A DNA stretch of 38,994 nt, from assembly GCA_021826505.1 (NCBI GenBank), contig JAKAZV010000009.1:1-38994 (forward strand), in the 5' to 3' direction. This document shows positions 1-38,994 of the stretch, piece by piece (the stretch's first letter is position 1; each line of letters begins with the position of its first letter). A program made the translations under genes and the position numbers. Below the pieces are notes generated by a model. The model saw nothing but the letters and a program-made list of their open reading frames with translations, was not told where the DNA came from and did no database searches. The stretch is from Acidobacteriota bacterium. Lineage in GTDB: Bacteria > Acidobacteriota > Terriglobia > Terriglobales > SCQP01.

Positions 1-142
1 CAAAAATCGCGGATGCGGCAGGGGCGGAAAGAAAATAAAATATGTCTTTTATTTATAGATAGATAGAGTGGTGACAAATGAATTTTCGTGGTCTTGAAAA
101 AACGGCGGTCGGACCCATTTTCTGCGAAACCATAGTGTGCCG

Positions 143-1573
143 CTAGGGCTTGTGCGCAGCCGGGCTTGAAGCGGCTGGAGAGATGCGGCCGTGCAGCCAA
201 TCGCCGGCCAGACGGCGGGCAGCGCTGCGGCGGAACAGCATGATTCGTTCCGCTCCGTTCCAAATCAGGCGTAAGCTGCGCGGGCCAACCCGATAAACCT
301 GCAGGGTTTCCCAGCGCTGGCGTCCCCTTCGCCGCAATGCCAGCCGCATATAGAAATGCGCCTGGCGGACCTGGACGGTAAATTTCCATCCCTGGCGCGC
401 CAGTTCGGCCTGAAGCCGGCGGCCATAATGATGGCCGGTCTGATCCTCGATATATATTCTGTCCGGAAGCGTGGAGTCGCGATACGCGGCCAGAACCATG
501 GCCCGGCGGTTGACGGATAATTCCAGGATGGTCCGAGCCGGCCGCATCCGGCAGAGTTCTTTTCCCTCGCCCGACGGCCGGCAGCCAAGCAGCATGCCAA
601 GCCACAGGCCACGACGGCTAAACACCGGCGCGCCGGCCCAACCGGCGCTGGACCTGGCACTGATTCTGGATTGAATCACCGCATCGCCTGATCCTGACGC
701 ACGGGCGTTGATCAGCACACCACTGCACAGTTGGAGCGCTGAAGTTGGATGATTTCCGGAACGGCCCATCGCCCAGTAAACGGCGCCGCCGGGGCGCGGG
801 CGCCAACTGCGCGGCAAAGATTCGCGGAACCGTTCAGCCGCCAGACCGGGCGGCGTCCGGGCCGGGAGTTTGAACAGCATGACGCCAGCGTGACGATGCC
901 ATGCCAACAACCGGGCGCGCGAGTAAACCTCATTTTGCCCAAGCCGGATGCGGACCATGGCAGGCGGTTGTTGAGTTGCCGGCGCCGCGATTTCGCTTAC
1001 GCCGAGCAAAAAACCCATTTTTTCACCGAGGTCATTTCCCGCCGCATCCCGCGCTTTAATCCAGGCCAGCCGGGACATGAGCCGTGTCCGAAAACGACTA
1101 TGCAAGGGTGAACCCAACGCGCCGAAATGGGCCAGCTCGCGTTTTTGGGCCAGGAACCGGCGCTGCTGGGCTCGCGCCGCGGCCAACGCGCGGCGCTGGT
1201 TGAGGAGTTGTTGCCGGCGCCGGCGCTTTTGCCGGCGCTGCGCGGACTGCATTCGCAACGCGGCCTGCCGCCGTATCATCGCCGCCATCACGCTTGCGGG
1301 CACTCCCTTGCGCTGCAGATGAAGCAGCGCCCGCGTGCTCAGATCGAAACGCACTGCAGCGGCGGAATCTATGCGGGCGATGATGGCCGCCGGCGCGAGC
1401 CCACGCCGGGTCCAGCTTTCGACCATGCGGTTGGTAAGCCGGCCGGGTCTATTCGAGTGGCGAATTCGAGTCTGGCTCCATGCCACACAGGAAATTGCGG
1501 CGACCCAGACGATCCAGCGCCAACCATGCCCCCTGGGGTTGCACATGCGGCAAGAATGCGCTAACCCGCCCAC
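143..1573 (-). CDS. Hypothetical protein: N-terminal repeat-like helical segment, Arg/Gln-rich coiled region, C-terminal degenerate trypsin-like (S1/HtrA-type) domain
   Basis: Long ORF. The segment RMVESWTRRGLAPAAIIARIDSAAAVRFDLSTRALLHLQRKGVPASVMAAMI resembles the 'glycine-poor ...GL...IIAKI..S...FDLS...L..L...GVP..VI.AM' motif common in acidobacterial proteins. GWAGAPVFSRRGLWLGMLLG resembles the GxSGGPV..xG..VG region of trypsin-like domains, with the Ser position not conserved. Confidence 0.5.
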   Translation of the reverse strand: MGGLAHSCRMCNPRGHGWRWIVWVAAISCVAWSQTRIRHSNRPGRLTNRMVESWTRRGLAPAAIIARIDSAAAVRFDLSTRALLHLQRKGVPASVMAAMIRRQAALRMQSAQRRQKRRRRQQLLNQRRALAAARAQQRRFLAQKRELAHFGALGSPLHSRFRTRLMSRLAWIKARDAAGNDLGEKMGFLLGVSEIAAPATQQPPAMVRIRLGQNEVYSRARLLAWHRHAGVMLFKLPARTPPGLAAERFRESLPRSWRPRPGGAVYWAMGRSGNHPTSALQLCSGVLINARASGSGDAVIQSRISARSSAGWAGAPVFSRRGLWLGMLLGCRPSGEGKELCRMRPARTILELSVNRRAMVLAAYRDSTLPDRIYIEDQTGHHYGRRLQAELARQGWKFTVQVRQAHFYMRLALRRRGRQRWETLQVYRVGPRSLRLIWNGAERIMLFRRSAARRLAGDWLHGRISPAASSPAAHKP

Positions 1574-1651
1574 AGAACGCCATCCCCCATCGGGGGAGGG
1601 TAGATTCAGGAAATTTCAGATACAATCCTTCTCGTCTTCATTGGTTGCCAC

Positions 1652-2779
1652 ATGAAAAGATTTTCACAACGTGCCTCATGGCTGGGATTGATTTTCGCCT
1701 GGCATCTACCGATTTTGCCGGGACACGGACGCACCGGGCCAACAGCGGCCAAACATTTTTTATTGCACAAGCTGCCTGCGGCCGAACAGCCGCGGCGGGT
1801 GGGCATCCGGCTGGTGCGCAATCTGCTGGCGCGCAGGCATTTTGCCCTCGACCATGGTTTTTCCTATATGGAGAGCTGCGCCGGATATGCCGCGGCGCGC
1901 TTTGCCGACGCCATCCACGACCCGCAGCTTCTGGCGGCAGTGGAGCACCGATATCAGATCATCGTGACGCCCGCCGGACGCAAATACCGGCCGGCGCCGC
2001 GCCAGGTGGATGCCAGCGTGTTTGGACTGCTGCCGCTGGAAATATATCAACTCAGCCACCAGCGGATTTATCGCAGGCTGGGATTGAGCTACGCCCGGGC
2101 GCAGTGGAGCCACCCCATCGCCGGCCGGCTCAGCCCGGAAACCAAATATTACCTGGATGCGGCCTATAAGCTCAGCGTGGTGCAGGCCCATGCCTGGCAA
2201 GTGACGCATCAGGCGCGCTACGCCCGCCGCAGCATGCGGGAACTCCTGCTCTATGTCCGGAAATTCCAGCGTCCCGACGGTCTTTTCTGGCATGGACGGC
2301 ACGCCCATATCGAATGGGGCCGGGGTGACGGCTGGATGGCCAGCGCGCTGACGGAAGTGCTGGCTGATTTACCCGCGCGCACGGCGGGCTATGGCCGCAT
2401 ACTGACCAGTTATAAAAAAATGATGGCGGGCCTGGCGCGGTATCAGGCGCGCGATGGGATGTGGCGGCAGGTGGTCAATGATCCGCGGGCCTGGAAGGAA
2501 TCTTCCGCCACCGGCATGTTTACCTACGCGCTGGCCGCCGGCCTGCGACATGGCTGGATTCATGGCGCGCGCTACCGCCGCGCCGTCCGCAGAGGCTGGC
2601 GGGCGCTTTGCCGCCATTTGGATGCGCGGGCCAATGTGCGCGACGTTTGCATCCTCACCGAACATGCCAACACCACAGCGTATTATCTCAGCCGTCCGAA
2701 ACAGACCGGCAATCTGCATGGCCAGTTTTCGATGCTGTGGGCAGCGCGCGAACTTCTGCCGGGCGGCGGGCGGAATTAA
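1652..2779 (+). CDS. Glycoside hydrolase family 88/105-like protein (unsaturated rhamnogalacturonyl hydrolase)
   Basis: 375 aa ORF. HAHIEWGRGDGWMASALTEVLADLP matches the WGRGNGW motif of GH105/YteR, and QRPDGLFWHG and D-G-MWRQVV...ESSATGMFTYALAAG match the family pattern. Putative N-terminal signal region. Confidence 0.8.
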   Translation: MKRFSQRASWLGLIFAWHLPILPGHGRTGPTAAKHFLLHKLPAAEQPRRVGIRLVRNLLARRHFALDHGFSYMESCAGYAAARFADAIHDPQLLAAVEHRYQIIVTPAGRKYRPAPRQVDASVFGLLPLEIYQLSHQRIYRRLGLSYARAQWSHPIAGRLSPETKYYLDAAYKLSVVQAHAWQVTHQARYARRSMRELLLYVRKFQRPDGLFWHGRHAHIEWGRGDGWMASALTEVLADLPARTAGYGRILTSYKKMMAGLARYQARDGMWRQVVNDPRAWKESSATGMFTYALAAGLRHGWIHGARYRRAVRRGWRALCRHLDARANVRDVCILTEHANTTAYYLSRPKQTGNLHGQFSMLWAARELLPGGGRN

Positions 2780-4434
2780 AGCGCAAGGCAGCGCAGCTCG
2801 AGCAGCGTGCAGTCATCGCCCATGGGCGCCGGGCCGCGGAACTCATCCACCGCGAGCCGCAAATCGCGCAACGAGGCGCCTTTGGCGACGGCGAGCTCCA
2901 GACGTTCTTCGCCAAAAAACTCCCGCTCCGGATTTTCCACTTCCGTAACCCCATCGGTCACCAGCACCAGCCGATCGCCCGCCTCCAGCCGCAGCGAGCC
3001 GGTCTGATATTGAGCAGACGGAATCAGCCCAATGGGAAAACCGCCTTCGCCCAGGCGTTCAATCCGCCCCTGCCGGGCTAATAACGGCGGCACATGGCCG
3101 CAGTTGACATATTCGAGCCGGCCATCGGGGCGCAGGCAGACCAGAACGCCGGTGGCATATTTTTCACCGCTGACGCGCTGGCATAAAAACAGGTTGGCGG
3201 ATTCGGCAATGGCCGCGAGGGGAGTATCGGTCAGCAGCTGGGAATAGATCATGCCCTGCAGAGTGGAAGCCAGAATGGCGGCGGCGATGCCCTTGCCGGC
3301 GACATCCACCAGCACCGCGTAGTCGCCGGCGGGAGTGGATAACACATCATAAAAGTCGCCGCCCACCTGCTGGCAGGCGACGCTAAAGGCATCCACTTCC
3401 GCATGGCCAAGCACGGGCAACTCGGCCGGCATCAGCCGCTGCTGAATGGCGGCGGCAATCGCCAGCTCCTGCTGCCAGCGCCGGGTTTCGTGCTCGGTGC
3501 GCGCCAGCCGCGCATGCTCGACCAGGCTGGCGGCCTCCGTGGCGATGGCGCGCAGAAGCTCGTGATTGAGCTGGGAAAAATCCCGGGCAGCGGCATGGCC
3601 GTCGAGATAAAGCACGCCCATGGCCGCCTCCGGCCGCGCCACCAGGCTTTGCAGCGTTTCTTCCCGCACCCGGCGCTCGCGCAGGGGAATGCAGAGCACC
3701 AGACGCAGATTCTGATCCACGATGCTTTGGCGCGCCCAGGCGTTGGACTGGGCGCTGGCGTCGGTAAAGAAAAAATCGGTGGCGGCGGCCAATGCGTCAT
3801 GAATGACCGAATGCGAAATGGTGGCGTCATCGGAGAGCGGCTCGCCGGCGGCATTGCGCGCCGCGGCCAGGCGCAAATGCCCTTCATCGCGCAGGAAGAC
3901 GTAACCGCGCTCGGCGCCGGTCAGCTTGAGCGTGGCCTCGATCAGGCTGGTGAGCACGTCTTCCAGCACTCCGGGAGCGTCGAGCTTGCGGGCCAGCTCG
4001 AGAAACACCCGCAGTTTTTCCAGATCGCTGGCGCCGCCATGCTTTTCGATTTCCGACATTTCACGCAAAAAATCCTGCGCCATGCCGGCCACGGGCGCGA
4101 AAATCAGCCGCGGACCGTCTTCCGAACCCAGAGCGATCTCGTCACCGGCCTTGAGCGCGATGGAGCCATTCAGGCGCGCGCCATTGACCCAGGTGCCGTG
4201 ACGGCTGTCGTGGTCCAGCAGCTCAAAGCCGTGCTCGCCGGGGCGGATATCGGCATGATCGCGCGAGATGCGCGGGTCCACGATGAGCAGGTCCTTGCCG
4301 CTTTTCCGCCCGATGGAAAAACCCTGCGGCCCCACCCGCATTTCTTTCTGTTCCTCGCCATCAATGAAAAGCAGGCGCACCCAGCCGGCGCCGCCGGCCG
4401 CGGTGGTGGTATCGATAGTGAGCAGTGGATCCAT
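2776..4434 (-). CDS. FHA + GAF + SpoIIE/PP2C-type serine phosphatase
   Basis: N-terminal FHA motif (GRKSGKDLLIVDPRISRDHADI...DHDSRHGTWVNG), a GAF-like middle, and a C-terminal RsbU/SpoIIE phosphatase (QQRLMPAELP...VGGDFYDVL...DVAGKGIAAAILAS...CGHVPPLL...LVTDGVTEVEN). Confidence 0.9.
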   Translation of the reverse strand: MDPLLTIDTTTAAGGAGWVRLLFIDGEEQKEMRVGPQGFSIGRKSGKDLLIVDPRISRDHADIRPGEHGFELLDHDSRHGTWVNGARLNGSIALKAGDEIALGSEDGPRLIFAPVAGMAQDFLREMSEIEKHGGASDLEKLRVFLELARKLDAPGVLEDVLTSLIEATLKLTGAERGYVFLRDEGHLRLAAARNAAGEPLSDDATISHSVIHDALAAATDFFFTDASAQSNAWARQSIVDQNLRLVLCIPLRERRVREETLQSLVARPEAAMGVLYLDGHAAARDFSQLNHELLRAIATEAASLVEHARLARTEHETRRWQQELAIAAAIQQRLMPAELPVLGHAEVDAFSVACQQVGGDFYDVLSTPAGDYAVLVDVAGKGIAAAILASTLQGMIYSQLLTDTPLAAIAESANLFLCQRVSGEKYATGVLVCLRPDGRLEYVNCGHVPPLLARQGRIERLGEGGFPIGLIPSAQYQTGSLRLEAGDRLVLVTDGVTEVENPEREFFGEERLELAVAKGASLRDLRLAVDEFRGPAPMGDDCTLLELRCLAL

Positions 4435-4590
4435 GGCAAATATCAGAGTGTTCGAATGCGGAAACCCGGCTCAGCCGGCAACTCGTGAGCCATCATCTCA
4501 TGAATTTACATCATAGCGGCGGCAGCGGTTTGTCGGCCCCGAATACCGGCCGCGGGCAGCGGATGGCGTACACTGCGGACAGGAGGCCGC

Positions 4591-5517
4591 ATGTCGCTAC
4601 GACCGGTCAAACGCATCATCGAAGCCAAACCCACGCTGGAGGGCGCGGGCGTGCATCTGCGCCGCGCTTTTGGCTTTGGCAATACCGCCGATTTCGATCC
4701 GTTTCTGCTGCTGGATGATTTCCGCAACGATATTCCCGAGGATTATCTGGCGGGCTTTCCCTGGCATCCGCACCGCGGCATTGAGACCATTACCTACGTG
4801 CTGGCGGGCGAAGTCGAACACGGCGACAGCCTGGGCAACCGCGGCTCCATCACCGCCGGGGATGTGCAGTGGATGACGGCCGGACGCGGCATTATTCATC
4901 AGGAGATGCCCAAGGGCGATGCCGCCGGGCGCATGCATGGGTTTCAGCTCTGGGCCAACCTGCCGTCGGCGCTGAAAATGACGCCGCCGCGCTATCAGGA
5001 AATCCAGGCCGGCGATATTCCGGAGGTCGTGGAAGATGACGGCGCGCGGGTGCGCATCATCTGCGGCCGCTATGGCAGCCGCCGCGGATTGGTGGATGGC
5101 ATCGCCGCCGACCCCACATATCTGGATATTTCCATTCCACCCGGCCGCTCACGGGTGCTGCCGGTCGAGACTACCCGCCACGCTTTTGCTTATGTTTTCT
5201 CCGGCACGGGCAGCTTCTGCAATGCTTCCGGGCCGCTGGCCGTCCCGACCGAGCCGGTAGGCTGGGCCGAAACTCATCCGCCCGCCGCGGCGCAGGACCG
5301 TTCGCTGGTGCTGTTTGACCGCGGCGACGAGCTGGCTGTCAAGGCGGGAGAAGACGGCATGCGCTTTCTGCTGGTTTCGGGAAAACCGCTGGAAGAACCG
5401 GTGGCCTGGTACGGCCCCATTGTCATGAACACCCAGGAACAGCTCCGCCAGGCCTACCAAGAGCTGGAACAAGGCAAGTTTCTCGGCGAATCACGCTCAG
5501 GAATAAGCATCGCATAG
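4591..5517 (+). CDS. Pirin family protein
   Basis: DFDPFLLLDDFRNDIPEDYLAGFPWHPHRGIETITYVLAGEVEHGDSLGNRGSITAGDVQWMTAGRGIIHQEMP is characteristic of pirin. The last codons (SGISIA-stop) lie inside repeat R1. Confidence 0.93.
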   Translation: MSLRPVKRIIEAKPTLEGAGVHLRRAFGFGNTADFDPFLLLDDFRNDIPEDYLAGFPWHPHRGIETITYVLAGEVEHGDSLGNRGSITAGDVQWMTAGRGIIHQEMPKGDAAGRMHGFQLWANLPSALKMTPPRYQEIQAGDIPEVVEDDGARVRIICGRYGSRRGLVDGIAADPTYLDISIPPGRSRVLPVETTRHAFAYVFSGTGSFCNASGPLAVPTEPVGWAETHPPAAAQDRSLVLFDRGDELAVKAGEDGMRFLLVSGKPLEEPVAWYGPIVMNTQEQLRQAYQELEQGKFLGESRSGISIA

Positions 5518-5614
5518 CGGCGTTGAAACCCGCTCGGCAATCCTCATGTACAATCGCGCACACTCCGGTTGCCTCGCGGATTCCAGCCTTGCTCTGCTCG
5601 CTTCTCCCCGAGCG
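5494..5614 (+). repeat. Repeat family R, copy R1 (full, about 120 bp, imperfect terminal inverted repeats)
   Basis: CGCTCAGGAATAAGC ... GCTTCTCCCCGAGCG ends; core AAGCATCGCATAGC...CGCTCGGCAA.CCTC...CCGGTTGCCTCGCG...TTCC.GCCTTGC.CTGCTCGCTT, shared with R2 and R4. Confidence 0.85.
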
Positions 5615-5805
5615 CTCCGAATCATTCGAAGGCGGAGGGCCGGGACCTAGCAGCCGGCCAGTTCATGTGGCGGAGTTCCCGCCCCAAGGGCATAAGGATT
5701 TTGCACTGAATCCATTTATATCAATGTTAGCAATATTATCTAAAAAAGATAACTTCGCTAATTTCCGTATAAACGGCCGCGGCCCAATCCGCTCTCTGAT
5801 GCCCG

Positions 5806-8217
5806 TCAATACAGCAGAAAGCGCTGGCGCAGGCGCAGAAAACGGCGCTTGGCGGCCTGCCAACTGGCTTGAATGCGGCGCGGGTCTTCGCCGCGCTCAA
5901 TCTGGCGCACGATGTGCATGCTGCCAATTTCGGGCGCCATGGGCGCGGCATGCCAGAGGCGGGGATATAAATGGCGCAGGGCGCCGGCAAGCTCAATTCC
6001 CATTTCCAGCGGGTCGGCCTGGGTGCGATCAAGCAGCTCAATCTGAATGCCGGAACATAACCGATGGGCGTATTTGCTCGAACGCGGAGTGAAGCGGGTG
6101 GGCATAAAACGAATGCCGGGAATGGCGCGGGCGTTCAAATAGCGAGCTAATTCGCGGCCATGGATCCAGGGCGCGCCCAGAACTTCAAAGGGAGTATCGG
6201 TGCCGCGGCCCACGCTGACGTTGGTAAACTCAACCAGGGCCACGCCGGGATACAGGATGGTCTCTTCCAGGTTGCGCAGATTGGGCGAGGGGTTGACCCA
6301 GCCAAGGCCGGTTTCATCATAATAGTCGCCGCGCGCCCAGCCGCGCATGCGGATCACATGCAGATCGGCATGAATGTGATCCGCCACATTAAACATGCGG
6401 GCCAACTCGCCGACGGTCATGCCGTTGCGCACCGGCATGCCGGAAAAAAAACCGATAAAGCTGCGCCGCCGGGGCGACAACGGCGGACCTTCGACGGCGA
6501 TGCCATCCAGCGGGTCGGGACGGTCGAGGACAAAGACCGGAATATGCCGCCGGGCGGCGGCCTCGAGGGCATAGCCCAGCGTGGTTTCGTAGGTGTAAAA
6601 CCGCACGCCCACGTCCTGAATGTCGTAGACCAGGGCATTGATTTTGCGCAAGCCGGCGAGCGGCAGATGGCGGGAGGCGCGAGTGGCGCCATAAGCGGTA
6701 TAGACGGGAATGCCGGTCTTTTGATCCACCGTGTTGCCGATGTGAGTGGTGTTCAGATTGCCCAGCCAGCCCGATTCGGGACTGAAACCGCAGACCACAT
6801 GCACGCCGGCGGCCAGCATGACGTCGAGATTGCGGCGTCCTTTCCGATCCACGCCCGTCACATTGGTCACCAGACCCACGCGCAGGCCGCGCAAAGGGCG
6901 AAAATGCTCGCGTTCTAGCACGTCGAGTCCGGTGAGCACGCGGCCATTGCGCGCCAGCGGACGGCGCCAGGCATAGTTGACGGTGTTATATCCGGTGAGA
7001 TTCAGCGCGCCTTGCCGCAGCTCGCGCAATCGCGCGCGGCTCCAGCCGCGGGTGAAGCGCGCGGCGGCAAAAGAGGCGATCTCGGAGCGCAGCGCCAGCA
7101 GCGGCGGCCGCACATGGGGATAAACGGAATTCGAGAGAATGATGATGTAGGAATGCGTAAAGGGATCAATCCAGAGGGAAGTTCCGGTGTAGCCGGTGTG
7201 ACCGTAGGAGCCGACCGGCAGCAGTTCCCCCCGGTTGGTGGAAAACGGGGTATCGAGATCCCAGCCGAAGCCGCGGACCTGGGTTAAATTGTATGGGGTC
7301 TGGGGAGTGGTCATTTTGGCGACCACAAGCGGGCTGAGAATGCGGCGCGCGCCGGCGCAGGGGATGGCTCCGCCGTGCGGACAAACCTGTCCGTAGTTGA
7401 GCATCATCTGGGCGAAACGGGCGAGATCGCCGGCGGTGGAAAACATGCCGGCCGCGCCCGTGACCCCGCCCATGGCCTGCGCGACCGGATCCTGGACGAC
7501 ACCGCGCAGTCCATGCCAGGTGGGCGCAATGCGCGGCCGCCAGGCGCGAGGGGGAAGAAAGCGCGTGTGCCGCATGCCCAGCGGACGCCAGAAATGGCGT
7601 TCCACATAGCGATCGAGCGGTTCGCCGGTGAGACGGCGGACCAACTCGCCCAGCACAATGAAATTGACGTCGCTGTATTGCACCCGGCTGCCGGGCGGGA
7701 AATGCGGCCGCAGGCGGGTAATCTTTTCCAGCCCGAGACGATCGCCATGCCACCAGGGATGCATGCGCAGATCGGGTCGCAGACCCGATGTATGGGTGAG
7801 CAATTCGCGAATTGTGATCTGGCTTTTGCCGTCGCGCCCGAAGGCCGGCCAGTACTTGGCCACCGGATCATTCAGCCGGATTTTGCCTTGCTGGACCAGC
7901 CGCATGACGGCCGGCGCCGTGGCAACCACTTTGGTCAGCGAGGCGCAGTCAAAGATGGTGCGGACGGTCATGGATTCGCCCCGCGCCCGCTCGCCAAAAG
8001 CGCGATCATAAACGATGCGGCCGTTGTGGCCGATCAGCACAACCGCGCCGGGCAATTCATTTTGGGCGATGGCGCGGCGCACAATCGCGCCCAGGCCGCG
8101 CCAGGATGAATTAGAGGCGGCAGCGGGATGCGAAGGGCGCGTGGCAGCGGCAGAAATGATGCCCAATGCCAGGCTGAGCAGCAAAAACGGACGGCGATGA
8201 ATGAAGCCAAAGAGCAT
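5806..8217 (-). CDS. Fusion: class C beta-lactamase-like serine hydrolase + NamZ/DUF1343 exo-beta-N-acetylmuramidase domain
   Basis: N-half has the SxxK motif (CASLTK), YSDVNF and GHTGYTGTS. C-half GLDVLEREHFRPLRGLRVGLVTNVTGVDRKGRRNLDVMLAAGV...DIQDVGVRFYTYETTLGYALEAA...GMTVGELARMFN...GLGWVNPSPNLRNLEETILYPGVALVE is DUF1343/NamZ-like. ORF extends to 8253; the ATG at 8217 precedes a better signal peptide. Confidence 0.88.
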   Translation of the reverse strand: MLFGFIHRRPFLLLSLALGIISAAATRPSHPAAASNSSWRGLGAIVRRAIAQNELPGAVVLIGHNGRIVYDRAFGERARGESMTVRTIFDCASLTKVVATAPAVMRLVQQGKIRLNDPVAKYWPAFGRDGKSQITIRELLTHTSGLRPDLRMHPWWHGDRLGLEKITRLRPHFPPGSRVQYSDVNFIVLGELVRRLTGEPLDRYVERHFWRPLGMRHTRFLPPRAWRPRIAPTWHGLRGVVQDPVAQAMGGVTGAAGMFSTAGDLARFAQMMLNYGQVCPHGGAIPCAGARRILSPLVVAKMTTPQTPYNLTQVRGFGWDLDTPFSTNRGELLPVGSYGHTGYTGTSLWIDPFTHSYIIILSNSVYPHVRPPLLALRSEIASFAAARFTRGWSRARLRELRQGALNLTGYNTVNYAWRRPLARNGRVLTGLDVLEREHFRPLRGLRVGLVTNVTGVDRKGRRNLDVMLAAGVHVVCGFSPESGWLGNLNTTHIGNTVDQKTGIPVYTAYGATRASRHLPLAGLRKINALVYDIQDVGVRFYTYETTLGYALEAAARRHIPVFVLDRPDPLDGIAVEGPPLSPRRRSFIGFFSGMPVRNGMTVGELARMFNVADHIHADLHVIRMRGWARGDYYDETGLGWVNPSPNLRNLEETILYPGVALVEFTNVSVGRGTDTPFEVLGAPWIHGRELARYLNARAIPGIRFMPTRFTPRSSKYAHRLCSGIQIELLDRTQADPLEMGIELAGALRHLYPRLWHAAPMAPEIGSMHIVRQIERGEDPRRIQASWQAAKRRFLRLRQRFLLY

Positions 8218-8296
8218 GCGATCATGATCAGGAGTGCGGGCCGTTGGCGTCAAGCTGTTTCACTCCCCTTTCAATTACAAAAAAAACACCACCCTC

Positions 8297-9478
8297 ATGT
8301 CCCATTCATTTAATCTCGCCGCCATGCAGGCGGCACTGCGCGAGCAGCGCTGCGCGGGCTGGCTCTTTGCCGACCACCATCACCGCGACGCCATTGCCGG
8401 CCGGCTGCTGGGGCTGCCTCCCGGGCGCATGGCCACGCGGCGCTGGTTTTATCTGGTGCCGGCCGAGGGCGCGCCGCGCAAGCTCATCCATCGCATCGAA
8501 GCCGGACAACTGGAGGAACTGCCGGGCGAGGCCACGCTCTATTCCTCCTGGCGGGACATGGAATCCGGGCTGCGGCAAATGCTGACGGGATTGCGGCGCG
8601 TGGCCATGCAATATTCGCCGCGCAATGCCCTGCCGGCGCTCTCGGTGGTGGATGGCGGCATGCTGGAGCTGGTGCGGGAAACCGGGGCGGAGGTCATCAG
8701 CTCGGCGGATCTGGTGGCGCAACTCGAGGCGGTGTGGACGCCGGAGCAACTGGCATCGCACCGCCAGGCGGGCAAGGTGATTGACCGGGTGATCACGGCC
8801 GCTTTCCGCCGGATCCGCCAGGCGCTCGATGCGGAAGAAAAGCTAAGCGAATATGACTTGCAGCAGTGGATGATCGAGCGCATGGCGGCGGAGGGAGTGA
8901 CGGCGGAAGAGCCGCCCATCGTGGCCATCAATTCGCATGCCGGCGATCCGCATTATGCGCCGTCCGCCAAAGGCGCGGCCCGTTTTCAAAACGGCGACCT
9001 GGTACTGCTCGATGTATGGGGCAAATGCCAGGATGCGCGGGCGGTTTATTACGACGTCACCTGGATGGGCGCCGCCACGCGGCGGCCGCTGCTCAAGATC
9101 GCGCGGGCCTTTACCCGGGTACGGGCGGCACGCGACGCGGCTTTTGCCTTGATTCAAAACCGCATGCGGGCGGGCGAGGCGGCGCAGGGATGGGAAGCCG
9201 ACCGAGCGGCGCGGCAGGTGATGGAAGAGGCCGATGTAGCCGGGCATTTCACCCACCGCACCGGACATTCGATCGGGACCTCCGTACATGGCTACGGCCC
9301 CAACCTCGACAGCCTGGAAACCCATGACATTCGCCGCCTGCGCCCGGGACACGGTTTTTCGATCGAGCCGGGGCTCTATTACGCCAGCTTCGGCATCCGG
9401 CTGGAGGTAAATGTTTATTTGCATGAGCGGGATGCGGAAATTACCGGACCCATCCAGAACGAATTGATTACAATATAA
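8297..9478 (+). CDS. M24 family metallopeptidase (Xaa-Pro aminopeptidase-like)
   Basis: M24 motifs: GDLVLLDVWGKCQDARAVYYDVTWMGAA, HRTGHSIGTSVHGYGPNLDS, GHGFSIEPGLYYASFGIRLEVN. ORF opens at 8234; the internal ATG at 8297 (MSHSFNLAAMQAAL) is the more plausible start. Confidence 0.87.
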   Translation: MSHSFNLAAMQAALREQRCAGWLFADHHHRDAIAGRLLGLPPGRMATRRWFYLVPAEGAPRKLIHRIEAGQLEELPGEATLYSSWRDMESGLRQMLTGLRRVAMQYSPRNALPALSVVDGGMLELVRETGAEVISSADLVAQLEAVWTPEQLASHRQAGKVIDRVITAAFRRIRQALDAEEKLSEYDLQQWMIERMAAEGVTAEEPPIVAINSHAGDPHYAPSAKGAARFQNGDLVLLDVWGKCQDARAVYYDVTWMGAATRRPLLKIARAFTRVRAARDAAFALIQNRMRAGEAAQGWEADRAARQVMEEADVAGHFTHRTGHSIGTSVHGYGPNLDSLETHDIRRLRPGHGFSIEPGLYYASFGIRLEVNVYLHERDAEITGPIQNELITI

Positions 9479-9548
9479 TCTTTGGGCCGAGGGAACAGCG
9501 TCGCCTGGCGGCGATCGATTCCACCCGGCTGGAAATATTCCCGTTACC

Positions 9549-9965
9549 ATGTCCACCCGCACCGATGCCGCTGTTTTAGCGGCCGCAGCCAGCGCCGCGC
9601 GGCGCGCCAACCTGATCGCCGTCCTGAGCTGGCTGGCGCCCGGGGCGGGGTATTTCTGGCTGAAAAAATGGACCCGCGGCGCGCTCGTCTCCGCCGCCAT
9701 CATCGGCATGTTTTTGCTGGGGCTGGGACTGCAGGGGCAGATTTATCAATTTTCGCAACTGGGCGACCTGCTGAGCATACTGGGCTGGATCGGGGATGTC
9801 TGCGGCGGCGGGATGTATTTTTTAACGCAAATTCTGGGGGCGGGCGCGGGCAATGCCTATACCGTGTGGGGCAATTACGGAACAACGTTTCTGATCAGCG
9901 CCGGGCTGCTCAACCTGCTGGCCGCGACCGATGTGCGCGACATCGCGCTGGGGCGAAAAAAATAG
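9549..9965 (+). CDS. Small membrane protein, DUF6677-like
   Basis: LIAVLSWLAPGAGYFWLKKWTRGALVSAAIIGMFLLGLGLQG with multiple TM segments. Stop codon overlaps the start of repeat A1. Confidence 0.65.
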   Translation: MSTRTDAAVLAAAASAARRANLIAVLSWLAPGAGYFWLKKWTRGALVSAAIIGMFLLGLGLQGQIYQFSQLGDLLSILGWIGDVCGGGMYFLTQILGAGAGNAYTVWGNYGTTFLISAGLLNLLAATDVRDIALGRKK

Positions 9966-9981
9966 CGGCACAACCGCTTTT
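9964..9981 (+). terminator. Terminator-like hairpin formed by the left end of repeat A1
   Basis: AGCGGcacaaCCGCTTTTTTT directly at the stop codon of the DUF6677-like gene. Confidence 0.55.
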
Positions 9982-10206
9982 TTTAAGGCGAAACCATTGC
10001 GCAAAAACACCCCACCTGAAAATACGGAAGGGCGGTTCCTATCCGCCCCATCCTGCTTCGCAGGACAGGGGCCCCGGCCGGGATTTGCGAACTCTGTTGG
10101 AGACTGGAATTTTATTGCCGTTCATCAGCGCGGGACCAGACAGAAAACCCCGCGCTTCGGCCCACGATCCCGCATTTGCACCGCAATGCGACTCGGCCGT
10201 GAACGC
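9964..10206 (+). repeat. Repeat family A, copy A1 (full, with an extra internal hairpin insert)
   Basis: AGCGGCACAACCGCTTTTTTTAAGGCGAAAC...CGCGGGACCAGACAGAAAACCCCGCGCTTCGGCC...CGCATTTGCACCGCAATGCGACTCGGCCGTGAACGC, aligned by eye to A4. Confidence 0.85.
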
Positions 10207-10221
10207 TGATGGCCCACACTC

Positions 10222-10434
10222 ATGGCATACGCATTTCTCATCTGGCTGATCGCGCTCAAGTTTTCCCACTTCACGACCGTGATCCTGTTCGCGCTTTGCG
10301 CCTCGGTGGTCTTCGCCATTACGCTACGGGAAGAACCGCGCGAGCAGATCAAATACGGCGCCTTTTGTTTTGCCAGCTTTCTGGGCGCGACCATCGTGGT
10401 GGGCTGGATTATGTACTTTATTAATCCACGCTAA
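10222..10434 (+). CDS. Small hypothetical membrane protein (2 TM)
   Basis: 70 aa ORF with two hydrophobic helices and a mid-protein charged loop, in the same orientation as the DUF6677-like gene. Confidence 0.5.
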   Translation: MAYAFLIWLIALKFSHFTTVILFALCASVVFAITLREEPREQIKYGAFCFASFLGATIVVGWIMYFINPR

Positions 10435-10442
10435 GGATGCGG

Positions 10443-10560
10443 GTGAAGCGATAAGCGTCGCATAGCTGCGCTGTCAGGCGCTCAGACATCCTCACATACC
10501 CCCGAGTATGCCGCGGCGTCTGCACGTCTTCCGCCTGGCTCTGCCCGCTTTTCCCTTCAC
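10443..10560 (+). repeat. Repeat family R, copy R2 (full, diverged stems)
   Basis: GTGAAGCGATAAGC ... GCTTTTCCCTTCAC ends; shares AAGCGTCGCATAGCTGCG, GCGCTCAGACATCCTC, TTCCGCCTGGCTCTGCCCGCTT. Confidence 0.83.
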
Positions 10561-10578
10561 TTTAGATCTTGTCTCAAT

Positions 10579-10640
10579 CGGCATAGCCGCTTTTATTCTT
10601 ACGCACGAACATTTTCATGAAGTCCCGGCCGAAGCCGGCT
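10579..10640 (+). repeat. Repeat family A, copy A2 (left-end fragment)
   Basis: CGGCATAGCCGCTTTTATTCTTACGCACGAA...CCCGGCCGAAGCCGG; parallels the left part of A4 (GCGGCACAGCCGCTTTTTCTTCAGGCGAAAC...CCCGGCCGAAGCCGG). Confidence 0.55.
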
Positions 10641-10641
10641 A

Positions 10642-13539
10642 TTAGACGCCTGCGAACTGCTTCGCGCCCAGCACCGATTCCGTCAGCTCCAATAAGCGCG
10701 CCAAGCCAGCCGGCAGATCGGCGCCCAGATCAATCCGCAACACCCGCCGCTGATGAGCGGCCAGTGACTGGAAATCGCCGATTGCCTGGGCCTGGAACAG
10801 CGTGGCGAAATCGTACTGCTGGCCGGGGATGGCGACTGGACCGGCGGAGGCGGCGGCGCCGGCAGAGGTGAGCTGCAGGAAGACGCCGGTGTTGGGTCCG
10901 CCTTTGTGCAACTGGCCGGTGGAGTGCAAAAAGCGCGGGCCGAAGCCGAGCGTGGTCGCAACCTTCAGCCGGTCGCGCAGCAAAACGCGCAAAGCGCGTA
11001 ATTGGGATTGCAGGCGCGGGCTGGCTTCGGCATAGACCATGAAGGCAACGTAATCGCCCGGACGCACCGATTCGAGCAGTCTGGCCAGGGCCGCGGCGAC
11101 GGAAGCGGCCGGCTGGGCCGCGTAGGCGGCCAGGGCCGAAGGGGCCATGCCTTTTTCCTGATCGCGCGCGGTGGGCGCGGCATCAAGGCCGGCCTGGCGG
11201 GCGCCTTGCCGCAGGAAAGTTTGCAGTACACGGCTGGTATTGTCTTTGCTTTCCTGCACGTTGGGTTCATCAAATGGGTTGATGCCCAGGACCGCGCCGG
11301 CCACGGCGGTGGCAAATTCCCAGCGGTAATACTCCGCGCCCAAATCATAGGCATCGCGCAGCGCCAGCGTGGCCACCGGGGCGCCGGCCTTCATCTGAGC
11401 CGCGGCCCAGTCATCGCCGGCGCCGGGGATGGCTTCAGAAGCCAGGCGCAGGCGGATGAAGACGCGGTCCGATCCGTAATCGGAAACCAGGCCGGCCGGC
11501 TCGCCATCCACCGGAACCAGACCTTTGCCCAGCTTGCCAGTGCTTTCGGCGATGAGCTGCTCGGCCCAGGAACCAAAGCTGGCCAGCGCTGGACTGGCCA
11601 GCAGGGTGATTTTGTCGCGTCCAGCCAGGGCCCAGCCGCCGAGAAACGAGCCCAGTTGCACGCCGGGATTCTGATCGAGCCGCACATTCGCTCCGCAAGC
11701 CTTTTGCATGGCCTCGGCACGGTCTAATAACTGCGTCAGATCAATGCCCAGCCAGGCGGCGGGCACCAAGCCAAACAGCGAGAGCGCCGAATAGCGGCCG
11801 CCGATGTCGGACGGATTGGTAAAGACATGCCGGAAGCCATGGTCGCCGGCCAGTTTTTCGAGGCTGGTGCCGGGATCGGTGATGGCGGCAAAATGGCGGC
11901 CCGGCTTTTGTCCCGCCTTCAAGGCCGTGCCCACGCGGCCCCAGAAATAGGCAAACAGGCTGTTAGGCTCGATGGTGCCTCCGCTCTTGCTGGAAACCAG
12001 AAACAGCGTGGAGGTGAAATCAAGCTGGGCGGCGAGATGGGCGATGGCGGCGGGATCGGTGGTATCGAGCACATGCAGTTGCCGGTCCGAAGCCAGGCCC
12101 GCAGCCGCAAAAATTTCGCGATAGACTTCGGGCGCCAGGCTGCTGCCACCCATGCCCAAGAGCACTGCGGCGCGCAGGCCGTCTTTTTTGCAGCCGGCGA
12201 TGAAATCCTGGATTTCCAGCAGCCGCGGCCGCATGGCGCCGGCCAGATCGAGCCAGCCGAGGCGGTTGCGGATTTTTTCGCCTACTGCCGCGTCCGGACT
12301 CCAAAGAGCCGCATCTTTGGCCCAGATGCGCCGGCCGGCCTGGGCTTTTTCCATCTGGCTGAGCGCGTCCTGGAATGGCTTTTCGTTTTGCGCGGCCAGA
12401 GATTGCGCGGGCAGAGAATCGCCCGTGAGCTGAGCGATTTTGCCCTGCAGCGTTTCCAGCAGCTCATTGTAGGAGGCGGTAAAAAGGTCCACGCCCTCAT
12501 CCTGAAGCCCGCGCAGTTCAGCCTCAAAATCAATGCCGGCCTGAGCAAGGCCGGCGAGCACCGGTTCGGCCTGGGCGAGGGTGGGGCGCAGATTGTCGCC
12601 GGGATGGCCATGATCACGGAAGGCGGCAACGGTGACATCGGGCATGGTGTCCACAGTGTCGGGCGCGACCAGGGCGTCGGCATAGACGGTATCGGGGTAC
12701 TTGGGATTTTTGGTGCTGGTCGAAGCCCAGAGCAGACGCTGCGGCCGCGCACCGGCGGCGGCCAGACGCTGCCAGCGCGCGGAAGCCGTAACGGCGAGAA
12801 AATGCTGATACATGCGCTGGGAGTTGGCGATGCCGGATTTGCCTTCGAGCTGTTCCAGAGCGGCCGCGCGGCCGGGATTCTGTTTCGCCAGATCGGCCAG
12901 TTTGCGGTCCAGACGCGTATCCACCCGGCTGACAAACAGGCTGGCCACCGAGGCCAGGCGATGAATCGGCTGTCCCTGGGCCAGGCGCGTCTCGAGCGCG
13001 GTCAGATAGGCCTCAAGCACCGCCTGATAGGCGGCGAAGTCGAACATGAGGGTGATGTTGATGTTGATGCCGTCGGTCAGCAACTGCCGGATGGCGGGAA
13101 TGCACTCCGGCGTGGAGGGCACCTTGACCATGACATTGGGCCGGTTCAGCCGCCGCCAGATTTCCCGCGCCTGCGCCACCGTGGCGGCGGCGTCGCGGGC
13201 GAGATCGGGAAAGACCTCGATGCTGCAAAAGCCGTCGCGGCCCTGGCTGGCGTCATAGACGGGGCGGAACAGATCGCAGGCCGCGCCGATATCCTCGATT
13301 TCAAGCTCAAGGAACACCTGTCCCGGCGTATCGTCCAGATGACGGCGGATGGAGGCATCGTAATCGGCGCTGCCGGCAATGGCCTTGGCGAAGATGGTCG
13401 GGTTGGAGGTCAACCCGCGCAGGCCATCCTCATCAATCATGCGCTTGAGTTCGCCGCCGGAGATCAAAGAACGGCGGATGTTGTCGTACCAAAAGCTTTG
13501 ACCAAAGTCGAGCAACTGCCGCAAGGGATTTTGTGCCAT
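10642..13539 (-). CDS. Bifunctional transaldolase / glucose-6-phosphate isomerase
   Basis: N-terminal transaldolase: SFWYDNIRRSLISGGELKRMIDEDGLRGLTSNPTIFAKAI...VKVPSTPECIPAIRQLLTDGININITLMF. C-terminal PGI: LLGMGGSSLAPEVYREIF...FLVSSKSGGTIEPNSLFAYFW...INPFDEPNVQESKDNT. Confidence 0.93.
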   Translation of the reverse strand: MAQNPLRQLLDFGQSFWYDNIRRSLISGGELKRMIDEDGLRGLTSNPTIFAKAIAGSADYDASIRRHLDDTPGQVFLELEIEDIGAACDLFRPVYDASQGRDGFCSIEVFPDLARDAAATVAQAREIWRRLNRPNVMVKVPSTPECIPAIRQLLTDGININITLMFDFAAYQAVLEAYLTALETRLAQGQPIHRLASVASLFVSRVDTRLDRKLADLAKQNPGRAAALEQLEGKSGIANSQRMYQHFLAVTASARWQRLAAAGARPQRLLWASTSTKNPKYPDTVYADALVAPDTVDTMPDVTVAAFRDHGHPGDNLRPTLAQAEPVLAGLAQAGIDFEAELRGLQDEGVDLFTASYNELLETLQGKIAQLTGDSLPAQSLAAQNEKPFQDALSQMEKAQAGRRIWAKDAALWSPDAAVGEKIRNRLGWLDLAGAMRPRLLEIQDFIAGCKKDGLRAAVLLGMGGSSLAPEVYREIFAAAGLASDRQLHVLDTTDPAAIAHLAAQLDFTSTLFLVSSKSGGTIEPNSLFAYFWGRVGTALKAGQKPGRHFAAITDPGTSLEKLAGDHGFRHVFTNPSDIGGRYSALSLFGLVPAAWLGIDLTQLLDRAEAMQKACGANVRLDQNPGVQLGSFLGGWALAGRDKITLLASPALASFGSWAEQLIAESTGKLGKGLVPVDGEPAGLVSDYGSDRVFIRLRLASEAIPGAGDDWAAAQMKAGAPVATLALRDAYDLGAEYYRWEFATAVAGAVLGINPFDEPNVQESKDNTSRVLQTFLRQGARQAGLDAAPTARDQEKGMAPSALAAYAAQPAASVAAALARLLESVRPGDYVAFMVYAEASPRLQSQLRALRVLLRDRLKVATTLGFGPRFLHSTGQLHKGGPNTGVFLQLTSAGAAASAGPVAIPGQQYDFATLFQAQAIGDFQSLAAHQRRVLRIDLGADLPAGLARLLELTESVLGAKQFAGV

Positions 13540-13610
13540 GGATCTTTACCTCACCCCTTCTATTTTTGCATTAAATGCCCGCGGCGAAAGAGAATGAAAC
13601 CCGCACGCAA

Positions 13611-13689
13611 GGCGGCTGCGCCATTTTTAATCCTGGGCGCAGACAATTTCGCAATACCTTGCACTTTAACGCGATTCGGCCGTGCACGC
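13611..13689 (+). repeat. Repeat family A, copy A3 (internally deleted, about 79 bp)
   Basis: GGCGGCTGCGCCATTTTTAATCCTGGGCGCAGACAATTTCGCAA + CTTTAACGCGATTCGGCCGTGCACGC: both ends of family A without the central inverted repeat. Confidence 0.55.
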
Positions 13690-13706
13690 TGTCCGCAACT
13701 TCCACA

Positions 13707-14318
13707 TCAAAATGGCGGGTTCCAGACTAATTCCAATTCCAGATGAAAGCCCGGCAAAACCGGATCGGCATGCAATCCGGCAGGGAAATTAAGCGTTTCC
13801 GTGCCCCGCGGAGTAAAAATTTCCGCTTGCTTTGACGCCGGCAACAGCAGCCAGCCCAGACGCAGGCCACACTCCAGATACTCTTTCATTTTATTTCGCT
13901 GTTCGGAAACGACGTCGCTGGGTGATGCCACTTCAATGAGAAAATCCGGGCAAAGGGGAATGAATTTTTCTTTTTCGCGCCGAGTTAAGGCGGCGAGCCG
14001 GGAACGCTGGACCCAGGCCGCATCGGGCGCGCGCATCGCGCCGTTCGGGAGCCGAAAACCAGTGCTGGAATCAAACGCAATTCCAGTGGCATCAGCATCA
14101 GACCAAAGACTTAATTGCCGGAACACAGCTCCGCTCTGATACCCCGAATATCCGCCGGCGGGGGACATCACAATAATTTCTCCCTGCGCGGTGCGTTCGA
14201 TGCGCATCTCGCGATTGGACTGGCAAAAGCTAAAAAAAGCTTCTTCATCCCAATGCAAAACTCCGGCCGGCAAATGCAAAACCATTGGAGCATCGGGCAA
14301 AGGAATCGTGATTTGCAT
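13707..14318 (-). CDS. Uma2 family (DUF820) restriction endonuclease-like protein
   Basis: FFSFCQSNREMRIERTAQGEIIVMSPAGGYSG...PDAAWVQRSRL...CPDFLIEVASPSDVVSEQRNKMKEYLECGLRLGWLLLP is typical of Uma2. Confidence 0.88.
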   Translation of the reverse strand: MQITIPLPDAPMVLHLPAGVLHWDEEAFFSFCQSNREMRIERTAQGEIIVMSPAGGYSGYQSGAVFRQLSLWSDADATGIAFDSSTGFRLPNGAMRAPDAAWVQRSRLAALTRREKEKFIPLCPDFLIEVASPSDVVSEQRNKMKEYLECGLRLGWLLLPASKQAEIFTPRGTETLNFPAGLHADPVLPGFHLELELVWNPPF

Positions 14319-14408
14319 GGGAATGCCCGGAGAATTCCGTCTTTCTACTGCTTCTTCCTTGTCCCAAATCTAAAACTCTGACGCGACCTGCAGTCAGTTT
14401 AGCACTGC

Positions 14409-14864
14409 TCAGGAGCGGGAAAACTGGCGCTCGATAGCGAGGATCTTCTCCACCCGGCGGCGGTGGCGCTCGAGGCCGGAGAATCTGGCATGCAGCCAGA
14501 CGCGCAGGATTTCGGCCGCCAATTCGGGGCCGATGACGCGGGCGCCGAGGCAGAGCACGTTGCAGTCATCATCTTCCCTGCCCTGGTGGGCGCTGAAGGT
14601 GTCATGACACAAGCCGGCGCGGATGCCGGGAATTTTGTTAGCCGCGACGGTGGCGCCCACGCCACTGCCGCAAATCAGCACGCCGGCCTGGGCGCGGCCA
14701 TCGAGGATGGCCTGGCCGAGGGCGAGGGCGTAGTCGGGGTAATCCACGGGCGCCTCGGAATCGGTGCCCAGATCGAGAACCTCAGCGCGCTGCGCGGCCA
14801 ACTCGGTCATGAGCCGCGCCTTCAAAGGGAAGCCGCCATGGTCGCACGCAATGGCAATTTTCAT
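14409..14864 (-). CDS. rpiB: Ribose-5-phosphate isomerase B
   Basis: MKIAIACDHGGFPLKARLMTEL...DYPDYALALGQAILDGRAQAGVLICGSGVGATVAANKIPGIRAGLCHD. The longer ORF start at 14939 reads through repeat R3 and is rejected. Confidence 0.93.
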   Translation of the reverse strand: MKIAIACDHGGFPLKARLMTELAAQRAEVLDLGTDSEAPVDYPDYALALGQAILDGRAQAGVLICGSGVGATVAANKIPGIRAGLCHDTFSAHQGREDDDCNVLCLGARVIGPELAAEILRVWLHARFSGLERHRRRVEKILAIERQFSRS

Positions 14865-14872
14865 AAGGATCA

Positions 14873-14937
14873 CACTCAGAGATAAGCATCGTTCAACGGT
14901 GGAGGAGCGGGACCTAACAGGCAAGCCCGGCCTTGCC
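14873..14937 (+). repeat. Repeat family R, copy R3 (truncated; fused to another palindrome)
   Basis: CACTCAGAGATAAGCATCG matches the R left end, then diverges to GAGCGGGACCTAACAGGCAAGCCCGGCCTTGCC with hairpin GGCAAG/CTTGCC. Confidence 0.6.
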
Positions 14938-14970
14938 ACTCGATGCGGCGTTTAGGCTTAATGGTTAAGC

Positions 14971-15894
14971 TCATGAGCCATCACTTAACGATGTTGGCTT
15001 GATCGCCAGTTTCAGGTCATGCATGGCGATCTGCAAGTCTTTCCACGCCTCCTTTTTCTGGCGCGGATCGCGCAGCAGGTAGGCAGGGTGATAGGTGACC
15101 AGAACGCGGGCCGGCCAGCCGGAGATTTCGAGCGAATGAATGCGGCCGCGCAGCGCATTGAGCGGACCGCGGCCGGGCTGGGTTCCCAGCAGGGCATGCG
15201 CCGCGGTCGCGCCCAGGGCAATGATCAGTTCGGGCGCGAGCGCGCGCAATTGCCGGCGCAGAAAAGGCAGACAGGCGGCGATTTCGTCGGCTTCGGGAGT
15301 GCGATTGCCGGGCGGACGGCATTTCACCACATTACAGATGTAAACTTCGGAACGGGCCAGGCCCATGCCTTTTTCGATCATGTCCGTGAGCAACTGGCCG
15401 GCGCGGCCGACAAAGGGCAATCCCTGTTCGTCTTCATCCGCACCCGGGCCTTCACCGACGAAAACCAAACGGGGCTGGGCATTGCCATCGCCAAAAACGA
15501 TGTTATGACGGCCGAGCGAGTGCAGTTTGCAGCGGGTGCATTCGCCCAGATCGGAGCGGATGGCCGGAAGAGATTCCGCGGCCGGTCGCGGTTCTTGTCC
15601 CATCGTTCCCGGCATGGCGGGGATGGAAAATGAAAACGCATCGGCGGCCGCAATCCCCGCTGATGCCGGCGCGACGCGCCGTGGCGTCGGCGCTGACGGC
15701 GGTGAAGCAGGACGGGCATCGGGCCTGGGTGAGGCCGCGGGAGCGGCCGGACGGGCCGGAGCTGACTTGGCGGCGGTCACGGCGGCGGGTTGGGCGGGCG
15801 CGAAAAAGCGGGGGTTGAGGGTTGTGGATTCCAATCCCAGTTCGCGGGCAAAGCGCAGGCATTCGGCCAGCGACTGACGGATTTCTGTTTTCAT
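14971..15894 (-). CDS. Uracil-DNA glycosylase, family 4-like
   Basis: GEGPGADEDEQGLPFVGRAGQLLTDMI...VYICNVVKCRPPGNRTPEADEIAAC...VTYHPAYLLRDPRQKKEAWKDLQ; Cys residues consistent with an Fe-S cluster; Ala/Pro-rich N-terminus. Confidence 0.92.
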   Translation of the reverse strand: MKTEIRQSLAECLRFARELGLESTTLNPRFFAPAQPAAVTAAKSAPARPAAPAASPRPDARPASPPSAPTPRRVAPASAGIAAADAFSFSIPAMPGTMGQEPRPAAESLPAIRSDLGECTRCKLHSLGRHNIVFGDGNAQPRLVFVGEGPGADEDEQGLPFVGRAGQLLTDMIEKGMGLARSEVYICNVVKCRPPGNRTPEADEIAACLPFLRRQLRALAPELIIALGATAAHALLGTQPGRGPLNALRGRIHSLEISGWPARVLVTYHPAYLLRDPRQKKEAWKDLQIAMHDLKLAIKPTSLSDGS

Positions 15895-17198
15895 GCCGGA
15901 ACCCGCCGGGGTTCAGCCCGAGCCGGACCCGCCGATTTCTTCAGATCGCGGGCCAGATCCAGAATGTGATCCGCCAGCTCGCGTTTGGAGGCGCGTGGCA
16001 GATTATGACTCTGGTCCGGGCTTAGCCACACGGCCTGATTGTAATCGCTCTCAAGTCCGGCATCGGAGCGGCTGATGTCATTGAAGACGATGGCATCGGC
16101 ATGTTTGGCCATCAGCTTGGCGCGGGCGCGCTCAAGCGCGGCGGAGCCAGCGCCGGATTCGGCGGCAAAGCCGATGAGGAGCTGATGCTGTTTACGCTGG
16201 CCCAAGCCAGCCAGAATGTCAGGCGTAGGGGTCAAATCCAGCTGCCAGTCGCCGGGGGGTTTGGGCAGCTTGCCCGCATGCGGCTGGCGCGGCTGAAAAT
16301 CGGCGACCGCGGCCGCTAATATGGCCAGATCACAGGCGGCAAACGCCTGCCGGGCCGCAGCATCCATTTCACGGGCGCTGTGGACGGGAATGAAATCCAG
16401 TTGGCCGGCGGGCGCTGCGGGCGCGGGCAGCGCCACCGGGCCGCTGATCAGGACAACGCGCGCGCCGCGGGCCAGCGCCGCCGCCGCCAGGGCATACCCC
16501 ATGCGTCCGCTGGAGCGATTGCTGATGAAGCGCATGGAATCCAGGGCTTCCCGGGTGGGACCGGCGGTGATCAGCACGGTTTTTCCGGCCCAGTCACGGC
16601 GCGGCGCCAGCACCGCCAGGGCGGCGGCGGCGATGGCCGCGGGCGCGGCCAACCGGCCGGAGCCTTCCATGCCGCAGGCCAACTCGCCGGATTCCGGCTC
16701 GATCACCCGGACACCGCGGCGGCGCAGGAGCTCCAGATTCTCCCGGGTGGCCGGGTGTTCCCACATACGCGTATTCATGGCTGGCGCGAGCAGCACTGGC
16801 GCGGGGGTGGCCAGATAGACCGCCCCCAGCAGATCGTCGGCCCGGCCCGCGGCCATGCGCGCGATGCGGTCGGCAGTCGCGGGAGCGATGAGCAGAAGTT
16901 CGGTATTTTGCGCGAGCTGAATATGCTCGATCGAGCTTTCCCAAAGAATATCGGGATCCCGCGGGGCGGAACTTTCCGGCTGCGCGGGGAATAGATCGGT
17001 CAGAACTTGATATCCCGAGAGCGCTTCCAGCGTCAGGGGACGAATGAATTCCTGGGCCGCGCGGGTCATGAGCACGCGCGGGCGCGCGCCGGCGGCCTGG
17101 AGCAGACGCACAAGTTCGGCGGCTTTATAGGCGGCAATGCTGCCGCAAACTCCCAGCAGAATGCGCGGCCCCGCAGGAGATGGGGACGAAGGGTTCAT
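15891..17198 (-). CDS. coaBC: Bifunctional phosphopantothenoylcysteine decarboxylase / phosphopantothenate-cysteine ligase
   Basis: RILLGVCGSIAAYKAAELVR...APAMNTRMWEHPATRENL...KTVLITAGPTREALDSMRFISNRSSGRMGYALAAAAL. ATG at 17198 preferred. Confidence 0.93.
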   Translation of the reverse strand: MNPSSPSPAGPRILLGVCGSIAAYKAAELVRLLQAAGARPRVLMTRAAQEFIRPLTLEALSGYQVLTDLFPAQPESSAPRDPDILWESSIEHIQLAQNTELLLIAPATADRIARMAAGRADDLLGAVYLATPAPVLLAPAMNTRMWEHPATRENLELLRRRGVRVIEPESGELACGMEGSGRLAAPAAIAAAALAVLAPRRDWAGKTVLITAGPTREALDSMRFISNRSSGRMGYALAAAALARGARVVLISGPVALPAPAAPAGQLDFIPVHSAREMDAAARQAFAACDLAILAAAVADFQPRQPHAGKLPKPPGDWQLDLTPTPDILAGLGQRKQHQLLIGFAAESGAGSAALERARAKLMAKHADAIVFNDISRSDAGLESDYNQAVWLSPDQSHNLPRASKRELADHILDLARDLKKSAGPARAEPRRVPA

Positions 17199-17211
17199 GC
17201 CATTTGAAGCA

Positions 17212-17331
17212 CGCTCTGAGATCAGCATCGCATAGCCGCGTTAGGAACCGCTCGGCAAGCCTCCCGTACATCTATGCACGTTCCGGTTGCCTCGCGATTT
17301 CCGCCTTGCCCTGCTCGCTTCTCTCAGAGCG
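17212..17331 (+). repeat. Repeat family R, copy R4 (full)
   Basis: CGCTCTGAGATCAGC ... GCTTCTCTCAGAGCG ends (13 of 15 paired); core nearly identical to R1. Confidence 0.87.
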
Positions 17332-17368
17332 CTCAACCTCATTTACGATGAGCCGGGACAGAACAGAA

Positions 17369-17584
17369 TTATTCTTTTTCGCCGGGGTTTTTCGCATCGG
17401 CGCCGGGGCGGTAATACTCAATCGCACCCGCCATCACTTCCTGCTGGGCCACGCGGGTAGGTTTACGCGAGGCGCTATTCAGCACGGAGCGGGCGCCGCT
17501 TTGCAGTTTGCGGGCGCGGCGGGCCACCACATGAACAAATTCATAACGGCTGGGGATGCTTTCAATGCTTTTGTAGGCTTCCAT
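17369..17584 (-). CDS. rpoZ: DNA-directed RNA polymerase omega subunit
   Basis: 71 aa: SIPSRYEFVHVVARRARKLQSGARSV...KPTRVAQQEVMAGAIEYY, directly downstream of gmk on the minus strand. Confidence 0.88.
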   Translation of the reverse strand: MEAYKSIESIPSRYEFVHVVARRARKLQSGARSVLNSASRKPTRVAQQEVMAGAIEYYRPGADAKNPGEKE

Positions 17585-17606
17585 GCCAAAATTCCTTCCT
17601 CAATTA

Positions 17607-18404
17607 TCAAGAGCCCTGTCCATCAACTTCCATTTCCACACCAAAGGAGCGCAACACCGGAGCCAACAGCTGCGCGCTTTCCTTCTGGCGGCAGGAACGG
17701 GCCAGTTCCCGCCGCTGCCGGCCCGACTCGTCCGCACTCGCGCCCATTCGCGCTTCGCGTTCGGTCGCGATTATGGCGGCCAGGCGCTCGACCGAGTCTT
17801 CCAGGCGGTCGTTGATCACCAGGTACTGATATTTATTATAAGCCGCGATTTCCCGCGAGGCATCGCGCAGACGGCGCTCCATGACGGCCTCGGGGTCCTG
17901 GCCACGATGGCGAAGGCGCCATTCCAGAGTTTCGCGGTTGGGAGGGGCGATGAAGATGCTGGTGGCCACGGGACAGCGGGCCAGCACTTTGGCCGCGCCC
18001 TGCACATCAATATCCAGCAGCAGATCACGGCCGCGCCGGCGCGCGTCCTCCAAAAATGACCAGGCGGTGCCGTACCAATAGCCGAAGACTTCGGCGTATT
18101 CCAGAAAAGCATCCGACTGGATGCGCTTTTCGAATTCCTCGCGGGAAATGAAAAAATATTCCCGCCCGTTGACTTCGCTGCCGCGCGGCGGGCGCGTGGT
18201 ATAGGAAATGGAAAATTCCAGGTCGGGAATGAGCCGCAGAATTTCCCGGACCAGCGTGCTTTTGCCCGAGCCGGAGGGGGCGGAGACGATAAATAACAGC
18301 GGCTCAGATGCGGAACCCGGAGCGGCCGCATGGGAAAACGCCGGCTGGCCCGAAGGCGCGGAAGGCGCAGCGGCGGAGGCCGCGGGTGGGGTCGCGGGTG
18401 TCAT
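17607..18404 (-). CDS. gmk: Guanylate kinase
   Basis: LFIVSAPSGSGKSTLVREIL...FSISYTTRPPRGSEVNGREYFFISREEFEKRI...DIDVQGAAKV; extended Ala/Pro-rich N-terminus, so the true start is uncertain. Confidence 0.92.
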   Translation of the reverse strand: MTPATPPAASAAAPSAPSGQPAFSHAAAPGSASEPLLFIVSAPSGSGKSTLVREILRLIPDLEFSISYTTRPPRGSEVNGREYFFISREEFEKRIQSDAFLEYAEVFGYWYGTAWSFLEDARRRGRDLLLDIDVQGAAKVLARCPVATSIFIAPPNRETLEWRLRHRGQDPEAVMERRLRDASREIAAYNKYQYLVINDRLEDSVERLAAIIATEREARMGASADESGRQRRELARSCRQKESAQLLAPVLRSFGVEMEVDGQGS

Positions 18405-19291
18405 TCTAAATTTTGCACCTGTTCACGCAATTTTTCGAGTTCGGCCTTCATGCCGAGCCCGATTTCGGTGAGCCGCAAGGCGGGCGGGCTGGCGCTGGAA
18501 GTTTTGGCCAACAGGGTATTGGTCTCGCGCTGCAGTTCCTGCAAAAGAAATTCCAACGGCTTGCCGACTTCCCCTCCGGCAGCGAGCCGGGCCTGGAAAC
18601 GATCCAGATGGGCCTCGAGCCGGGTTAATTCTTCACTGATATCGGCGCGCTCGGCCAGCAGCGCGGCTTCCTGAGCCAGGCGTTCGGAGGGAATCGCATC
18701 GGCCAGCAGGTCCGCAAGCCGGCGGCGCAGACGCTCGTGCAGGGCGCTGACGATTTCAGGCTGACAACGGGAAATTTCCGCGACGGCGGCGCGCAAATTC
18801 TGAATGCGGGCCAGCAGGTCGCCAGCCAAAGCCGCGCCTTCGCCGCGGCGGAAGTCTTCCAACCGCCGCAAGGCTTCTTCCAGCGCGGCCGCGACGGCAG
18901 CCGTAACGGCGGATTCTTCGGGCTGAGAGCCGGCGGCCGAAAGCACGCCGGGCAGGCGCAGCCATTCATAAATATTTCCCGCTTCGCCGGGCGCGAGAAC
19001 CTGGATTTCCCGGCGCAATTCCGATAAAGCCGCCAGATAGGCGCGAACCCGGCCGCGATCGAGGCCATCGGCGGCGGGCTCTTCGGCTTCAAGCCAGAGA
19101 TCCACATGACCGCGGCGCAGGGCGGCGCGCAGGCGTTTTTCAATTTCCGGGCCCTGGGCTTCCAAGCCCGGCGCCAGCCGAAGCTGCAGATCAAGAAACC
19201 GGTGATTGAAGGTTTTGATGCGCAGCCGGAGACGCATGTCCCGGGCTTCGGCGCGCGCCTCCGCATAGCCTGTCATCGAATGAATCGTCAT
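18401..19291 (-). CDS. YicC family endoribonuclease-like protein
   Basis: MTIHSMTGYAEARAEA...IKTFNHRFLDLQLRL...GKPLEFLLQELQRETNTLLAKTSS. ATG at 19291 preferred. Confidence 0.9.
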   Translation of the reverse strand: MTIHSMTGYAEARAEARDMRLRLRIKTFNHRFLDLQLRLAPGLEAQGPEIEKRLRAALRRGHVDLWLEAEEPAADGLDRGRVRAYLAALSELRREIQVLAPGEAGNIYEWLRLPGVLSAAGSQPEESAVTAAVAAALEEALRRLEDFRRGEGAALAGDLLARIQNLRAAVAEISRCQPEIVSALHERLRRRLADLLADAIPSERLAQEAALLAERADISEELTRLEAHLDRFQARLAAGGEVGKPLEFLLQELQRETNTLLAKTSSASPPALRLTEIGLGMKAELEKLREQVQNLE

Positions 19292-19293
19292 AG

Positions 19294-19366
19294 CACGCCA
19301 AGAGACAAGCATCGCATAGCTCAACTCACAGCCGCCCGGATTTTCCCGTACCTTCATACATCCAGG
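19294..19366 (+). repeat. Repeat family R, copy R5 (left-end fragment)
   Basis: CACGCCAAGAGACAAGCATCGCATAGC followed by CCGCCCGGATTTTCCCGTACCTTCATACATCC, alignable to the left half of R4; ends at the stop codon of the ABC exporter gene. Confidence 0.65.
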
Positions 19367-21217
19367 CTAGGAAACCGCTTCGGGCGCGGAGGGCAGAGCG
19401 GCGGGCTCCAGATCGGCAAATTGCAGATCGTGCAGCCGGCGATAGAGTCCGCTATGAGCCCAGAGCTCATCGTGGGTGCCGCGCTCGGCGATGCGTCCCT
19501 GATCGAGCACCACGATCTGGTCGGCATTGCGCACGGTGGAAAGGCGGTGAGCCACGACCAGCACGGTGCGATTGCGCATCAGATTGGCGAGGGCGCGCTG
19601 CACCAGAAGCTCGCTTTCGCTGTCGAGGGCGGAGGTGGCTTCATCGAGCAGCAGGATGGGGGCATCCTTGAGCAAGGCGCGGGCAATGGCGATGCGCTGA
19701 CGCTGGCCGCCGGACAGCCGCTGGCCGCGTTCACCCAGCACGGTCTGATATCCTTCCGGCATCTGGCGGATGAACTCATTGGCCAGCGCGGCTTCGGCGG
19801 CGGCGCGGATGCGGGCCTGGCTGACGGCGCCGGCGCCATAGGCGATATTGCCGGCCACGGTGTCGTTGAACAGAATGGTGTCCTGGGTGACATAGGCGAT
19901 CTGCTCGCGCAGGGAACGCAGGCTGAGGTCGCGCACATCCACGCCGTCAATCAGGACCCGGCCGGCGGTCACGTCAAAGAAGCGCGGCAGCAGATTCATC
20001 AGCGTGGTTTTGCCGGCGCCGCTGGCGCCCACCACGGCGACAATGCGGCCGCGGGGAATTTCCAGATCAATGCCCTGCAGCAGCGGAGAGGCGGCATCGT
20101 AGGCAAAGCCCACCTGATCGAAGCGGATGTGTTCCTGCACCCCGCGCAGGCGGCGCGCGCCAGGGCGGTCCAGCCGTTCGGGCGGCAGATCCATGTAGGC
20201 GAAGATGCTCTGGGAAGCGCCCAGCGCCGATTGAAACGAATTATAAATGCCGGGCAGGCGGCGCAGCGGCTGATAAAGCTGGAACAGCGCCATGACAAAG
20301 GAAATCACCACCGCCGGAGACATCACGCCGTGATTGACCAGGCTGCGGGCATATAAGATGAAGGCCGCCACGGTGACCGCGCCCAGGGTTTCCATCAGCG
20401 GCGAGCTGAGATTCTGCTGCTGGATGCGGCGCAGATTTTCCCGCAGCAGCCGCAGCGCGGCGGCGCGGAAGCGCTGCACCTCGCGCCATTCCATGGTGAA
20501 GGCCTTGACGATGCGGTTGCCGGTAAAAGTCTCGTGTAGAATATGCTGCACATCCGCCAGCTGATCCTGGCCGCGGCGGGTGGTGCGGCGCACTTTTTTG
20601 CCGATGCGGGCGCTGGGCACGATCACCAGAGGCAGCAGCAGCATCGCGCCCAGAGTCAGCTTCCAGTCGTAGAGCCAGAGCAGCACCAGCAAAAAGCAGA
20701 GGGTGAAAAACTGGCGCAGCGCGTCCGCCAGATTATGGGAGATGGCGGTCTGGATGCGGTCCACATCGTTGATCACGGCGGACATGAGCTTGCCAGTGGA
20801 GTGCTGGTGAAAAAACGAAGCCGATTGATAGATCAGCTTTTCATAGAGGGCATTGCGCAGATCGGTTACGGCGCCCAGGCCGGCGTAGTTGATCAGATAA
20901 GTGCCGGCATACTGGCTGACGGCTTTGCAAGCCATGACCAGCACCAGGGCCATGGCAATCAGGCTGGCGGGATTATGGGAAAACCAGGCGGGAAACAGAT
21001 GATTCAGCAGCAAGGGCCGGCCGCGCCAGCCATGCGGCAACAGCACCACGGGCTTGTGGCCGTTGTGGAGGGGGTTGATAACGGTGACGAAGATGGGGCC
21101 GACCAGCATCACGGAGGCGGCCATGAAGCCGCCCGCCAGGGCCATCAGCAGACAGGCCGCCAACAAGGGAATCCAGAACCGGCCGGCCACGCGCAAAAGT
21201 CGGAAAGCCTGTTTCAT
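19367..21217 (-). CDS. ABC transporter, fused permease/ATPase (MsbA-like lipid exporter)
   Basis: Type-I ABC exporter TM domain plus VVGASGAGKTTLMNLLPRFFDV, LSGGQRQRIAIARALLKDAPILLLDEATSALD; located next to lpt genes. Confidence 0.88.
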   Translation of the reverse strand: MKQAFRLLRVAGRFWIPLLAACLLMALAGGFMAASVMLVGPIFVTVINPLHNGHKPVVLLPHGWRGRPLLLNHLFPAWFSHNPASLIAMALVLVMACKAVSQYAGTYLINYAGLGAVTDLRNALYEKLIYQSASFFHQHSTGKLMSAVINDVDRIQTAISHNLADALRQFFTLCFLLVLLWLYDWKLTLGAMLLLPLVIVPSARIGKKVRRTTRRGQDQLADVQHILHETFTGNRIVKAFTMEWREVQRFRAAALRLLRENLRRIQQQNLSSPLMETLGAVTVAAFILYARSLVNHGVMSPAVVISFVMALFQLYQPLRRLPGIYNSFQSALGASQSIFAYMDLPPERLDRPGARRLRGVQEHIRFDQVGFAYDAASPLLQGIDLEIPRGRIVAVVGASGAGKTTLMNLLPRFFDVTAGRVLIDGVDVRDLSLRSLREQIAYVTQDTILFNDTVAGNIAYGAGAVSQARIRAAAEAALANEFIRQMPEGYQTVLGERGQRLSGGQRQRIAIARALLKDAPILLLDEATSALDSESELLVQRALANLMRNRTVLVVAHRLSTVRNADQIVVLDQGRIAERGTHDELWAHSGLYRRLHDLQFADLEPAALPSAPEAVS

Positions 21218-21234
21218 GCGGGAGGAATGCCGCC

Positions 21235-22134
21235 TTACGCGCGCCGCCGGGACGGACGCGGCATGTCACGGTGCTGCACCTTGAGTTTATACCCGAGCCG
21301 GAGCAGATGGCGGGCGATCGCTTCGGCCAGCATGACGGAGCGGTGCTGGCCGCCGGTACAGCCCAGCGCTATGGTCAGATAGCTTTTGCCTTCCTGAATA
21401 TAGTGGGGCAGCAGAAATTCGAGCAGGCCCGTGATGCGGTCGAGAAACTCGCGGCTCTGGGGAAAACTCAAAATGTAGCGCGCGACCTCAGGGTCTTGTC
21501 CGGTGCGGTTTCGTAAACGGGGCAGGTAGTTGGGGTTGGGCAGAAAGCGCACATCGAAGACCAGGTCGGCGTCGGAGGGCACGCCGTGGCGATAGCCGAA
21601 ACTGACCAGAGCGATGCGGATCGCCCGTTCGCCTTCGGCGCGGATGACCTTGGCGGTTATATACTCGCGCAACTCGTGGACGGTGAACTGGCTGGTTTCC
21701 ACCACCAGATCGGCCTGGCGGCGGATGCGGGCCAGGGTTTTCATTTCGGCCTGGATGCCGGCGCGCACGCCAGCCGCGCCCAGCGGATGCGGGCGCCGGG
21801 TTTCGCTGAAGCGGCGCACCAGCGAGGCCTCGGAAGCTTCCAGAAACAACACCGTGAGCCGCAGGGACTTTTGCCGCAATTGCACGAGCAGGGCCGGCAA
21901 ATGGGCCAGTCCGGAGCCTTCGCGAACATCAATGACCAGCGCCGCGCGCTCAATTTCCGCCGATTGCAGCAGCAGTTCGCTAAAAGTGGAGAGCAGCGAG
22001 ACCGGCAGATTATCAATCGCGTAGTAGCCCTGGTCTTCGAAGGTCTTCAGCACCGAGCCTTTGCCCGAACCGCTCAGCCCGGTGATGATGACCAGATGGC
22101 GGCCGGCGGAAGGGGCGGGAATGGAAGCAGGCAT
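21235..22134 (-). CDS. rapZ: RNase adapter protein RapZ / YvcJ-type nucleotide-binding protein
   Basis: LVIITGLSGSGKGSVLKTFEDQGYYAIDNLPVSLL...FDVRFLPNPNYLPRLRNRTGQDPEVARYIL...LTIALGCTGGQHRSVMLAEAIARHL. Confidence 0.93.
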   Translation of the reverse strand: MPASIPAPSAGRHLVIITGLSGSGKGSVLKTFEDQGYYAIDNLPVSLLSTFSELLLQSAEIERAALVIDVREGSGLAHLPALLVQLRQKSLRLTVLFLEASEASLVRRFSETRRPHPLGAAGVRAGIQAEMKTLARIRRQADLVVETSQFTVHELREYITAKVIRAEGERAIRIALVSFGYRHGVPSDADLVFDVRFLPNPNYLPRLRNRTGQDPEVARYILSFPQSREFLDRITGLLEFLLPHYIQEGKSYLTIALGCTGGQHRSVMLAEAIARHLLRLGYKLKVQHRDMPRPSRRRA

Positions 22135-22146
22135 GGGGATTTTCGT

Positions 22147-23802
22147 TTAATCCTTTTGCCGCCGGCGATGGGTGGAGGGAATATGCAGATCTTCGCGATA
22201 TTTAGCCACGGTGCGGCGCGTGACCTCGATGCCTTCCTGGCGCAATTGCGCCGCGATGCGGTCATCGGTGAGGGGCTGGCGGGGATTCTCGCCGGTGATG
22301 ATGGCCTTGACCCGGCGTTTCAGGTTTAACAATGAAGTCTCGCCGCCCCGGCTGCCCTGCACGGCTTCGCTGAAAAAATAGCGCAGCTCCAGCACCCCCT
22401 GGGGGGTATGGGCATATTTATTGGCCACCGCCCGGCTCACGGTGGAGGGATGCACGCCGATTTCCTCGGCCACATCCTTGATCATGAGCGGCCGCAGGTA
22501 ATCCAGGCCGGAGTCCAGAAACCCGCCCTGGCGGGCGATGATGGTGTGGCAAACCCGCAGAATGGTGAATTTGCGCTGCTCCAGGTTTTTCAGAAACTGC
22601 AGCGCGCTGCTGTAGCGCTCGCGGATATAGTGGGAAACTTCGCGCTGGCTTTTATCCCATTTCATCGCCCGGTAACCGCGGTTCAGCGTGAGCTGGGGCA
22701 AGCCGTCGTCGTTGAGCAGGATGCGATAGGTGTTTTCGCATTCTTCGCGATCGCAGATGGAGCAACGGGCGGGGCGGCCCTTGACAAAAAAGACATCGGG
22801 CTCGATCAGCCGCGGCTGGCTTTGATTATAGCGGCGGCCGGGATGGGGATCGAGGCGGCGAATGGCGGCCACGGCGGCGGCAACCTGCTCGGGGGTGGCC
22901 AGGGTAGCGCGGGAAATGGCCTTCCAATCCTGGTTCTGCAGCGCCGGCAAAAAATCGCTGACGATCCGCTCCGCCAATGGATCGGGCGTATGCGCATCGC
23001 GCAGCTGCAGCAGCAGACATTCACGCAAATCGCGGCAGGCCACGCCGGTGGGATCGAAGGATTGCACCAGCTCAAGCCCCTGGCGCAAGCTCTCGACCGT
23101 AACCTGCTCGGCGTCGGCCAACTCTTCCAGGCTGAGGAAGCGCCGGCCCTGCTGGTCTTCGGCGGTGAGGTACCCATCTTCGTCGAGATTGCCGATGATG
23201 GCTTCGGCCGATTCCCGCACCCCGGAGTCCACGATGGCCACGCTCAATTGCCAGAGCAGGTGATCGGTGAGGGTGGTGGGAGCGCTGATGAAGTTTTCAA
23301 AGGCGGGGCGCTCAATTTCTTCGCTATCGCCGATCTGAAAGCCGGGATCGAGATATTTTTCAAAGAAATCGCCAAAGTCAATTTCTTCGAAGGCATCGGC
23401 GGCGCGCGACAGATCCCCAGCCTCCGCCACGGCATCGGATTCTTCCTGTCCGGCGGGTGAAGCCGGAGAAGCAAGAGCGGCCGCATCCGGCGACTCGGCC
23501 AAATCGGATTCCTCGCCCGATGCGCCGGCGGCTTCGGTCACGGCCAGATCGGCGGGCGTTTCCAGACGCAGGCGGGCTTCGGCTTCCAGCAGGGCGTCGC
23601 GCGCGCCGGGGTCGGCGGATTCGTCGCCGGCGGGCTCGGCGTCCTGCGATTCCTCCAGCAGCGGGTTGGAGAGCAGTTCTTCGGCAATGGCTTCCTGCAG
23701 TTCGACCTTATTCAAGGTCAGCAGGTTCACCATCTGCACCAGGCCCGGGGTCAAGGTCTGTTTCAGCGTTTGCCTGGCGACGAGTTTGGGGCCGATTTGC
23801 AT
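22147..23802 (-). CDS. rpoN: RNA polymerase sigma-54 factor
   Basis: N-terminal Q-rich activator region (QTLTPGLVQMVNLLTLNKVELQEAIAEELLSNPLLEE), IGVHPSTVSRAVANKYAHTPQGVLELRYFFS, and RpoN box TRRTVAKYREDLHIPSTHRR. Confidence 0.95.
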   Translation of the reverse strand: MQIGPKLVARQTLKQTLTPGLVQMVNLLTLNKVELQEAIAEELLSNPLLEESQDAEPAGDESADPGARDALLEAEARLRLETPADLAVTEAAGASGEESDLAESPDAAALASPASPAGQEESDAVAEAGDLSRAADAFEEIDFGDFFEKYLDPGFQIGDSEEIERPAFENFISAPTTLTDHLLWQLSVAIVDSGVRESAEAIIGNLDEDGYLTAEDQQGRRFLSLEELADAEQVTVESLRQGLELVQSFDPTGVACRDLRECLLLQLRDAHTPDPLAERIVSDFLPALQNQDWKAISRATLATPEQVAAAVAAIRRLDPHPGRRYNQSQPRLIEPDVFFVKGRPARCSICDREECENTYRILLNDDGLPQLTLNRGYRAMKWDKSQREVSHYIRERYSSALQFLKNLEQRKFTILRVCHTIIARQGGFLDSGLDYLRPLMIKDVAEEIGVHPSTVSRAVANKYAHTPQGVLELRYFFSEAVQGSRGGETSLLNLKRRVKAIITGENPRQPLTDDRIAAQLRQEGIEVTRRTVAKYREDLHIPSTHRRRQKD

Positions 23803-23807
23803 AATAT

Positions 23808-24542
23808 TCAGGCCAGGGAAAAATGCTCGCCCAGATAGACCCGGCGGACTTCGGGATCACGGCCCAGCTCCCGGGGCAGGCCGGCGCGGAAGATTTCCCC
23901 ATCATGGATGATGTAGGCGCGGTCGGTCACCGAGAGAGTTTCCCGCACATTGTGGTCGGTGATGAGCACGCCGATGCCGCGGTCGCGCAGGCTTTCAATG
24001 ATGCCCTGCAAATCCAGCACGGCTTTGGGATCAATTCCGGAAAAAGGCTCGTCGAGCAGCATGAATTTGGGGTCCAGAACCAGACCCCGGGCAATTTCGG
24101 TGCGCCGGCGCTCCCCGCCGGAAATGGCGTAGCCAGCCGTCATGCGGACTTTATTCAGGCCAAACTGATCGAGCAGAGCCTCGAGCCGTTCGCGGCGTTC
24201 CGGATGAGATAGCGGCAGGGTTTCCAGTATGGCCATCAGGTTCTGTTCCACCGTCAACTTGCGAAAGATCGAAGGTTCCTGCGGAAGATAACTGATGCCA
24301 AGCCGGGCGCGCTGATACATGGGAATGCGGGTTACATCCATACCCTCCAGCCAAATGGCGCCAGCATCGGGGCTGATCAAGCCGGCCAGCATGTGAAAGG
24401 TCGTCGTTTTCCCGGCGCCATTGGGTCCGAGTAATCCGACAACCTCGCCCGCCGCCATTTCCAGGCTGACTCCCTTGACGACGGCCCGGCCTTTATAAAC
24501 TTTTTGCAGCTGAACGGCGGCCAGGCCTTCGGACTTGCCCAC
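23808..24542 (-). CDS. lptB: LPS export ABC transporter ATP-binding protein
   Basis: [26 protein letters not shown]...[25 protein letters not shown]...[36 protein letters not shown] at 24542 avoids overlap with lptC/A; the ORF extends to an ATG at 24650. Confidence 0.9.
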
Positions 24543-24564
24543 ACTTTCCCGTCCGCGAGTTAAA

Positions 24565-27423
24565 TCATTTTTTTTCAATGGGATGGGAACCAACGCGGTA
24601 TGAGGTATAGAGGCGTGAATGGGACCAGCTTTCGACCCGAATCGTATCACCCGAGGGGGAGAAAGTCAACGAACGGCCGGTGAGGAATCCGAGTTCGGCA
24701 TCAAAAATGCTCGGGCTTCCGCCGCTTAATGTGATCAGATTATGAACTGGGTCATAGATCACTTTCGCTGCCTGTCCCCGCCGGCCCACCGAACTCATAT
24801 GCACACCGCCGGTGGCGACCACCCGATTGAGCCGCAACGAAGGCGTGGCCGGGGTATGGCCAGCATTGGGCTGCGGGCTAAAAAAGACCGTCAATACCGG
24901 AGCGGTGAGCCGGTTCGGGCCCTGCGTGAGAAGCACATGGCCCTGATAGCGGGCCCAGGCCTGACGCTGCGCGAAATGCAGGCTTTGGGCGCGAATCAAG
25001 AGGGTGCGGGCCGCGGTTACGGCAGGTTTGCCGGCGTGGGCGGTTGCGGTTGATTTCGCCCGCGGCGCGGGAACCTGAAACACGCTGGTGACCTCGCCGC
25101 CGGCATCGAGTGTGGCCTGGCCGCGATCAAGGATGATACGGTTGGCGGCGATCAAATCCGGACCTTGCCACAAGCGCACCCCCCCGGCAAATAATACCCA
25201 TCCCGCGGAGGCATGAAGCTGCATGCCGTGCGCGGTGAGATACACCCGGCGGGAGGTCGGCATCGCGGAGAGCGGCACAGCCGCTTTTTCTTCAGGCGAA
25301 ACGATATCGCAAATGCCCGGCCGAAGCCGGGGTTTCCGAACCTTGATGGAAGCTAGAATTCCATTTTCGTTTATAGGCGCGGGACCTGGCAGGAAACCCC
25401 GCACTTCGGCCTGTGATCTCGCATTTGTACTACAATGCGATTCGACCGTGAACGCATCTGGGGCATTGAAAGAATCGGCGGAACCGGGCAGATAAATCAG
25501 ACTTACGGGCTGAGAGGCGAGGGTTAATCGGCTTTGCGGCTGAATCTTCAGCCGCGCGGTGCGGAGCCGCAGTTGCGGCGTGTGGAGATGGATTTGACCG
25601 CGAGTATAGCGGCTGGAGGGATCGGCCCAGATGCGCACCCAATCCCCCGCCGCGGCCTGGCTGAGGCCATCGGCCAGGATGATTTGCCGGTCCGCGGCGC
25701 CGGGCGCCGGAGACGCAGACGGAGCAGCCGCGGAAAAACTTTCCGACAGGCGCACATGCCCGGTTTCACGCCAGCGGCCCAGTTGGCCGTTGGCCAGGAA
25801 ATGAAGATGCAAGAGGCCGGCTTGATCGCGCCGCCATTGAACCACGCGGGAATTTTTGAGCTTCGATCCCGGAGCGGGCACCGTTGTCCGGGTCAGCAAA
25901 ATGACCTGATGGGCATGGAGCCACCGCGGCCGTCCACCGGAATAAAAACCCATGCGCACGGTGTGCGCATGGGCGCGGGCGGGCGGGCGGCCCTGGGCAT
26001 GCCAGCGGAGATGGGCCTGATGAGCCCGCAATTGGCGAAGATGCAATCGGACCGCGGAGGCTGAAGCGGCCGCGGCATTGGCGGGGGAGAGCGCAAAATT
26101 CAAGACCAGCCGGGGCGCCTGTAAACGCCAATGAACCCCATGCCCGGGCGCGGACAACAGCGGCAGGGTCATATTCCGCAGATTCCAGGCCGAAGGCTGG
26201 CGCGGGGTGGAAACGGCGGTGGATCTGGATTTCAGCGCCGGACCGGCCTGGGTTTCCGATAATTGAACCGCGCCCAGCGCACGGGCTTGCCGGAGTTGAT
26301 TCCCGGCGGCAAACTGGAGCCATAACCGGCGAGCAAGCAGAGAACCTTGCTGGCCCGCCGCCCGATGCCGCAATCGAACCGCGCCCCGCAACAACGCATG
26401 GGTAACCACCAGCGACTGGCGGGGCAGCGCGGCGGAGTGGCGCAAACGCGCCAGCATAGCAGGAGCAGAACCGGCAGAGCCAATGCGAGACTGCCGCATA
26501 GGGGCCGGCGCGGGCGGCGCATCCAGCCAGACAGTGCCCTGCCGGGCTTGCCAGGAATACGAATTCCCAACTTGCTGCAGCGCGCCACGTAGGCCTGCCG
26601 GAGCCAGAATCCGGCGTACGGTATAGTCGGAGCGCAGATATAAAGTCAGTTGAGCCGCCCGCAGCCAGAGCGTTTTTTGCCGGATCAGCACCGGCTGCCC
26701 CGGCCCGCCCTGCAACTGGATGGTGGCGCGCGCGCGATCGAGAATAGCCCTGGCGGCGCGCACATGCCAGGCCGGATGACCGGGCGATTGCCAGCGCAGC
26801 CGCACCTGGCCGCCCAGGCGCAACTCGACCGGATGCGAGGTCCAATCCGCGCTTCCGGCCTGGCCCTGAGCCCGCAAATAACGAAAGGTCAGACCGCCGC
26901 GCATCTGCCCGATGCCCAGCTTGGTATTGAACGCGAGATTATGCGCCTCGATATGAATGGGGTTGCCATGTTCGGCGGCGGGGGGCTGGCCGAAGGGCCG
27001 GGGCGGGCCGAGTTGGCCGCCGACATCCATGCGCACCAGGCCTTGCGTGCTCACCTGGCCGGTCGCCGGCTGATATTGCAGGCGCTGGCAATAGATTTGA
27101 TCGGCGCGCCGGCCGTTGGACTGGAAGATCTGCAGCGTGACCTGGCGCAGAATGGCGGCATGGCCGCCGGCCCGCATCTGGACCGCGGTTCCGGCGCGCA
27201 GGCGGAACAGAGTGCGATTACCCAGGGAACGCGACAGTTCAAAGCCATGCGCGCTTTCGCGGATGCTCAGCCGTAACCGGGGCACGGGCGGGTTGCGGGT
27301 GGCATGGGCGCGCTGATACCAATAGATGCCCAGAACGAGGCCGGCCGCGGCCAGCAGCCCCAGACTGAGGGCTTGCCGCGCCCGGAGGCGCCATCCCGGG
27401 TTCCACTTGATTCGCCGTATCAC
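24565..27423 (-). CDS. Large LptC-like + OstA/LptA-like fusion protein, interrupted in frame by repeat A4
   Basis: 952 aa ORF upstream of lptB/rpoN. N-terminal TM anchor followed by beta-rich repeats (LptC-like). The C-terminal part ([57 protein letters not shown]...) is OstA-like. Residues [10 protein letters not shown]...EEKAAVPL derive from a repeat. Confidence 0.75.
25271..25455 (+). repeat. Repeat family A, copy A4 (full, inside the lptC/A ORF)
   Basis: AGCGGCACAGCCGCTTTTTC...GGCCGAAGCCGGGGTTTCC...GGAAACCCCGCACTTCGGCC...CGCATTTGTACTACAATGCGATTCGACCGTGAACGC; long internal inverted repeat 25319-25337 / 25392-25411. Confidence 0.87.
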
Positions 27424-27562
27424 CTGAGTTTATTTTAATGTTGCCCAGCAAAGGGTTGCGGCTAAACCGCTCAGACGGGCATTTAAAGGCAAATATTTTT
27501 CAATTCCCTGAAGAAGCCGTGACAGACCGGGGCGGCGCAGACCAGAATAGCAATGAAGGATT

Positions 27563-28636
27563 ATGTCCAGTTCCGCCCTATCCACGCCGCCCGCCGCCAC
27601 GCGCCCACCGCGGCCCAAGCCCTTGCGCCGACGCTGGCGGGAGTGGCGGGCTGTGGCCAAAGCGCTGACCTCGACCGATCATCCGATCCAGGTTCATATG
27701 GTGCCGATGCGGCGCTGCAATCTTGCCTGCGGCTATTGCAACGAATATGACGAAGTATCGCAGCCGGTGCCGCTGGCGGAAATCCAAAAGCGGGTGGACC
27801 ATCTCGCCGAGCTGGGCACTTCGCTGATCACGATCAGCGGAGGTGAGCCGCTGTTGCATCCCGACCTTGACGGCATCATCGCCCATATCCGCAAGCGCGG
27901 GCTGCTGGCGGGGCTGATCACGAACGGCTATTTGCTGGTGCCCGAGCGCATCGAGCGGCTGAACCGGGCCGGGCTCGATTACCTGCAGATCTCGATTGAC
28001 AATGTGCAGCCGGACGCGGTTTCGAACAAAAGCTTGAAGGTACTGGACAAGAAATTGACCATGCTGGCCGAGCTGGCCCGGTTTGATGTCAATATCAACT
28101 CGGTGCTCGGCGCCGGCATTGCCCATCCGGAAGACGCGCTGACCATCGCCCAGCGGGCGGTCAGCCTGGGGCTGGTCTCGACCGTCGGCATCATTCACGA
28201 CGGCCATGGCCAACTGCGGCCGCTGAGTCCGGCCGAGCAGGCGGTTTACCGGCAGGTAAAATCGCTGGGCAAGCGCGGATTCGCGCGCTTTAACCGCTTT
28301 CAGGACAATATTTCGCGGGGCCGGCCCAACCAGTGGAAATGCCGCTCCGGCAGCCGTTATTTATACGTTTGTGAAAACGGCCTGGTGCACTACTGTTCGC
28401 AGCAACGCGGCTATCCCGGCGTGCCGCTGCTCAGTTACACGCGCGCGGATCTGCGGCGCGAATATTACGCCGAAAAAAGCTGCGCCCCGTTTTGCACCGT
28501 CGCCTGCGCCCATTACACCTCTCTGCTCGATCAATGGCGCGGGCGGCAGCGCCCGGTGACGGCGCCGGCGAAGATCCCGACCACCGGAGCGCCGCAAGCG
28601 GAACCGGAACTGGTGCAAATCGAAGCAGACCGTTAA
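27563..28636 (+). CDS. Radical SAM protein with C-terminal Cys-rich (SPASM-like) region
   Basis: [20 protein letters not shown] (CxxxCxxC), [18 protein letters not shown], and C-terminal Cys motifs [13 protein letters not shown] and [11 protein letters not shown]. Confidence 0.88.
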
Positions 28637-28684
28637 GGCAACTCCCGGGCATCAGACGCATATTCCCAACGCATCTGATCAGGA

Positions 28685-28951
28685 ATGCCAGAAAGACGCA
28701 CGCTCGAACGGGTCCGCCGCGACCGCCGCGCCGGTAAGGCGGCCACCACCCAGGCTGGTGAGTTTGTCAGAGAAGAAATGGAGCACGTAAAAAGCGGCAA
28801 ACACGGCGTGGCTTCGCGAAAACAGACAATTGCCATAGGGCTCTCGAAGGCGCGCAAAGCAGGGGTGAATATTCCGGACAAATCAAGAAAAACCAAAGCT
28901 ACAAAAACGCGCCGCCCGCAAGCCGGTTCGCGCGGGAAAAAAGCTGCTTGA
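28685..28951 (+). CDS. DUF6496-like small basic protein
   Basis: GEFVREEMEHVKSGKHGVASRKQTIAIGLSKARKAGV followed by a Lys/Arg-rich tail. Confidence 0.72.
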   Translation: MPERRTLERVRRDRRAGKAATTQAGEFVREEMEHVKSGKHGVASRKQTIAIGLSKARKAGVNIPDKSRKTKATKTRRPQAGSRGKKAA

Positions 28952-28952
28952 A

Positions 28953-28969
28953 ATGCGGCGCTGCCGCAT
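28953..28969. terminator. Possible terminator hairpin between convergent genes
   Basis: ATGCGGCgctGCCGCAT perfect 7-bp stem directly after the DUF6496-like stop; the downstream tract is A/T-rich but has no clean T-run. Confidence 0.35.
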
Positions 28970-29057
28970 AGAAAAATCAAAAAATAAATTTCCCGCCTAC
29001 AGTTGCTTACAGCCTGTTTTTACCAATCCACGCCCGGATCCATTGATAAATCCACAT

Positions 29058-31286
29058 CTAACGTAAAAAGGCTTCCGGCAGGCCGCCATCCACGGGCAAT
29101 ATATGGCCGCTGGTGCAGCCCGAAGCCGGGCCAGCGAGGAACAGCATGGCTTCAGCGCAGAGCCGGGGGGTGATGGGGCGATGGGTAAGAGTGCGGCGGG
29201 CGTAAAAGCCGGCCAGGATGTTGCGCAATTCGTCATCGCTCATGGCCGCGGAAAATTCCAGTTGGTATTTGCGCAGTGATGCAATGACACGATCGCGGGG
29301 AAACATGGCCGAGCCGGCGATGACGGTCGCCGGGCTGATGGCGTTGACCCGCGCCAGAGGCGCGCGCGAGACCGCCAACTCACGGACCAGATGGCCGAGG
29401 GCCGCTTTGCTGACGTCATAGGCCTCGCTGCCGGACTTGGGCACGACGGCATTGGCGGAACCGGTGAGAACAATGCTCACGGGCAGATTCTGATCGCGCA
29501 GCAACGCGCCCAGCTCATCCACCAGCCAGAAATTGGCGGTGACATTGATTTCCAGGGCGCGGGCCCAGCCGGCCTCGTCGAGTCCGCCGGCGGGAGCGAC
29601 GGGAAAGATCGCCGCGGTGTTGCAGATGATATCCAGGCCGCCGAAGGCTTCAGTCAAGGCCGCGGCGGCGGCGCGAATCGAGTCGCGGCGAGTGATGTCG
29701 AGCGCGAGCGCGAGCGCACGTTCCCTGCCCTGGACTTGTTCGATTTCCCGGGCCGTGGATTGCGCGGCGGCCAGGTTCAGATCGGCACAGACGACATGGG
29801 CGCCGCGGGCGGCGGCCAACAGCGCGGCTTCGCGGCCAATGCCGCTGCCGGCGCCGGCGATGAGCGCCACCTGGCCGCCCAGTTCGCGCTCCGGCGGCTG
29901 ACGCCGCAGCTTGGCTTCTTCCAGCGCCCAGTATTCGATGCGGAAGGCTTCGCGCGGCGGCAGCGCGACGTAGTTATGAAAGCTGGTAAAGCCACGCGGA
30001 TCCGCATCGGGGCCACATTGGGGCAGCATGGCGCCGGGAGCGGCCTGAACCTTACCGGTCAGGCAGGTGGCGCCGCGCATGACCTGAATGGCGTTGAGGT
30101 AAAACTCGGCGGTAATGCGGGCCTCGGTTTTGTTTTTGCCGAAGCTGAACAACCCCAGGCCGGGCACAATCGCCACGGTGGGGTTGGGGTCGCGCATGGC
30201 GGGCGAGGAGGCATCGGCATGGGCCTGGTAATAGGCGGCGTAGTCACGGCGGTAGGATTCCAGCCCCGTCTCAATGGCCGCGCGCAGTTGTGTTTGGGAA
30301 TCCGGGCCGAAGGATGGATCCCCGGCCACAAACAGCGGGCGGATTTTGGTGCGCAGAAAATGATCGGGACAACTGGTGCCCAGGCGCGAGAGCTCGGCGG
30401 CGTCGCGCGAGCAGGCAAATTCGAGCGCGGCGGGCGCGTCAGAATAATGGCCGATGAGCCGGCGTCCGGCCGAGACGCGGCCGCGCAAAAAGGGCAGCAG
30501 CGCCAGCGCGGCGGCGCGCCGCTCCGGAACTTCGGGCGCGGCGGCTCCGCCGAAGATGCGGCCGGCATGGCGGCCCGCATGCTGTTCGACAAAAGCGATG
30601 AGATCGTCAATCACGCGCAGCGTATTGCGATAACATTCGCGCGAGCTTTCGCCCCAGGTGAACAAGCCATGGCTGGCCAGAATCACTCCATCGCAGCCCG
30701 GAAGCGAAGCCGCGGCGCAGTGCAGCTCAAGCCCCAGCTCGAAGCCGGGACGGCGCCAGGGCAGCCAGGCCAGGCGATGGCCGGACTGGCGGTTGAATTC
30801 CTCGAGCTTTTCGCGGCCATTGGCGGCGGCGGCCAGCGCGATGGCGGCATCGGGATGCAGATGATCCACGTGGGGATAGGGCAGAAAGCCATGCAGCGGC
30901 GTGTCAATCGAGGCCGCGACGGGGTTCAGGCCAAATGTGCATAACGGATATCTGGCCACCATTTCGTCTTCCCGCCCGGGGCCGGGATACGTGCGCTCCA
31001 GGCCGCGCAGCTTGTCGAGATAGAGGGTGGCAAAGCCTTCGCGGCGGATGCTGCCCAGATCACCACCGCTGCCTTTGACCCAGAGGACATCGCAGACCTC
31101 GCCGTTCAGCGGATCGGGCTGGCGCAGTTTGGCGCTGGTATTGCCGCCGCCAAAGTTGGTGATGCGCAGATCGGCGCCGAGCAGGTTGGAGCGATAGCGC
31201 AGAAGTTCGGCGGGGTCGAGTTGCGATGCCTGAGCTTCGTCCCAGGCATCGCGCAGATATTGCAGGGTGAGTTTGGTATCCGCCAT
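29058..31286 (-). CDS. Bifunctional rhamnulose-1-phosphate aldolase / short-chain dehydrogenase (lactaldehyde-type)
   Basis: Class II aldolase segment (LLGADLRITNFGGGNTSAKL...HPDAAIALAAA...ILASHGLFTWG) plus an SDR segment (ALIAGAGSGIGREAALLAAARGAHVVCADLN...YDVSKAALGHLVRELA). ATG at 31286 (MADTKLTLQYLRDAWDEAQ) preferred over the ORF-track start 31547. Confidence 0.9.
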   Translation of the reverse strand: MADTKLTLQYLRDAWDEAQASQLDPAELLRYRSNLLGADLRITNFGGGNTSAKLRQPDPLNGEVCDVLWVKGSGGDLGSIRREGFATLYLDKLRGLERTYPGPGREDEMVARYPLCTFGLNPVAASIDTPLHGFLPYPHVDHLHPDAAIALAAAANGREKLEEFNRQSGHRLAWLPWRRPGFELGLELHCAAASLPGCDGVILASHGLFTWGESSRECYRNTLRVIDDLIAFVEQHAGRHAGRIFGGAAAPEVPERRAAALALLPFLRGRVSAGRRLIGHYSDAPAALEFACSRDAAELSRLGTSCPDHFLRTKIRPLFVAGDPSFGPDSQTQLRAAIETGLESYRRDYAAYYQAHADASSPAMRDPNPTVAIVPGLGLFSFGKNKTEARITAEFYLNAIQVMRGATCLTGKVQAAPGAMLPQCGPDADPRGFTSFHNYVALPPREAFRIEYWALEEAKLRRQPPERELGGQVALIAGAGSGIGREAALLAAARGAHVVCADLNLAAAQSTAREIEQVQGRERALALALDITRRDSIRAAAAALTEAFGGLDIICNTAAIFPVAPAGGLDEAGWARALEINVTANFWLVDELGALLRDQNLPVSIVLTGSANAVVPKSGSEAYDVSKAALGHLVRELAVSRAPLARVNAISPATVIAGSAMFPRDRVIASLRKYQLEFSAAMSDDELRNILAGFYARRTLTHRPITPRLCAEAMLFLAGPASGCTSGHILPVDGGLPEAFLR

Positions 31287-31299
31287 GGGAATGATATTT

Positions 31300-32478
31300 T
31301 TATCCGGCGTAGCCGCCGCCGGCCGCGCCGCGGCCGCCGCGTTCCCGGGCGCAGCGCTCAACATAGCCGCCGGCACGCAGCGCCTGGAGCGGATCGCCGG
31401 GCAAGCCGCGGGCCTGCCGCCATTCGGCCAGGGCCGGGCGCACATCGGTCCAGAAGGCGGCACGCAGGCATTCTTCGGCCTCCACGATGCGGGCCGCGGC
31501 TTGAAACTCCGCCAGCGCTTCGCGATCGAGCAGCAGCGCCTTGGCATAGAGTTCCTGGGCCGTCATTACGGTCTGCACCATGGCCTCCATTTTGCCTTTC
31601 AGGTTGTGGCTCTGGTCCACCATAAAAGCCACATCCGCCGCGGCGGCGGGGTCCAGCACCAGTTCGCAGAAAATACGGAAGACCTGGTAGGGATCGATCG
31701 AACCCATTGTGAGATCGTCATCGGCGTAGCGGCGGTCGTTGAAATGAAATCCGCCCAGCCGGCCCAGATGCAGCAGCCAGGCGACGATCTGCTCGATATT
31801 CTGGCCCTGATAATGATGGCCGGTATCCACCAGCACCTGGGCCTTGGGGCCCGTGTGGCGGGCCAGATATGCGGCCATGCCCCAGTCGGCAATGTCGGTG
31901 TGATAAAAGGCCGGTTCGAAGGGCTTATATTCAATCAGCAGGCGCTGCCCCGGACGCAGCCGGCGATACAACTGATCCAGCCCCTCTTCCAGCCAGCGCA
32001 GGCGCTGGCGTATGTTCTGCGAGCCGGGATAATTGGAGCCATCGGCCAGCCAGAGGGAAATATCGCGGGAACCGAGCCGCTCGGCGATTGCGATGCAGCC
32101 CTCGATATGGCCCCGGGCGCGCTCGCGCACGGCGGGATCGGGATGGCAGAGCGAGCCGAACTTATATTCCGCGTCCTGAAACAGGTTGGGGTTGATGGAG
32201 CCGGGACGGATGCCGAAGCGCCGCGCCAGATCCTGAATGGCGGCACAGTCTTCCATTCCCCCGGGCAGGTCCCACTGCGCATGCAGTGCCAGCGTGGGGG
32301 TGGCGCCGGTGAGGGCATGCACCTGGGCCGCGTCGGCGAATTTTTCCTCGATGGTCACGGCCGCCGCCGGCTGGGGATATTTGCCAAAACGCGTGCCGGT
32401 ATTGGCAAAACCCCAGGAAGGGAGCTCGATCGAAAACGCATCGAGGCCGGGGCGGATTTGTTCCAGCAGGGAAGGCAT
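31300..32478 (-). CDS. rhaI: L-rhamnose isomerase (RhaI-type, TIM barrel)
   Basis: IELPSWGFANTGTRFGKYPQPAAAVTIEEKFADAAQVHALTGATPTLALHAQWDLP...VDTGHHYQGQNIEQIVAWLL...GGFHFNDRRYADDDLTMGSIDPYQVFRIF; adjacent to the aldolase. Confidence 0.9.
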   Translation of the reverse strand: MPSLLEQIRPGLDAFSIELPSWGFANTGTRFGKYPQPAAAVTIEEKFADAAQVHALTGATPTLALHAQWDLPGGMEDCAAIQDLARRFGIRPGSINPNLFQDAEYKFGSLCHPDPAVRERARGHIEGCIAIAERLGSRDISLWLADGSNYPGSQNIRQRLRWLEEGLDQLYRRLRPGQRLLIEYKPFEPAFYHTDIADWGMAAYLARHTGPKAQVLVDTGHHYQGQNIEQIVAWLLHLGRLGGFHFNDRRYADDDLTMGSIDPYQVFRIFCELVLDPAAAADVAFMVDQSHNLKGKMEAMVQTVMTAQELYAKALLLDREALAEFQAAARIVEAEECLRAAFWTDVRPALAEWRQARGLPGDPLQALRAGGYVERCARERGGRGAAGGGYAG

Positions 32479-32618
32479 ACAAGAAACAGATTATGACGGG
32501 AACCGCCAGACGGAACCGAAATTCAGTTTAGGTTCGCTGATTTGGCGATTTCAAGCATTTGATTCGCAATTCGATGCCGAATCCGATAGCATGAAGCGTT
32601 TGCTTTTGCGGGAACACC
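32479..32618. promoter_or_regulatory. Divergent intergenic region between rhaI and rhaT, probable promoter region
   Basis: Gene arrangement only; no confident -35/-10 or operator identified. Confidence 0.4.
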
Positions 32619-33743
32619 ATGGGCGCCAATCCCATACTGGGCGTATTTTTTCACTGGCTGGGCGGATTTTGCTCGGCCACCAACTTCATTCCTTTCCGCT
32701 ATATTCGCCGCTGGTCATGGGAAATTTTCTGGATACTGCAGGGCATCGCGGCGTGGCTGATCGCGCCCATCGTGCTGGCCAGCCTGCTGGTGCCGGGCCT
32801 GTGGCGGCTGCTGGCCCAGACTCCGGCGCCGGTTCTGTGGCATACGATTCTCTGGGGCGCTCTCTGGGGGATCGGAGGACTGACCTTCGGGCTGGCGGTG
32901 CGGTATCTGGGCATCGCGCTGGGGTATGCAATCGCGCTGGGATTTTGCACTGCCTTTGGCACTTTGCTGCCGCCGATATTTAACGGCCAGATTTATGCCG
33001 TGCTGCACAGCCAGGGCGGCCGAGTGATCCTGGCCGGGGTAGCCGTTTGCCTGCTGGCCATCGCGGTCAATGGCCTGGCCGGGCACATGAAGGAGCGGGA
33101 AGTTTCCGAGCGCGAGCGCGCCGCCGCCGGCGAGCGGGATTTCGCCTTCGGCAAAGGCCTGGCGGTCGCCATTTTTGCCGGCATCATGAGCGCCTGCTTC
33201 GCGCTCGGCCTGGCCAGCGGCCAGCCCATCGCGCTGCGCGCCAAAACTCAGCTTTTGACCCTGGGACGCACCGATCTGTGGCAGAACCTGCCGGTGCTGA
33301 TCGTGGTGCTATGGGGTGGATTTGCCACAAACCTGATCTGGGCGCTGTACCTGATCTGGCGCAATCGTTCCGGCCGGCAATTTGCCGGCGCGCCGGGCGT
33401 GAACCCCATGGCCCCGGTTGCCGCAGACGCGGCTACCGCGGGACGCCGGCTCGCGCCGGGCGAGCTGACGCGTAATTATCTGCTGGCCATTGCGGCGGGA
33501 ATTTTCTGGTATTTCCAGTTTTTTTTCTATTCCATGGGCGAAGCCCGCATGGGCAAATACAACTTTTCCAGCTGGACGCTGCATATGGCCAGCATTATTA
33601 TTTTTGCCACGCTGTGGGGGATTGGACTGCATGAGTGGCGCGGCACCCGGCTGCGCACGCGCATCGTCGTCTCATGCGGGCTGGCGCTGCTGGTGGGCTC
33701 GACGGTGATCGTGGGGTGGGGCAATTATTTAGTGGCGCATTAG
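32619..33743 (+). CDS. rhaT: L-rhamnose/proton symporter RhaT
   Basis: MGANPILGVFFHWLGGFCSATNFIPFRYIRRWSWEIFWILQGIAAWLIAPI plus about 10 TM helices; divergent from rhaI. Confidence 0.9.
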   Translation: MGANPILGVFFHWLGGFCSATNFIPFRYIRRWSWEIFWILQGIAAWLIAPIVLASLLVPGLWRLLAQTPAPVLWHTILWGALWGIGGLTFGLAVRYLGIALGYAIALGFCTAFGTLLPPIFNGQIYAVLHSQGGRVILAGVAVCLLAIAVNGLAGHMKEREVSERERAAAGERDFAFGKGLAVAIFAGIMSACFALGLASGQPIALRAKTQLLTLGRTDLWQNLPVLIVVLWGGFATNLIWALYLIWRNRSGRQFAGAPGVNPMAPVAADAATAGRRLAPGELTRNYLLAIAAGIFWYFQFFFYSMGEARMGKYNFSSWTLHMASIIIFATLWGIGLHEWRGTRLRTRIVVSCGLALLVGSTVIVGWGNYLVAH

Positions 33744-33798
33744 GCGCAATTCGGCAGGCGACGTAATGCAAAATGTGAAGAAAAAAGTTTTGATTCGA

Positions 33799-33951
33799 TT
33801 TTAGTGTCCTAGTGGCACTAAACCGAGTTAAGCCTTTTATTTTCATTACTTTATTTAGTGCCACTCAAGAATATGTTAGTGGCACTAGATTTTTATAAAC
33901 CTTTTATTTTCAATTATTTAAATGTGGCACTAAAAATACGCTTTAGTGTCC
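33799..33951. repeat. AT-rich cluster of TTTAGTGNCC / AGTGGCACTAAA motifs
   Basis: Six related motifs: tttagtgtcc, agtggcactaaa, tttagtgccact, ttagtggcacta, tgtggcactaaa, tttagtgtcc; plus a direct repeat aagccttttattttca / aaaccttttattttca. Confidence 0.75.
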
Positions 33952-34353
33952 AACTACCCCAGGACACGTCTCCGGTTCCAGACGCACACGGGGAATGGAT
34001 TCCAAAACCGTCAATGGCTGTTCAACGATGGCGCTTTCGGGAGGTTCTCCGGCGCCCGGACCGGGTTCATTCTGCCAGGATGATGGATCGTCAGGGCGGT
34101 TGGTCGCGGTGACAATGCCATCGCTCGAAAGCGGCGGAGCAATGGTCATGGGGACGGTAGCCGGCAATCCAGAATAGCTGCTGAAGATTCCCATTATGGG
34201 ATTAGAGGCACGGATGCGGACGGGCGTAGCCCGAAAGACTCAGTTTCAATCAGGATTTATTCAGCTAATTTTCAGCTCCGCCCCGACATGCTGGTAACCG
34301 CTCTGAAATAAAAACGTAGTGGCTCGGTTGTAGGTTTCTGAGGAGACATCTCT

Positions 34354-35382
34354 ATGCGTACGCGTCTGGCAGTCCTTGTGGCGGCCTGGCTGACCTGTGG
34401 CATGGCCCTATGGGCCGCGCCTAAATCTTCCCATCCCGCCGGTTATCACATCATCCGCAAAATTCATCTTGGCGGCGCCGGCTGGTGGGATTACATGAAA
34501 GTTGACGGACCGCGCCGGCACTTGTTCATCGCCCGCGCGACCCGCGTGCTGGTGCTCAATGTGGATACCGGCAAACTGGTGGCTACCATTCCTCATACAC
34601 TGGGCGTGCACGGCATCGCGCTGGCGCCTGAATTAAACCGCGGATTTATTTCGGACGGCGGCGCCAATCAGGTCACGGTCTTTAACCTGCGCACGCTGAA
34701 AACCATTGCCACGGTGAAAGTCACCGGCCAAGGCCCGGATTGCATTCTCTACGATCCATATACCCAGCGCGTTTTTACCTTCAATGGCCATAGCCATACC
34801 GCGACCGCGATTGACGCCCGCACGCTCCACGTTCTGGGCACGATTCAACTCGGCGGCGACCCCGAATTTGCGACTTCCGACGGCAAGGGCCATGTCTATA
34901 ACAATCTGGAAAGCACCAGCCAGGTGAACGTGATCAACCCGCGCACGCTGAAGATCGTAAAAAAATATCCTCTGGGGCCGCGCTGCCAGCATCCTTCCGG
35001 CCAGGCGCTCGATGCCGCGCATGAACGGCTATTCATTGGATGCCATAGCGGCGTGATGGCGATCATGAACGCAAGCAATGGCCATATGATTCAGACCGTG
35101 CCCATCGGTCCGGGCGTGGACGCCAACCGCTACGACCCCGGCACGCATTTGGCCTTCAGCTCCAATGGCGGCAACGGCACCCTGACCGTGGTGCGGGAAG
35201 TGACGCCGAATCACTTCGTCCTGCTGGGCAGCGTCAAGACCGAAAAAGGCGCCCGGACCATGGCGATTGATCCGAAAACGCACCATGTTTTTCTGGTCAC
35301 GGCAAAGTTCGGGCCACGGCCCAAACACGGCTACCCCAGGATGATTCCGGGCAGCTTTGTGGTGCTGGAACTGGGACGATAG
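34354..35382 (+). CDS. YncE/YVTN-type beta-propeller protein, secreted
   Basis: Signal peptide; repeats such as RVLVLNVDTGKLVATIPHTLGVHGIALAPELNRGFISDGGANQVTVFNLRTLKTIATVKVTGQGPDCILYDPYTQRVFTFNG. SD-like gaggag precedes the ATG. Confidence 0.85.
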   Translation: MRTRLAVLVAAWLTCGMALWAAPKSSHPAGYHIIRKIHLGGAGWWDYMKVDGPRRHLFIARATRVLVLNVDTGKLVATIPHTLGVHGIALAPELNRGFISDGGANQVTVFNLRTLKTIATVKVTGQGPDCILYDPYTQRVFTFNGHSHTATAIDARTLHVLGTIQLGGDPEFATSDGKGHVYNNLESTSQVNVINPRTLKIVKKYPLGPRCQHPSGQALDAAHERLFIGCHSGVMAIMNASNGHMIQTVPIGPGVDANRYDPGTHLAFSSNGGNGTLTVVREVTPNHFVLLGSVKTEKGARTMAIDPKTHHVFLVTAKFGPRPKHGYPRMIPGSFVVLELGR

Positions 35383-35403
35383 TTTTCCTCCGCAGATCAT
35401 TTC

Positions 35404-35439
35404 TCCCCGCCCGGCCGCAAGCCGGACGGGGATTTTTTT
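35404..35439 (+). terminator. Rho-independent terminator after the YncE-like gene
   Basis: CCCCGCCCGGCCGCAAGCCGGACGGGGATTTTTTT: strong GC stem plus T-run, just after the stop at 35382. Confidence 0.9.
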
Positions 35440-35497
35440 GCGGCACAGTTGCTTCATCGCCATTCGCACATTTACAAGCTGGCGAATTAGCTTTTTC

Positions 35498-35526
35498 TTG
35501 ACAGCCCGGCAGGGCCATGCCATATT
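35498..35526 (+). promoter_or_regulatory. Sigma-70-type promoter for padR-ADOP
   Basis: TTGACA, 17-bp spacer, CATATT upstream of padR. Confidence 0.6.
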
Positions 35527-35531
35527 CACTC

Positions 35532-35548
35532 CCATAGACTGTCTATGG
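35532..35548. promoter_or_regulatory. 17-bp perfect palindrome, candidate PadR operator
   Basis: CCATAGAC T GTCTATGG immediately downstream of the predicted -10 and upstream of the padR start. Confidence 0.6.
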
Positions 35549-35565
35549 ATGAAGGACAACAGAGC

Positions 35566-35892
35566 ATGAAACGATCGGAAATTCCCTATGGAACGCTCGA
35601 CATGATGGTGTTGAAAACCCTGGCCGCAGGGCCGAAGCACGGCTATGGCATCGCGCAAAGGATTCATCAGGTCTCGGGCTCGGTTTTGCAGGTGGAAGAA
35701 GGCTCCCTCTACCCCGCGCTGCAAAGGCTGCTGGTGAAGGGATGGGTAAGGGCAGAGTGGGGACCTTCGGAAAATAATCGCCGCGCGCGCTATTACCAAC
35801 TGACAGCGGCAGGACGGAAGCAACTGGAAATTGAAGAAATGGAGTTTGAAAAAGCAATTGCAGCGATCCGCCAGGTCCTGCAATCAGCGTAG
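35566..35892 (+). CDS. PadR family transcriptional regulator
   Basis: YGTLDMMVLKTLAAGPKHGYGIAQRIHQVSGSVLQVEEGSLYPALQRLLVKGWVRAEWG. GAAGGA SD upstream of the ATG at 35566; the upstream ATG at 35545 lies inside a palindrome. Confidence 0.92.
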   Translation: MKRSEIPYGTLDMMVLKTLAAGPKHGYGIAQRIHQVSGSVLQVEEGSLYPALQRLLVKGWVRAEWGPSENNRRARYYQLTAAGRKQLEIEEMEFEKAIAAIRQVLQSA

Positions 35893-35909
35893 GCGGAAAG
35901 GAGATTGGC

Positions 35910-38651
35910 ATGGGACAGCGATTCGGAGGTTGTCTGCGCGGACTGGGGTTCCGGCTGCGGCAGGGAAAATATCAGCGCGAGCTGCGGGACGAAATGCGGG
36001 AGCATGTGCGGCTGAAAGCACAGGAATTAACCGCCGGGGGCATGCCTGAGCCCGAGGCAATGAGCGCCGCGCAAAAAACCTTCGGCAATGAATTAAAACT
36101 GCGGGAAGAAAGCCAGGACGCCTGGCATTGGAATTGGCTGGCAGCGCTCATCCAGGATTTGCGCTATGGCCTGCGGCAGATTCGGCGCAACCCTGGCTAC
36201 GCGGCCATTGTGATCGCCACGCTGGCCATCGGCATCGGCGCCAATACGGCGATTTTCAGCCTGATGAACGCGGTTGCCTATCAGCACCTGCCCGTGCCAC
36301 GGCCACAACAATTGGTCTATTTCAACTGGTCGGCCAGGCACAGCATTCGCGCCTACAGCAATTACAATTACGGCGAATGCCAAAGCAGCGTGAATGGAAC
36401 ATCCGGCTGCTCATTTACATTTCCGTTTTACAGGCAGATTTTGCATGACACGAAAGATTTTCAGAGCGCATTTGCTTACAGCGGAATTTATCCACTGCAC
36501 ATATTGAATGGCCAAAATCTGACTTCGGAACAAGGCCGGTTTTGCACCAGCCAGTTCTTGGCCGGATTGCAAGTGCGGCCATATCTAGGCCGTTTTTTTG
36601 ATTCAGCGGATGATCGCGCAGGCGCCACGCCGGTAGTGGTGATTGCTTACGGCTACTGGAGTGCCGCGTTTCATGGCGACAAAAAAATCCTGGGACATGC
36701 CATACGTGTTGGATCCGTGCCCGCCATTGTGATCGGAATTGCCCCGCCGGGGTTTCACGGCCTGGTGATCGGGGAACGGGAAGATTTATGGATTCCCGCG
36801 GCCGATGCCGGACGGATTCTGAATGTTCCACAACAATACCGGGCCTGGATGCGGACCAATGGATCCGCCTGGCTGGAGTTGGCGGCGCGGCTGCGTCCGG
36901 GCATATCTTTAGCGCAGGCCCGGACAGCGGCGGACGCCGCACTGCGGTTTCAGATGAGCCATGGCGCCAGTCCCATCTTTCATCTTCGGGATCAGCCGAA
37001 AATTACGCTGGCAACCATGGCGGACGGCCTGCCCCGGGTGAGCAAGATTCTGCTGCCCTTATTTGATTTGCTGATGGCGAGCGTGGGACTGGTGCTGCTG
37101 ATCATATGCGTCAACCTTTCCGGCCTGGGACTGACACGAGCCCAGCAACGGCAGCGGGAAATGGCCATCCGGCTGTCCGTGGGGGCGAGCCGGCGGAGGG
37201 TCTTGCGCCAGTTATTCACCGAGAGCCTGCTGTTAGCGCTGCTGGGCGCGGGATTGGGCATTGCATTTGCGTATGCCAGCAGCGGGCTTTTAATCCGATT
37301 TTTATCCCGTAATTGGGGCCATCAACTGGATTTGAATTTTTCACTCAATCTTCCGGTTTTATTGTTTACCCTGGCCATCGCCATATTTGCGGCACTGGCA
37401 TCGGGATTGATACCAGCACTGCGCGCGACGCGGGTGGAGCTCTATGCGCGACTGAAGCAGATGCGGGAAGACGCGCCGGGCAAGCACAGATCCCGCGCCG
37501 GCAATGTGCTGATTGTGGTTCAAACGGCGCTGGCGCTGGTCATCATGGGTGGGGCGGGCTTGCTGCTGCGCACTCTCTATAAGCTGGAAACGCGCCCGGC
37601 TGGATTTTCCGAGCGCCACTTAATCACCATTTCCGCCAGCTTCCCCCATGCCGCGGCCGGTGCCGTGTCCGGCTGGCGGCGGATGGAAAACCTGCGCCAG
37701 CGCATCGAGCATTTTCCCGGCGTGAAGTCCGCCACGATTGCCGACATGCCGCTGCTCAGTGGTGAATCCTCCACACAGGGCGTAAAATTGCGCCCGGGAA
37801 GGCCATCCCTGGGCTGGGCCGATGCCTTATGGGTCGGACCGCGGTTTTTTTCCACCATGGGGATTCCTTTATTGACCGGGAGGAAATTCGCACGCCAGGA
37901 ATTCGGACCGATGAGCCCGCAACCGAAGTCCACGGCCATCATCGTGAACCATGCTTTCGCCCATCAATATTTTCCCGGCAAAAATGCCTTGGGCGAATTG
38001 GTATGGTTGGGGCCCAAAAAACCATTCCGGATCGCCGGCGTGGTGGGAAACACGCTGCTTCAAAGCTTGCGCGGCAAAATCAAACCCGTCGTATATTACC
38101 CCGCATATTTGAATGGCGGTGTGATGCTGGTTAGGGCGGCTATGGCTTCTGCCGGACTGGCGCTGCCGCTGCGGCGCGGCATGCAAAAACTTGATCCTGG
38201 CGTGCCGTTTGGAAGGCCGCAGTCGCAGATACAAATCATTGAAAAAAGCCTGTTTCAACAGCGTTTAGCGGGCATTCTTTTCAGCCTCTTCGCGTTGATC
38301 GTGATGGCGCTGGCCTGTTTGGGGCTCTATGGTTTATTGGCATTTGAAACCCTGCAGCAACGGCGCGAGATCGGGATTCGCATGGCGCTGGGAGCACAGG
38401 CGGCACAGGTACGGCGCCGGGTGGTGGCGCGGGGGCTGAAGCTCAGCGGGGTGGGCGTGGCCGTGGGTCTGGCATTGGCGCTGGGCGTGAACCGGTTTTT
38501 GAGTTCATTGCTCTATGGCGTCAGCCCCATGGATTTTTGGGCATTATTTTCGGCCAGCCTGCTGTTAATCGGCGTGGCGGGGCTGGCCTGCTGGCTGCCG
38601 GCGCGGCGCAGCGCACGCATTGATCCTTGGCAGACGCTGCACTATGAATGA
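35910..38651 (+). CDS. ADOP-type ABC transporter permease (MacB/FtsX superfamily)
   Basis: LIQDLRYGLRQIRRNPGYAAIVIATLAIGIGANTAIFSLMNAVAYQHLPVPRPQQLVYF...; duplicated FtsX domains; C-terminal EIGIRMALGAQAAQVRRRVVARGLKL. Directly downstream of PadR with AAAGGAG SD. Confidence 0.93.
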   Translation: MGQRFGGCLRGLGFRLRQGKYQRELRDEMREHVRLKAQELTAGGMPEPEAMSAAQKTFGNELKLREESQDAWHWNWLAALIQDLRYGLRQIRRNPGYAAIVIATLAIGIGANTAIFSLMNAVAYQHLPVPRPQQLVYFNWSARHSIRAYSNYNYGECQSSVNGTSGCSFTFPFYRQILHDTKDFQSAFAYSGIYPLHILNGQNLTSEQGRFCTSQFLAGLQVRPYLGRFFDSADDRAGATPVVVIAYGYWSAAFHGDKKILGHAIRVGSVPAIVIGIAPPGFHGLVIGEREDLWIPAADAGRILNVPQQYRAWMRTNGSAWLELAARLRPGISLAQARTAADAALRFQMSHGASPIFHLRDQPKITLATMADGLPRVSKILLPLFDLLMASVGLVLLIICVNLSGLGLTRAQQRQREMAIRLSVGASRRRVLRQLFTESLLLALLGAGLGIAFAYASSGLLIRFLSRNWGHQLDLNFSLNLPVLLFTLAIAIFAALASGLIPALRATRVELYARLKQMREDAPGKHRSRAGNVLIVVQTALALVIMGGAGLLLRTLYKLETRPAGFSERHLITISASFPHAAAGAVSGWRRMENLRQRIEHFPGVKSATIADMPLLSGESSTQGVKLRPGRPSLGWADALWVGPRFFSTMGIPLLTGRKFARQEFGPMSPQPKSTAIIVNHAFAHQYFPGKNALGELVWLGPKKPFRIAGVVGNTLLQSLRGKIKPVVYYPAYLNGGVMLVRAAMASAGLALPLRRGMQKLDPGVPFGRPQSQIQIIEKSLFQQRLAGILFSLFALIVMALACLGLYGLLAFETLQQRREIGIRMALGAQAAQVRRRVVARGLKLSGVGVAVGLALALGVNRFLSSLLYGVSPMDFWALFSASLLLIGVAGLACWLPARRSARIDPWQTLHYE

Positions 38652-38699
38652 TCGGAGCGGCGCAGCCAGGAACGCAGTATGAATATTCAGCCCGATGGC

Positions 38700-38994
38700 T
38701 CAGATTTTTTGGGCCAGGTGATCGCCCACCCGCAGGGCGTTGGCGATGATGGTCAAGGCCGGGTTCACGGCGGCGATGGAAACGAAGCAGGCGCCATCCA
38801 CCACATAGAGATTGTCGAGTTCATGCGCCTTGCAGTTGGCATCAAGCACCGAGGCTTGCGGATCGCGGCCCATGCGCGCCGTGCCGGCCTGGTGCGCGGT
38901 GCCGCCGATGGGAATGCGCTTGCCCAGATAAAGCGAGCGCGGCATGAGATGGTCCTCGAGCCCGATGTCATGCAGGAGCTTTTTCAGCTCGGCG
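38700..38994 (-). CDS. GMC family oxidoreductase, C-terminal part (runs off the window end)
   Basis: GGTAHQAGTARMGRDPQASVLDANCKAHELDNLYVVDGACFVSIAAVNPALTIIANALRVGDHL is the GMC C-terminal signature. Reading frame continues to the window edge. Confidence 0.88.
   Translation of the reverse strand, partial: AELKKLLHDIGLEDHLMPRSLYLGKRIPIGGTAHQAGTARMGRDPQASVLDANCKAHELDNLYVVDGACFVSIAAVNPALTIIANALRVGDHLAQKI

Follow-up and report, generated by a model that had tools for sequence, protein, structure and literature searches.

R, a gene-less mobile DNA element with a fold under selection in one family of Acidobacteriota

R is shown here to be a mobile, gene-less, and non-autonomous DNA element of about 234 bp with a fold under selection. 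Its copies were analyzed in a 38,994-nucleotide stretch of an Acidobacteriota contig (the window), in the remainder of the same draft genome, and in related genomes. The initial annotation of the window had described a dispersed structured unit of about 120 bp; this unit makes up just the left half, and the mobile element as a whole is 234 bp long and also has a separate structured right-end module. R is probably recognized by its shape, by an enzyme encoded apart from it.

Copies of R in the Window and in Related Genomes

A covariance model of the left part of R was trained on 21 genome copies, including three from the window, R1, R2, and R4. All three are left (hairpin) modules on the plus strand. 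R1 (5489..5622; cmsearch 128.9 bits, E = 1.2e-31; fold z −3.0) is followed on its 3′ side, to about 5660, by a degraded part of the right module. R2 (10437..10568; 111.3 bits, E = 4e-27) is divergent, has inner and apical stems of its own, and is missing the right module. In R4 (17207..17339; 130.6 bits, E = 4e-32), the right module is decayed. The scores uphold the initial placement of these copies. The blocks common to them are confirmed, and their outer arms are, as described there, unlike and yet still complementary.

The plus strand of the window also contains a deletion derivative of R (14868..14985), identified by direct reading, in which the left end is joined at GCATCG to the right module. 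The 29-nt block AGCACGCCAAGAGACAAGCATCGCATAGC at 19291..19360 (plus strand; 83% over 29 nt) stands alone as a possible, doubtful remnant; it was dropped as an R copy, with a covariance model score of just 6.3 bits. A feature of another kind is an AT-rich 44-bp direct repeat, TAGTGGCACTA...TTTTATTTTCA, present at 33810-33920 in two copies 67 bp apart and contrasting with the otherwise GC-rich contig.

With R4 alone as the query, blastn yields 43 matches in the 2.75-Mb draft of the own genome (G000). The covariance model yields 76 at E ≤ 0.1, or about 70 loci after subtraction of copies read on both strands. In genomes of the same family, the model has 70 matches in the related MAG DBS2-1.bin132 (G002), 20 in G010, 19 in the congener G001, 15 in G003, 13 in G008, 12 in G007, and 9 in G006, and zero in G004. 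The element is thus dispersed, as first claimed, by the Infernal search as well. Contigs of MAGs from these bacteria frequently break within R, which thereby affects assembly.

Beyond the family, the same search of 17 genomes from the next family gave zero matches save one weak one, and among 250 genomes across the class, under strict filters, the own genome alone has an R match. A degenerate R pattern has zero matches in 84,980 GTDB genomes, and the exact right end occurs there in Acidobacteria MAG DBS2-1.bin132 only; near relatives of the window genome are perhaps absent from this set. In viral contigs, the right-end pattern was not found, and four short matches to the left block each occur without the remainder of R. 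R thus has almost no matches beyond one bacterial family. The comparison with Rfam proposed along with the initial annotation likewise gives no matching family, there being zero matches for the whole window at gathering thresholds and zero for the elements of four loci at a relaxed E ≤ 5.

Selection on the Fold of the Left Hairpin

R1, R2, and R4 each fold better than their own shuffles, with z values from −2.8 to −3.3, and for a consensus-like copy located elsewhere z falls to between −7 and −9. For the analysis of covariation, 84 distinct copies from ten genomes were aligned with MAFFT, blind to structure. All 8,385 column pairs were scored by a G statistic with average-product correction, against a null that keeps the tree and the substitutions; this is a custom test resembling R-scape, not R-scape itself. 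Five of the 8,385 pairs covary significantly at E ≤ 0.05. All five are Watson-Crick pairs inside the predicted long hairpin, and they are paired in 90–98% of copies. The initial reading of compensatory change as the mark of a selected nucleic-acid fold is thus borne out by a tree-based test over 84 copies.

The changes are distributed unevenly over the tree. On internal branches, we observed 36.6 two-sided pair changes, 33 of them pair-keeping, versus 3.5 expected, together with 15 single breaks. On terminal branches, there are 31 two-sided changes versus 7.2 expected (27 pair-preserving versus about 7), together with 83 single breaks. Since compensations dominate the internal branches and breaks the terminal ones, the spreading lineage keeps the fold and individual copies decay. 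This points to a fold that is selected during mobility, at the DNA level, with selection acting on the lineage that moves and not on every single copy.

The Complete Element and Its Target Sites

Copies of R in the own genome frequently run past the 120-bp unit. The full unit can be read from young, near-identical copies in G002, in which it spans 234 bp from GATGCTGGGCG to GGCCGCCGCT and contains no ORF. A long imperfect hairpin on the left is followed by a three-way-junction module ending in CGCT. These sharp ends are identical in 31 young G002 copies at unrelated sites, and most G002 copies keep an intact left end. The ends of the G002 copies, GATGCTGGG.. and ..GCCGCCGCT, are not the inverted repeats that mark a MITE. 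A scan of the flanks of the 31 young copies for direct repeats, inverted repeats, and mutual information found nothing, and no target duplication is seen, in a short-read MAG of about 3.5x coverage in which some flank pairs could be misjoined.

The left flank of G002 copies carries zero sequence information. Position +5 of the right flank is G in 43 of 44 cases, and +6 is usually A or C. Own-genome right flanks, read likewise, have G at +5 in 10 of 11 copies. The deletion derivative in the window ends in ..CACT followed by TAAC-GA, and fits the same NNNN-G rule.

Longer forms of R, of 264–355 bp, contain one to four mini-hairpins of 30 nt inserted at three fixed places, often with CUUCGG-type loops. 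In 248 kb of G002 sequence, 37 mini-hairpins fall within R, close to it, or at the ends of contigs, versus 4 elsewhere; their appearance is that of small mobile repeats inside a bigger one. Sequences of this kind, about 30 nt long (AGCAAAACC-TKCGG-TTTTGCT and relatives), were noted, once in tandem, at L104, L105, L122, L126, and L131 of G002 and at L010-L017 of the own genome.

Each right end inspected in G002 was part of an R copy, a broken copy, or a right-end fragment, and none came from a transposase-bearing element that could be an autonomous parent of R. Separately, fragments consisting of the right end only, the last ~35 nt of R followed by NNNNG, as if left-truncated, were seen at L128, L250, L254, L255, and L256 of this genome.

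By simple ORF-based gene calls, 14 of 17 full G002 copies are located between called genes, versus 15% of random positions, and the orientations of the surrounding genes are mixed and of every kind. This distribution agrees with harmful insertions having been lost and gives no hint of a role as a terminator or 3′ UTR element. Two own-genome copies, at L003 near 1403-1498 and at L017 near 1490, directly adjoin tRNA genes.

Family Q and a Common Right-End Module

Comparison of the window with its relatives revealed a second gene-less family, Q, with a length of about 185–243 bp and dozens of matches in G007 (loci L137-L145). A complete copy in the window, Q1 (9965..10207, plus strand), has the R-like architecture of the right-end module and was identified from the G007 matches and by comparison of copies. 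Another, Q2 (25272..25456, plus strand), has 78% identity to Q1 over 130 nt (E = 8e-27). A probable fragment of a Q left half, CGGCATAGCCGCTTTT..GTCCCGGCCGAAGCCGGC, lies immediately 3′ of R2 (10578..10650, plus strand), as judged by an unscored visual likeness to the Q left end. In L142 near 200-450, one Q copy is found inside another, with no clear duplication of target bases.

The left half of Q is unrelated to that of R. The right module shares with R the blocks GGGACC..CAGG..AACCCC and GACTCG and the end CGCT, and the NNNNG rule for the right flank holds in most Q copies; in Q1, CGCT is followed by GATG-GC. A right module of yet another type, S, occurs in the own genome (L045:2392-2492), with different P0 and P3 sequences and the end GTCGCA.

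The right modules of R, Q, and S have one predicted three-way junction, with P0 closing P1 and P2/P3, formed by several independent sequences. The bases of P0, P2, and P3 differ among the three despite the common fold: P2, for instance, reads CCCAC/GTGGG in R, and Q and S both have CGGCC/GGCCG. The loop GGGACCURRCAGGNAACCCC is conserved. A joint model of the R and Q right modules was dropped, as MAFFT set P2 out of register. Because R and Q have a common right-end architecture and target rule, we infer that one kind of machinery mobilizes both and reads shape more than sequence; the common architecture is the best clue to such a reading of shape.

Insertion Polymorphism

The congener G001 is 85–90% identical to the window and syntenic with it over 8606-18500. 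At the syntenic places in G001, Q1, R2, and the deletion derivative are all absent, and the last is a clean insertion relative to G001. The syntenic place of R4 has no R copy and is occupied by unrelated sequence instead. The sites of two more own-genome copies, in L004 and L005, are also empty in G001. At three sites (the deletion derivative, L004, and L005), the empty site appears to lack 4 nt that the joined flanks contain, and at the Q1 site there is no clear 4-nt excess. Either an eroded 4-bp duplication or coupling through 4 nt could account for this excess; simple target duplication is disfavored by the young G002 copies.

Mobilization of R

We propose that gene-less R is moved in trans via its folded ends in single-stranded DNA, with no lasting duplication. 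This full proposal appears to us rather probable, and recognition of single-stranded DNA in trans, taken by itself, about as probable as its opposite. A protein encoded elsewhere in the genome would bind the folded ends of R while the DNA is single-stranded, such as at a replication fork. The right end would then be joined to a target NNNN-G-(A/C), with no target duplication that lasts. Most inserted copies would be without host function and would decay, and copies would be found between genes as a result of the loss of insertions into genes. Speaking against the proposal, the searches yielded no mobilizing enzyme, Y1 as the enzyme class nearest to single-stranded DNA transposition is missing from G000 and G007, and the 4-nt excess at three sites would fit a decayed duplication.

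One alternative, which we regard as unlikely, would place R among the REP/REPIN-type elements, with a RAYT, the proposed mover of Pseudomonas REPINs, or a class 3 TnpA-Y1 HUH protein as its mobilizing enzyme. Long hairpins, an intergenic location, and the lack of terminal inverted repeats and target duplications agree with it. Class 3 Y1 genes flanked by atypical structures, in up to about 600 copies, are known from the same phylum (PMC6006769), and G002, which has the youngest copies, contains one RAYT-like gene. However, this gene scores 64.5 bits against NCBIfam REP_Tyr_transpos, below the cut-off of 80, and is class-2-like (YVERNP) rather than class 3. No Y1 transposase was found in G000, G001, G005, or G007 even at E ≤ 10, in drafts from which a gene could be missed (G000 is 89.6% complete, G007 96%, and the carrier drafts 90–97%). 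G007 lacks a Y1 match although it carries 12 R matches and Q copies by the dozen. Neither R nor the shared right module occurs beside the Y1 loci examined in carrier and neighboring genomes, and the covariance model search of these loci gave a best chance match of 11.6 bits. The class 3 motif NHVH ... YV[VI]xEQ is not seen in the Y1 loci examined; the PF01797 profile may miss class 3. R also has no GTAG foot, and its units are 5–10 times longer than REPs. As for a CnGA foot, there is no C at the required place in the G002 left flanks, and CGGA precedes P1 in R and not in Q. The REP/RAYT option of the initial annotation thus loses ground, with no Y1 in G000 or G007 and with the single Y1 gene of G002 not flanked by R.

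It is improbable that R is a structured non-coding RNA or an RNA-mediated retroelement, that is, a folded transcript bound by a protein and copied back into DNA. The right module does resemble a natural RNA fold in its three-way junction and conserved loop, the mini-hairpins often have CUUCGG-type loops, and the right-end-only fragments of G002 are what 5′ truncation would give. Against this, no reverse transcriptase domain was found in G000, G002, or G006, most G002 copies are left-intact, there is no bias in gene orientation, and the reverse strand is predicted to be more stable in 76 of 84 copies. Broken cells at paired sites are G-U in 26 cases versus A-C in 29; there is no G-U excess and therefore no support for an RNA read from either strand. 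Equal counts are also expected from neutral decay of dead copies, and an RNA stage in active copies is compatible with them. Between the two options initially offered, RNA or single-stranded DNA, the latter stands, as a mobile element of the single-stranded DNA type, and the former is left without support, as there is no G-U excess, copies occur in every gene orientation, and individual copies decay.

A site-specific recombinase of the Tn916-like kind, forming circles joined through a 4-nt coupling sequence and integrating at NNNN-GM, is quite improbable as well. It would account for a right flank, CGCT-NNNN-G(A/C), that mirrors the elements' own left ends, GA in R and GC in Q, for left and right 4-mers that are unrelated in G002, and for the 4-nt excess at three sites. 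However, the 4-mers at the three empty sites are more alike than coupling predicts, and the Q1 site is without a clear excess.

The explanation without any fold selection is very improbable. In it, the complementary arms of quasi-palindromes in spacers duplicated passively would be kept alike by template switching or hairpin repair. Repair makes two-sided changes such as the 27 pair-preserving ones on terminal branches, but it would erase mismatches, whereas many unpaired internal-loop positions of the hairpin are conserved in 90% or more of the 84 copies, which argues against mere hairpin repair. Repair also leaves unexplained the recurrence of sharp ends at sites that are unrelated, the +5 G, and the empty sites.

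Searches for other enzyme classes included IS110 (DEDD transposase), which was not found in G000, G002, G006, or G007. Y1, reverse transcriptase, and IS110 were rejected as the partner of R, as none of these domains is common to the carrier genomes searched.

The spread of gene-less short palindromic repeats in bacteria is an open question on which mobile, fold-selected R bears. It offers young copies, exact ends, a target rule, and empty sites, and its fold selection is separable from host function. It also gives a concrete search target, a protein common to all carrier genomes, and allows recognition of DNA shape to be tested against recognition of RNA shape.

Comparison with Known Systems

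The closest described counterparts are the "atypical secondary structures" of class 3 TnpA-Y1 (HUH) genes in Acidobacteria and Planctomycetes, including Solibacter (Quentin et al., 2018, PMC6006769). A CnGA foot and linkage to a Y1 gene are described for them (PMC6006769). Like them, R is high-copy folded DNA in the same phylum, differs from canonical REPs, and has no surrounding IS. Unlike them, it has no linked Y1 gene, with none in G000 or G007, a comparison made by description only, so that identity is possible. A link to class 3 TnpA-Y1 is the main known circumstance that could make R a member of a described kind.

REPs are short units of 20–40 nt with a GTAG/GTGG head that flank a RAYT (PMC3116915, PMC2817692). 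R resembles REPINs and BIMEs in being non-autonomous, intergenic, and hairpin-forming, with compensatory changes in the palindrome. It differs in its two unlike structured ends, its length of 234 bp, and the lack of a RAYT in the own genome. The left ends of R and Q are GATGC/GATCAC or GCGGC and the right end is CGCT, and the GTAG/GTGG head of REPs is lacking.

Elements of the ERIC, NEMIS, and RUP type are reviewed in PMC10969869. R belongs to their size class and is similarly a long imperfect palindrome, intergenic, and, as for ERIC, without a known enzyme of its own. The ERIC, NEMIS, and RUP families have terminal inverted repeats and short target duplications, whereas young R copies have neither and end on the right in a three-way junction. 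We know of no enzyme for ERIC-like repeats. Cyanobacterial small dispersed repeats are small hairpin units nested inside larger repeats, as are the 30-nt mini-hairpins of R; unlike these repeats, the mini-hairpins are found at three fixed places in R and are rare elsewhere.

Tentatively, R, Q, and S, which share only their architecture, may represent an undescribed superfamily of mobile DNA, a possibility to which we give less weight than to the mode of movement proposed above. Its members would lack terminal repeats and be recognized by the shape of their unlike ends, one folded as a long hairpin and the other as a three-way junction. They would insert at NNNN-G(A/C) sites without lasting duplication, through an enzyme whose class has so far not been linked to elements of this type. 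R itself belongs with the small non-autonomous folded mobile DNA of the REPIN, ERIC, and SDR kinds, and is unusual among them in having two unlike folded ends.
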